Positions 1-64,000 of a stretch of DNA of 64,000 bases are shown here, in pieces (position 1 is the stretch's first letter; the number at the start of each line of letters is the position of its first letter). Position numbers and translations under genes: made by a program. The DNA is from Dioscorea cayenensis subsp. rotundata. Lineage: Eukaryota > Streptophyta > Magnoliopsida > Dioscoreales > Dioscoreaceae. Below the pieces are notes generated by a model, which was not told where the DNA came from, did not search any database, and worked only from the letters and a program-made list of their open reading frames with translations. The DNA is taken from positions 3,100,001 to 3,164,000 of the forward strand of contig NC_052483.1 of NCBI RefSeq assembly GCF_009730915.1, in the 5' to 3' direction.

Positions 1-1250
1 AGTCAAAGGAGAAGTAAAAAAACTTCTGGATACGGGAATAATCTATCTAATCCCCGATAGTTCGTGGGTTAGTCCCGTACAGTGGTACTAAAAAAAGGAG
101 GAATGCCATTAGTGCAGAATGAGCATAACGAGCTGATTCCAAAGCGTACAGTAACAGAATGGTGAGTTTCTATTGATTATCAGAAATTAAATGATGTGAT
201 AAGAAAAGACCACTTTCCACTATCATTCATCAATAAGATGCTGGAACATTTTTCTGGGCACATCTATTACTGTTTCTTTGATGGACTATCGGGGTATTTT
301 TAAATCCCTATTGCACCTAAAGATCAAGAAAAGATGACATTTACTTGCCCATATGGCACATTCGCTTATAGGAGAATGAATTTTAGATTATGCAACGCAC
401 CTACTACATTTCAACTCTGTATGATGCCCAAATTTGATGAATTCATTGAAGACATTATGGAGGTGTTTATGGATGACTTTTTCAGTGTTTGGTACTCATT
501 CGAGTGTTGTCTCTCCAATCTAGAAAAGGTGCTTGCTTAATGTAAAGAAACCAATTTGGTACTCAGCTGGGAGTAATGCTACTTCATGGTGAAGGAGGGA
601 ATAGTTTTGGGCCACAAAATTTCCCAAGTAGGGATTGAGGTGGACATGGCCAAACTTGAAACTATAGAGAAACTTCCACCTCCAGTAACGACCAAAGGAT
701 ATTCGAAGTTTCTTGAGGCATGTCGGGTTTTACCATTGCTTCATCAAAGATTTCTGGAAGATTTCAAGACCAATGACTAGGCTTCTAGAAAAGGATGTAC
801 GTTTCCATTTCAATGATAAATGCCTTAAGTCCTTTTATGAGGTCACTCGACTGGAACCTTCCATTTGAACTTATGTGTGATGCAAGTGACCAAGCAGTGG
901 GGGTTGTTCTGGGGCATCGGCATGATAAGAATTTTCATCCTATTTATTATTCAAGCAAGATTTTGACACTGGCCCAAGAAAATCATACCACTACAGAAAA
1001 GGAACCGCTAGCTATCATGTATGCTTTTGATAAATTCCATATGAATCTGATATTATCATGGATAATGGTGTATACTGATCACACCGTGTTACAATATCTC
1101 ATGATCAAATCAGATGCAAAGCCGTGGTTTATTAGATGGATTTTTCTTCTTCAGGAGTTTGATTTGGAAATCAGGGATAAAAAGGGATCAGAAAATGTGG
1201 TGGTTAACCATTTATCTCATCTTGATTACTCCAAGGGTGATTCAGGCTAG
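1..1250 (+). pseudogene. Ty3/gypsy reverse transcriptase and RNase H, decayed
   Basis: This is the pol region of a Ty3/gypsy LTR retrotransposon, entered part-way through; the 5' part lies before the window. Three frame-shifted pieces are readable. The first (up to about 540) carries the RT fingers/palm and the catalytic box as VFMDD near 465-480. The second (586-780) has the thumb region beginning with a LGHKIS motif. The third (795-1250) is RNase H, with LMCDASDQAVGVVL, YYSSKIL, TTTEKEPLAI and YTDHTVLQYL and a C-terminal NHLSHL. Stops and frameshifts separate the pieces (for example TAG at 778-780 and TAA at 301-303), so no active enzyme could be made. Family assignment is secure from motif order; the Tat/Athila lineage is inferred from the 3' region. 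Confidence 0.92.
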
Positions 1251-2139
1251 AAAAAGAAGTGAATGACGCATTCCCGGAAGACCATTTTTATTTAGCACAA
1301 GAACAAAAAGTCAAGACTCACATACTCCTTGGTTTGCTGATTTTGCAAATTATCTAGCTATCATATCAACAGCGTAAGAAATTTCTCTCAGATGTGAAGC
1401 ATTTTTGTTTAAAAAGACCCGTTTCTTTACAAAATCTATGCTGACCTAATGGTGAGACGGTGTGTTTAGCAAGCCGAAGGATGGAAGATCCTACATCATT
1501 GTCATTCGGGAGTTTTGGAGGGCATTTTAGTGTGAACTAAACAGCAAAGAAATTTATTTGGGAGAATTGTCATTGGAGCAGTAACCTAACTAAACGTTGA
1601 GGCTTGAGACAATTGTCATTGGAGCGGTAACCTAACTAAACGTGATGAGATGAAACAGACTCCTATCCAACAATGTGAGGTGTTTGATGTTTGGGAAATT
1701 TATTTCATAGGTCCTTTCCCCACCTCAAATGGGAACAAATACATTTTGGTGGCTATGGACTACGTGTCAAAATGGGTGGAGGCACAAGAAATGGCAACAA
1801 ATGATGCTTGAGTTGTAGTAAAAATCTTGAAGAAATTGTTTGCGCGGTTTGGTAGTACTAGAGAAACTATTAGCAATCGAGGGGTACATTTCTGCAATAC
1901 TCAGTTTGAGAAGATGATGAAGAAATTTGAAGTAAACCATCGGGTGGCCACTTCATGTCATCCTCAAACGAGTGTTCAAGTTGAAGTTATAAATTGAGAA
2001 TTAAAGCTCATTTTAGAGAAAACTGTACACCACAATTGGAGGGATTGGTCCAGGAAGTTGGATGAGGCATTGCGGGCTTACAGGAAAGCTTACAAAATGG
2101 CCACAAGCTATATTCCGTTTCTCCTAGTTTATGGGAAAA
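1251..2139 (+). pseudogene. Ty3/gypsy integrase, N-terminal and core part, decayed
   Basis: Continuation of the same pol gene after RNase H. Around 1565-1660 the zinc-binding HHCC segment is recognisable and contains a 46-bp tandem duplication. From about 1680 the core reads [20 protein letters not shown], then [16 protein letters not shown]. The second catalytic Asp position reads ISNRG, where the family has Asp, so an active-site residue is lost. The third acidic residue survives in QVEVIN. Internal stops lie near 1810 and 1996. The reading ends at LLVYGK (about 2138), where a solo LTR interrupts it; the coding sequence resumes at about 3940. Confidence 0.88.
1565..1650 (+). repeat. 46-bp tandem duplication in gypsy integrase
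   Basis: Two near-identical units start at 1565 and 1611. Both begin AATTGTCATTGGAGC and run through TAACCTAACTAAACG; they differ by single bases. The duplication falls in the zinc-binding segment of the decayed integrase and adds to its inactivation. Confidence 0.85.
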
Positions 2140-3935
2140 TGACACTTTCCAAATTGCGTGTGTGTACCGCAAGTGACTGGTGTCGAAGTAATAAAATACT
2201 CGGTGAGTTGGGTAATCAAATCCACAGGGAACAGGGTTACTAGTACTAACTGCTTCTCTGTTATCTAGCCTAATAATAAATGGGATGATGTAATGATCTA
2301 ATGTGCAAAGAAATGAATACCAAAGACGAATATGCAAGGGTAAAATAAAGGAAGATCTCAATCAATAAAGATGAGGTATAAGGGCAATGCTCCCCCTAGG
2401 ATCTAAAATGAAGCTCGAGACTTGCTAAATGCTTCTAAATCTGGTTTAATGAGTCGAGGTAATCCAAGAACAACTGGCCCTTGCCTCCAAGCCACCGGTA
2501 CTAGTCCGCTACAAGGACCCGGTGAAGAAATCGCTCAATCTCAGCACCTCACATCCTATATGACCTCAATAAGCTCTAGGGATACCTAAGAGTGAAACTG
2601 ATTCCTAAAGATAGATCTAACCCTATTTTCTAGGTGAAAAATCCCTAACCCCCTACAAGATCCCAGTGGAGAAATCTCTCAATCTCATGCCTCACACCAA
2701 ATATGGTTGCATAGAGTCTAGGGAATACGGAGATAGGAAACACTCATCAGAAGGGAAAGGGGACACTCCACTATCTCATGACTCACCCTCTCAACCCTCT
2801 TTAACTTTGGAGTTCTAACTCTAATGGAGACCTCTCTCTCATCAAAGTAACAAATCATGCATATACAATAAACTACAAGGATCAATATAGCATGCAAGCC
2901 ATGGGAACACAAGATTAAAACTCAAATCAACTCGGATTTAATAGAAAACATAAAGCAAATCAATACAAAAGATAAGATCCTAGGGTTCACAAGCCCAAAT
3001 ACCTACTAGGGTTTAGCCCTCCATGGAGAAAATTACAAAACAAAGATTAATACAAAGAATAGCAATGTAAATAATAGAGAAAAACCCCCCTTGAATTCAT
3101 GATGATGGCCTTGATGGGTCGCTCAACGTCTTGAAGAATCCTTCTTTGAAGCTAGGTTGCCGAAGGCCCCCTCGATGCTATAACTGAGTAAAGATCGATC
3201 AAAGTTGGTAAAGAATGACCCCCAATATTGCTAAAGACCTCCTCTCCAAACCCTAGCCATCTCACCCCTCAAGAGCCGCATAAAAAATGTCAAAGAATAG
3301 TGCAAGAGGGTTATTTATAAGCACAAAATGCGTCTGTCACGTGCCTCCATGCGTCTGCGTGGAATTTCCATGCACCCGCGTGAGCTGCAGGAATTTCCAC
3401 GCGGTTACGTGAATTTTCACGTGGTCATGTGAACAGTGTTTCTGCTACAGTACTGCTACATTAAAATATTCCGGTGTTTTGCTACAATACTTAACTACAG
3501 TTCTCTTCACAAATGCGGTCCAAACACTCTTACCTTGAGGCCACATGGTCGGGCACACATCCATGTGGTAGGCTATAAGACTTTTTCTTCATCGACTCAT
3601 CATTTGAAAGGTATTGCATTCTTTACAAAGAGAAGGAGCATGAAGATGTGACTACCTTTGTGCCCTTCCAACTAGCAAATTGGCTTAAATCTCCTTGGAA
3701 GTGGCGCACATCTCCACGTTCATGAACTCCTCTGATGTCTTGGTCCTTGAATTGAACAAGAACTCCCAAAATGTGTCTTTGTAGTCTATTTTTGCTTCCT
3801 TTTCTCCCTTCAAGGCATTCACAACCTAATTGCACAAAAGAGCACCAAATACACTATATGAGACAAACCATGGTAAAAATGATGCTCAATGCATGTAAAA
3901 CATATAGAAAAATATGCTTACTCAAGAACTTATCA
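2140..3935 (-). mobile_element. Solo LTR of a gypsy-type element, nested in integrase (copy 1)
   Basis: About 1.8 kb without coding capacity interrupts the gypsy integrase between LLVYGK (ending about 2138) and the next family block, KACHLPVEL (about 3936-3965). The insert starts TGACACTTTCC and ends near CTTATCA, the same termini as the complete copy at 10952-12724. It shares with that copy the block containing GTCGAAGTAATAAAA and ATCCACAGGG, the stretches on aged LTR-like sequence around 2400-2800, and the end block with TGTGCCC. On the minus strand the order fits an LTR: TGATAAG start, and a CCCTGTGGATT block near the 3' end, as in the gypsy LTR at 7568. The flanks look like a degraded 5-bp duplication (GAAAA / AAAAA). 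Open frames inside are chance. Confidence 0.75.
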
Positions 3936-4300
3936 AAAAGCATGTCATTTACCAGTTGAATTACAGCATCAAGCTTATTGGGCGACCAAACTTCTAAATT
4001 TTGATCCAGTCAAGGTTGGGGAAAAACAAAACTTTAGCTTAATGAGTTGGAGGAATTTTGACAATCGGCTTATGAAAATCCAGTTGTGTAAAAAGAAAGA
4101 GTCAAGCGCTTCCATGACAAACACATCAAAGGTAGCAAACATTTTTGGCCTGGTGATCATGTGTTTCTTTTCAATTCAAGGTTAAAAATATTTCTAGGTA
4201 AGTTAAAATCTCTATGTCGGGCCCTTATACCATCACCCAAATTTTTCCTCATGGTGCAATTAAAATCTCCCATCCCCAAAAGGGAACATTCAAGATAATT
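3936..4300 (+). pseudogene. Ty3/gypsy integrase C-terminal part, decayed
   Basis: The integrase resumes here after the nested solo LTR. A block reading KACHLPVELQHQAYWATKLL continues into LNFDPVKVGEKQNFSLMSW, matching the region after VYGK in plant Ty3/gypsy integrases. Further on there is degraded sequence corresponding to the loop that precedes the C-terminal DNA-binding region (FFSIQG at about 4168-4185). No chromodomain is recognisable. The reading frame is open from 3889 to 4185, but it starts in the solo LTR and is only part of a dead gene. Confidence 0.82.
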
Positions 4301-7300
4301 GGTCATCATTTGAAACCTTGTTCCCTTGGGGATAAATCATTCTCTGGGGAACACCATGAGCAATTACTGTTGTGCCAACTAGTTGAGGAATAACTAGGTA
4401 CGTCAAGCTAGTGACGTTAAACAAGTGCTTCTTGGGAGGCAACCCAAGTGTTTTCTTGTCTATTCTCGTGTTTTTCAATTTTTGATTTTGTTTTGCTTTT
4501 CTTTGTTTTATGCTCTTTGTTGGATGATTGTTGTTATCTGACTAAATTCTTTTCGCTCTTGTGTGGATCCATGTGAGCTCAAATGTGCACAAATTCAGTC
4601 CAAATCTTTATTTTCATGCTAATGGTTGTTCTGGAGTGTGTATTCTATTTTGTAGCTTCTCTATTTTCCCATTAAAGAATGGCCATGCTTGTGGCCATGC
4701 ATTTTCTAGGAGCTATAGAAATTTGGTCTCTAGGAGCAAACACGAGTGTGCTCTTACCCATGCTGGTAACCGTGCTTCTGAAGCATGGTCAAGCTTCTAC
4801 TTGTAGGGTCGTGTTTTGCTTTTTGACTTTCATGAAGTTTTTCTAGTAAAAAAGCATGGCCCTGAGCACGATCTCAAGCACAGCTGTGCTCTTTTAGGGT
4901 TTTGATTTAGAGCACAAGGATGACTTTGAGAAGGGGTCGAAGCACAACTGTGCTTCCCATTTTCTTTATAAACCCTTGTTTTTCTTTTGTGGGTTAGGTC
5001 TACAGTTGGTCCATGGCTTTTTCATTCCCTTCCTCTCTTCATTGATGCTCAAGGTATCTCTCTCTCCCTAGTTTGTTTTGTTTAGCCACTTTGGTTCTAT
5101 TGCCAGTAGGCTAAGCCCAATCTTCAGTTCCCTTACGAGATTCATGCATTGCTTAACCCTTGTCTAGCATGCCTATACTTAAGCACGGTCATGCTTCCCG
5201 GAAGCATGCTTGTGCTATTCTTGGTCACATTAATTTGACTAACTAGTCACCATTCCTTCACTTGCATGTCATTATGCCTAGGTAAGAAAATCAGTAAGGG
5301 TCCCTAATCAAAGAAATCACATAGCCTAGAGAGTTCAAGGATTCCGCACAACCTTTATTCTAAGCACCGATTCATAGGGAATGCTACCGGCATTCCTTAA
5401 GCCGTTGTTTATGGTGTATCCGCACCATGGATTAAGACACATTGAAAATAGCTAATCTCGCCGATGAAGTGCAGTAGTATTTAAGTGTGGGCTTATGGTT
5501 TTGAATTTTTGATATAACTGACTATGCGTTCTGTGAGCTAACTTTGGAAGTTTTGGCCACTTTCGAGAACAAAAAGTGAAGATATCTTGGCATCGGCTAG
5601 ATGCACTTAGTTTTCAAATTTTGGGGAAGTGTTTTTTAGTAACTTACACAGAATTTGCAATTCTAATGAGGGTTTACGATGAAGAATTCACTTGAACAAC
5701 AAAGTATGCAAACCTTCCACTCCCGAGTGTACCGTCATTACTGAAGTGGTGTCGTCTATGTATTAATAATTTGCTATTTGCCCCATGTTATTCCAAGGCT
5801 TCAACTCTCTGATCCCCAGGTCTTCGCATGATTTATTCATTACTGAGCAAATTGGTTACTGGTAGAGGTACAAGTATGAGAGTTGTCACTCACAGAGATT
5901 TCCAATATTTGATTAGCATGGCAAATGGAGTTCTTCTTCATTTGGGTTTTGTTTTAGCCGCTACTCTGCATCATCAAGAAAACAACCTGTCAGGTCGGCA
6001 TCATTTCTGTTGGACCCTATATCACATGATTGGCAAAGGGGTTAAACCTATTGGCAACCATGGATCAAGTGATGATTGCTAGGCGAGTCAAGCCTATCAC
6101 TATTCTTGCCTTGCTTGCAATGGGGTTATTCACTCCATAAGGTGTTAACGATAATAACCCTCTCATCACTAACAACACAACTTAGTCTCGTAGTTTGTCA
6201 CCCCCGCTTACTCGAATCAATGTCGACTCAACTTTGCCAGATGGCTCTCTGTTTGACCGGTGGCTGATGCGTAGTTTACAGAAAATTACGAACCACTATA
6301 AAGCCTTCTCTATTGGATCTTTATCACTCATACACAGTATTGGAGTGGACACCACTGATTTGAAGGACCATTTTGTTGATTCAAGAGACACTTCAACAGT
6401 TGTGGATAGCCAAGGTACTCATGATACCACAATGTCTGAATCTGATTGAGCAGCATTCACCCTTTTATCATTCCAGTTTTATTTTTCAGTATTTGGACTT
6501 TGTGTTTCAGTTTCATTTTGGACTTGTCTTTCTGTCACAGTTAGTAAGGGGTGTCCCCTGCTAAACTATTTATCTTACTGTTTTTCGTATTTCATTTCAA
6601 TATTTTATTTTCGTTTATCTTATTTCATATTTGAGCTTCACGTTGTGCCCTTTTTTGCTTTACAGGATGTATGTTGTCTTTGGAATTTTGAGCTGTTCAC
6701 TTTGAGAGCGGCATCATCACTCTCCTCAATAGACTGTTTGTCTTCTTTTCTTCTTTTGTGTGATTGCATGTCGTAGATTGAGGATGATGTAATGTTCAAG
6801 TGTTGGGGGAGGGTTGTATTTGTATTCGCTGTGATGATGCATGACTTAGGACGATCTATAACTTGTTGTTAAGGATTCACAAGATTAGGGGTAACATTAG
6901 AGCTAGTTTACTTTGTTGTGTTAAGTGATGATTCACCCGTGTTTCAGAAACGACTTCCAGTTCACTCTTTACCCTAGCTATGGGTATACTTGTATCCTAG
7001 GAAACATTGTAGTTTATAGACTAATTATTTTTAGTTAATATATATATATATATATATATAATAAGTGTGAAAGAGAACTTGTTTTTCTTTTTAGTTATTG
7101 GAAAGTCAGATTCAAATGAATACCCTACCAATGGCTGTAAATAGTTTGTGCAAAAGATAGAAGAAAGAACTATCTTCTTTTGAAGTGTGAAAGCCACCCT
7201 TAAGTAATTGGATCTTGGCCTTTACGATTGTTCACTTGATGACCTACCAATGGAGAAGGCTACCTCTAGGGAGTATAAAACTACTACCCACTTAGTTTTG

Positions 7301-7544
7301 TCAGAAATAAGGTTTGTTGAACTAGTTTTCTTTTCCAAGGACCATGGGCACATTTCTAGGGTAAACGCACATACACAATAGGGAGTATGGAGTGTTGGGT
7401 GAATCTATTTCTTAAGGAATCAACTGTTTATGCATTAGTTACTAGTGTTTCCTTGTTGTCTATGAATTCCCTATATTTTATGAGATTCGAGGTCATGCAC
7501 TCATCTTTTTTTCTTGTGAGCTGAGTGTTTGCTTGAGGACAAGC
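4301..7544 (+). mobile_element. Gypsy element: long region between pol and 3' LTR
   Basis: This 3.2-kb stretch lies between the integrase end and the polypurine tract and belongs to the same element. Most of it has no credible coding frame. It is rich in AGCATGG/AGCACGG-type words that recur in this element's LTR. A frame at 5828-6082 (84 aa) contains LVTGRGTSMRVVTHRDFQYL, followed by a hydrophobic stretch and a GRHHFCWTLYHMIGKGVKPIG segment. That pattern resembles the extra ORF found in Athila/Tat-type plant gypsy elements, which supports that lineage at moderate confidence. A (TA)n tract lies at about 7038-7062. No intact gene is present. Confidence 0.6.
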
Positions 7545-7567
7545 AAAGGTTTAAGTGTGGGGGTATT
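7545..7567 (+). promoter_or_regulatory. Polypurine tract of gypsy element
   Basis: A purine-rich stretch, AAGGTTTAAGTGTGGGGGTA, sits immediately before TGATGAGTGC, the LTR start. This is the expected plus-strand priming site just upstream of a gypsy 3' LTR. Confidence 0.75.
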
Positions 7568-9085
7568 TGATGAGTGCATTTTATATAGATATTTTATATA
7601 CCCTATTGTGTGGTTTACTTGTCCTTTTAACACATTTTTATGATAAGCCGATACTACCTGAGGAATGATTGCTAAATGTTGCAAATAATTGGGGTTTGAA
7701 CCAAAAGGAACAAAAAGAGACTAATTTTGATGCAAAAACAGGGTTGGAATACAAGTTTCAGGACAAGCAGGGTCCGAAGCACACCCGTTCTTGGAAGCAC
7801 TATCATAAGCACTAGCATGTTAAGCCCCAGTGCATTTTACTGGAGTCTGCATAGAATTATGAAGCACGGTTTCGCTGCCCTTAGCATCATCGTGTTCACG
7901 GAGCACGGTGGGTAAGCATGGGCCTGCTTACCCCTGTGTATTTTACTAGAAATCTCTTTAGAATATTAGCATGTCACTATGTTCCTCGCACAAGCATGCT
8001 ATCAGAGCACGGGCAGTAAACACGGGCATGCTTACCCCCATGCGATATACTAGTATTGCACGGAAATTAACTCCCAGGATCTAAAGCCAAGAATGGTCAT
8101 TAGCACTCCCATCAGAATGGGCGTTCTTACATTGGGAAAGGGTTATTTAAGCCCTAAAGTTAGTTTTCGGGAGATCTTCTACTCTCTTTCAGGAGGCGCG
8201 GGTTAGGGCAGTCATCAGCACTATTCAAGGCCAGATCTGGAGTGGAGATAAGTGTGTAATAGGAGATAAGTGTGTAAAAGGAGGATCGTTAATGACAACC
8301 ATTGTCAAGCCTTCTCCGACATGATTGTGAAGCAAGAAGGGAGTTTAATAGATAATTTGTATTCCTCTTATTGCTTTCCTATGATTATTTGTAAGACTAT
8401 GAGGAGCTAACCATCTTTCTAGTGCCCCATATTATGAACCTTAACTTTTAATGCTTTGATTTTAGTGATATTGATTCTTGAGTTTCCTTGTGGTTTTACT
8501 TTTGTTTATATTGTTTACTCATCTTTGTGCCGATTGCCTTGTTGCGGGTTCATTGTTAACTTGACGTGGGGATTGTCGATAGCCGTGTGAGCATTGATTT
8601 TTAGTTGCTAGTTTCTAATCGGTGTAATCATAATTTAAGTTGTTAGTTAACCCCAGATTATATTCTTTTTGTCTAGAGGATAGATTCTATTTGTCTAGCT
8701 ACGACACACATTAGGGAAGGGGTTGAGTCCGCTCCAAACCTTGAGTGAGGGCGTACATTATCAAACCCTCCATAGGTGGTCACCACAGTCCAATAAGAAG
8801 CTCTTGAATCATTACCTAGTCATTGCATTTGTCAAGGGATTAGTCTGAGGCACTGTCTCTTTCCATTGCTATCTCTTCCAACCCAAAAATTCTGCCTCTT
8901 CATCTTTGTCTATTATTTTCTTCTTCAGTAGTTTAATCAAGTCAACAAAATCTTCAAGTGGCTAGATATTAGAAAACGAGCAAGTATCGAGAGCTATACC
9001 AGTCCCTATGGATTTGACTACCTGATCCTATTGGGTACACTTTACTACTTGTACAACCCGTGCACTTACGATTACTCAAGGAGAA
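7568..9085 (+). repeat. 3' LTR of the gypsy element
   Basis: The LTR starts TGATGAGTGC directly after the polypurine tract. Near its end it contains CCAGTCCCTATGGATTTGAC, then a TTTACTACTTG block and GTGCACTTACGATTACTCA. This is the same terminal block seen in reverse orientation in the solo LTRs at 2140, 10952 and 29750. The exact end is uncertain (9078, or up to about 9090). The 5' LTR is outside the window, so LTR-LTR divergence cannot be compared. Confidence 0.72.
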
Positions 9086-10099
9086 TATCACACATTAAAC
9101 ATGAGAACAAGAGCTTTCGCTTCATTAGCAATCATGCCATATAACAGTACGTAAATGGATTCAAATAACATGGATTGCAATTAAGAAACAATTAAACCAA
9201 CAAGATCCACAACCAATGTCAAATAGAATAAAACCCTAGAGTTCATCTATACCAGAACATTTACAAAATTCGCACTCCATTAATGGATGACAAGTATCCA
9301 AATAACAAGGCACAAAGAGAATAAAAGAAGACATAAATACCCCTTTCTCAATATTGCTGGAATATGATTGCTAGAGAACGCCCAAGGACCTTCCACGGAC
9401 ACCGCCAAGCTAATCTTGATAGCTACAATCCTTCTTCTCCATGAGAGATGGGTTGAATCTCCCCCTAAAATTGCCTCCAAAGCCCTAGAGATTCACCCTT
9501 TTTCTTCCCTCATCTGGGCCTTCGAATAGAACCAAAGATGCCCTAGAAACCCTCATTGTTAAGTATTTATAGTGATAGAAAGTTTGTTATTACTAACAGA
9601 AAATTTTGTTGTCTTTTCCTATTTTTCTTGTAGATAATGTTGAAAGATAAAGAATATAAGATTATACAAAACTTGGATCTATAAATAGTTTCACAAACAA
9701 GAATAGATATTACCTAAAGGTTTACAAAGCATAATGATCAGGCTCACTCCACTTCTTCACTTGCTTGCAGGAACAAACCAAGTTTCTTATAGTTTCTAGG
9801 CCGATCCCAAGGCTTCCACTTATGTTGATCTCCCCCTTTTTTTTCTTTTTCTCTCTATTTCCTCTTCTAACATTAGGAGGGTTTTAACATTCCCAATTTA
9901 CAGGTCAAAACACGCCCAAGTTTGGGCTATGCTTGCGGTCGTGTTCCACTAAAAAAACTCAATTCCTCATATTTGCACGAGCATGAGCATACCCAGGCAC
10001 ATTATAAATGTAGGCCGAGTTCACCCAATTTGAAATTCATGAACAGTAATATTATACAAATAACCAGTTACCATGTACAATACTATGTTGGAAATTTGA
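9086..10099. other. No gene recognised
   Basis: About 1 kb with no convincing coding frame. The style (AAACCCTAG words, short A-rich tracts) resembles the non-coding LTR-derived repeats in the window, but I could not find its ends or a partner copy. Confidence 0.5.
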
Positions 10100-10108
10100 T
10101 CAATAGAT

Positions 10109-10481
10109 GGGTAAATTTTTTATTAGGTCACTAAACTTTGGCTCATTTTCACCTTGATTATCGAACTTCAATTTGTATCAATTTGATCACTTAATTTTAA
10201 TTTGATTTCACTGGTTAGTAAATGAAGGAATTTAGACCCTCAAAAGAATGATGAGGCTCTTTTTTGATGACATGGACATCTCCAATAGACTTAATAATGT
10301 GTTATGGGAAGGACTGGCTCAGATTTTCAGATAGTCATGTAATCAATTGAGGGTTGAAATCCTTAATTTATTGCCCGGTGAAATAAAATTAAAGTTGAAT
10401 GATCAAATTGATATAAATTAAAGTTCGGTGATCAAATTGAAAATGAGTCAGTGTTTAGTGATCTACTGAAAAATTTACCCG
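10109..10481. mobile_element. Mutator-type MITE with perfect 9-bp target duplication
   Basis: The two ends are long inverted repeats of roughly 130-150 bp: the left begins GGGTAAATTTTTTATTAGG and the right end, read inverted, begins GGGTAAATTTTTCAGTAGA. Both continue through CTCATTTTCA and AATTTGATCA blocks. The element is flanked by the identical 9-bp sequence TCAATAGAT at 10100-10108 and 10482-10490. Long TIRs plus a 9-bp duplication are diagnostic of Mutator-type elements. At about 373 bp and without an ORF it is non-autonomous. Confidence 0.9.
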
Positions 10482-10490
10482 TCAATAGAT

Positions 10491-10765
10491 CTTACCAAAG
10501 TTATATTGTAACAAAAAGGTTACCTTTAGCTCATGAGGGTCTCCGCCAACAATGGTCTAGTTAAGACATTATTGCAAAATACTTCCTCATAACTACTCTT
10601 CTAAATTCAATTTTCTAAAGTTGAGTGTGTAGAAACCTACAACTTTCACAAATATTTTATTACAAACGTGGTGATAATGTTGAGTATAAAATCCTATGTA
10701 ATTATTAAGCAGGCAGTTTCTTTGTTAAGTATTAGAGTTTTCTCATTTTATTTTTCATTGATCAT
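10491..10765. other. No gene recognised
   Basis: Short AT-rich stretch between two MITEs; nothing coding or repetitive recognised in it. Confidence 0.5.
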
Positions 10766-13156
10766 TAGGGGTGGCAATTCGTGTAAATGTGTCTAATTGT
10801 GTCATGTCAAAATAGGAATATAATACTAAAATGGTAGACACAGACACGACATGATAATTAATCCTGCTTGACTTCCTAAACACATACACGACCCATATAT
10901 GAAGCATGTAACACGATACGACCCACTTAACCAGCTTAATCTGTAATTAGGTGACAACGCCCCTTGAGTATGTCCCACAAGTGCTCGGATTTGTCGAAGT
11001 AATAAATCCCAGATGAGTGGGTATCGTATCCACAGGGGTAGGGAATAAAAGTGAATAATAGTTGTGTAACAAGATGTAAGGTAAACAAAAGTAAAAGAGA
11101 CAAGAGAGAAAAGGCACAAGTAAAGGGGAGGTAAGGCAATCGATATAAATCGGGTACCTGGATATTGTTCCGCCTAGACAATCGTTTCAAGTACAAAAAC
11201 CCTCTAATATGCTTTCTAACTAATGTATTAATGAGTCATGGAGATCCTTCAATACATGATCCCAAATCTAAGGTCAACCATGCCTAACTCTATACATGTC
11301 CCGTAGTAGAAATTGAACAATCTCTCAAACTCGCACTCGTTTAGAATCGTAATGAGTTCTATAGATTCCAAGTGATAAATCTTCTTCCTAGATGTAGACC
11401 TAACCCTTTGGTCCAGGTGAAAGGTCCCTAGTCACAATTAAGCCCTAGGTGCTAAAATCACTTCAACACTTCACTCCGTTGCCTCTACAACTAAGCCCCA
11501 GTGGAAGGTCATCCCTTAGCCTATTCACTCTACTATGACCGCAAAGAACTTGAGGAAATGGAGGTAGGATGAATCACACCGGAGGGGAAAGGGGACGCTT
11601 CGCTACCTCTCGACTCACCCTCTCAACCCTCTCCAATCTAGCTTTGTCTAACTCTCGTGGTGTGTCACTCACTTACAAGTGTTGCCAAAAAAAACTCTCA
11701 ACCCTAGTGTCACTCTAAAGGAGTATTCAAACAATCAAGCATACAAGATTGGAACTCAATTAACACATCAATTAATGAAAGTAATATAACAAGGTTTAAT
11801 GAAACAAATACATCATAGGGTTCACAAATCCAAGTACCCACTAGGGGGTTTAGCTCTCCATGGAGCTAGTTACAATCAATGAAATCAAATGTAAAAACAA
11901 GTAATCCATAGAAAACCCCCTCGGTAGTCGTGACGATGGTCTTGTGGAGAAGCCTCTACTCGTCCAAGGGTCCCTTTGTCCGGCCTAGGATACACCTCGC
12001 CGGATCAATGCCGACAAAAGCTCTCCCACTAACCTTCTTTCCAAACGAAGCACGATGTCGGAGCCATAGAACCTATCCCAATCCCTAGCCAATATCTCTC
12101 CAAACCCTAGCTGCCGCCCTCTCTCAAGTTGGGGAAAAGATGGAGAAAAGAATGTTGGAATCGGGGCTGAAATCGGGCATCCACACGACCCGTGTGGATT
12201 CTCCACACGGGCATGGATAATTTCAACATGTCCGTGTGGATTCTTTGGAATTCTCTTTTTCGGCCAGCTCCAGTATCCTGCTATAGTACCTGTCTGAAAC
12301 ACTCCCGAATCCATATTTTCATCGAGGTAACGTACACGAGCACACATTTATGTCGTACGTCACTTTACTTCTTCAATAACGGCTTCATCGGTGAAGATCT
12401 TACTATTAATGCACAAGCCGGGATACTCGAATGTAACTGCCTTTGTGCCCCTCCAAATCATTGTGCTAACTTGAACACACGGAGGTTGGCACACATTCTC
12501 GCATCTTGAGCCCGACTTATGTCTTCGCGTTTGATCCTTCTCAAGATTTCCTCCAAATGGTGCATTCACGATCTACATTGGCTTCTTTCTCTGACATTCG
12601 GTTTCACAACCCTATATGCATGAAAGTAACATAAATGCACACATATTAGCGCTAAAACCTGATAAAAGTAATGCTCATCATAAGGAAAGAACACTTCGCA
12701 TTCTTATCACACAAGCACTTATCATTAGGTCATGTAACATGACACGACCCACTCAACACTCTTATAATTGGGTCATGTAACGCAACATAACCCATTTAAC
12801 CTATTTTTACACAAAATTAATAAATCAACAATGATAGCAAACTTGAATTAAATACAAAATATATAAGTTCAAAATCCAACAAACACATAATGATACTTAA
12901 GTCCAATGTACATAAGTACTTTAATATCTAAAATCCAATCTATATTGGCTATAATTACTTTTTTTACCTTTATATTTGTGTTAATCGTGCCTTACACCGG
13001 TTGACACGAATACGACACAAAACCGTTTAATTTAAGCTTGTTTCAATCATGTCAACCAGTTTATGATACGAACCCATATATGCTAAACCCATACACGCTA
13101 TAAACTGTGTTGTGACGTGTCTTGTAATTGTGTCAGTACCCATTTTACCACCCCTA
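10766..13156. mobile_element. hAT-like MITE, interrupted by a solo LTR
   Basis: The left end reads TAGGGGTGGCAATTCGTGT and the right end, inverted, reads TAGGGGTGGTAAAATGGGT. Subterminal sequence on both sides repeats words such as ACACGACCCA and GTGTC. TAGGGGTGGCAA-type termini are typical of hAT-family elements. With the nested solo LTR (10952-12724) removed, about 620 bp remain and there is no transposase. The flanking 8-mers TTGATCAT and TTAATTGT agree at only 5 of 8 positions, so the target duplication is weak evidence. Confidence 0.65.
10952..12724 (-). mobile_element. Complete solo LTR of a gypsy-type element (copy 2)
   Basis: A 1773-bp non-coding element starts TGACAACGCCCC and ends CACTTATCA. 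It is flanked by a perfect 5-bp duplication, TTAGG, at 10947-10951 and 12725-12729. TG...CA ends, a 5-bp duplication and no internal region define a solo LTR left by unequal recombination. Read on the minus strand it starts TGATAAGTGC and has a CCCTGTGGATA block near its 3' end, as in the gypsy LTR at 7568. It shares most of its length with copy 1 (2140-3935) and copy 3 (about 29750-31525). The frames inside (for example 11985-12347 minus) are not genes. Confidence 0.88.
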
Positions 13157-13454
13157 TTAATTGTTACAATCGTAAAGTAATATCATCATTAGGCAAAATT
13201 ACTAAAGCACATAAATTTATATGTTTAGGAGTGATTGTTTGAGATATTGATATTTCATTTTTCCTTTGTATTATTTCGAATTCTTGATATTAATGCAAAA
13301 TTTCCATATATATATATAAGGAAAGACATCACTGATGATTTATTGTTGGAAGATTTTCTCAATATACTATACAAAGAATCACAATAAATGAACCAACGAA
13401 CCAAAGAATCAAATTCAATATGACCAACATGAAATGAATAGCCCAATGTTTAAT
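13157..13454. other. XTH downstream region
   Basis: AT-rich sequence between the hAT-like MITE and the XTH stop codon. It should contain the XTH 3' UTR and polyadenylation site, but no single signal stands out. Confidence 0.5.
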
Positions 13455-14562
13455 TTAGCGAGGACGACGAGTTGGACATTCTGCAGGAAGGCCCTGTGGG
13501 AACCTCTTGATATCAGCACAGTAGTCATAGATCATGTATTTCCTTTGCACCCACCTCATCCTCCTGTAACTCACTGAGTCCACTTCTTGATTTATCCATG
13601 CATTGTCTAATACGGAAGCTGTTTTCAATCTATTGCCGGGGCAACCGGAGCTCCCCGGAGAGATGACACAAGCATTGGCCCTATAGTTCTGGTAGTACGC
13701 AGTGAAGGGTGCCTGAGTCCAATTAGTCTTGACTCGTCCTCCCATTGTTGCCCAATCATCAGCATTCCAGAGGCTGGAGTACATCCTCATGGGTTGATCT
13801 TTAGGGAATCCAACTCCTCTCTCCTCCATGTTCTTGAAATCTCTTATTGGTATGTTATCAACCATGAATCTGCATGAAGGTAATTAGAGATCAAATCATT
13901 ATCAACAGATGAAATTATCTCCCTCAATCTACTTTATTAAGTGATCAACGATTTGGAAAATTAAGTAATATATAATAAAAGACACTTACATGATATGTTT
14001 GGGGTTCCAAACAATGGAGTAGGTGTGGAAGTCCTTGGTGGGGTCAAACCAAAGATGAAACTGCTGCTCTTTGTCACCCTTGCCTTGAGCAAACACATTG
14101 GTATGAAGAGTGTAAGGATTCCCACTGAGATTGCCAAGAAACTCAAAATCTATCTCATCATGTGCAGGCCCTTGTGAAGATAACTGCATGCATATATATC
14201 AACTATGATTAATTACCACTACTTCTTGACCACACATCCATGTTTAATTATATTGTCATGATGATGATTAAGAAGCTTACGAAGAAGGTGGTGACGGTGC
14301 CAGCAGAGTTTCCAGGGACGAGCTTGATCTGCATATCGATCCGGCCGAAGAGGTATTGGTTCTTTGACTGGAAGCCAGAACCGGAGTACATGTCAAGGGA
14401 GAGCGAGAGGAGGTTGGCATTGTTGAGGAACTTGCCACGGCCATCTCCCCAACTAATTTCCAGATCTCTGTCCATGTTGTCACCAATGGCGAAGCTCACT
14501 AAAGATGAAAATGTTAAAGAGATTAAGAAAACTAAGACTAATGGAGAAGTGGTGGAAGTCAT
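13455..14562 (-). CDS. XTH: Xyloglucan endotransglucosylase/hydrolase (three exons, complete CDS)
   Basis: GH16-family enzyme that cuts and religates xyloglucan chains in the plant cell wall. Exons on the minus strand are 14562-14281, 14183-13990 and 13869-13455, with GT-AG borders; they give 891 nt, 296 aa plus stop, the usual XTH length. The start ATG at 14562-14560 is followed by a hydrophobic secretion signal (about residues 8-26). Exon 2 carries the catalytic motif [10 protein letters not shown]; by position the nucleophile is E104 and the acid/base E108. It is followed by the conserved N-glycosylation site N112-L-S. Exon 3 has the Trp-rich [10 protein letters not shown] segment and the XTH C-terminal extension with paired cysteines (ANAC...GCPG and YDYC...AEC). 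Only seven bases upstream of the ATG remain before the N gap, so the promoter and 5' UTR are missing. The subgroup cannot be fixed by eye. Confidence 0.96.
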
Positions 14563-14569
14563 CGTTGGA

Positions 14570-15569
14570 NNNNNNNNNNNNNNNNNNNNNNNNNNNNNNN
14601 NNNNNNNNNNNNNNNNNNNNNNNNNNNNNNNNNNNNNNNNNNNNNNNNNNNNNNNNNNNNNNNNNNNNNNNNNNNNNNNNNNNNNNNNNNNNNNNNNNNN
14701 NNNNNNNNNNNNNNNNNNNNNNNNNNNNNNNNNNNNNNNNNNNNNNNNNNNNNNNNNNNNNNNNNNNNNNNNNNNNNNNNNNNNNNNNNNNNNNNNNNNN
14801 NNNNNNNNNNNNNNNNNNNNNNNNNNNNNNNNNNNNNNNNNNNNNNNNNNNNNNNNNNNNNNNNNNNNNNNNNNNNNNNNNNNNNNNNNNNNNNNNNNNN
14901 NNNNNNNNNNNNNNNNNNNNNNNNNNNNNNNNNNNNNNNNNNNNNNNNNNNNNNNNNNNNNNNNNNNNNNNNNNNNNNNNNNNNNNNNNNNNNNNNNNNN
15001 NNNNNNNNNNNNNNNNNNNNNNNNNNNNNNNNNNNNNNNNNNNNNNNNNNNNNNNNNNNNNNNNNNNNNNNNNNNNNNNNNNNNNNNNNNNNNNNNNNNN
15101 NNNNNNNNNNNNNNNNNNNNNNNNNNNNNNNNNNNNNNNNNNNNNNNNNNNNNNNNNNNNNNNNNNNNNNNNNNNNNNNNNNNNNNNNNNNNNNNNNNNN
15201 NNNNNNNNNNNNNNNNNNNNNNNNNNNNNNNNNNNNNNNNNNNNNNNNNNNNNNNNNNNNNNNNNNNNNNNNNNNNNNNNNNNNNNNNNNNNNNNNNNNN
15301 NNNNNNNNNNNNNNNNNNNNNNNNNNNNNNNNNNNNNNNNNNNNNNNNNNNNNNNNNNNNNNNNNNNNNNNNNNNNNNNNNNNNNNNNNNNNNNNNNNNN
15401 NNNNNNNNNNNNNNNNNNNNNNNNNNNNNNNNNNNNNNNNNNNNNNNNNNNNNNNNNNNNNNNNNNNNNNNNNNNNNNNNNNNNNNNNNNNNNNNNNNNN
15501 NNNNNNNNNNNNNNNNNNNNNNNNNNNNNNNNNNNNNNNNNNNNNNNNNNNNNNNNNNNNNNNNNNNNN
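14570..15569. other. Assembly gap, exactly 1000 N
   Basis: A run of exactly 1000 Ns from 14570 to 15569. The round number suggests a nominal scaffold gap rather than a measured distance. Every open frame spanning it is meaningless. It removes the XTH promoter and abuts the corrupted arm of the inverted repeat. Confidence 0.98.
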
Positions 15570-17930
15570 ATGGAAGAGCGTATTGTCAGGTTTAAATGAT
15601 GACACACACGCCGCCCAACCGATAAACGCATACTCCGCACATCATGGAAAATCACCAGTTAACAGACCAAACGTTTTCAAACCCCACCCCACCGCCCGTG
15701 CGTTGATCGCCGCAACATTCAACGCACGGAAAATCGTTATCTGCAGCGCACTCGACACGCCCATTGCGGCAAAATGCCAACACCTTCGCAGCACGATGGC
15801 GTGAGGTCACCTCACCATCGGGTCACAGCTGGAGCATGATGAAGCCGACGTCCGAAAGGTTATCTGCAGAAAATCACAGAACCGTTACAAACCTTGACCG
15901 TATATCAGCAACCGTGCTGTCACCCAGAAAATCATAATCGTTAAACCCTGGACTGCATTTCGCGGGAGTTTGCAGAAGATTATGCAATTGTTCGTTATCC
16001 GATTGATCTTGATGAAGTTGCCGACAAACCATAAGATGATCGCACGTTTTGCCGCGGCAACCAGGCGTCAGTCACCATCTCATTGACATATCGTTTTGCA
16101 ATCACGAACGCCTGTCGAATCTCAGGTTACCTTGGCCTAGTCAACGTCATGAAAGTTTCAAAAACACATTAACACAAAGTTTCGCCCATATAAACCGCGC
16201 AAAAATACCCCAAATGACACCAACAATGAGCAACGTAACGACACCAACAAATGGAATGCAACAAATTCATAATATTTCATGAGCAATCATTAATTGGTCA
16301 CATCTTGAAAATCAAACGTCACAGCCTGTTGGGCACTGAAATACCACCTCGCCTGTGCCACTTAACGCAGCCATCTGCCTGAAAGAAAGATTGAGCTCAG
16401 CGAGAGTTCCACTTACATCATTCTGTTTTCCACTTATAGTAAAGAAGAAAAAGGTCAGGTCATCAATATCAATTCTTTTTGAAGGTAAGACCGATCTCAT
16501 TTTCAAAACAAAGATCAACTCATTTTCTATGCCTGAGCCTCTCCGTAATGTCGCATGGAAGCCGTCTTGAAAGAACTCCTGCACGGACGAGCTCATGGCC
16601 CTCTGGGCTCACACTCACATAACACATCCATTGGCCTCATCTCATTCTCATCTCTCGTGCCTCCACAGCATTCCCACCTCATAAGTAATCCGGTCTTGCG
16701 CCATCGAGGATCTCCACCTTTTGATGCATACACAAAAATAAAAATAAAATTTCCGCTCCCCATGTTTTCATAATCACCTTATTGCATATTGACAGTCATC
16801 TGGCCTGCAATCCTTCCTTTTTCACCACAGTCCTGGCCAGCCAAGTCAATCAGCAGAGACCCTGTTAATGAGAAAGAAATCTCGAAAATGTATTCATAAT
16901 CAACACAAAAAAAGAAAAGGAGAATAAGAAAGACAGCAGTCAATAATGTGTCAAATATACTTGGCGAGTTATCAGAATGACGCACACATACTTTTCGAGC
17001 AACAGGCCCCTCAATAGAATTTCATCAAAAATTAATTTATTCTGGATCAATCAGTACTTCAACGGTCATCATAGCTTTACACGTGTTGCCTTTGAGTAAA
17101 ATGGTCAACAGTCGATAATCACAATATATATGTTATTGGCTCTACACCATTTTTACAGCATTGCCGTTGCCTTCCACACGTTATGTCCAGTCGAACATGA
17201 CAGCAGCGATTCAAGATCAATACATACTCTACGCAATGAGCAGCATCACGATGAAAATACCATTAAAAATATGAATATCGCGGATTTTTTTCGCCGTACT
17301 GCAACACAAAGATCAACGGTTTATAATTCATTTTACCGTTGCATGACCGGTATGGATAAGACAAAAGATGAAAATGAGTCAAAATCGATATTATTACGGC
17401 AAAATATATTGTGCATCACCCTTGCATCGCATCAGCCATCACAGAGCTTTGTAAAAGACTATTTTAAAAGGACAATGGGGGAAAAGACAACAAAAGAGCA
17501 AGAAATCGACTCATCAGTAGTACCAACGCACCGAGCAACGCCCACACGAACAAACCGTCATTCAAACAATCTTTATCGCCCACAGCCAGCGAAAGCCCGC
17601 CAGCCCAGCAGGCCCAACGCAAGACCACTCTAAGATCATTAGCCCAGGTCTTTGACAAACTGAAGAAAGACTTGCACCGCATCTGTGTCTCCGGCAGCCT
17701 GTAATCTCAACCAGTTCCTGTTTTACAAACTTCAACTTAACTCATCTCACATCTTCAGATTGCCGAAAGAGTTACAGCATACACCCCAGAGTAAAAGATG
17801 AACTGCGGAAGACATCAGTTATTAGAAAGAGCCAGCTCGATTGTCACAGCGCTGTCAGGCGAAAGTCCTCTGCCCGGAGCCCAGTGGCTTTGCTCGCCTG
17901 GCGGTTATCACTGCTAAATTTAAAACATAA
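15570..17930. repeat. Outer left arm of giant inverted repeat: corrupted copy
   Basis: This stretch looks unlike the rest of the window: GC-richer, with bacterial-looking words (for example GCCGCGGCAACCAG) and frames of up to 167 codons. It is nevertheless a degraded reverse-complement copy of about 20850-23735. Anchors: 15586 onward encodes GLNDDTH then NRPNV, as does the minus strand at about 23731-23630. At 15850-15966 two GAAAATCA words 58 bp apart mirror the 67-bp tandem duplication at 23281-23410. 17350-17480 (GATGAAAATGAGTC, then ACTATTTTAAAAG) mirrors 21400-21580. 17860-17940 mirrors 20830-20940. The frames here should not be annotated as genes. I infer an uncorrected or mis-corrected long-read segment. 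Confidence 0.8.
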
Positions 17931-19400
17931 AAGTAACAAAAATCAACCCAAACTAAAATTATAAAGAAAAATCGCCAACATTTGCAAAATTTACACCTTT
18001 AAGGTAAGCAAATGCACCACATACAAATAATCAATTAAATTGGATAATACTATATATTCAGAACAATCCACAGCCGCAACAAACAATACAAACTAGAAAC
18101 ACACGCAAGCAAACAATACTGAGAGCAATTTCTCAAAGTACAAAAGAGATAACAAAGAATATATTGCATGGATATAACCGGGTTAAGTATATTCAATGGT
18201 GCTCAATAGAAATATCATACTATGATAGAGAGATTCTTTATATCCTTGAAGGAATAGAAAATTTTGAAATACATTTAATATCCCATAAATTTATGATCTG
18301 ACAGAGAGTAAAATTTTAAGCCATTTTGTCCAGTTAGAAAGGTCAAACGATTAAACATCAGAAGGTTAAGAAAATTACAAAACAAAGGTATAATTTTGAA
18401 AGTAGAGTATACTCAAGGATGCAAAACATTATTTTGCAGATTCATCAAAAAGAGAATTTGCTCCAAAACAATAATGAAAGCTCAAATACAAAAATCTATT
18501 TACTAAGTGACAGAAATACTCTAAGAGCTAAGAAGTTCAAGAATTAAGAGAAAAATTTAAGACAGGAAAGGAAAAGGAAGAAGAAAGTAAGATGAGTAAA
18601 TAAATGGATATTTTACTATGGAGTAAGTATCATTTGTAGATGCAAAATTACATACTTCAATTAATATTGAAGGATAAGGTATAGTAGATGAATTATTTGC
18701 ATATTCACGAATAACTATAATAAATGTACCATCTATGGGAATTCTAGTCAAAGAATTATTTGACGTTGGTTTAATTAGTAATATTTATCCAAATAAACAA
18801 TATTGACTACAATATCTCCCATTCAAAATAAAAAAGCCATAATTAAAAGAAATATGCAGAGAAAATATCGTTATAGTATTTAGCGAGTTAGAAAGTATGG
18901 CAGCATTTCAACTCTGATATCCCGCTGACGTTACAATAGCTGAATACAGTATGACAGGATGATTTCCAAGCAAGCATTGCAACAAGTATGTAGTATGAAG
19001 AATATTATGCTTATACTAAAAAAACAAAAAATGAAAGGACAAGAAGTCTTTGTCATATATCAAAAGCTCCAGAAGCTTTTCAATGAAGGTATTGGAGAAA
19101 TGCTTACTGCAAAAGGTACATACGGAGTTTTCTTTGAAAATAAGAAAATTACGATGAGTTAGTAAGATGCAGATTATCTTGAAATATGGGCAAAATATAT
19201 ATATATATATATAGAAAAAGAAAATGTGAATGCGTCAGCCACTACTAAGTCTTTTCTAAAAGATTACTTTGAAGAAGATATGACGGATGAAAACAAACAA
19301 AAAAGAGACAAAAGATATAAGAAGGAATAAAGAAGGAAGAAGACAAAGAAGATGATAAAAAGAACTAGAAGATAAAAAGTAGAAGACAAAGAAAATAAGA
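17931..19400. repeat. Inner left arm of giant inverted repeat
   Basis: This arm is the near-identical reverse complement of about 19430-20870. For example 18400-18490 matches 20290-20385 inverted, including the long run from TACTCAAGGATGCAAAACAT to CCAAAACAATAATGAAAGCTC. The differences are mostly one- to three-base insertions and deletions (ACAAAGGTATAAT against ACATATAAT), the pattern of long-read errors. Its content is endogenous-pararetrovirus-like: a charged coiled-coil stretch, a segment reading ELFDVGLISNIYPNKQY at about 18750-18805, and SFLKDYFEED near 19250-19275. Stops interrupt all frames. The axis lies near 19400-19420. Confidence 0.85.
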
Positions 19401-19429
19401 TTAGAATTCTTTCTTCTTATCTTAGCTTT

Positions 19430-22400
19430 TTTATATCTTATTTTTTTTATCATCGTTCTTTCCTTCTTTATTCATTCTTATTCTCTTTCTCTTCCTTTCT
19501 CTTTATTCCTTCTATCTGTCTCATTTTTGCTTTGTTTTCATCCATCATATCTTCTTCAAACTAATCTTTTATAAAAGCTTTGGTGGTGGCTGAAACTTAC
19601 ATTTTTCGTTTTTCTATATATATATATATATATATTTTCATTTATCTCAAGATAATTTGCATCTTGCTAACACATCGTAATTTTTTTATCTTATCTATAT
19701 GTGCCTTTTGCCGTAAGCATTTTTCCAATGCCTTCATTGAAAAGCTTTTGGAGCTTTTGATATATGACAAAGAATCCTTGTGCTCTCATATTTTTGATTG
19801 TATAATCATCATATTCTTCACATTACATACTTGTTGCAATGTTTGCTTGAAATCCTCTCTTACTATATCCAACTATTATTAAATATTCAGTGGGATATTA
19901 AGGATAAAATTCTGCCATACTACTAACAAAATAAATATAGAACCGATATTTTCTATGGGAGATATTGTAGTACTTGATATTGTTCATCTGGATAAATATT
20001 ACTGATTAAACCAAAATCAAATAATTCTTTAACTAGAATTCCTATTGACTGTACATTTATCATAGTTATTCGCAGATATGCTAATAATTCATCTGCAATA
20101 TATTATCCTTTAATATTAATTAAAGTATGTAATGTTTGCATCCACTTATGGTATTTACTGCATAGTAAAATAATCATTTCATTGTTGATCTTACTTTCTT
20201 CTTCCTTCTCCTTTTCTGTCTTGCATTTTTCTTGTAATTCTTGAACTTCTTGCTCAAGAATTTCTATCCTTAGTAAAAGATTTTGTATTTGAGCTTTCAT
20301 TATTGTTTTGGAGCAAATTCTCTTTTTGATGAATCTGCAAAATAATGTTTTGCATCCTTGAGTATACTCTATTTCAAAATTATATGTTTTGTAATTTTAT
20401 AACCTTCTTATGTTTAATGTTGACCTTTCTAACTTTTTTTTTTGGACAAACTACTTAAAATTTTTACTATCTACTCGAATCATAAATTTATGGGATATTA
20501 AATGTATTTCAAAATTTTCTATTCCTTCAAGGATATAAAGAATCTCTCTATCATAGTATGATATTTCTATTGAGCACCATTGAATATACTTGATTTATAT
20601 CATGCAATATATTCTTTGTTATCTCTTTTGTACTTTGAGAATTGCTCTCCAATATTATTTACTTGCATATGTTTCTAAATTTTATTATTGTTTGTGCAAC
20701 TATTAGATTGTTCTGAATATATAGTATTATCCAATTTAATTGATTATTTGTATGTGAATTTGCATTTTTGCTTACCTTAAAAGGTGTAAATTTTGCAAAT
20801 GTTAATGATTTTTCTTTATAATTTTAGTTTGGAGGTTGATTTTTATTACTATTTTATGTTTTTAAATTTGCTTGAGGCAGTGCCATAGCATTTGAGTGAA
20901 ATAGAAACCACCTATTAGATCGAACTAGAGGATTTCCTTGTTCGTTGGTATATTGATAATCAAAGCTAGTGCTCTAATAAGCTTATTCTCTATTCACCAC
21001 AACCCTAGTTCGTTCTTTACTCTAGGGTGTATACTACATAACTTCTTTCAACTAATCTGAAGATAGCAAGATAGGTTAAAGTTTATTAAATAACAAAATA
21101 AAAGTTTATAAAGCAAGAACTGAAGATATAAAGATTACAAACTTACTTGGAGACTTTGAATACTTGAGTGCAAGTCTCTTTGGATTTTTATCAAAGAAAA
21201 CCTAGAGCTAATAATTCTTAGAAGTGGAAGTCTTACGTTGTTTGATACTTTCTCTCCATTTCTTGAGCTCCTATTTTCCTTCTTTATATAGGCGATAAAA
21301 GTTGTTTGAATTATTGGTTTATTTCATTATGGGTGACATTCTTCAGTGCATTTGAATTTTCTTTTGAGAAAGTAAAGTCGGTTCTTATCTTTTTTGTTGT
21401 CTTTCCCCATTATGTCACTTTTAAAATAGTTCTCACAAAAGCGTAGTGTGGTCGATACATCTCACAAGGTATTTTAATATATTTTTACCCATATGTGTGG
21501 GATAATCAGTTAGAATTTTCGACTCATTTTCATCTGTCTCATCCATACGGTCCTTTAAGCAAAGAATACGCTATGTACCTTCACTGATAATCTTTTGTAT
21601 GAAGCACAGCTTACTTTGGTGCTCTCATATTTTTAATAGTATTTTCATCGTATTCTATATATTGCATAGAAGTATATATTTGATCTTGAAATCCTTTTTT
21701 ACTATATCCTTGTTCAGCTGGATAACGTGGGTGGAATTTAGCAACAATGCTAATAAAATGGATATAAAATTAATATATATATATATATATATATATATTG
21801 TGAATTATGTTTTATTATTGTTTTTTATACTTTCTAAAGGTATACATTGTAAAATACTATATTGTTCATTGGGATAGATATTACTAATTAATCCAAAATA
21901 AATTAATTTTTTTATTAGAATTTCTATTGGGGATAAGTTTATGATTGTTACTTGGAGGATAGATTAATAATTTAACTATTCTCTTTTCTTTATATTTATA
22001 AAAGTATGTAACTTTTGCATCCATTTATGATACTTAACTCGCCAAAATTATATTTATTTTATTATTGATACTTTTATCTTTCTTATTCTCCTTTTCTTTT
22101 TTTTTTAATATTTGATTGTAAATTTTTATTTCTTTTTCAAGGATTTCTACTCTCAGTAGCAAATTCTGCAATTGATTGTGATGTCCAACTAAGCATTTAA
22201 TAACAATAGGATATGGTGAAAAAAAAGAAAAAGGATTGCAAGGTAGAATGGCTATGTCTATGCAATATGAATAAAATGATGATTATACTATTAAAACTAT
22301 GAGAGCGGAAGAATTTTATTTTATTTTATTTTTTGTGCTATACATCAAAAAATTTAGAAGATCCTCAATGAAAGCACAAGGTAGTTACTTATAGGGTAGA

Positions 22401-23039
22401 ATGTATGGAGTATTTTTTGAAGATAAAAGAATGAAGATGAGCCAATAAGATGCATATTAAGAAAGGCCATGTGAATGCATCCATTACAGGAGTTCTTTTT
22501 CAAGACTATTTTGCATGCGACATTACGGAGGAAAATGACATAGAAGATAAGAATTGATCTTTATTTTAAAAAGAAAGATCAATTCTTGCCTTCAAAAAAG
22601 AATATTTATTTTATTATTGATATTTTTATTTTTCTTTTTCTCCTTTTCCTTATAAGTGGAAAACCTAGAGCTAATGATATTTATAAGTGGAACTCTCGTA
22701 TTTTTTCTGTCTTTTCCTTCCCCTTTTGAGCTCCAATCTTTCTTCTTTCAGGCGATTAAGTTGCATTAAAAATTATTGCTTTATTTCATCATGGGTGACC
22801 TTCTTCAGTATACTTAGCACAAATATATTTGTTTAATTTTCAAAATGTATTAATTAATAATTACTCATGAAAAATATATTATAAATTTTATTTACATTCC
22901 ATTTTGTTAGTGTCATTTACAACATTTTTCATTGTTGGTGTCATTTAGAACATTTTTTACACGGACACATATATAAATCTTTCTACTAAGCTTTGTGTTA
23001 ATATATTTTTAAGCTTTCATAAGCATTGACTAAATAAAA
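19430..23039 (-). repeat. Right arm of inverted repeat; pararetrovirus-like remnant
   Basis: This is the cleaner arm of the inverted repeat; the part matching the left arm extends to about 23735, into the Harbinger element beyond. On the minus strand 20300-20103 reads a coiled-coil protein piece (LLLRIEILEQEVQELQEK, then SKYHKWMQTLHTLINIKG). It is followed with stops by a FGLISNIYP segment at about 20000. Similar segments occur at 18.75 kb and 60.8 kb, so this is a dispersed family. A related block repeats inside the arm: 21190-21345 and 22660-22815 share AAAACCTAGAGCTAAT and TTTATTTCAT, then GGGTGAC. No intact ORF. I read it as an endogenous pararetrovirus-like or related retroelement remnant; the assignment is tentative. 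Confidence 0.5.
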
Positions 23040-23280
23040 AATAACCTAAATTCAACAAATAAAACATTCATGTTACAAGCTGATATATATCAATAGTCTC
23101 AAATGACAACATATAGTTTGCCACTAACTACAACAAAAACGACACCAATCTATCTTATGTAGTTTGTCAACAACTACATCAAGATCCAATCAAAAGTTAG
23201 CTTGAAACAAAATTTACATCATCTTGCAAAATATACATCCATAGATACATCATCTTCGAGAAAGATATATATCTCCCATA

Positions 23281-23412
23281 CAATCCAAAGTTTATGGAAA
23301 TTCTATGATTTTCCTCACAAAAGATAGCCTTTGGACACTATTCTATACAATCCAAAGTTTATGGCAATTCTATGATTTTCCTCACAAAAGATAGCCTTTG
23401 GACACTATTCAA
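23281..23412. repeat. 67-bp tandem duplication
   Basis: Two units starting at 23281 and 23348, each beginning CAATCCAAAGTTTATGG and running through GATAGCCTTTGGACACTATTC, differ by about one base before the junction. The corrupted left arm retains a counterpart at about 15850-15966, so the duplication predates or accompanied the inverted copy. Confidence 0.9.
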
Positions 23413-23480
23413 CTCCCAAAAAGTAGTTCTCATACTCAAGCTTATGAGAAAACTTGATCATTAAGTCAACCTCCTAAAAT

Positions 23481-24709
23481 TCATGCCACAAGAGGGTGTG
23501 GCATTTTTGCCACAATAAATGTTATATCAAATCTTGCTGCAGATATGTAATTTTCCATGCATTGAATAAACTTGTTTGCAACATTCAACACTTTTTTGAC
23601 AATTAAATTGAGGTTTAGAAACATTTGGTCTATTAGACAAATGATTTTCCATAAGTATTGTGGAAGTATGCATTTTATCAAGTTCCAAACCAACATCAAT
23701 GGCATTATGTGTATCATCATTTAAGCCTTTCACAACATTTGTGGGTGTCTCGGCTCCTCTCCAATTAGCATGAGCTTTACCAAAAATGCCTTGCAACCTT
23801 TCAAATTCTCTGAACTCCCTAGCTATTTGCATGATTTTCCACCTTTGGATGCTTCTGCATGTCTCAAGAAAAATCTGAATCAAATTAGTCATTAAAAGAA
23901 CATATGAATATAAGCTATTACATAATACATGCACACTAAATTAAGAATAACATCAACAATGACATAGCTAAAAATATTTCAAGATAATATGACAATATAT
24001 TGACATAAAAGTGGAAAAATCAATATAAATTAGCAAATAAAATGATACACCTTCAAAAAACCATTGAACATACAATATGAATATAAATCCACAACAATCA
24101 TATATATTGGTTAAAGCATGCATGATATGGAAATAGAAAAGCATGAAATTTTCTGTACACTTGAAAGGTACAACCTACTATAGTTACATGTGGAATAAGT
24201 TTGTTAATTATTTAAACATTGAGCAAAAAATAATGTTATACCATATGCTTGATAATTGATGTGCTGAATACATAGCTTCCATTGTTAAAACTTATATTCA
24301 AATTAAATTTTAGCTTATTCAAACTTACATTAAAGAAAAAATTCAGCAAATGCAAATTTATATTCAAATAAATTTCATCTTAGTTAAACATAGTTACATG
24401 TAGATATTCAATCAAAACTTGAGGATTGTCAACTACAACGTGCTTTCGCACATCATCCCAACCAAGCTTGCTTGTGTTCATCATGTCCACTTCTTCATTT
24501 AACTTTATAGGCCATCTTTTCATTTTGTTAACCACTTGCTTGATAGTAATCCCAATGCCAAGAATGCTTATCTTCACTCTTTTTGTGGCCTCCTCATGTG
24601 TGTTGGTCTTGAATGTCCTATTCTCGCCCTTGTAGCCAACTAACACTAATTCTTCCAAAATAGATAGTGAGACATTCTCCTCATTCTCTCTGTCTAAATT
24701 TGTCTCCAT
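23481..24709 (-). pseudogene. Myb/SANT-like protein of Harbinger copy A, decayed
   Basis: This is a partner protein of PIF/Harbinger transposases, a Myb/SANT-like DNA-binding protein. A 109-aa frame at 24709-24380 contains KLNEEVDMMNTSKLGWDDVR followed by KHVVVDNPQVLIEYL, the typical end of this domain. A second frame at 23934-23527 continues with REFERLQGIFGKAHANWRG and KGLNDDTHNAIDVGLELDK. A third (23720-23481) is broken. The gap between frames may be an intron (about 23935-24379). Stops break the C-terminal part near 23400-23500, where copy B still reads through. It is not functional as a full protein. Confidence 0.7.
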
Positions 24710-24999
24710 TTTCTTGATGTACTATTCAGCTCGCCATTACTGGTCTCCTTGTTCTCCATTTCAATATAACCTAAAGAAGAAATGCATGATTATGGAAATC
24801 ACGGTAAATACTTGCATTATTTTAATAACAATGCATCTTACCATTAAAATTATGCAATGAAAAACAAAAGTGAAAAATTAAGCAAAATATTAGATACATT
24901 TAAACAAGTGTAGCTCAATAACATAAAAGAAGTTACAACAATAAAGCAAGGTCCACTACAAGGTTATCACATAACAAAAGTTACAATCAATAGTCAACT

Positions 25000-25770
25000 C
25001 ATACCATGCTAGTTACCACTCCTAGGCGTAAATTCATTCCACATGTCTTGCGCAAGGTAATCTCTCTTTTCAGTCCACTTATTACTTGCCTCAACAATCC
25101 CAACTAATGGTTCCTCTCACATAGACATCTAGTCATTCGCAAGTGGATCATATTCCTCAGGATCTACTGCTATGCTTATGCGAATGAAGTTGAGCACAGA
25201 CAACATGCCAAAATCATTCGAGTTTACATTCTTATGAGGTAAAATGAAGGACTCCTTAGTATGTCCCATCATTTCTTCAAAAGCCCGAAACAACTCTCTA
25301 TTTCATTTCTTGCCTGAGCATGCTTATAATTGAACAACTCTTCACAATTTTGAGTTGGATGTCGGTAGAGTGCCCAATCTTGACTATGGTACCGCCTACC
25401 TTTGTACGGGGCAAGGAATCCTTCCCCATTCTTGTAACCACCATCAACAAGATAATATGAACATAAGAAAGTTATAGTCAATTTGATATTAGGATTTCCA
25501 AAAAATTTCAATAATAAACAACACATAACAAAAATTAATTGTTGGCATACCAACTTGGACTTTCAAACCATTTTGCCTAATTATGGCATCATCCAATACA
25601 CTAGAATCTGAAGCTGATCCTTCCCATCATGCTAGTACATATATAAAGAGCATCTCTGGTATGAACCCCTAAGACATTTGTTGTGAGTCCACTTTTCCTT
25701 ATTCGATACCTAGGTTTATCCACTGCATTTGGTCTTATTGGCATGTGCGTACCATCTAAGGCACCATAAC
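25000..25770 (-). pseudogene. PIF/Harbinger transposase, copy A, decayed
   Basis: DDE transposase (DDE_Tnp_4 type) on the minus strand. The first catalytic Asp lies in GCYGALDGTHMPIRPNAVDK (about 25770-25710). The second lies in YYLVDGGYKNGEGFLAPYKG (within 25553-25269). The Glu block reads NEIESCFGLLKK at about 25300-25269, just before the stop. Frame breaks separate the first and second blocks near 25600, and the C-terminus is shifted. The triad residues themselves are still present, so inactivation is by frameshifts, not active-site change. Confidence 0.8.
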
Positions 25771-26284
25771 ACCCTTAAAAGAGCATTAGAAAATTGTAAT
25801 TTCATTAAATTACATGTAATTAAAAAACACAAATTCATATTTGTTGGTGCTCAAATAAAGTATACCTTGAACCACTTCCACTTGTTTCATTGCTATTGTT
25901 TGGAATTGGTTGTGGTTTAACAAATAATTTACCTTGCAACCATATAACATCAACTAACACCATATAACAATATAAACTAATAGTTTGACTCGATCTAGAG
26001 ATCTTATTTGGATACTCCTATTCTTTGTGTGATGGGCTAATACATTAAAAAAACCAACAATAAATTGTTTCTCAATTGTGACTCTACTAATTTGCACTAA
26101 CCCTCCCCATACCCTAAGGATCTCACAAAGATGTGCAAATGTATTTGTATGCATTTTTAATTCCCATAAACATTTATTGTCACCTGAATTAATAAGGAAA
26201 TCTATTACATCTCTTCATGACTCATATCTTGCTAACGCTCTCTCATTTATAGCCTGTCTCTCATTGTCCCTCCTCAATATAAAA

Positions 26285-26285
26285 G

Positions 26286-26320
<35 letters not shown>
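26285..26320. repeat. (AAAT)n microsatellite
   Basis: Nine or so tandem AAAT/AATA units inside Harbinger copy A. A (CAA)n run at about 26541-26567 lies nearby. Confidence 0.95.
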
Positions 26321-26900
26321 ACTACCCGTATGTGCCATCATCATGTTCACATAAACTCTCAAAGTACACAAAAAGTATAGAACAAGTTGCCCACCGATTA
26401 CCAATTGTACACCAAACTGTCTACCTAGAAAATTTGAACTATGTTGTGCAGAGATTGATTGAGGCCTGAAAAATATAAAACACTACCTATTAAAAAAATA
26501 ATAATCATAATAACAACAAAAATAAAAATAAAATAAAAATAAACAACAACAACAACAACAACAACAAAACAACTATATGCACATAGAGCAAATTTAAATG
26601 CATATGGAACATAAACTTATAAAACATAAAAAGTTAAACATTTACATGAAAAATAAAGTGCTACAAATTACCTAAAGGGCTTTAGACAAGAAAGGGAAAT
26701 TTGGGAATAAAAGAATTCCAAGTCATAAAAGCATTTCAAACATTGAAAAAGAATAATGTAAGATGTTTCATTCAAACATGGCAGTGTACAATATGAGTTC
26801 ATGAAGGCAAACATTTGGCTGAGGTTTGATAGATTGGAACTAATTAAAGCTAGCGCAAAATCAATGATGGAATGAGAATTCTCATTCTATTGTTTGGGGT

Positions 26901-27639
26901 AAATAAATAAACCATAAATAATAATTATTTTTTTACATTAAATGCATCTCATGCATGCTCCTGCACTTAATTAGTCAGCATATTCACCCTAATTTGATTT
27001 TTCAAGTCAATAGGCCCATTACATCTCGTATGTAATTCTATATGTGCATCATCTTTACATTTAAAAGATATTGATTATTTACCACTCTCGTCATTGCAGA
27101 TTGTTAAGTTATATGTAGTTAGTTTGCTATTTTAACTACCAAGACATCTACAACTTTTTCCTTAATCCAACAAATAATCATCTTATTTTATTAGGAAACT
27201 AATTATCTTGATATTTTTAACTAACAATTAACAAGGTACAACATGTTTATTATAGTAAGAGATAAGAATTTTGTGATCATATTAACATAATAATTATTTT
27301 TTACTTAACAAATAAACCTAGAAGATTTTCATAGAAGAAGATTGACAAGACTCAAGAAAATAGAAGGGGTAATGTTTTGGTTGACATGTAGTTTTTGGTC
27401 AATTGTTGTTGAAGTGGGGCAAATTGACTTTTTTTTTATGCTATTCCATAACTTAAAACTTTTACCATGGTTTTGGTGGGACAGACTTTTTCCAACTTGT
27501 ACTCAAACACGTTGTTGTGCTGTACCCTAAGCACATTTGCCAATTAAACAAGGGACAAAAGAGTTTGTGTTGTCTTGTCTCGTCATTTTTCGAATATCAA
27601 TTGAACTTTGATATAATAAAATTTAGACTATCTTATTTT
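26901..27639. other. No gene recognised
   Basis: AT-rich stretch between Harbinger copy A and the pararetrovirus-like remnant. A short frame at 27342-27530 has no recognisable domain. Confidence 0.5.
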
Positions 27640-28233
27640 CTTTCAATTAGGTAAAAGAAGTTTTATAGTGTCCACCCTACAGTAAAGAATAAACTAGGTT
27701 TGTAGTGAAGAGAGATTGAACTTATTAGAGCAAGGAAAATCCATTAGTTCCATCTAACAGGTGGTTTCTATTTTGCTGCAAAAAATATGGCACTTACGCA
27801 AAAAAAAATAATTAAAAACATAATGTATTAATAAAAATCAACTCTCATACAAATGTTAGGAAGAAACATTATTAACATTTGTGAGATTTAAACCCTTTGT
27901 GGCAAGTGATCGTGTGCCTCTATACAAATAATCAATTAAATTGAATAATAGAGAAAGATATAAGAAAACAATAAAACTAATCTAATAGATAGACAAACAA
28001 TAATAGAATTAAAATAAATAATCTACAAATTAATAATCTAATAGAAACTCTAGAGATTGCCAAAAATCAAAATTTTCAAAATTTAATAAAAACACTTCAA
28101 AATATAACTTGGAAGAAACTATGATATCAGATTAATGAAGAATTATTAAAATAATAACTAGAATAAGATTTGCCTATGAAAGTATAAATATTCTTTATAT
28201 GAGGATAAAATAACAAGAAAATATAAAAAAAGG
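27640..28233 (+). repeat. Pararetrovirus-like remnant, 5' piece
   Basis: Homologous to the inner arms of the inverted repeat, in the same orientation as the left arm. It contains CACCCTACAGTAAAGAATAA, CAGGTGGTTTCTATTTTGCT and TACAAATAATCAATTAAATT, which match inverted 21030-20720. It is non-coding here. The remnant is cut by the Mutator element at 28234 and appears to resume at 32913. Confidence 0.6.
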
Positions 28234-28470
28234 GTGTAATACCCAAATTAGTTCCTCTGCTTTTCTCAATCTACCCTTTCAATACTCCTACTTGAATTTG
28301 TTCCTTTCCGTCCCTCTACTTTCTCGATTTGGGTAAATTAGGTCCAAATTATGAATGCCGTCAGTCCCACTTTTTGGTTTTTCCGACGTGGCATTTTTGT
28401 GAATATAATATTATTAAAAAATGAGAAATAAAAAAATCCCATAAGTTATGTTTCTCGGATCCAAAGCCCT
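28234..28470. repeat. Left TIR of Mutator-like element
   Basis: Inverted counterpart of 32680-32912; key words GTAATACCCAAATTAG, TACTTGAATTTG and AATTAGGTCCAAA. Confidence 0.82.
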
Positions 28471-28599
28471 CCCTCGATGGTCCTCCTCCTCCCATGCCCT
28501 CCCCTTCCTCCTCTTCATTCTTGTAATTTTGTCAAGCACTTCCTTTGATTTCATAGAATGATCTGTCTCTAAAGAGATATGATGCTTATGATTTGTAAT

Positions 28600-31500
28600 G
28601 CACTAATCCCCAAATGTGCTTTGGTCATCAAGTAATAGTGATTGTGTGAGTAGGGTTATCAAATCCATAGGGACTGAAGATTACTAGTATTAACTCTATC
28701 CTCATTATCTAACTAGAATTCAAGCTGTAGAGAAGTGAATTGATAAACTAAGATTCAAAATCACTAAGTACTAAGATCAAGATTTCAAAGAAGTAATAAA
28801 CCAATTAAATGAAATAGGTGTTCGAAAGGATTTTACTTGGGATTATTAAAATGAAGTAATTGCAATTAACATAGATTGAATCTAAGTGTTGTTAAATTGA
28901 GGGGATTCAAAAATATATCGAGTGCTCTCTCGAGATGCCTCAATACCTAATCCTATACTATGGTAAAATTAAGTATCTTTAAATTCAACTTTCATACAAT
29001 TGTAATGAGATCTAAGAAACCCCTATTTAGAGATCATAACTCTTGCTGCAACCATTCTAATCAGAAGAATCGAAGCAGCGCATCTCTAGTGTACGCTAAT
29101 GATTCCTTTCATCTATGTATTATCTTAACATAGTGAATCTCTCGATTTCAATCATGCAATCACAATGAATAAACCACTCTTGTTATGCTAATTCAACAAG
29201 ATAAGAATATAAAAGAACCTAACAATCCAAATGAAATCTATATTAAAAACAATATGAAAGTGAGATTATCCCAAGCTACATCAAATTTCGAACACCCAAA
29301 AGATTAGCCTTCCATTAGGGTAATGACTTTTTTGGTCTCCCTCTTCTTCTTTATCCTCACTCCAAAATTCTAGCCATCGTCTAGCCAGAAGCTTCCAAAA
29401 GCCAACCTCCTATTTACTCTTTTCAGCTTTCCTTTTATATACTAACAAATCAGGTAAGTAGATGGGCATGTACTTTGCCCATGTACTTCTCTGGATCAAA
29501 GATTTTGCTCAGCTTTGAATCTACATGGGCGTGTACACAACCGTGTAAAACATCTCGTGGCCATGTAGTTTTTTTCTAGAAAGCTTGCTGCTCTGTCTTG
29601 GTGGTTACACGGCATGTACACGGGCATTTACTTTGGCCTTCTATTTTTTCTAGTATTTTCTTATGCTCGTGCTGGGGAGTACACATCCATGTACATGAGT
29701 GAGTACATGGCCCGTGTATTCTTACTGTAATTTCTACACTACCAATACTTGGGAGGTACATAGGTTTGTCGAAGTAATAATACCCTGGTGAGTGGGTAGT
29801 CGAATCCACAGGGAATAGTGATTAGAAACACAAAGATTGCTATTTAACTAAGGTGAAGATGAATTAATAGGTGTGTCAACAAAATCAAAATGAAAGGAAC
29901 TAAAGAAAATAAGAAAGAGAGGTGTAATAAAATGAGAGGAAATGGTAATCGATAGAAAGTGGGGCACTCGGACATTGCTCTCTCTAGGACTATTGTTTCA
30001 AGTGCAAGGCCAATCATTATACTTCCTGACTGATGTCTAATAAATCCTGGAGATCCTTAAACACACGGTCCCAAAACTTAAGGTCAACCGTGACTAACCC
30101 TACACTATGCCCCGGTGGAGAAATCTCTCAGTCTCGACACCTCATACTGTGCTAGGTTCCTTTAGGCTCTAGGGATGCCAAGTGATAAACCATACTCCCT
30201 AATGTAGATCTAACCCTTTGGTCTAGGCGAAAGGCCCTCTAATCACAATTAAGCCCCAGATACTAAGGATTACTTCAAAGCTTCACTCTGTTGCTCGCAC
30301 AACTAAGCCCCAGCAGAGTTTGTCTCTTAGAACTTCACTCTATTGTGACCACAAAGAACTCTTGGAATGTGGAGGTAGGATAAATCACATCGGAGGGGGA
30401 AAGAGGATGATCCGCTACCTCTCGACTCACCCTCTTAACCCTCTCCAATCTAGCATTGTCTAACCCTCATAGTGTGTCACTCATCCACAAGGATTACCAA
30501 GATGGATTCTCAACCCTAGTGTCACTCTAAGGAAAAATCAACACAATAAAAATTCAAGATTGGAACTCAATTAAAAACATCAATTAAGAAAAGCATAATA
30601 AAAGGTCAAAGAAACAATATCATCCTAGGGTTTACAAGTCCAAGAACCCACTAAGGGTTTAGCTCTCCATGGAGAAAAATACAATCAACAATGAAGTCAA
30701 AAGTAAAGAGATGTAATCCATGAATAAAACCCCCTTGGTATTCATGTTGATGGTTTTGTGGAGTGGTTGTGTCTTCGTCAAGGGTTCCCTCGCCAAGCCT
30801 AGGGCACACCTCGCCGAATCGATGCCGACGAAAGCTCCCCCAATAACTATCTTCTGATAGAACGCAGTGTCAAAGGCCGTAGAACCACTCTAAAAACCTT
30901 TCCAAAGCCTCCAAAGTTGGGGAAAAGATGGAGAAATTATGGAAAAAGGATTCTGCAAATATCAGGCTGAATTGCGGCTTTATATAGGGCTGGAATCGGG
31001 AATCCACACGGGCATGTGGAATTTCCACACACCCGTGTGAATCTACGGAACTTGGTTTTTCAGCGGCCTGTGAACAATAATTGCTACAGTACTCCGCCAA
31101 AAACACTCCCGAATCCACACTTTTCATCGAGGCAACATAACGGGCACATGTCTAAGCCGTAGATCACGTCACTTCTTCAATAAGGGATAACATTAACGAA
31201 GATCTTACTAGTATTGCACAAGTCGGAATACGCAAATGTGACTACCTTTGTGCCCCTCCAAACCATGTAATTGCTTGACTGCATGGAGGTTGGCACACAT
31301 TCACGTATCTTCGAGCACAATTTGTGTCTTCACATTTGTTCACTCCAAGATTCCATCAACAAAGTGCAATTGCAATCTACTTTGGCTTCCTTCCTCTATA
31401 TTTGGCTCCACAACCCTACATGCACACAAGTTACACAAATACACATATATTAGCGCTAAAATATGATAAAAGTAATGCTAATCGTAAGAAAAGAATACTT

Positions 31501-31700
31501 CATATTACTAATACACAAGCACTTCCATGGGTGTGTACTTTGCCCGTGTATTTCTCTGAATGTTGTTCCTGGCTCCATTTCACTCCCAATTTCATGCTTT
31601 TGGTTTGAGTTATATTTATGTTGGTCTGAAAGTATAAATGGAACAAAATAAGTACCAAATCACTCTTAAAAATATTCTTGAGGATACCTTTAAGTGCACA
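28600..31700 (-). mobile_element. LTR-like sequence, related family, hosting solo LTR copy 3
   Basis: The left part (28600-29749) contains the block CATCAAGTAATAGTG, then TTATCAAATCCATAGGGACT, which is the reverse complement of the end block of the gypsy LTR at 7568. The right part (31526-31700) resumes with GTGTACTTTGCCCGTGTATT, the same wording as 29465-29500 on the left. I read this as a second LTR family in minus orientation, split by copy 3. Its precise ends and target duplication were not found. Confidence 0.5.
29750..31525 (-). mobile_element. Solo LTR of gypsy-type element (copy 3)
   Basis: Near-collinear with the complete solo LTR at 10952-12724. Shared words in order include TTTGTCGAAGTAATAAT, GAATCCACAGGGAA, TCCTGGAGATCCTTAAACAC, CTAACCCTTTGGTC, CTCTCCATGGAG, GTGCCCCTCCAAA, ATATTAGCGCTAAAA and ACACAAGCACTT. 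The first 30 bases have diverged and the end reads CACTTCCA instead of CACTTATCA, so its boundaries are approximate. No coding capacity. Confidence 0.78.
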
Positions 31701-31856
31701 AGATAATATTGGAATATACACAATCTAGCAATTATTAAGATAACTTGATATTGTCAAGCTCTTCCTTTGATTTCCTAGCAATTATTAAGCAACGGGTGCA
31801 ATATTTTTTTCTTAATGTTTATAATTAATTCATGTGTTATTTACTATCTCAAATGT

Positions 31857-32054
31857 AGGTTTTTGTGAATGTATCGAGTGCTCACTGTGAATCAGGGATA
31901 CTCAAACGATTATCATAATGTAAATTTGGTACTTCTAAAATTTACAAGAACACCGAAAGAGTATTTGTTTTGGGACTTCTTCCATCCAACTGAACATGCT
32001 TATATCCTCATCTTCACAAAATTTTTGAATTTAAAATCATCTTTTATCAAATGA
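31857..32054 (+). pseudogene. GDSL esterase/lipase-like 3' fragment inside the Mutator element
   Basis: A short frame ends with PKEYLFWDFFHPTEHAYIL then a stop at 32052-32054. In plant GDSL esterases/lipases the last conserved block has a Tyr/Phe-Trp-Asp segment followed by Asp-x-x-His, here DFFH, where Asp and His belong to the catalytic set. Upstream of this block the match is poor and no GDS motif is visible, so it would be only a final-exon fragment. Its position between Mutator TIRs suggests capture from a host gene. The similarity is short and could be partly chance. Confidence 0.45.
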
Positions 32055-32679
32055 ATGAATATGAAGAGCTTAACAAACATTTTAATTCCTTAGTCTCTAA
32101 TATTTCATTAGTTTCTTGGTAATTATTATTCCAATTAGATTTCCTTGTTGAGTTAATCAGAACACAGCTCATGACAAGACCAAAACAATGTCAAAGGTTT
32201 TCCACACATCATTACTAACTCATAGAAAAAACTTCAACAAAATCAAAATCAAACATAGAGAATAGAAACATCATGAGTATTATTTACATTTCATCAACTG
32301 TTAAGAGAAATATATACATTATGCCAGCATTACAGCAAAATCAAAATTAAACTTCATTGTTTGCTTTATGATTTTACTTATAAGATTTCTTCACGAGAGA
32401 TTACTCCTGTTGAGCAGTGGCAATGATTAGTGCCCTTTGTTGGGACTTCGCCCTCGTTGCGATTGGACCTGCAAGAGGGCCGATAGATACCTTAATGGTC
32501 ATTAGGTGCAATGAGGTCTCCGGGTAGGAGCAAGCACCCACACCTTAGGTTGCATTGAGGTTGCTGTCTTGGCTGGAAGAGGAGGAAAGAGGAAGGGAAA
32601 GGTGGGGGAGGAAGAGGATAGGCCTAGGTTAGTTGATGGCTTTTCAAATGCGATTGTGCTAAAAGGATCCCAAACGGAG

Positions 32680-32912
32680 AATAATTTTTGGGATATTTTA
32701 TTTTATTTTTATTCCTAATTTTTATTTTGTTAATAATATTATATTCATAAAAATGCCACATTAGACAAATCAAATGACATACCTAATGCCATTCACAGTT
32801 TGGACCTAATTTACCAAAATTGTGAAAGTAGAGAGATGAAAAGGAACAAATTCAAGTAAGGGGACTAAAAGGGTAGATTGAGAAAATAGAGGGACTAATT
32901 TAGGTATTAAAC
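32680..32912. repeat. Right TIR of Mutator-like element
   Basis: Inverted counterpart of 28234-28470. It ends GGTATTAAAC at 32912. Confidence 0.82.
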
Positions 32913-33381
32913 AAAAAAAAAATAGAACGCTAAGCACATGGCCACCCACTATAGAACGATTAAATTCTTGGGGATGTAGAGAAAGAAAACAAAAGAAAAG
33001 AAATTTAGAAACCATCTAGGAAACAGTTTAGGCCATTTAGAAAAATTAATAAAAGGGATTATAATAAAAATAGAAAATTGATCAAGGAAAAAGAAAACAA
33101 ATACTCAATTATGTAACTATTGGGCATGTGAAGAGAAAGGGCATTATACTAATAAAGTAGAAGCACATATTCCTCCCGGGGGTCGATTAGGACGTGGGCA
33201 TAAAGGTCTTGAAAATGAATAAAAAAGGAATATATGAAGAATAAGATAAACATGGGATTAAACTAAGAAGAGTTGGATGATATAGAAATATGTTATACAT
33301 ATCATCTTAAATTTGATGACAAGGAATGGGTATTATGTTTGAAGAAGTGAAGATGAGAACGAATGTGAGTGATGTGAAATA

Positions 33382-33480
33382 GCCGATGGGTGAGGGCACA
33401 TGGGCTAGATGATGAATTCTCTAGTCAGTGCGTAAGCCCTTGATGTATATAATGCTTATCGTTTTCGTTAAAAAAAAAGA
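33382..33480 (+). mobile_element. Short retroposon with poly-A tail
   Basis: About 100 bp ending in a run of nine A's (33471-33479), flanked by GATGTGAAATA (left about 33370-33380, right about 33481-33491). Direct repeats plus an A tail indicate a 5'-truncated LINE or a SINE; it is too short to classify. Confidence 0.6.
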
Positions 33481-33516
33481 GATGTGAAATAAGATCGCTT
33501 GTTAGAATCACCTTCA

Positions 33517-33760
33517 AGAGCCAAAGGGTTTATGGCCCAATGACATTAGCCCAGTGCCAAAGTGTTGGTATGGGATATTCAAAAGGTCTCGAGTTCAAAT
33601 CATGTTAAATATAGTAGAAGTAAGAGGTCCCTAATTGTGGATGCAGGCTTGCAACTTGTACCCACATTGGTAGGTGTGAGTGCATAGGTTGAACTTTCAA
33701 TTCTCGGCCTGTGTGCACTCCTCTCACAGCGCTTGTCACATTTCTCAAAAAAAGAAAAAA
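33517..33760 (+). mobile_element. tRNA-derived SINE with target duplication
   Basis: A 244-bp element with pol III promoter-like boxes: A-like TAGCCCAGTGCC (33548-33559) and B-like GAGTTCAAATC (33591-33601). It ends in an A-rich tail (CAAAAAAAGAAAAAAA). It is flanked by AATCACCTTCA (33506-33516) and AATCACATTCA (33761-33771), 10 of 11 identical. It is inserted in the pararetrovirus-like remnant. Confidence 0.78.
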
Positions 33761-34229
33761 AATCACATTCACGAAGAAGAAAACAAGAGAGAGAATTAGA
33801 ATATCTACTAAAATTACTTGAATTATGAATCGATATTATACTAGTAACAAAATATGAAGACAATAGTAGGGGATCAAACGAGGAATAATGTTAAAATTAG
33901 AAAAAGATAAATAGAAAATAGAAGCCAAGTATAGAGAAAAAATAGTCAAACTGGGATTCCATAAAGAAAGCCAAATAATAGATGAAGTAAAATATATAAT
34001 TTACATTGAAAAACAAGATATTTATAGAGAAAGTAAATTCTTACCATGGAAACCAAAAAAAAAAAAAAAATCAATATTCGCAATTACTATAGGAGAAAAA
34101 GCTATAGAAATATACAAATATCAAGGAAAACAATGGTTCTTATTATTAATAGAAGAGAAATTAGCGATAAATTGCAAGAGGTACCCATAGACTTAAGAAA
34201 CAAATACAATATGTTCATATAGGAGTAAT

Positions 34230-37200
34230 TCACTCTCGTCATTAGGCTTGCCCAAAATATTTGAGGCTTCAGCTAAGCCCAACCCAGATTATGAATAGTT
34301 TGGGCCAGACTAGGTTGGCCCAAATTTTAAAATATCAAGCTCATGGCTTAGCTCATAGACTTGGTTCATTGGATCAATTTTGGAATCGGGCTAGGATTTG
34401 CCCCGTTGCTTTTTGATAATTTAACTTTACTTAATTATACTTTGTGATGATTTAAATTAAGAATAAAAACTAATATTCTTATCAATTAATTAGTATTATT
34501 ACATATTTTACTTAAGAAAAATATTGCACCTCTATAATATGAGAGCATCCCAATTAGGTTGGTACTTATTCATCAATCATATGTAGTTTTCTCAAGTTAT
34601 AAAGATAAAATAAATATAAGTTATAAAAAACTTAATTTTTCAGGAGAATTGCAATTATGATTTTCCATTCTACACAAATTTAATTATTCAATTTCTTCAA
34701 TGTCTCAGTTTTTTTTTCTTCATGTATTCTTGTACTTGCCAACTCCCAATCTATAAGGCATATTATTTCTTCAATTGGTAAAGGTGCTAGCTTGCTCTTT
34801 TTGTCTCTGATAAAACTCTACCACACTAAAAGCTAATTTTGATGCTATAGTCAAAATTTAAATGGTTAGTATATCTTGAGCCATATTATGTAGTCCATGA
34901 TAAGTAGTTTGATAAAATTTCCACCATTCCAAAATATCAAAAAGTTCTAATCCTTCTATTGTTGGTAACTAAAAATCAAGTTTTAAAACCATTAGACAAA
35001 ATATTTGAAGAAAAATCAGTTTTTCCTTTTTAGAAGTTAATAACATTGAATTTTGGCACTTGGCCACCTAATAAAAAAAGGAGAAGGAGATGTAGATGAA
35101 GAAGATCGAGAATAAGAAACATGAACATTTTGAGATTCAATTAATTGTTTATAAATTTAATATATTTCATATAGTTTACTATCAAAAGAAAATAAAGTAT
35201 CATTAATTTTTGGAGAATCACTATCAAATGTTAAATCTAAATAAGAATCAAAATAATATTTTTTATATCTAGGATTAAAAAAGACAATCAAAGTAAAATA
35301 GTAACATATAGATCATCAAAATATTCATTAAAATTTTCTTCCATTTTCACAAAAACAAGTTTAAATATACCTATAGTAGAATTATTATTAAACATGTAAC
35401 AAATATTAATTAAATTCAGGATAACATAAGAAATACTAGGAGTATATATACCATATAATTTTTTTTGTTGAGGTATCAAAACCTTGTAAAAAAAATTCTC
35501 AAACAATAGTTGCATATGTCCAAACAAGTTTATCAGGCAATTTAGTATTACAATAGCAAGAGTTCTTATGAAATTCAATATAATATAAATTTTAAACTTC
35601 CTCATAACATTTAAAAATTTAAAAATCTCAAACAATAGTTGTATATGTGGTTGCTACTCTTAACATTTCATACGTAGAATTTCATCAATGTGGTAAATCA
35701 AGTTTAATATTTCTTTTTTTTCTGTAATTGTTTATCACATTTAAAATACAATATATGTCTAGTTTGGAAACCTATTAATATAAAAAATAATATTTCTTAT
35801 TTATAAAATTGAATAAAAAATTATTGATAAACCATCTTGCATAATTAAATTTAAAATATGAGCACAACATTGTATACGAAAATCAATGCCTAATGGTGAA
35901 TGCAAATAATGAGTTAAAAATGCAGTTGCAACATCATTATTTCTAGCATTAGCTAATGTTAAAGTAAAACTTTATTAATAAATATTTCTCATTCTTGAAG
36001 TACTTCTAAAATAGTATTTTCTAGGATAAAACCAACATGAGGGGATTCAACTATTCTAAAAGAAATAATTTGCTTACACAATTTCCAATCTTTCATTAAT
36101 ATAATGTGGCATCAAAGAAAGAAAACCAATTTGATTACAAGTATTCCACATATCAGAAGTTAAACAAACCCTTATTTTGGAAAACTTTTTCATAATATCT
36201 ACTTTTTCAATTGAAAAACAAAAACATTAATATTGCAGACTAATTTCTTTTTAAATAATACCAACAAAACCATGTTTATCTACAAATTAAATGGTTGCTT
36301 AAAGCTAATTATATAATATAATATTTCTAATTTAGTTGTTTCTTTATTACAAGTAAAAGTAGTTCAATTGCTTGATTGATCTTTACCTAATTTTATATAA
36401 TTACATATGTCTGTATTATGCTTTTTGAGTACAAGATCTTATATATATAAGAAGAGGACTACTACCATCTTTTTTTAAAAAAAATCACCGCATGTTTTAC
36501 ATTTTGATCTTAATTTTATTTCTTAATTATCTAATTTTTTTTCAACATTTCCAAATAGTCTCATACAAAAGAAGATGATTTCTCATCAGTATCACCATGA
36601 TCTTTTTAAATAACAGATATGTTTATACCTTCAAAAATAGGAAATGTTGATTAAAAATCAAACTCCTTCAAGAAAGTAGAATTCGTCATCTATATTTTTG
36701 GGGAAGTGAATGTTTTTTCCATGAGCCAGAGTGTGAGAGTATTGAGGGAGTATGTGAGCTTGAGAATGAGAAGAAAATGAGAATGAAATTGGTGTAAAAA
36801 TGTGAAAATTAGAAAAGTATTTATAGAAATTTTTCATATTAAAATAATAAAAACAAAAGATAAATGGGAGAAGGGAGACGTTGTTGCCGTATGATTATTG
36901 TCCACTCCTCCAACAACCAACTCTTAATCTTAATAGCTCTTCTAATTTATTATTATTAGAAAATAAATAAGGATGGAGATGGTAATAATGATTCCAAGAC
37001 TCCCAACGGCTCCCTCCCCCAAGTTGCCACACCTAAGGTTCTTTAATTTATTATTTTTAAAATTTTAAATTTTAAAATACAAATATTTAATAATAAATCC
37101 AATGGGTTGGCTTATGGGGAAGCCCATTGGGTCAGCCTAAAAGAGTCCAAAAAAGAAAAAAAAATCCCATATCCATTTTATAATTCGAAGTTTGTATGGG

Positions 37201-37295
37201 TTGACCTTCGATCAACTTGTCAAACATTAGCTTTGGACTAGCTTTGGGCCGACATTAGGTCGGTCAATGGACCTTGGCCCAAATGATGAGAGTGA
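34230..37295 (-). mobile_element. hAT element with decayed transposase
   Basis: The ends are inverted repeats of about 17 bp: TCACTCTCGTCATTAGG at 34230 and, inverted, TCACTCTCATCATTTGG at 37295. Flanking 8-mers GTAATTCA (34225-34232) and GTGATACA (37296-37303) agree at 6 of 8 and partly overlap the TIR. The pararetrovirus-like reading is interrupted here and appears to resume after 37296. The interior encodes a minus-strand hAT transposase of about 650 codons with many breaks. Confidence 0.72.
34640..36520 (-). pseudogene. hAT transposase (BED finger, RICESLEEPER-like), decayed
   Basis: Read on the minus strand from 36520 down, the parts come in the family order. A BED zinc-finger start, KCKTCGDFF, lies at about 36500-36470. 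A middle domain at 36190-36080 has KIRVCLTSDMWNTCNQIGF followed by LSLMPHYINERLEI. Next, ANARNNDVATAFLTHYLHSP and FRIQCCAHILNLIMQDGL lie near 35960-35840. A degraded C-terminal dimerisation region (about 34980-34750) ends with a DWELAST-like segment. Stops and frameshifts occur throughout, so it is inactive. These landmarks are characteristic of domesticated and wild hAT transposases of plants. Confidence 0.82.
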
Positions 37296-37700
37296 GTGAT
37301 ACAACTCAAAAGTATATTACACGCTCATCCCGGTATAGATGGTCCATTCAATATGTATCGTGGTGAAGAATGAATAATAAATAATAGGCAATCTAGCTTA
37401 TTAGCTAGTAGCCATAGCTAGAAATATGTGCATCAAAGAATTAATATGTGCATTATATTTAAACTACTCAATATCTCCAATTGATTCAAACAAAGATTAA
37501 AGTATATGAATAGTATTTGTAATACCTAGGTTTTATTTTATTTTTCAATGTTAATTTCATGTTGGAATACATGTACTATAGATTCAAATGGCCCATCACT
37601 ATTGTATTATAACAAGGGCATTGTAACACTAAAAAAAAAACTTTTAGATGGCAAATGGAAAAAAAAAAAGCATGATTGTAAATTTTTAGGCAAACTCTTA
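37296..37700 (+). pseudogene. Pararetrovirus-like remnant after hAT insertion
   Basis: Immediately after the hAT element a frame reads HPGIDGPFNMYRGEE (about 37330-37372), then breaks. A later segment with IIGNLAY (about 37378-37400) fits the same movement-protein-like region. This is the downstream half of the fragment ending at 34229. The right boundary is unclear. Confidence 0.45.
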
Positions 37701-37811
37701 GCTGGTTAGGAGGGAAAGATATTTACCACATTGAAATGAAAATTTTCTAAGTAGCGACTACTGGTGAATTTTCAAAGACTGTTCTGTAAAGGCTTCTCCT
37801 ATTAGGGAATG

Positions 37812-38004
37812 CTAGGAATAGCAAAACCTGAACCGACCCTTGGTTTTCCAAACCCACGGATTTGCCCTGAATGTGGTGGTTTTTTTTGGTTTGAGAGAGG
37901 GGCACAAGGCGGGATTGGGTTGGGAGGGGATTTTTTGTGAGGGGTTCAGGGCGAGGCGGGTTTGGCTTTAGCTTGCCCAGCCCTGATAAGCATTTATTTA
38001 CATG

Positions 38005-38046
<42 letters not shown>

Positions 38047-38453
38047 AGGTTTTCCTTATTCGCAAATTAAAATATCCACTCAATTATAATTATTGAGTAT
38101 TTTAATTATACTTTTATATTATGATGTTTTAACTAAAAAATTAATAAAAATATCATTTGTTATAATTTTAACTTATTGATAAATATTATGTCTTAAGTGG
38201 GTTGATAAAAAATTTTTGTTAATTTCTTCCCAATTTTAATTGATTGTTTGTACCTTTACATTCATAAGTAAATAAAAAATAAAAAAAATAATAAAAAAAT
38301 TTGACAGGGCGGGGCATAAAAAAACTGCGGTAGAGGTTGTGGTATTTTGAATACCTCTATTTGAGCGGGCGGGGTGTGGGGATGGTTTAGGTTGGTCGGC
38401 GGTGGTAGGGGTTACCCCGCCCCCACTCCGGCCCACCCAATAGCCATCACTAG
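37812..38453. mobile_element. Possible hAT-type MITE with GC-rich ends
   Basis: The left end reads CTAGGAATAGCAAAACC and the right end, inverted, CTAGTGATGGCTATTGG. Both subterminal regions are GC-rich with GGGCGGGG/CCCGCC words, while the middle is AT-rich with a (TC)n(TA)n tract (38004-38045). Flanking 8-mers match poorly. An open frame at 38236-38436 (minus) is low-complexity and not a gene. Confidence 0.42.
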
Positions 38454-39946
38454 ACTGGAAGAGAATTTTACAAAGCAGCTAAAACTGTGTGGAAAATCAG
38501 GACAATTCAGAGAATGAGAACTCGCTTAATAATTGAGCCTTGAAACCAGTAAAAGCAAGTGATGATAAGAAGAAGAGAAGAGAAAAGAAAAACAACCAAG
38601 GAGGGACTTCAAGATTGTCGGAGATCGGGGTTGTAGAAGCATCATCTAGCGGTTATGACCAACACTTGGATTGTGCAGAATTCATAATTATGTGGGTTGG
38701 ATTTTAAAAGTATAAGCATTCTTGATGAAGAAGAGGAACGCATTTGTTTAGATACGGAATGAAGGTGATGGGGATTAAAGAGGACATGACTAGAAAAAAT
38801 CCTATTCAAATTCCAATTGTTCCGGTCACTTGTTCACGAAGTAAGAAATTCAAGGAGCTTTAAATGGGTTGATTAGAGAAGTTTGAGCCCAAGCTAATCT
38901 ATAGAGGCCATTAAAGGTGATGAAGGCGTGTCACAAGGAGGGAAATCTATCATTAAAATTCTAATTTGTGATAAACTGAACAAGGAAATCTTAAAGGATG
39001 CAACATAAAAGGCACAAATCAAAATTAAGGATTACTTACCATTTTAGCTTTACTAGAGAATCAACATTAGCAAAACAATTGTTATTTTATTCCTTATTTA
39101 GTTTGACTTAATCTGAGGATTCTAAGGCTTCCATGACAAGAAATTAGTATTTTCCTTATTTGGTTTGAATAATTTAGGAATTTCAGCATTAATTTAGATA
39201 TTTTGTTAATTACCAATATTTATTAACTCCTATATTTAAGAAGCCTTTTTGGTTGGAATAATGAGATTACCTTTTACCAAAAAATTGTGAGATTATTAAA
39301 TTATCTTTTGGTATTTTAAAAACTATTTGAGCTTATCGGAGTTTTCATAATGCTCAATCATCGACTTATCTAACAACCTTCCGCAACTATTCATCACATC
39401 TTCACATACCAAGGTTCTTGCTTGACACAAGAAACAGGTCGAGGTTACATTCTAAGCTAGCATTAGCAAATAGCCCTGGTCAGTTATGTTATAGGTTTTG
39501 TCATGAGTTGGAGGGACTCATATCAGAGATGGATCTATATATGAATTGTTAGTTGTGGGAAATATAAAAATGTGTGGGTGGGCTGATTATGTGGTTGATT
39601 ACTGTGACACTTGTAGAGGCTCTAGAAAAGAAGTTGTTTATGTTGTGGCATGTAACGGGTATTATGTGTATGTTGAGCTTTAATGATGATATTTGTTTAT
39701 ATATACATTTGTGATACTTAGATTTAGTATGATATGATGATAGGTTTAGATAGTTACCAACCTGCTTGTGAAATTAGTGATGGAGAGTTTGCTATGCACA
39801 TTTATATTATCTATTGTTGTTTTTAAAGTTGGCTATAGATTTTGAGAAGAAATTGGATGCATAACACTTCACGAATGATGAGGTTTCATGGATGTAACAA
39901 ATAATATGTAGAGCACAGCAATCTTATGTAAAGAACTTATGCATGG
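38454..39946. other. No gene recognised
   Basis: About 1.5 kb without a credible ORF. A GAAGAAGAGAAGAG-rich stretch lies at about 38565-38605. Probably old repeat sequence, but I recognised no ends. Confidence 0.5.
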
Positions 39947-39949
39947 TTA

Positions 39950-40356
39950 CACTACAACAAAATTACAGATTAGAAACAACTTTTTCCGTTTCTAATCCAT
40001 TGCTAATTGAGTTTACAAATGGATTAAAAATGGATTTTTTTGGTTCCTAAAAATAATCCTGCATCAATGGATTTAACTTGTTAAATATTGATATCAAAGT
40101 AATGAATAAAATCACAAGCAGTACAAATAAAGTTTATGGTTAAAAAAACACAAATAAAATTGATGCTAACTTACCTTAATAGCCTGAGATCGTGCATGAA
40201 TGAGCTCTAAAGTACCTTTCTTTGTATGCGTTACTATAAAAAGCTCATAAGGAAGAAGGTCATGGAACTCAATTTCGTTTCTAATCTGAATTTAATTAGA
40301 AACTGAATCAATCCATTCCTAAATTTATGTTTCTAATCACACATATTCTTGTAGTG
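39950..40356. mobile_element. CACTA-type MITE with TTA target duplication
   Basis: A 407-bp element begins CACTACAACAAAATTACAG and ends, inverted, CACTACAAGAATATGTGTG. It is flanked by TTA at 39947-39949 and 40357-40359. CACTA termini with a 3-bp duplication are diagnostic of En/Spm-type elements. Subterminal copies of GATTAGAAAC occur in both orientations at both ends, as expected for transposase-binding repeats. No ORF; non-autonomous. Confidence 0.9.
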
Positions 40357-40359
40357 TTA

Positions 40360-42540
40360 ATTCTCCATGATTTTGGTAGTGAGCATTGTTCTATTATAGA
40401 GTGTTGGGTCAGATTTGAATCAAAGTCAACATCTAACTGAACCCTTATCTCCCATGCATTGCATATAGGTTTAAAACTTGCATTTTTTTCTTGTATATAT
40501 ATTTTTCTAGATTCAAACTTCATACCAAGTTGGTTTTATTTATATGTGGTAAATCTTCAAGTAAAGGCAAGGAGCTTGAGGAGAAGTAGCCTTGCTCAAA
40601 TTTCCAAAAGTAGTGGTTTAAGCTATGAGTGGATGTTTATTTTGAAAACTATTTTAAAATGGTTTATTACTAGTCTATAATAATTTTTATTCTTGCTCTA
40701 TACTACTTTAGATTAACTTCTCTTTGTTTCCTACTCTTTTGTATAAGTCATGTTGTCTATAATTCGTTCTATATTGATTTTATATAGTGTTTTATGTTTG
40801 GGCTAGCAATAAATTTCCTTGCAACCTCTTATGATGTGATATCACTGGTATGTGGTCTAAAGGATTTTTAATTGTACATGATGGTTTGAAGGTTATATTT
40901 TTATAAATAATAAAGTGCTTTGGACCCTTTTTCAAATACATTTTCTTTTACTGTGATGGTGTCGAGATGAGGCCTCATACTATTGCAGTAGGGGGTCTAC
41001 TCACGGACTGACATATGAAGAGGCGATGCAGATAACTGGGGCATGTTCTTTCAATTTGGGGGTGGCGAGGATAAACCCCTATGGATAGGGGGGCACCTCT
41101 TGATTTTGAGACACCATGCCTCACAACATATGTGAACTTAGGCCAACTCCAAGACGGGTTGCAAATTTTCTTGATTTATTTTATAATGTATACACTTCAT
41201 ACTTATTCAAATTAGATTTCATGTGTAAAAGAAAAATATCTACTACATTGCATATTCTATTTTATAACTACTATCAGGAAATGGTTAAGTAAGTTTTATT
41301 ATCTCCTTTTTCATATTTAAATAATTACACACCCTTGATATATATATATATATACATATATATATACATATATATAAATGTTCCACTCATGGAGTGATTT
41401 TGTTACTCATTTCTGTGTCATCTAATTTTTAAGGGTAAAGACCTTTAAGGTGTGTTTGATACGCAACAAGTATAGCACAAGCAGTATATAACAGAACAAG
41501 TAGTTATTGTACAACACAACTACTTATACAGTACCTTGTTTGATATTTTATGTACAACATAATTTTTTGTACTATTCTTAATTTGATTTCTACAAGTACT
41601 CGACAAAATATTGTAAAATTACTTCTGATACCCTTTGTACTATCCTATGTTTATTTTACAATAAACATTTCACAAGTAAATTTAAATGTTTCTATTGATT
41701 TCAATATTAACCTAATTAAATTTTTATAATTAATCAAATTATTAAATCATAATTATATTTTTTTTAATTTTTAAAATATATGCAAAAAAATATTTTATTA
41801 CTTAAAATACATGATAAATTCAGTTAAAATGTTAATCGGCTAAACAATAAAATTTGTTAATATATAATCTTATTAAATATATTATAATCTATAATCCATA
41901 TAATCTAATTTATAATTAATAATCTTATTAAATTATAATTATATTTTTATATTATATACACTAATTTAAAGAAAATCAAGTTTCCAAACAATTGTTTTTC
42001 GCATTTTTTTACTATATAAACAAATTTACAAAATGTCAACAAACTAAATTATAAAATTGGTAAATATGATTTTCTAAAATTATAATTTTTTTAAAACTAT
42101 ATGTATTACTTTGTAAATATTTCAATTTGCCAAACAACATACTTTATATATAAAAATTATTTTCAAAGATATCAAAGAACCAAACTATAAATTTTCATAA
42201 ATATTTTTACTATAAATATAATTATTTTATATTATGTGTATCAACATGTACAAAAATATATAATATTTTTTTATTTATGAAAAGTGGGGGCCAATGTGCA
42301 TCAACGTGTACCTAATATATATATAACAATGTTTTGCTTAAAAAAAGTAGGGGTTTTTTTTATTATTTTTTTTAAGAAAAAAGTGGACAACAATGTGTAT
42401 TAACTTGTAAAAAATATATATATATAAAGCGGGGCCAATGTGCATTAACCTATAAAATATATAAATAATATTTTCTTATGTTCTTAGGGGGGACAGGGAT
42501 ACTCGGCCATGTCCTGATCTTAAAAAACATGTTCCATATA
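40360..42540. other. AT-rich region, no gene recognised
   Basis: Very AT-rich, with a (TA)n tract near 41337-41377. At about 41450 a possible transposon end, GGTGTGTTTGATACG, occurs, but I found no matching inverted end. Short frames such as 40459-40680 show no domain. Confidence 0.5.
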
Positions 42541-42714
42541 TATATATATATATATAACAACTCTATTACATGAATTTTTGTAGCTATTCACAAATGGTGG
42601 TTAAATCAAGAATGAACCAAATTCAACAAATAGAATACGTAACAAAATAATAATAAAATATAATCACAACATATATAGTTTGTCAACAACTATAAAAAAT
42701 ACCATAAAGAGTCA

Positions 42715-43337
42715 TCATGAAACAGAAACTTTGAGTAGCCACATCAACTTAAAGACATACATCCATAGATACAAAAACATCAACTTCACAAAGCTGTAAA
42801 CCTCTAATACTATGTAAAGATTATGGTAATCCATCCTACAATTTTTCACAAAACTTATCCTTTGGACACCATTCAGCTCCCAAAAATATTTCTCATACTC
42901 AGGCCTATGAGAGAACTTGATCATTAAATCAACCTCCTCATCCTCGCTCAAACCAAGCTTCTTTACCTCTTCACCTAAGTTTCTTGCCATAGGAGGATCT
43001 GGCATTTTTTTTTAAACTTGTTTGCAACATCCAACACTTTTTCATGTTTTAGTAGAGTCTGGAAACATTAGGTACATCAGACACATGATTCTTTGTAGGT
43101 GCCGCCAAAGTATGCTCCTCATCAAGCTCTAAATCAGTCTCAATGACATTATTTGTGTCATCATTCAACCCTTCCACAACATCTACAGATGTCTCAGTTC
43201 CTTGCCCATTAGCACTATATTTACCAAAAATACCTTGCAATATTTTGAATTCTTTAAACTCCTTATTTGCATGATTTCCCACCTTTGGATGTTTCTACAT
43301 GTTCAAAAAAATTGTGAATTATATTACTAGTTGATAA

Positions 43338-43371
<34 letters not shown>

Positions 43372-43760
43372 TAGCTATCACATAATAAGTGCACACTAAA
43401 TTTAAGAATAATATCAACAATAACATATGTACCTATAGATATTCTGTCATAACTTGCACACTATCAACTATGACACACTTTCTTGCATCATCCCAACCAA
43501 ACCCGCTTGTGTTCATCTTGTCCACTACTTCATTCAGTTTTATAAACCACCTTTTCATTTTGTTAACTATTGGCTTGACAGTATTAATAATACCAGGAAT
43601 GCTAGTTGTCATTCTTTTTGTAGCCTCCTCATGTGTGCCAATCTTAAATATCCCATTATCTCCCTTTTAACCGGCCATCACTAATTCTTCCACAATTGAT
43701 AGTAGCGTATTCTCCTTATTCTTTATCCGATTTTGTCTGTATTTTTTGATGCACTATTCA
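42715..43760 (-). pseudogene. Myb/SANT-like protein of Harbinger copy B, decayed
   Basis: Minus-strand pieces of the transposase partner protein. The N-terminal part (about 43760-43440) corresponds to the copy A Myb/SANT-like frame but has stops. 43282-43049 reads KEFKILQGIFGKYSANGQG and VEGLNDDTNNVIETDLELDE. 43005-42855 keeps the C-terminal block LGLSEDEEVDLMIKFSHRPE followed by YEKYFWELNGVQR, which is broken in copy A. A (CA)n tract (43340-43370) sits in the presumed intron. Confidence 0.68.
43340..43370. repeat. (CA)n microsatellite
   Basis: About 15 CA units in Harbinger copy B. Other CA tracts lie near 45818-45835 and 52310-52322. Confidence 0.95.
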
Positions 43761-44219
43761 TCCCAATGTTCCTAGTTCCTTCATTCTCCATTTTGAACTA
43801 TCTTGAGAAATTAATTAACTTTTTAATGGATTTAAAGTGATAAACATTTTATGATAACATAATATATATAACTATTGAACCTAAAGAGGAAAGTGATGAA
43901 TGGTTGCAAAAATTAACAAGAAAATGCAAATCCGTTGGAATAACCCAAAAACAAGTTTTTCCCTATAATTTTTACATGACAAGATTTTAGAGTAAACCAT
44001 AATCATTAGTAGTAAACATGCCTTTCAAATTTATTGGTAAATATGGCTTTTTTATAATCAACTTGGAACTTCATATTATACAATGCAAAAAAAGTACAAA
44101 ATTAAGTACAATTATGGATATTACCAAACAAGTGCAACTCAAACACACACAAAAAGACTATGATAATTAAGCAATATTCATTAGAAGGTTATCACATAAC
44201 AAAAGTTACAATTATGAAC

Positions 44220-45000
44220 TGAGTCATCCGGCACTAATATTCACGCCTACGCCTAAAACTATTCCACATTTCTTGCGCAAGGTTATCTCTCTTTTTAGTC
44301 CACTCATTACTTTGCTCAACAGTTCCAACTAATGGTTCTTCGTCTATTGGCATCTCATTATCTGCAAGTGGAGTGAATTCCTCAAGATCTACCCGCCATG
44401 TTAATATGAATAAAATTGTGTAGTAAACAGCATGCTAAAATCATTCGAATTTGTGTTCTTATAGGGTAAAATGAAGGACTCCAAGTATACCCCATCATTT
44501 CTTCAAAAGGCTGAAGCATCTCTCTATCAAATTTCTTACTTGCACATGCTTATAATTGAATAACTCTTCACGATTTTGAGGCAGACATTAGCAGATGGGC
44601 CAATCTTGAATATGGTTCCGCCTACTTCTATACAAGGTAAGAAAACCTTCCCCATTTAAGTAACCACCATCAACAAGATAATATGAACCTAAAAAGGTTA
44701 AAATTGATTTAGTATTAGGATTTCCAAAATGTTTAACAACAAACTATACACAATAAAGATCAATTATTTACATACCAATTGGGTCTTTCAAACCATTTTG
44801 CATGATTATTCCATTATGTAGTACCCTAGAATCTGAAGCCAATCTTTCCCATCTAGCTTGTATGTAGACAAAAAACATATCTTTGGTACAAACTACTGCG
44901 ACATTTGTTGCAAGTCCATCTTTCTTTGTTTGATACCGAGGTTTATTTGGTGCATTTGGTATTACTGCTATATAGGTACCATCTAAGACACCTAAACATC
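44220..45000 (-). pseudogene. PIF/Harbinger transposase, copy B, decayed
   Basis: Minus-strand DDE transposase remnant collinear with copy A. The first Asp region (about 44995-44930) has the DGTYIAVIPNAPNKPRYQ pattern. The second (about 44690-44610) has the YLVDGGYLNGEGFL pattern, followed by a block ending near 44520. Frameshifts separate these pieces. Mutations differ from those of copy A, so the two decayed independently. Confidence 0.7.
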
Positions 45001-45887
45001 CCTACAAGTTCATTAGAAAATTATAATTTTATTTATTTACATCTAATGAAAAGCATGCCATGTATATTTTACATTGCTCAAATAAAGTATACCTTGAACC
45101 ATTTCCATTTGCTTTCACTGCTATTTTCTAGAACTAGTTGTGGCTTGACAAATAATTCATCTTGTAACCTTAAAACAACAGCTAAGACTCTATAACAATA
45201 GCTACTAGTAGTTTGACCCGATCTAGAGAACCTTACTTGAATACTCATGTTCTTTGTGTGATGAGCTAGTATATTTTAATAAAAAAACAATGACTAGCTC
45301 CCCAATTGTAATGCTACCAAGTTGCATCAAGCCTCCCCGTACCATTAGGACCTCTCAAAGATGTGCAAATGTATTTGTCCACATTCTTAATTCCCATATA
45401 TAATTATTATCACCTGAATAATAAAGGAATCTATTACATCTCTTCGTGACTCTTATCTAGCAAAAGCTCTTTCATTTATAGCCCTTCTCTCACAATCCCA
45501 TTCTCAAAATAAAAATAAAATAAAAGAAACCAATCCCATATAATTTCATCATATTCACATATATTCTCCAAGAAAGAAAAAAGTACAAAATGTGTTGATG
45601 GTCTATCACCGACTACCCATTAAATAGAAAAGAAAATTTTACTTAACTAAGAGGTCAAAATGAAAACAAAATAAATACACAACATGATAAATAACTAAAT
45701 TGGCTACCTATAGGTAATCTAAATTGAGTTGTGTTTAGATTGACTGAACCTGAAAAAATATAAAACATATCATGATTCATGAATAATTGCATATCTTCAT
45801 GGGCATAAGAGGGCATATATACACACACACACACACGCTATGCATACTCTTAACAACTAGTGCATAATCATATCAACCTTATACTGC

Positions 45888-46453
45888 AGGTGTTTGATAA
45901 GTTAACGTGAGAATAATTAGCATAAACTATTATTAGCAAGACATCTTTTTATACATTTGATAAGATGCTAAATTAAGTAGGTATGTTGTTAGTAATAAAT
46001 AGAGCATATCATCTATTTTAATTCTCCAACTTTTTATTTATATATTTATTTATGGGTCTAAAAGCATTCCTACTTTTCTTTCCAAAAGAGTTAAATAAAT
46101 TTTTTTTATAGAAAAACATTAAATCATATATATAATTGAAATTTAATTATTAACTCTAAACTTATATAGATTGATGATCAGTGTATGCATGTAAGGTATT
46201 TTTTAAATATTTTATATGGGTACACTAATATGTTTGATATGTCTATCAAAATCATAGCCATGATTCATGGATATAGATATAAAAGATTTATATTTATCTT
46301 TTATACAATTTAAATTTTCAATATTTGTATTGAAATATAAAAAAAATTATGTTAATTTTTATGATTTAAAATTTTAATTTAAAGATATCGATCAAGATAA
46401 TTCTCACTTTTATTTACCCAAGAGAGATGTTTATGAATCAAACATCCATTTAA
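45888..46453. mobile_element. Possible MITE nested in Harbinger copy B
   Basis: The left end reads GGTGTTTGATAAGTTAACGT and the right end, inverted, GGATGTTTGATTCATAAACA. Both are followed by GTGAGAAT-AT words. About 560 bp, non-coding. No clear target duplication, so this is tentative. Confidence 0.4.
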
Positions 46454-46980
46454 AAGGTAGGCACAAAACCTAAATTAAAAGAAACCTCATCCTCCCACTA
46501 TTTGGTTGCAGCGAATCTATTGTACATAAATCAAATATGAATTTAGATGAAATACATCCTTTTGCATTAAAAAAATTGTATATTATTCAAATTGGAATAA
46601 AAACACAAATAGCTTCAGAAAACTATAAAATATAGCAATATAATTCTAAATCAATCACAAATATAATTAAATCATTTATTTATTAAGCAATTGAATGAAA
46701 TAGATAAAAAAAACCTATAATCTCCACAACGCGTACCTTTTCAGCGTGAATCCTTAACCAATATCTCTCTGGCAGAGTCCCTGAAAACCCTAAAATTTTG
46801 AGGAAACCCTAAAATTTAAGAGACGAGGAAGCAAAAAAAAAGAAGATAGGAAAAGAGGAGGAAAAGCAGAGAGAGTGGGAGAAGCGGACTATGAAGATGA
46901 GAAAGGGTGCTCGCTAGAGGAAGAGGAGGTGCAAGGTCGGGGACTTGAGCGTCGTGGGATGTGGAATACATTTCATCACT

Positions 46981-47453
46981 AGAACATTTAATCCTATGAA
47001 CGTAGTTCTATTATGAATTTATTAATTTTCTTAATTACAACTAAACATATATTTTATATTGTTTGACTGTGTACTTCGTAGTTTGCACAATAGTAAAGGT
47101 GATGATATTATAAAACTAAAATTTCAACTTTACAACATCTCAACACATTTTTATTTACCATTCTTGGTTAAAGTGTTACACTGAATTCTATGCATATTAA
47201 TTGATTTCATGACTTACAATACTTAGTTATTTACTTTCATAAATTTTGCATTATCCTCACATCCTTCCATTATTTTTTCTTTATTTAATTTACTACTGCA
47301 TTTAATTCCTATTTGTGTGATTAATTTACCTGCAAATATCTGCATTTTTTGTGTATTTACTTGACAAAATTTTTTAGCATGTTTTATTAAAATTTTTGGA
47401 ACCTGGCACACTAGTTATCCTTTGATCTTTGATTTGCAATATATTTACAAATT
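46981..47453. other. No gene recognised; copia 5' LTR not found
   Basis: AT-rich stretch before the copia gag start. No sequence matching the 3' LTR (52045-52646) and no tRNA-Met primer site could be seen, so the copia element appears truncated or rearranged at its 5' end. Confidence 0.5.
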
Positions 47454-50400
47454 ATGTCAGACACACAATCTGATACCTCTTGCAGGCCTATAAGATTTGA
47501 TGGTAAAGTTAACATTAGGAGGTGGAAAAATTAGGTTGAATTTTGCTTTTCACCCTAGGACTGCACACAACCCTCATTTAAAATCCTAATTCTGATTCTT
47601 CTGACCTTGGTCTAGATGGATTGCACCAATTATCCATTTCAATTGTTAATCAAACCTCTAGTTATTCAACTCTTAGCAAAAATCCTGAAGAAATGGATTT
47701 TCATCGTTGCTATAGAACCCTTAATATTCTATCTAATCGTCACTACAACAAGTATTTTGATTTTAAGATTGCTAATGATGACTGGCATGCTTTAGAGAAG
47801 GAATATGGTCCTGATAATGCCACAAGGATAAGCCATCTGAGTATATAGCTTGAAAACTACAAGATGGAAGATTGAATGGACATGGGAGAGAAAACTCATA
47901 CTTTTCATAATTACGTTAGTGTTAAAGAAGTGTGGAACCATTTACAATGAGAGCCACATTGTATCAATTCTCCTAAACATAAGAATAATTCCTTGGAGCT
48001 TATGGGAGTTTACAACACCATTAGAATTGAGGAGGCAAATTAAATCTTTTCTAAAAGTGGGGATCCTCATAAGAACCGAGTTTACTTGATTGAGCATACT
48101 GATAGCCCTAAGAGTTCAATTTCTTCTCCTAGAGGTCTTCAGTTTTCCCCTAAAAGGAAATCCTATAAGGCTAAGGGAAAACCTCTCCATTCTCGTTCCC
48201 AAACTCTCAATACCCCAAATCTTTTGTTTTAAAAAATTATGAGAAAACCCCTAAACATTGCTTTGTTTGTGGTAGGACCAACCATATTGCTTTAAATTGT
48301 TTCTTCAAAAAGACTGAACCTATCAAGAAAAATTCTAGTTTATCCAAACCACAAGTAAATGTGCTTAAGATGGGTACACACTCCTCTGGAACTCACTTAA
48401 GGTCTATATCATTTGCTCCTTCTATCAATTTGACTTATCAAAACATATGATGGTGTCTTGATTATGGTGTTAACATCCATGTTTGTGCTAAACATTTCTA
48501 TTTCTTTACTTACCAGGTCTCAAGTGGAGGATGTATGACTATTGGAAACAAATCAGTAGTACATGTGCTAGGGAGAGGACAGATTGACTTGAAGATGACA
48601 TCAGGAAAAGTCCTCACCTTATTAGACTTTCCTCATGTGCCTAACATTAGGAAAAAGTCTTATTAGTGGTTCTCTTTTTATCCTATCTTGTTATAAAATT
48701 GTATTAGAGTCAAATCATCCTGTAATCTCTAAGTGAAATCTATTTGTTGGTAAAGGTTTTATATTTGGTGCTTTTTTAGACTCAATGTTTGTGAACCTTC
48801 TAATTTATCTTTCAATGAAAATTCTAATTGTTCATTTTCATCTTCTATTGTCTTCAACGTTGAATCTTGTAATATTTGGCATGGAAGATAAGGTCATGTG
48901 AATTTCAGAACTATTATAAGGTTAATGAACCTTAACTTGATTCCTAAATCCAAGATTGATCAAGGTTTCTAATTGTCAAATTTATGTTCAAGCCAAACTA
49001 CCCAAGAAATCTTTCCAATATATCAACTAAAATTCTGATTTGCTTGATTTGATTCATAGTGATATTTGTAACTCCTGTCAAACTCCTACTAGAGCTGGAA
49101 ACCAATATTCATTACCTTTATAAATGACCATTCTAGATTCTGTTGCACCTATCTTATCAAATTCAAACATGAAACCCTTAGCAACTTCACTATTTTCAAA
49201 ACCAAAGCTGAAAACCAATTAGGAAAAGCCACTAAGATTCTCGGATTTGATAGAGGTGGTGTATATATTTTAAATGTCATCTCTTTTTTTTATAAGAAAA
49301 ATGACATTGTGCATAATTTTATTGCTCTTTATACAATTAAGTTGAATGGGTTGTTAAAAGGAAAATTACAACCATAATGGACATGGTAAATGCCATGCTT
49401 TTAAGTTATAGTGTACTCGAAGACTTGTGGGAGGAGGCCTTGCTCTTAGCTTATTTTATTCTGAATAGGATTGCTTTTAAGGACCGCAACACTACGCCCT
49501 ATGAACTTTGGAAAAGAAGAGCTCCATAGCTCAAACTATTTCAAGTATGAGGGTGTTTGGCTAAGGTTAAAATCCCTGATCCTAGAACTAGGAAGATAGG
49601 TTCCAAAAACCTTGACACAGTGTTTATTAGGTATACCTTAGATAGCAATGTGGGAAGATTCTTATTTGTTAATTTAGAGGTGAGTGAAATAGCTATGAAC
49701 ACCATCATTAAAGCTATGGATGCAGTTTATTTTGAGATCATCTTCCCTCTGAAATCAGTTGTCTGTCCAAATCCCTCTAACATTGAACTACTCTTCTAGA
49801 TTAGTTCCTACTCCTATAAAAAAAAACCTAAAAGAAGCAAAGGTGGAAGAGTTGAAAAGAACCTAGGTGATAATTTTGTTATCTTCATAATTGAGGATAC
49901 TCCTACCACTTACCAAGAGGATATGGATTCCCCTGATTCATTTATCTGGAAAGAAGCTATAAATGATGAGCATAACTCAGTTATGAACAACAATACCTGG
50001 ATCCTTACTTCCCTGTCTCTTGAGAATAAACCATTGGGTTGCAAATGGGACTTCATGAAGAAAATTTGATCCGATGGATCTATTGAAAGTTCAAGGCTAG
50101 GTTAGTTGCAAAAATAATTCAAACAGAAGAAGGGATTAGATTACTTTAATACGTTTTCATCTATTGCTCTCATTACTACCATTACGACTCTCATAGCCAT
50201 TGCATCTACTTTCATCCTTAAAATCCATGAAATGGATGTAAAGACTGCTTTCCTAAATGGTGATTTAGAGGAAGAAATTTACATGGAGTAACCATAAGGT
50301 TTTGTTGTCCCTGGACAAGAGTATAAGGCTTGTAAACTACTAGAATCTCTTTATGGACTTAAGCAGCTAACTAAACAGTAGCATGCTAAGTTTGAGTTTA

Positions 50401-51365
50401 CAATTCTCTTATGGGTTTGTTGTAAACAACTATGACTTGTGGGTTTACAACAAATCAGTATATCGCAAGTGTGTTGTTGTATGCTTTATGTTGATAACTT
50501 ACTTATTCTTGCTCATAACCTAGATTTGTAAATGATGTCAAGAACTTCTTGAGTGGGAAATTTGATATGAAAGACATAGTGGGATGCAAATGTGATCCTA
50601 GGAATCAAGCATACTAAATCAGTATACGGCATCACTTTGTCCCAATCTTATTACACTATAAAGTGTTTTAAAAATACGAATATCTAGATTGCAAACCTTC
50701 TGCTGCATCTTTTTAGCCCAACATACATCTTAAGAAAAATAAAGGTAAACTTGTTGATCAAGGTCTTTATGCTTAGATCATAGGATCCCTTATGTAGTTA
50801 TCGAACAAAACCAAACCTGATATTCCGTACTATGTACCTAGGTTGAGTAGATATACTACTAATCCAAAACAAGAACGCTGAATACTCTTGAGAGGATTCT
50901 CATATTCCTAAACAGTACTATGTCTTTTGGATTGAGATACAATGGATTTCCTAGTGTGGTAAAGGGATATATAAATGTAAACTGGATATTTGAGTTAGTA
51001 GATCTAAAATTAACCTTAAGCCAAGTATTCTTACTTGGGAGAGAAGCTATCCAATGGAAATCTTATAAGTTGAAACTCAATGCTAGGAGTACCATGAAAG
51101 CTGAATTGATTGCGCTTGATTCTACATACACTGAAACTGAGTGAATTAGAAATTTGCTTTATCAGATTCCTATTATGCCTTCTCCTATGTCACTTATTGC
51201 TATACATAGTGATTTAAAATATGCTATTGAATAGTACAAGAATGAAAGTACTAACAATAAAATGAACAGACATCACAATATTTTGATCATTGATTATGTA
51301 AAGTCAGAGCTAAATTTTGCAGATTGCATGACTAAAGGGCTATCGAGACAAATGATAGCATAAGT
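47454..51365 (+). pseudogene. Ty1/copia gag-pol, decayed
   Basis: All copia domains occur in order with many stops and frameshifts. Gag starts at ATG 47454 and is stopped at about 47531; a later gag frame is 47621-47848. The zinc knuckle reads HCFVCGRTNHIALNC (about 48256-48300). A protease-like block follows at 48450-48660, then the pre-integrase segment (CNIWHG, about 48870), then integrase remnants (48960-49560). RT shows MDVKTAFLNGDLEEEIYME (50230-50290) and the catalytic box as YVDN (50487-50498), where the last residue is normally Asp. RNase H ends with STMKAELIALDSTYTETE (51088-51141). Integrase precedes RT, which distinguishes copia from gypsy. Not functional. Confidence 0.9.
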
Positions 51366-52044
51366 GTTAAGGGGAATGAGGCTTAACCCATAAAGGTCAA
51401 TAATAGTAATAACCCTACTTTTATGAATGAAGATGCCAGGATAGAGGTTCAAAGGGAAGCTATTGAATGGTTGACTGGAAGAGCTCCCAACATATATTTG
51501 AGGTGTGTATATATATTGTCACCCATTCATAGGATGTGTGCTCTCATGTAGTGGATTAAGGTTGAGCAAAGCTCGTAATGAGACCAAAGTTTGTTAAGTG
51601 AGATATTACACTTTAGATATCTCTAGAGTTTTCACCTATGTGGAGATAGCTGTCAAGCCGCAACTATGAGAGTATAAAGGCTAACTCTCTAATAATCTCC
51701 ATGAAATCGTATCGAGCGCATGACCAAATAATGCGCCATGATTTTGCTCAAGATGAATTCTGATTCAAAGGACTGTAGTTCAAGACTTAGTTCACTACTA
51801 TCCCTATCAGTTGAAAACTCTATCGAAAGCTAAGGATCAAGTCTTGTAAAGACAACTCAATTTTGATCTTATGAAAACCCAATCTTTTCATTTTGTTTTC
51901 ATGTTTCTTTGTTCTATTGTTAAATTTGTCACTATCTTTAATATTTGTTTTTGAGTTTTCATTGATGATCATTTAGTGTGAGTATACATATATACATAAA
52001 TTTGTTATATAGAAATGATTTAAGTTTTGGTTGTAGTGGGGGAT
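51366..52044 (+). mobile_element. Copia 3' untranslated region with PPT
   Basis: Non-coding sequence between RNase H and the LTR, ending with the purine-rich AGTGGGGGA (52035-52043) directly before the LTR start. It would serve as the plus-strand primer site. Confidence 0.65.
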
Positions 52045-52646
52045 TGTTAGAGCTTAAGCTTTATACATCCAATCCTAAATCCTCATAGGTTTTGAGTTTT
52101 AAATACATTAGACCTTCACGCCTTTCACATCATCTCACCAAAAGTGATGATATTTCAAAGCTTAGCTACAAGCCTATCCTATCCTTTCACTAGCTAGGTT
52201 ATATCTATTGATTCTCATCCAATGGACTTTTATGACAGTTTGATGGGATCTTTTGATTGCATCTGTGTATATATAAAGTTATGATGATTTAGGCTTATAT
52301 ACACACACACACACACACACACTTCATCTTCTTCCCCTTTAAGCTAAAATCATTCAACTCTCTTCCTGTGAAAAAAAATTTCTAGTTCGCACCTTTACTT
52401 TTCTTTTGGGTGATACTTGAATGGAACTCTTGACTTATCGTGCTAAGCAAGGAGTCATCTTCCTTAGATTAGTATATCCTAGCACTAGAGTGTGGAGCTA
52501 TTGAACCTGCACAAAGTGGGGGCTATTTTAGTGCTAGGGCAGTGCACTACATGCCTGATCCCAAGCTAGAACGTTTCATCACTTTAATTATCATTATTGC
52601 TTTTAATTAATGTTTATGCATGCTTAAATCATAGCTTATATCCAAC
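52045..52646 (+). repeat. 3' LTR of copia element
   Basis: About 602 bp starting TGTTAGAGCTTAAGC after the polypurine tract and ending CTTATATCCAACA. The TGTT...AACA ends are mutually inverted, as in copia LTRs. No second LTR is present in the window to compare. Confidence 0.72.
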
Positions 52647-53699
52647 ACCTTGATAAAGCCTTAGGCTACCCATTTTTTGTAACTCCCTTGCTAGCCTCTT
52701 TCATTATTATTTTATTAAAAAACTTTGATAAAAAAAATTATGTGGTTGAATAGTTTGGAAAGGCCAAATATATATATATAAAAATTTAATTTGACTCATG
52801 ATCAAAGGAAACCTCAAATCATCAACAATGCCCAAGCCATAGTTCTTTAGAAAAAGATCTACTGCATTCAAATCAAAATATATCATATAGACCCAATGCA
52901 TACCATGTTTCTTTAACATTGTCTACAAAACATAAAGCTTTCAATTGTAAAAGGGAAAGCATCATAAGAAAAATGGTAAATATATTAAAGTAACTGCCAA
53001 AATCAGTCAAAAAGGGAAAATGCTTGATTTCAAACACAAAAAGATTGAAAACAAAGCTTAACATGATTTCTACAATTAATTGGACATGCTAATTTAACAT
53101 AAAATAAAATAATAAAATGATAAAATTCACAAAATAACCAATTCAAAAATTTTTTAAAAAAAACATAGAGAAAAAGTCAAAATTGATTATCAAAATCAGA
53201 TTAAAGATTGTGGGCTAATCGACTTTAATGAGATTTGTGTCCCGGACTTGGTCTTGTCATTGATGAGCTTCTAGTCACGGATATTACGAGATCCGATAAA
53301 AAAAGAGAGGACTATGTTGGATTTAGAAAAACTAGATGAATAAGTAAGAGGAAGAGAAGCAAATCCCTTCAATTGAAGCCAATGCTTTTAAGCAAAAAGG
53401 AGAGAAGTGTTAGGGTAAAAAGGTAAAAAAGTAAATTTTTATCTTATCCTACCAAGTTTTATCTCAATCCTCTTATAAGATTAATCATAGATTATGGGCA
53501 AGATAAAATGGATATGATAAGACTTTTATATCTTGTTGGCCCACAAAACAAAGAATAAAATAAGATATACTAATTTATTTTATCTATACTCCTTATCTTG
53601 TCCACCAAACAAACTTTTATAACTATAAGAACATATCCCTACAATGATAGACGATAGATTTAAGCTCGCAGTAATAAAAATAATAAAATTTCAAGAATT
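52647..53699. other. No gene recognised
   Basis: AT-rich stretch; short frames on the minus strand (52707-53064) show no domain. A TAAG/TTATC-rich segment at 53410-53640 has partial inverted symmetry, but I could not define an element. Confidence 0.5.
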
Positions 53700-54055
53700 G
53701 CCAACACTTGCTTAGTGCAAGAGATAAAGTATGCATGGGCAAATGAGGGGTTGGAACCTTACGCTTCCTAATACGGTAGAGCAATGTTCATTCACCGTGT
53801 CTTAGTGTGAGTCCCTTGTGGGAGGAGGCGTATTCTCCACTCATCTAGGGGTGCACAGTATGGTGGGATATACTATTGTGTGATTATGGTCCCTTATATA
53901 ACATTTTGGTTACTGTATGTGGTAGGCCTTCATCGCCCGTGTATTAACCAGCCCCACATGGTAAGTATTTAGGGGGTTGTTAAGCTATATAACTGATGCA
54001 CCTCTATACCTGTTTGTCTCTTTAATAACGTTTATTGACTTTGTCAAAAAAAAAA
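53700..54055 (+). mobile_element. SINE-like retroposon with poly-A tail
   Basis: About 350 bp with pol III-like boxes near the start: TTGCTTAGTGCAAG (about 53708-53722) as a degraded A box and GGGTTGGAACC (about 53749-53759) resembling the B box. The 3' end is TTGACTTTGTC followed by ten or eleven A's. The element ends directly before a pararetrovirus-like remnant. Target duplication not determined. Confidence 0.55.
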
Positions 54056-54059
54056 ACTA

Positions 54060-54534
54060 CATTAATTGATTTGACCACGGCATCTTTAACTAGTCTGATC
54101 AAATAATTTACTATTCAAATGCTATTAGAATTAGTTCTCCAAGAACAATCTCTTTTAGCTATGAAAAAGGAAGAGAAAATAATTTCCTATTATAATATGA
54201 GATATAAAAAGAAATGAATTAAAAAAAATTAGTACATTATAAACAAACGCAGTTGGCCATAACACAAATATTAGTAGATACAAGTGCAACAATAACACTT
54301 TTATAAAAACAACGGTTACCAATAGGATATACAGCAATATTAGAAAAGGAAAAAAAAAATCCAAGACTATACATGAAATATAACAGAGTTCCAGAAAAAA
54401 TAGAATTCAAAATTTGTATTCAAACTCAGGAGAAGCCAATTATAGTCAAATCCATAAAAGCATTTATAGATGATAAGAACTATGAAGACTTCTGCTGAGG
54501 TATGGATAATATGTATAAAATGGATAAACGAATA
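54060..54534 (+). pseudogene. Pararetrovirus-like remnant: protease-like piece
   Basis: A broken frame contains ILVDTSATITL (about 54268-54297). This matches the D-T/S-G-A active-site box of retroelement aspartic proteases, with Ser where Gly is usual order-wise. Downstream segments (EFKICIQTQEKPIIVKSIKA, about 54405-54465) fit the protease fold. The intact Harbinger element inserts at 54538. The sequence continues at 60397. Confidence 0.5.
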
Positions 54535-54537
54535 TAA

Positions 54538-54551
54538 GGCCCTGTTTGGAT
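54538..54551 (+). repeat. Left TIR of intact Harbinger
   Basis: GGCCCTGTTTGGAT, preceded by TAA. It differs from the inverted right end by two bases. Confidence 0.9.
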
Positions 54552-54977
54552 AAACCAAAAATCCTACATAATCCATACATTATGGCGGAAAAAAATATTT
54601 TCATGGATTTATGGCATAATGGTCGTTTGGGTACCTAATTTACACCCCAAAAATATGGCATAATGTGGGGATTCTGCCAGAAAAAAATATTGCAGTGGAA
54701 CTGGAATGTTTTTTTCTTATGAAAGTCGTGACCCCTCTCATCCGCCCTCTCTCCTTCGCACGAACTCCTTTCTTCTCAAAAATGAAGATCAAAACCGAGT
54801 CTCAATTTGCTGTGTTGCCGACTGTCACGCCAGAAGCTTGAAGCCGTTGCGGAGTGGAACACCCGAAGCACCCTCCCACCTCCAACAGCCGTGTCGCCGG
54901 CCGATGAGCGGCAACACCGACGCCTGAAGCCATGATAACAAGGTTTAGGGTTTGATCTGGGGCACCGACTCTCGGAG

Positions 54978-54987
54978 TTTATAAAAG
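54978..54987 (+). promoter_or_regulatory. TATA box of Harbinger Myb-like gene
   Basis: TTTATAAAAG lies about 65-75 bp before a GC-rich leader that ends in a splice donor (GAAGAG|GTATGC at 55052/55053). It is well placed to drive the plus-strand Myb/SANT-like gene. Confidence 0.55.
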
Positions 54988-55052
54988 GGCTGGTGTTGCA
55001 AGTTTCTTGTTCCACCTCTTTTCATCCTTCACGCGGCGGCGAAACCGAAGAG

Positions 55053-57282
55053 GTATGCTGAGCTTTCACTTTCAGATTTGTTTCTTTCTTCTCTGTTTAA
55101 TTTTCATGCTTTCATTTCAAAGCATTTGATGTATAAAAGTTGGATCTCTGTGATAGGTTTTGTTGAATTTGCGGGTTCTAATGGTTGAATTTAAAATAGA
55201 CTTTGTGTTCAATGAGTATTCTTAATTATGTTGTTAGACCAAACTGGTGTATGATCTCTATTTGTGTCCATTTGTGTCTGGATTTCATTGGAAATTTAGT
55301 GAATCAATGCAGAGCATTTCTGTGCACTATTGTTGTCACAGATTCATCAAGGGATTGCACTGCTATTGAGAACTGGAAAAACATGCTGTATTGATAAATT
55401 AACTAGGTTTTCAATAGATTGATGATAGAAAAGCTTGGCTTGTAATTTTGATCAATGATTAGATTGTTGATTTCAGTTCGTTTGGTTCTTTTAGCAAGTC
55501 AAAGGGAATTCATGAAGGTTTCTTCAACAGAAAGATGAGGTCGATGTTATTGTTCATTGGGCGGACAAAGAATATGCTTATTTGAACAGAAAATTAGGAT
55601 GCCAGCATGCAGATTTAGGTATTCACAATCTTCTTATAAGATGTGCTCTTTTATAGAATAACTTATCAAAAAGTCATTTTTCATTAATTTAAACAAGTAA
55701 CTGAATGGTCGAAACTATCAGTTTTTGAATCACCAAGTCTGCCAAATGTTGATATTCCACAGCTCATTTACAGAAAATGGTCGAAACTTTATTTAATTTT
55801 AATTTTCATCAGCATTAACTTTAATCATCATATCATGTTGATGTCCACTTTGGTTTTAATCATATCTTATCATCAATCTAATCTTTTTATCAGCTTTGAC
55901 AAATCATATGGCTGATGTTTCATCAAGTCATTATCTAAATATCTTCATCTTATCTTCAATTTTAATTTGCTTTAACTTGTCAACAACTTTGTTTATTAAA
56001 TGGAAAAAAACTAATTAATGGCCACATGATTTCTGCTGCTGAATTTCATGTTAATCTGATCATTCTGACATAACTTGTTGAGTTTTATACAATAATGCTT
56101 TAAGACATATATAATTTTTCTGCAGGTTGTTTGCTGGGCTGAGTATAAATTGATTATTCGCATTACTCACAGCAGCAAAACTCTTGGTTTAAAAAAAAAA
56201 TGGTGGCTAAGATTCATTAGTTCATGTGATTACCATTTAATTGATTTAATGAGTTTCTGATTATATGTACAACTGTTGATGCTCGGAGAATAAATGCATA
56301 TGTCTTTTGGCAAATGGTGCTTTACTTTGATGTATTCAATTCGCGATCTCTCGAGTTCCGCAAAATGTTCAAGCTTATTATTGAATCTCGCTTGACATCA
56401 TGAATAGGGATAGCAATCTAACCTTATCGTAACAAGGAAAAATTTCAAAAATTTCTAGTTGATATTGCAACTAGTGGGATAGAATGTTAGAAGCCATGAT
56501 ATTGAAGACCCGACATACCCTTTGCCACTCACATTTCATACAAGATCTCCCATCCTATTTTCTCCGTACTCACTTCTTTTAGTTTAATTAATATCAAATA
56601 CCTATGAATATCAATCTCCAATACTATATCAAGAGATTGTCAATTTTGTTTTTGCTGCTTAAGTTTAAAGAATGACTTAAATTATAATGTTATGGCCTCC
56701 CAATGTCAATAATGCATGGCCCTATGTAGCTTTAAAAGAGTTTTAGATAATTGTAAGATAGAGACAAATGGTTAATTGCAACTTGAAGACAGTCTAGCAA
56801 TTAATTGTGTACTATGTTGCTTCCCTTAACTTTTTCTTTTTCTTTTTTGTTTTTTAAATTGCTTTTATGCTTTTCATTATGAACTCTGCTTCTAATATTA
56901 TTTAAACTGGCAACCATTTGTGCAATCTTAACATTTAACTTTTTATAATTTTCATGATTCAACTGCTTGATTGTTCTATTGATTATGATTTTGCAATGTG
57001 CAACTGATTCCTCGAGTTTGGCTCCTTTAATAGATCCTTTGTAAGTTAATTTTACCCAGATTGTAATGCATATTTAATAGGTCAGCCTTACTTCCATGGT
57101 AAATAAATTCTGTCAGCCATGTTGGCTTTCTAAAGACTTGCAGTTTTGTAATTTTCAAAATATATTTAATTTCCAGTAACATGCAGGGACCACCCAAATT
57201 CTTCCCAAAATGTAATACAAATTCAATTATATGTTTGATGGTTTCTACCAAAAAACTGAGTACTACCCGTTATATTTTACAG
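55053..57282 (+). other. Predicted 5' UTR intron of Harbinger Myb-like gene
   Basis: Donor GTATGC at 55053 follows a GC-rich leader; acceptor TATATTTTACAG ends at 57282, five bases before the ATG at 57288. The span has no ORF of interest. A further non-coding exon inside (for example after TTCTTCAACAG near 55530) is possible. Inferred from splice-like signals only. Confidence 0.5.
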
Positions 57283-57287
57283 TGCTT

Positions 57288-58413
57288 ATGGCAAGTGAAG
57301 GTGTGGCAAGTGAAAGTGTGGCAAGTGAAGGAAGACATGAAGCTAGGGCAAAGTGGAATGAAATTCACAAGGCTCACCTAGTAAAGTTATTAGGTGAGTA
57401 TAATACTCATGCGTACCGTTCACAAAATGGATGGACCAAAGAAGCATGGAACAAGATGGTACGTGACATGATAACCAAGTTTTCCAATCCAAGTATCACC
57501 ACAAGCCAAGTCAAAGCATTAGAGCAAGAGTTGAAAAAAACTTACAAGCTTCTAAAAGGGTTTTCTGAATTAAGTGGGTTCGGATGGGATTATGAAAGAC
57601 ATATTGTGTACACTCCTGATGATGTTTGGGCACCACTACTAGAGGTATGTACATACATAATGACTGGTTTCATTAATTACAACCATCTAATTTGAAAAAA
57701 ATCAAACAGAGGAATAGAGATGCAAGGAAGTGGCATACTAGACCGTTTCCATATTTTATGCCATTGCAGGAGGTTTATGAGAGTAAGCATATATTTTCTA
57801 ATATTTTACATTTATAAACTTGTACTTCACTAACAAATTATATATTTAAAATGTAGGGAGATATGCTGAAGGCAAACGATCTCGTGGTATAGAAGATTAT
57901 GAAGATATCTCCCAATCACCAGTGCACACCCCAACTCCAAGTGTTTTTACTCCAAACGATTCAAGGCAACAATCACCTACACACAAGACTGAGGATGATG
58001 GTATCATGCAAGTGTTACCACCTAGTTCTCAACCACGGAATCCTCACACTCAAAGTTCAAGCAATGAAATTCTATGGGGACTAAGAGATCAAGATGGACA
58101 TAGAAGAAAAAGGGAGCGAAAAGGGAAAAAGCCGCAAGATTCATCATTCAATATGGATAAATACATTGCATTTCGAGAGCGCGAGAACAAAGAATATCTT
58201 GAAGTTCTCAAGGGCACTCAAGTAGTGGAGAAACACACAATAGAAGATTGCATGAAGGTGTTTAATGAAATGAGTGCCATTTTCACTGAAGAAGAAATGT
58301 TCAAAGCTACCCAAATTTTCATTAAAGATAAGAGTTATCGTGAACTCTTCTTATGTCTTCAGGAAGATCATAAAGTGCCATGGCTCAAAATGATGTTCTC
58401 TAAAATTGAGTAG
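57288..58413 (+). CDS. Myb/SANT-like protein of intact PIF/Harbinger element
   Basis: Harbinger ORF1-type DNA-binding partner of the transposase; in this superfamily it helps import the transposase and direct it to element ends. Exons 57288-57644, 57710-57782 and 57857-58413 have GT-AG borders (GAG|GTATGT, CAAACAG|AGG, GAGA|GTAAGC, ATGTAG|GG). They total 987 nt, giving 328 aa plus stop, in frame throughout. Residues about 20-119 are a Myb/SANT-like domain with Trp-containing helices (AKWNEIHKAHLVKLLGEY, NGWTKEAWNKMV, SGFGWDYERHIVYTPDDVW). The N-terminus has three 15-bp repeats encoding ASEGV-like units. A Ser/Pro/Gln-rich linker and a basic block (HRRKRERKGKKPQ), a likely nuclear signal, follow. 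The C-terminal part is helical and charged. The start at 57288 was chosen because it directly follows an acceptor; the upstream frame from 57231 would be intronic. Confidence 0.87.
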
Positions 58414-58740
58414 AAGATGATTATGAACTTGTTATCCTGAACTTGAATGTTTTCATAAGCACAATTTTTTTCCCATGAACTTGTTTTGATTATGAACATG
58501 TAATCTTGAACGTGTTAAAGTTGTTATGGGGATCTTTTCATTATGTGTAATTTTGATTGTATGTCTTTTTTTTTGTTTGGCATGAATTTGTTCATAAGTA
58601 TCCTTTTGTCTTGTAATATACTCTATAATGCTATTTCAGTATAGGCAATGGTTTCGAACAAGACCCAAGATTCATTCATCCAAAAGTGCTCTGCGATATA
58701 ATGGATAAGAAACAATTTTATGATTGTCACACACCTATGG

Positions 58741-59997
58741 TTAGGCTCGGCGGTAGCTACAATAATCATTCCACTTTTGCATTGCTATTTCATCTCTTTT
58801 ACGAGCACCTGCAGTTCGCTCAGAGTTCATGGTATCAACATCCTCTCCGTATGACTCATCTCCATTAGGAACAATAGTTTCTTCGGCTTCATTATCGAAA
58901 TCCTCAACAACATCTGTACCATTATGTATACGGATGAAGTTATGCAACATACAAGCAGCAACCACTATATCAGTTTGAGAGTTTATTGGGTGGAAAGTTG
59001 CTACTTTAAGGATTGGAAACCTCATCTTCAAAATGCCGATGATGCGTTCAACATGATTCCGTAATGACACATGTCGCAAATGAAATAGTTCTTTATAATT
59101 GCCCGGTCTAGTTTGCGCTCGACCTTGCACTTGCAAATGGTACCGGACACCTCTATATGGAGCAATAAAATTCGGGGTATTAGCATATCCTGCGTCTACT
59201 AGATAATATTTACCCCGTGGGACTTCTAAACCTTGTTCAATCGAACGTTGGAGAATCCTAGCGTAGGAAGCAGAACCTTCCCAACCAACTCGTACATATA
59301 CAAAACGAAGATCAAAATCACATGCAACCATAACATTCTGTGATAACGTTTGCTTCCTGTTTCTGTAAGGATCTTGCTTATCCAAAGAAATCGTGATTGG
59401 AATATGTGTTCCATCAATAGCACCAACACAATCCTAAAAAATAAACAAACATATAAACATTTATAAAGACGAAAAAAATTCACAATAAACTTCATAGTAT
59501 ATAGATTTGCCTACCTTGAAATATGGGAAAAATTTTCGGGTATTCTGAATAACTGGTGATGTCAGTGTCGATGGAGGTTCTATATATTCACGAGCAAGTC
59601 GATTAACAGCTTTAAGTACTTTACTAAAATATCGACTAACCGTTTCTGCAGAATGTTGAAATCGCTCTTGCACATCACGGTTACTAGCATTATGAGCTAG
59701 AGTGTACATGAACATTGCTAGTTGCTCCTCGACTATTGTTTGTTTTGAGTTGCAGAGGAGAGATTTTTCTCTTAGACGATCAACCAGTGCTTGAAATATA
59801 TAAGGCTCCATACGAAATTCTCTTTTGCAACGTTCCTCATGACCTTGAAGAATTTCTTCTACATATGCATCACTTGTAAGAATGGATGTGTGATGTTCTA
59901 CATTGCTGGAAGGTGCTAAACATTCTCTTGACCAATTGTTGAGCATAAGTAGATCATCTTCTTCATTTCTTTTCCGCCAAAGATTTAAGGAGTCCAT
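58741..59997 (-). CDS. PIF/Harbinger DDE transposase, full length
   Basis: Transposase that cuts and inserts the element. Two exons, 59997-59515 and 59433-58741, are joined by an 81-nt... short intron with GT-AG borders (AAG|GTAGGC and TTTTAG|GATTG). They encode 161 + 230 = 391 aa, usual for the family. The N-terminal half holds the helix-turn-helix region (MFMYTLAHNASNRDVQERF, then SAETVSRYFSKVLKAV at about 118-133). The DDE_Tnp_4 domain starts at the exon junction with DCVGAIDGTHIP (D168), then YYLVDAGYANTPNF (D241) and RNHVERIIGILKMRFP (E290). All three catalytic residues are present and no stop interrupts. The 3' end converges on the Myb-like gene, with about 330 bp between the stop codons. 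A TATA-like CTATTTATAC lies on this strand about 75 bp upstream of the ATG (60077-60068). Confidence 0.93.
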
Positions 59998-60379
59998 GGT
60001 GAAACAATGGTTAGAACTATGAATTTTTTTTTCAGTTATGTGTATAATGCAAAGGAATCATGTTGTGTATAAATAGGGAAAAATGATAACGGCTATAATT
60101 ATAACGACTATATTTACAACGGCTATATTTTAATGGCTATTTTTCAAAATTTAATTACCAATGGTTATAATCCAACGGTTATATTTATTATGTAATAATT
60201 ATTTATTATGCAAAACAAACACTCATTATATAAGAAAAAAATATGTAATATTTTTTGTAATATTTTTTTATTTTGTTACCCAAACATTCATTCTGTAGGA
60301 ATAAAATATGTCATAATTTCTGTAATAATCACTTGCACTTCCTGCATAATAAAACTATGTCATATTTTTTTTTTTTTGC

Positions 60380-60393
60380 ATCCAAACAGACCC
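60380..60393 (-). repeat. Right TIR of intact Harbinger
   Basis: Read inverted it is GGGTCTGTTTGGAT; followed by TAA at 60394-60396. Confidence 0.9.
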
Positions 60394-60396
60394 TAA

Positions 60397-61340
60397 GTTA
60401 GAAATTATATTTGTACTAAAAAATTTTGATATACAAAAGAGACACATCTATTTTTATCCCAATATTCACTGAGAATAAAATATATGAAGGATATAGATTT
60501 TTCAAAATATTGGGAGAGATATATTAAAATTAGAAATACTCAAATAGCAAAACAAACGTTTTATTGAAATTGATCAATATAAATATATGTCAAGTAGAAA
60601 TTATTATAAATAATAAAAAAATATTATACAGTAATTGTTGGGGCAAAATGGATTTTTACTAATGAATCCTATCAGGATTAAAGATAGCAAATCAAATTTA
60701 AATACCTGATCTCCACCAAACGGCTAGGAGACTTATTCTATTGAACATATCTAACACAAGTAACAATAATCAAAACCCCATCAATAGTCATTCAAGCAGA
60801 AAAAGATATTTGATTTTGGGTTTATAAATAATATCTATCTAGATGAAAAATATGAAGTGTTGCAATTTTTTTTTAAGATAAAAAAAATTCTTAAAAAAAT
60901 CCACAAAAGAAATGTTGGTATTATGTTTACTTTATGAGTAGTGTGACAGAATTTCTTAGTATTCCTCTAAACAGTTAATAATAGTTGAATAAAAACTATT
61001 AAGAAACTATCCAAAATGGCATGAGAAAACACAAATAAGAAACAATTTAAGAACAAAAATGAGAATTTCATATAAATTTCTTAAAGAGTTATGTGGAGAA
61101 GCAAAGATATTAAGAAGAGTTAAAAAAATCAAGAACTTCAAATATATGTGCTCCTAGTTTAGAAAGATCTACTCAATCGGATGCATGGAAAGAAAATACA
61201 AACAAAAAAATATAAACAAAAAAACATATTTAAAAAACCATTTAAAAGAATTAGTAGAAAAAATTACATGAAAATTACCAAATGGTTTACAAAGGCAATA
61301 TGGCTTGCTCAAATTAATGCCTAGTTTATCAATATTTAAT
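60397..61340 (+). pseudogene. Pararetrovirus-like remnant after Harbinger insertion
   Basis: Continuation of the remnant ending at 54534. It includes LKNFDIQKRHIYFYP (about 60417-60465), then DFGFINNIYLDEKYEVLQFF (about 60814-60873), which is similar to segments in both arms of the inverted repeat. A basic stretch, KKPFKRISRKNYMKITKW, follows (about 61230-61285), comparable to the one before the zinc knuckle at 33.1 kb. Many stops. The family is thus present at least three times in the window. Confidence 0.48.
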
Positions 61341-61836
61341 TAAAACATATCTTCCATTGCAGAAAATGTCCACATAGTAAATAATGTTTTAATATATGAC
61401 CAAATATTATGAATTTATTCTTTGATATTACAATAAATCATAATTATAATGACTAAATATCAAAAATTATCTTTTCCATTAGAAAAATAAAAAAATTTAA
61501 ACATACCCCAAATAATCTTCTATAATTCTATTATTATTTATCATAAGAATCATAAGAAATATACAAATCCTGAAAACAACCTTTTCTATAATTCTTTCAT
61601 AAAACACTTCCACAAATCCTTGTCTCCACCACAACTGCTGACATTTTTGTGTGTTGAAAAGAATATAATTATTACGAATCTAAATATAAAAAAAAACATA
61701 TGAAAAATAACCCATCCATGATTTTCTTACAGAAAGTCAAATACAAAATACATAAGCAAAAAGCATAGTAAACAGCCGTATGAACCTCTAATATTCACAA
61801 AACAAAAGGACAGTTAAAAACACCCCATCCTTGTTA
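61341..61836. other. SEC23 downstream region
   Basis: AT-rich sequence containing the SEC23 3' UTR; the exact polyadenylation site is not evident. No gene seen. Confidence 0.5.
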
Positions 61837-63489
61837 TCAACCCTGCACAGCCAAAGCTTGCAAGTGCTCTATAAAAACTTGCAAGCTCACATCATCTGTA
61901 AATACAATCTCCGACCCATTCACCAACTGAGACTTCTGAGTAATAGACGGGTTAAGCCTCGCAAGCAAAAACCTTGCTTGGCTCCCATGCTGATTACATC
62001 GAATGAGCTTCGGCATAGGAATTCGATCCTCAACAAGTGCTTTCGCATCCAATTCCGGTGCCTCGAGTAGTTTTCTTAGGTTCTCATGGCTTGGATCTTT
62101 GTCATATCCAAGTTGTTTCCACTGTGCAATCTTTGAACCATAGTGAATCACTACATGGAAATACGAATCGAAGAGAAGAATAACATCAGGTCTGATTGAG
62201 CTGACATCAAGTAGCACAGGAATAGGCGGCCCATCGAGCGAGTACTGGAAAAGAGTAGGTTGGATCATGATAAGGGATCCGACAACCCCTTCTCTGTTGA
62301 GCATTAGCCTAAAGAAGGCAGTTTCATCCGGTGCACAGTTGAAGACATCAATAAATTGGGACCTTCTTAGATAGTAGATGAACTGAGGGAACAGGGAGAA
62401 GTTTGAAGAAAGGCGAAAGGAGGATGGATCTTCAGGTATATACTCACCGAACTTGGATGAGAAGCGGACTAACATCTTATCCAACCATCGGATAACGTCT
62501 CGAGCATGGTATTCTTCTGTCCTATGAATAGCAAGCCGGGCCATGATTGTAGATGCAGCTTCTTGATCAAAACCTGCCACGATTTCTGGCGACCGGGTTG
62601 CAGCCCACCGTCTTGCAGCCGTAGTCACTCTCAAGCGAAGCCCACCATTTCCATGGCGATACCTTGTCATGAATTGAATAAAGAAGACCTTCGATGGCTC
62701 GGCCTTTTGAGCAGTGCTAACTTGGAAAATGAAGGCCAGGCATGTTTTGCTCGCTAGTGTGCTCATCTTCCATGTGTTTGTCCCCCCCTGGCCGATTTCT
62801 TTCTCACTTACAGAGCTGTTCTTTTTCTTAAGAGACATGCAAGGCCCTAAAGCTCCACAGATCTTAACCTCCTTGGTAGTCACAACTTCGACGGTTGCAT
62901 CAAAATGCATATTGAGATGGTCAGTTCCTTCACGCTTAAAAATGTGCCTCAAACACTTCTTAAACTGCTCTGACTCGAATGTCTCCATCAGCATCACTAA
63001 GCCACCAGATGTCTCAATAGGGAATCTCATTTCAGCTGCTCCAACCTGATCAAGGGAGCAAGCAAATAGATCTAGAACAAGCGATCTGTCAGATAATCTC
63101 TGAGACAATTGTCTGTAGAAGCTACGGGCTTGCTCAGCAAAAGGTGCATGGCCACTTAAAAGATCTTGATGGGTACGAATGGAATGACTAAGATCAGTCT
63201 CTACAATCATCCCAGGACCAACAGTTGCTGGACCAGATGTGAAAACCATAATTCGGCCACCAGAATTAGGGGCACAGCCTTCTATAATAGCCACTGCAGC
63301 TGAAATAGCAGCACCAGTGGCTCTTTGAGGGCGATGACCAGGTAATGCATTAAATAAAATAAGCTCTTCAATAGCAGTAGTGATATTGAACTCGCATTCT
63401 GATACTGGAAGAAGAAAACCTTGCTTAAGTGACTGAGACAATCCTAATTTGCGATGATGTTGGCGAGAAATGCCCATAAGGTCCTGAAT
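61837..63489 (-). CDS. SEC23: SEC23 COPII coat protein, 3' exon (partial gene)
   Basis: Sec23 is the GTPase-activating subunit of the COPII inner coat that buds vesicles from the ER, acting with Sec24 on Sar1. This single exon begins after an acceptor (TTTCTTTAG|ATTCAGGAC, phase 0, at 63489) and ends at the stop at 61837-61839, giving 550 aa. It covers the trunk domain end ([33 protein letters not shown] and [11 protein letters not shown]), the beta-sandwich (about 190-290), the helical domain ([20 protein letters not shown]) and the C-terminal gelsolin-like domain ([37 protein letters not shown]). The N-terminal zinc finger and the first part of the trunk are on exons beyond 64000. The ATG at 63477 is internal and is not the true start. 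The frame is fully open, so the gene looks functional. Confidence 0.96.
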
Positions 63490-64000
63490 CTAAAGAAAAC
63501 AAAATACATAAAAGTCATCGAGGATTATATATGGCAATTAATAAGTCACAGCTGCAATGAGACATACATATTCAGAAACATAAACTCCATCACAAATCAG
63601 AAATGGTAATTCAAAATCAAACAACAAAGTAGATGATTGCAGTGAAAATGAGCATGCCTTGAACGCAACTAGTAAATTCTGGAGAAAATGTTATCATTAA
63701 ATCAAGATCTGGATCAGTTGTTAATCAAACAAGAGATGCGACATAAATAAGCTCCTGGAGAAGCATTTGCTGATGCTAATTCAGGTGAAAATAGCAATAG
63801 TTATCTAATGCACACATATGAAAACCTTCAGCTGTTCAGCATAATCCTAAGTTGACCACACAACAAAATAGCACAAGCTAACATACAATCGAACAATCAC
63901 CAACTAGACTGCAGGTTTCCGGGTTGAAATGCCAAAAGAAGCACTTAATACTCATAGTTTAAAAGTCTCAAGCCATTTTAACTGTTTTATATAGTCACAG
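63490..64000 (-). other. SEC23: SEC23 intron (partial)
   Basis: Sequence upstream of the last SEC23 acceptor. No further coding exon is recognisable up to the window end, so this is intron. Confidence 0.7.

Follow-up and report, generated by a model that had tools for sequence, protein, structure and literature searches.

A bacterial-looking contig end in the Dioscorea cayenensis subsp. rotundata assembly, most likely a mis-read backward copy of adjoining plant DNA

Introduction

Inverted duplicates passing through nanopores have been described by Spealman, Burrell and Gresham (2020; PMC7229812), who report that the second arm, past the junction, is read inaccurately and comes out shorter, with a length that tracks that of the first arm. 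Fold-back artefact reads, whose second half aligns to the opposite strand at the position of the first, are the subject of the Breakinator report (PMC12870357); according to the excerpted text of that report, in fewer than half of them do the two halves enclose any sequence that can be searched, and the subset of raw signals that was checked there has no breakpoint noise. Base-calling itself depends on the species: plant-trained callers beat the default mixed-species model, models in a benchmark perform worse on non-bacterial sets absent from their training, in part owing to the greater difficulty of these sets, and error profiles may be influenced by the training data (PMC9749173, PMC10088207). 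According to PMC9749173, the training of the Guppy models spanned many kingdoms of life.

Here we describe a contig start in a window of 64,000 nucleotides (the whole stretch of DNA that was analysed; all positions refer to it) whose outermost 2.3 kb look bacterial. In all likelihood this stretch arose when the adjoining plant DNA was copied backward and very poorly read, and it is not part of the real genome.

Layout of the locus

Two mirror arms, 15570-~19400 and ~19446-~23760, are separated by a spacer of ~45 bases, and the left one reaches the contig end, where it adjoins a run of N (Table 1).

Table 1. Features of the mirror-symmetric locus, in window coordinates
Feature	Position	Description
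Scaffold gap, 1000 N	14570..15569	Contig under study starts at 15570
Outer left arm	15570..17915	Corrupted reverse-complement copy of 20870-~23760; GC 44%
	17916..18175	Milder-error copy of about 20610-20869; boundary uncertain
Inner left arm, mostly A type	18176..19400	Patchwork of exact runs shared with C21/C13:8.09M arm A and with the right arm, ragged patches between
37-base block	18823..18859	Inside inner left arm
Spacer/axis	19401..19445	
Inner right arm, B type	19446..20640	Outer boundary approximate
Probable source of the fold-back copy	20641..23760	Outer right arm
Recent 67-bp tandem duplication	23278..23410	Copies 23278-23343 and 23345-23410, 98.5% identical

Within the source of the copy, 20870-22810 has only short matches outside this locus (genome search, with 40 of the 104 candidates scored), and 20654-21091 has a relative of 68% identity at 27611-28037. 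The remaining part, 22811-23760, is a member of a dispersed repeat, probably Harbinger-like.

The outer left arm and its errors

The stretch 15570-17915 is collinear throughout with the reverse complement of 20870-23735, with an alignment score of 734, against 98.8 +- 11.8 and a maximum of 134 in 100 dinucleotide shuffles. The collinear copy up to the contig end reaches a z of 57, and each of four outer sub-blocks lies above 300 shuffles (z 16-22). Counted by alignment column, identity ranges over 0.51-0.66 across the first twelve bins of 200 bases (from 15570) and over 0.63-0.90 across the next seven (from 17970), with 0.62 in the partial last bin at the axis. An earlier note on this DNA had claimed that the arms mirror each other about 19.4 kb and that the outer left arm becomes GC-rich and still tracks the right one; the alignment and the spacer bear out the first point, the score and the composition (GC 44% on the left, 29% on the right) the second, and every sequence pair that the note had named was found in the alignment and the frames, both copies of the 67-bp duplication included. 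The alignment by position that it had proposed gave low identity in the outer bins and higher identity in the inner ones.

The outer left arm is shorter than its counterpart (2346 versus 2886 bases), with 206 deletion events (645 bases) and 73 insertion events (105 bases), and its substitutions run one way: of 706 aligned T, 185 are read as C, against 25 of 351 aligned C read as T. Inverted arms with a junction, a second arm both inaccurate and shorter, and nanopore data are thus all found here, as for re-annealing miscalls. There is no deletion excess in the inner left arm (51 bases lost, 97 gained), the shortening being absent from the inner arm taken alone (1485 versus 1439 bases), and damage there therefore rests on supposed polishing.

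Third copies of outer stretches agree more often with the right arm than with the left, by 120 to 24 and by 67 to 13, and these counts rule out equal evolution of both arms. The corrupted arm follows the 67-bp tandem duplication twice; as this duplication is recent, the split between the arms is not old. In the 584-Mb assembly, among the matches found for the outer left arm, only pieces of the outer right arm appear, so that the second half mirrors this very locus on its other strand, as in a fold-back.

The palindrome at the axis

The match between the inner arms is uneven: exact runs of 113 and 91 bases lie between ragged stretches, and identity over 17916-20869 is 80.8% (BLAST), which does not agree with the earlier description of the arms as nearly identical. 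The picture of the inner left arm as a simple duplicate of its partner, implied by the earlier note, is likewise not supported, since a similar palindrome, with arms A and B and nearly the same spacer, occurs at two other gap edges (C21 and C13:8.09M). Along the inner left arm, runs identical to arm A of C21/C13:8.09M (190 bases at 18528) alternate with runs identical to the right arm (113 bases at 18185). The 37-base block is also present in arm A of C21 and C13:8.09M and missing from the right arm, and related blocks of this type occur in two paralogues within the window, near 21.8 and 60.8 kb. The idea that the whole left arm is a pure right-arm copy was dropped when the genome search gave these A-type relatives with the block.

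Sites that split the four arms two against two join the window's left arm with A and its right arm with B at 48 positions, left with right and A with B at 10, and left with B and right with A at 2. Where the window's left arm and C21 arm A agree against the window's right arm, C21 arm B joins the right arm at 48 sites and arm A at 37, so that the B type is blurred. In the other palindrome copies, arm A shows no clear homology beyond about 18150, and 17916..18175 is therefore also read as a fold-back copy, with an uncertain boundary; at C21, the sequence that follows arm A on its outer side is related to neither of the outer arms.

Similar arms with nearly the same spacer thus recur elsewhere in the genome, as in a natural palindrome. 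Given this recurrence and the switching between arm A and the right arm, the axis is probably the site of a real palindrome, which favoured both the fold-back and the break of the contig. All three palindrome places found are at gap edges, and none runs past the palindrome into a second natural flank. The other two also being at contig ends, the evidence for the palindrome comes from outside well-covered sequence. We infer that the contig may in truth continue on its left into the sequence flanking arm A, either on C21 (2.150 Mb) or at C13:8.09M (8.092 Mb), in which case that place would be mis-joined.

Nanopore origin of the assembly

Exact 17-mers of Oxford Nanopore adapters, with the letters as printed in PMC9965538, PMC7490894 and PMC12886913, occur 28 times in the assembly and their reversed controls not once, from which it follows that the assembly is Oxford Nanopore; 15 of the 20 places checked lie at most 101 bases from an N gap. 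The start of the contig under study carries no adapter. When the first 1.8 kb of contig ends were compared with the next 7.2 kb (17 of the 28 adapter places, and C21), a garbled fold-back like that of 15570-17915 was absent at all 17 adapter-bearing ends, of which L049 contains an inverted repeat with a spacer (z 27) and L040 gives a z of 3.1; the end arm of C21 shows no shift in GC. The damage is therefore not general, and on the strength of these 17 ends the idea that garbled fold-backs are a common trait of adapter-bearing ends was rejected.

Bacterial words in the corrupted arm

Beyond composition and error spectrum, the words of the corrupted arm lean toward E. coli (z 5.6-6.5) and Photobacterium (z 4.7), with z of 0.7-2.6 for four other bacteria and of -2.7 and -0.7 for plant. 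Two nulls were used: in a context-free simulation 0 of 300 replicates reach the E. coli value, and with the real indels kept and the substitutions permuted within trinucleotide contexts 0 of 300 and 0 of 500 do so; GC or the error spectrum alone was thus rejected as the source of the bacterial look. The context-free simulation has a GC of 42.3% versus 44.1% observed, and in that test the raw likelihood, which follows GC, is also raised for R. etli (z 6.5). The CpG observed/expected ratio, 0.98 versus 0.38 in the right arm, is not above the null (1.08). In Pfam, three frames of the arms gave nothing above the cut-offs.

The earlier suggestion of a caller or polisher favouring bacterial words stands as far as the word lean is concerned, while base-caller and polisher are indistinguishable from the assembly alone. 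An enterobacterial lean is what leaked base-caller training would give, in this one case known from assembled sequence. It is conceivable, and we propose it tentatively, that a caller starved of signal by a re-annealing hairpin writes learned enterobacterial words, turning plant DNA into pseudo-bacterial assembly sequence. If so, such stretches could be mistaken for contamination or gene transfer, and would reveal the prior of the trained caller. The many-kingdom training reported for Guppy (PMC9749173) does not predict a purely enterobacterial prior, which counts against the explanation preferred below.

Proposed origin

We consider it likely that the outer left arm stems from a nanopore read that folded back at a real imperfect palindrome, its second pass being mis-called and left at the contig end, and the mirror copy, the error spectrum and the nanopore assembly support the earlier note in this central point. 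The palindrome at the axis would consist of arm A, spacer and arm B, with about 1.2 kb per arm. In one molecule, a strand running from the right flank through B and the spacer into A would have ended within A or at its edge, and its end, folded back on B, would have been extended as a copy of the right flank, be it by polymerase during library preparation or earlier in the cell. The nanopore would have read the intact flank and B first; past the axis, the emerging strand may have paired again with the portion that had passed the pore before it, run too fast and been mis-called, with missing bases and A-to-G changes on the read strand (T-to-C as printed). Short of signal, the base-caller would have leaned to enterobacterial words, the assembler would have ended the contig with this read, and polishing, drawing on two sources, would have mended the inner arm only in places. 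The patches of arm A and of the right arm alternate, and this counts against the explanation, as a single break would give one switch. So do the inner left arm without deletion excess, the blurred B type, the contig start without an adapter, the other adapter-bearing ends without such damage, and the contig-end position of the other two palindromes.

Alternative explanations

The inverted duplication could instead be real, long and nearly identical, having formed in the cell when a strand folded back at the palindrome, with only the calls of the left arm being bad; Spealman et al. (PMC7229812) saw the same nanopore failure on genuine inverted duplications, and a palindrome able to seed the event is present. 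We regard this as unlikely, since reads coming from the left should give a good left arm, which instead stops at the contig end, the genome search found no other copy, and at the two gap edges arm A gives way to an unrelated flank (C21 being the one on which this was tested).

A missed adapter, proposed earlier, would join the two strands of one duplex, either in PacBio data or with the strands read successively in a nanopore, and seems rather less probable still. It does yield a fold-back read, and the data are nanopore, but no nanopore adapter was seen at the axis, where scores are no better than those of shuffled adapters; moreover, the spacer is nearly that of C21, and the sequence adjoining the axis is of arm A type and not a copy of B.

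An ancient, natural inverted repeat in which the left arm has become GC-rich through evolution would agree with inner arms that differ by ~19% and have natural-looking relatives; it is made very improbable by the shared 67-bp duplication, diverged by only 1.5%, the backing of the right arm by third copies, the abrupt shift in composition and the one-way T-to-C changes. Bacterial contamination or transferred bacterial DNA, which the GC of 44% and the enterobacterial word bias might suggest, is hardly credible, given the collinearity of 15570-17915 with plant sequence and the lack of any match at E 0.01 in 20,395 E. coli, 50,697 phage and 72,556 plasmid records.

Significance and comparison with known systems

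Frame callers and screens for contamination or gene transfer could mistake 15570-17915 for bacterial genes in a plant, one example being an open frame of 167 aa at 17130-17633. A mirror copy combined with one-way T-to-C changes and lost bases offers a cheap test for bad contig ends.

The likeness to the inverted duplicates of Spealman et al. (PMC7229812) lies in the inaccurate and shorter second arm; here, however, the garbled arm was kept in an assembly, from which alone it is known, and carries enterobacterial words. Unlike the fold-back reads described in the excerpted Breakinator report (PMC12870357), this locus has a palindrome at the axis and a badly called copy. Finally, the studies of species bias (PMC9749173, PMC10088207), as far as their excerpted text goes, report error rates, whereas training-like words in failed signal are what we propose here.

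Genomic setting

The window covers C13:3100001-3164000 in a 584-Mb assembly (G000) of 2249 contigs (C plus number) and, judged by the protein domains of its genes and repeats, is plant-like nuclear sequence. Two copies of one transposon, probably Harbinger-like, lie at 23156-26293 and 42672-45524, their pieces about 70-77% alike; a DDE_Tnp_4 fragment scores above the cut-off and a Myb/SANT-like fragment below it, and one end of the first copy is part of what the mirror copy described below covers. There is also an imperfect short palindrome at 10076-10510 (72% between arms), and direct copies of a dispersed repeat family lie at 11052-12720 and 29860-31524 (about 74% for this long pair), with pieces at 2181-3113.

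Features of the window and examples of adapter sequence in the assembly
Feature	Position	Remark
RNase H of reverse transcriptase	795-1250	protein domain
1000-N run	14570-15569	directly left of contig under study
DDE_Tnp_4 transposase fragment	25269-25562	protein domain, above cut-off
Myb/SANT-like domain	57231-57695	protein domain
Sec23/Sec24	61837-63477	protein domain
Adapter	C787:1-17	exact 17-mer
Adapter	C1005:1-17	exact 17-mer
Adapter	C2:12564241	exact 17-mer
Adapter	C5:3816034	exact 17-mer

A mirror copy and the arm at fault

From 15570, where the contig under study (W) begins, the sequence mirrors that right of 19.45 kb. The outer left arm (15570-17915) aligned globally with the reverse complement of 20870-23735 at a score of 734. 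One hundred dinucleotide shuffles scored 98.8 ± 11.8 and never above 134, the sequence simply reversed 69 and the same-strand orientation 110. Each of four outer sub-blocks exceeded 300 shuffles (z 16.3, 22.4, 20.1 and 22.0), and the match extends to the contig's very first bases. In a genome search that scored both first-look candidates and skipped very common words, this arm matched only itself and four right-arm pieces on the other strand. The arms mirrored about 19.4 kb, and the GC-rich outward left arm that still tracks the right one (44% against 29% GC), are thus borne out as the earlier note described them.

With the right arm as reference, 185 of 706 aligned T have become C in the outer left arm and 113 of 837 A have become C or G, against just 25 of 351 C that are read as T and 17 of 347 G read as A; losses amount to 645 bases in 206 events and gains to 105 bases in 73. 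Losses show no such excess in the inner left arm. Third copies were counted by the sites siding with the right, left or neither arm: for the outer arm, the second repeat copy at 42.5-43.3 kb gave 120/24/32 and the copy at 27.6 kb 67/13/10, and for the inner arm three copies gave 41/16/13, 21/4/8 and 18/2/5. This majority indicates that the left arm is the wrong one. The left arm also tracks both copies (98.5% alike) of a recent 67-bp tandem duplication in the right arm. An old divergence of two real arms is excluded, because it cannot produce one-way changes, such third-copy counts and a recent duplication followed twice.

Adapter remains

The 17-mer TTCAGTTACGTATTGCT, the end of a ligation adapter as printed in passages of PMC9965538, PMC7490894 and PMC12886913, occurs exactly 28 times in the assembly, and its reversed control never. 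At 15 of the 20 places cut out, a 1000-N gap is no more than 101 bases away; the other five have no gap within 1.5 kb and are possible chimeric joins. The assembly still carries untrimmed nanopore adapter, chiefly beside gaps, and the contig at C21:2147145 opens with it after one base. None was seen where the contig under study begins or at its axis, which speaks against the missed adapter once suggested for the axis.

Bacterial word lean

The words of the outer left arm were measured by how much an order-3 word model gains over one of order 1, against 500 permutations keeping the real indels and shuffling substitution outcomes within trinucleotide contexts. The z values (permutations reaching the actual gain in brackets) were 6.5 and 5.6 for two 50-kb E. 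coli K-12 pieces (0 and 0), 4.7 for a Photobacterium plasmid (0), 2.6 for Synechocystis (4), 2.5 for L. salivarius (0), 1.8 for P. putida (19), 0.7 for R. etli (118), and -2.7 and -0.7 for two plant sets (499 and 388); earlier nulls leaned in the same direction. Among the bacterial and plant sets compared, the lean is therefore strongest for E. coli and not confined to it. BLAST against E. coli, phage and plasmid records found no bacterial source for this arm.

In the portions consulted, a plant study states that default nanopore callers were trained on many-kingdom mixtures of species unknown and that plant-trained callers did better (PMC9749173), and a benchmark that models performed less well on non-bacterial sets that their training had not included, partly as these sets were harder, and that error biases may be shaped by training data (PMC10088207). 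Because of these reports and the lean lacking a BLAST source, it is plausible, if tentatively so from one 2.3-kb stretch, that the bacterial words come from a trained caller or polisher. Titles and abstract openings on base-calling 'hallucination' held nothing on training words written by a caller. Of the proposed model favouring bacterial words, the lean itself stands beyond the permutation null, its source in a caller or polisher being just plausible.

Inner arms and sister palindromes

In the genome search, 17900-19400 matched its own right arm at 81% and had relatives at C21:2148436-2149587 (89%) and C13:8092939-8094078 (87%); both relatives have an inverted partner arm, at 74%. A 1000-N gap adjoins all three palindromes. 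Those at C21 and C13:8.09M probably share one read, used twice, since their arms are near-duplicates (98.4% for A, 99.7% for B); their ends (G000:C21:2142001-2155000, L016 and L017; G000:C13:8087001-8101000, L018 and L019) look like duplicated haplotype contigs.

W and C21 have almost identical spacers (19401-19445 in W). At sites split two against two, W-left goes with C21-A and W-right with C21-B at 48, the other pairings having 10 and 2, and from these counts two arm types probably exist, the inner left arm being mostly type A. Single departures number 125 in C21-B, 40 in C21-A, 37 in W-right and 36 in W-left, with 41 complex sites; at 37 sites C21-B agrees with the A type and not with W-right, which blurs the picture and may reflect patching of, or errors in, C21-B. 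Stretches of 190, 116, 81 and 79 bases in the inner left arm are identical to C21 arm A, and others, of 113 and 91, to the right arm; between the right arm and C21-A no identical stretch exceeds 28. Under uniform divergence the longest run came to about 30-33 and in 1000 trials never passed 69. The ragged patches that separate the exact stretches carry several T-to-C changes of their own. This alternation is most simply explained if a bad read was polished patch by patch with reads from two loci; gene conversion is the alternative. A near-identical copy of the right arm, as first supposed, it is not.

A probable fold-back read and its likeness to known artefacts

The feature is most likely real and striking in the assembly, not in the genome. 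A fold-back long read at a contig end, as the earlier note proposed, agrees with a nanopore assembly and a mirror running up to the gap, and is the likeliest reading of the outer left arm; the inner left arm is no plain copy. Starting in the right flank, the strand would have passed B and the spacer and stopped within A; its end would then have folded back on B and been extended by copying the right flank, with the junction between about 18.17 and 18.8 kb. In printed orientation this would give copy-of-flank, A, spacer, B, flank, the order seen, the damaged part being the second half in read direction. The copy is not A's natural neighbour, since the C21 flank beyond A shows no relation to either outer arm (z -1.1 for the left, -2.2 for the right). 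What one of the three contigs lacks is present in the others, and W and C21/C13:8.09M may therefore be opposite sides of a single palindrome.

Of the 28 adapter places, 17 other adapter-bearing contig ends had no mirror similar to W, which together with the missing inner-arm loss excess is counter-evidence to a fold-back. Mirror z was 49 for W, 13 for C21, 27 for L049 (a spaced inverted repeat), 3.1 for L040 and at most 1.4 for the rest (L plus number, stretches cut out of G000). An E. coli-against-plant word measure, averaged over the first five 500-base bins of each end, was highest for W (about 0.015, one bin negative), then L041 (about -0.001) and L051 (about -0.008). In L049 (G000:C12:14688720-14698701), end bases 18-545 are inverted-repeated 6.4-6.9 kb inward at 76.6%. 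L051 (G000:C18:4123380-4133368) is 10 kb adjoining adapter and gap, its end 5 kb having 34-50% GC, few long frames and words nearer E. coli than most other ends.

Long-read fold-back artefacts were profiled by Heinz, Meyerson and Li (PMC12870357), who, in the sections available, name library preparation as the most likely origin and report searchable sequence between the halves in less than half of the fold-backs. The raw signals that they checked showed no noise around breakpoints, which counts against the reading given here for W. In the inverted duplicates of Spealman et al. (PMC7229812), miscalls and lost bases follow the junction, current rises and the strand passes faster, all of which those authors attribute to re-annealing; W's damaged second half resembles these in its miscalls and lost bases. 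Artefacts of these kinds are already known, and the interest of W lies in its enterobacterial word lean and its tie to a natural-looking palindrome.
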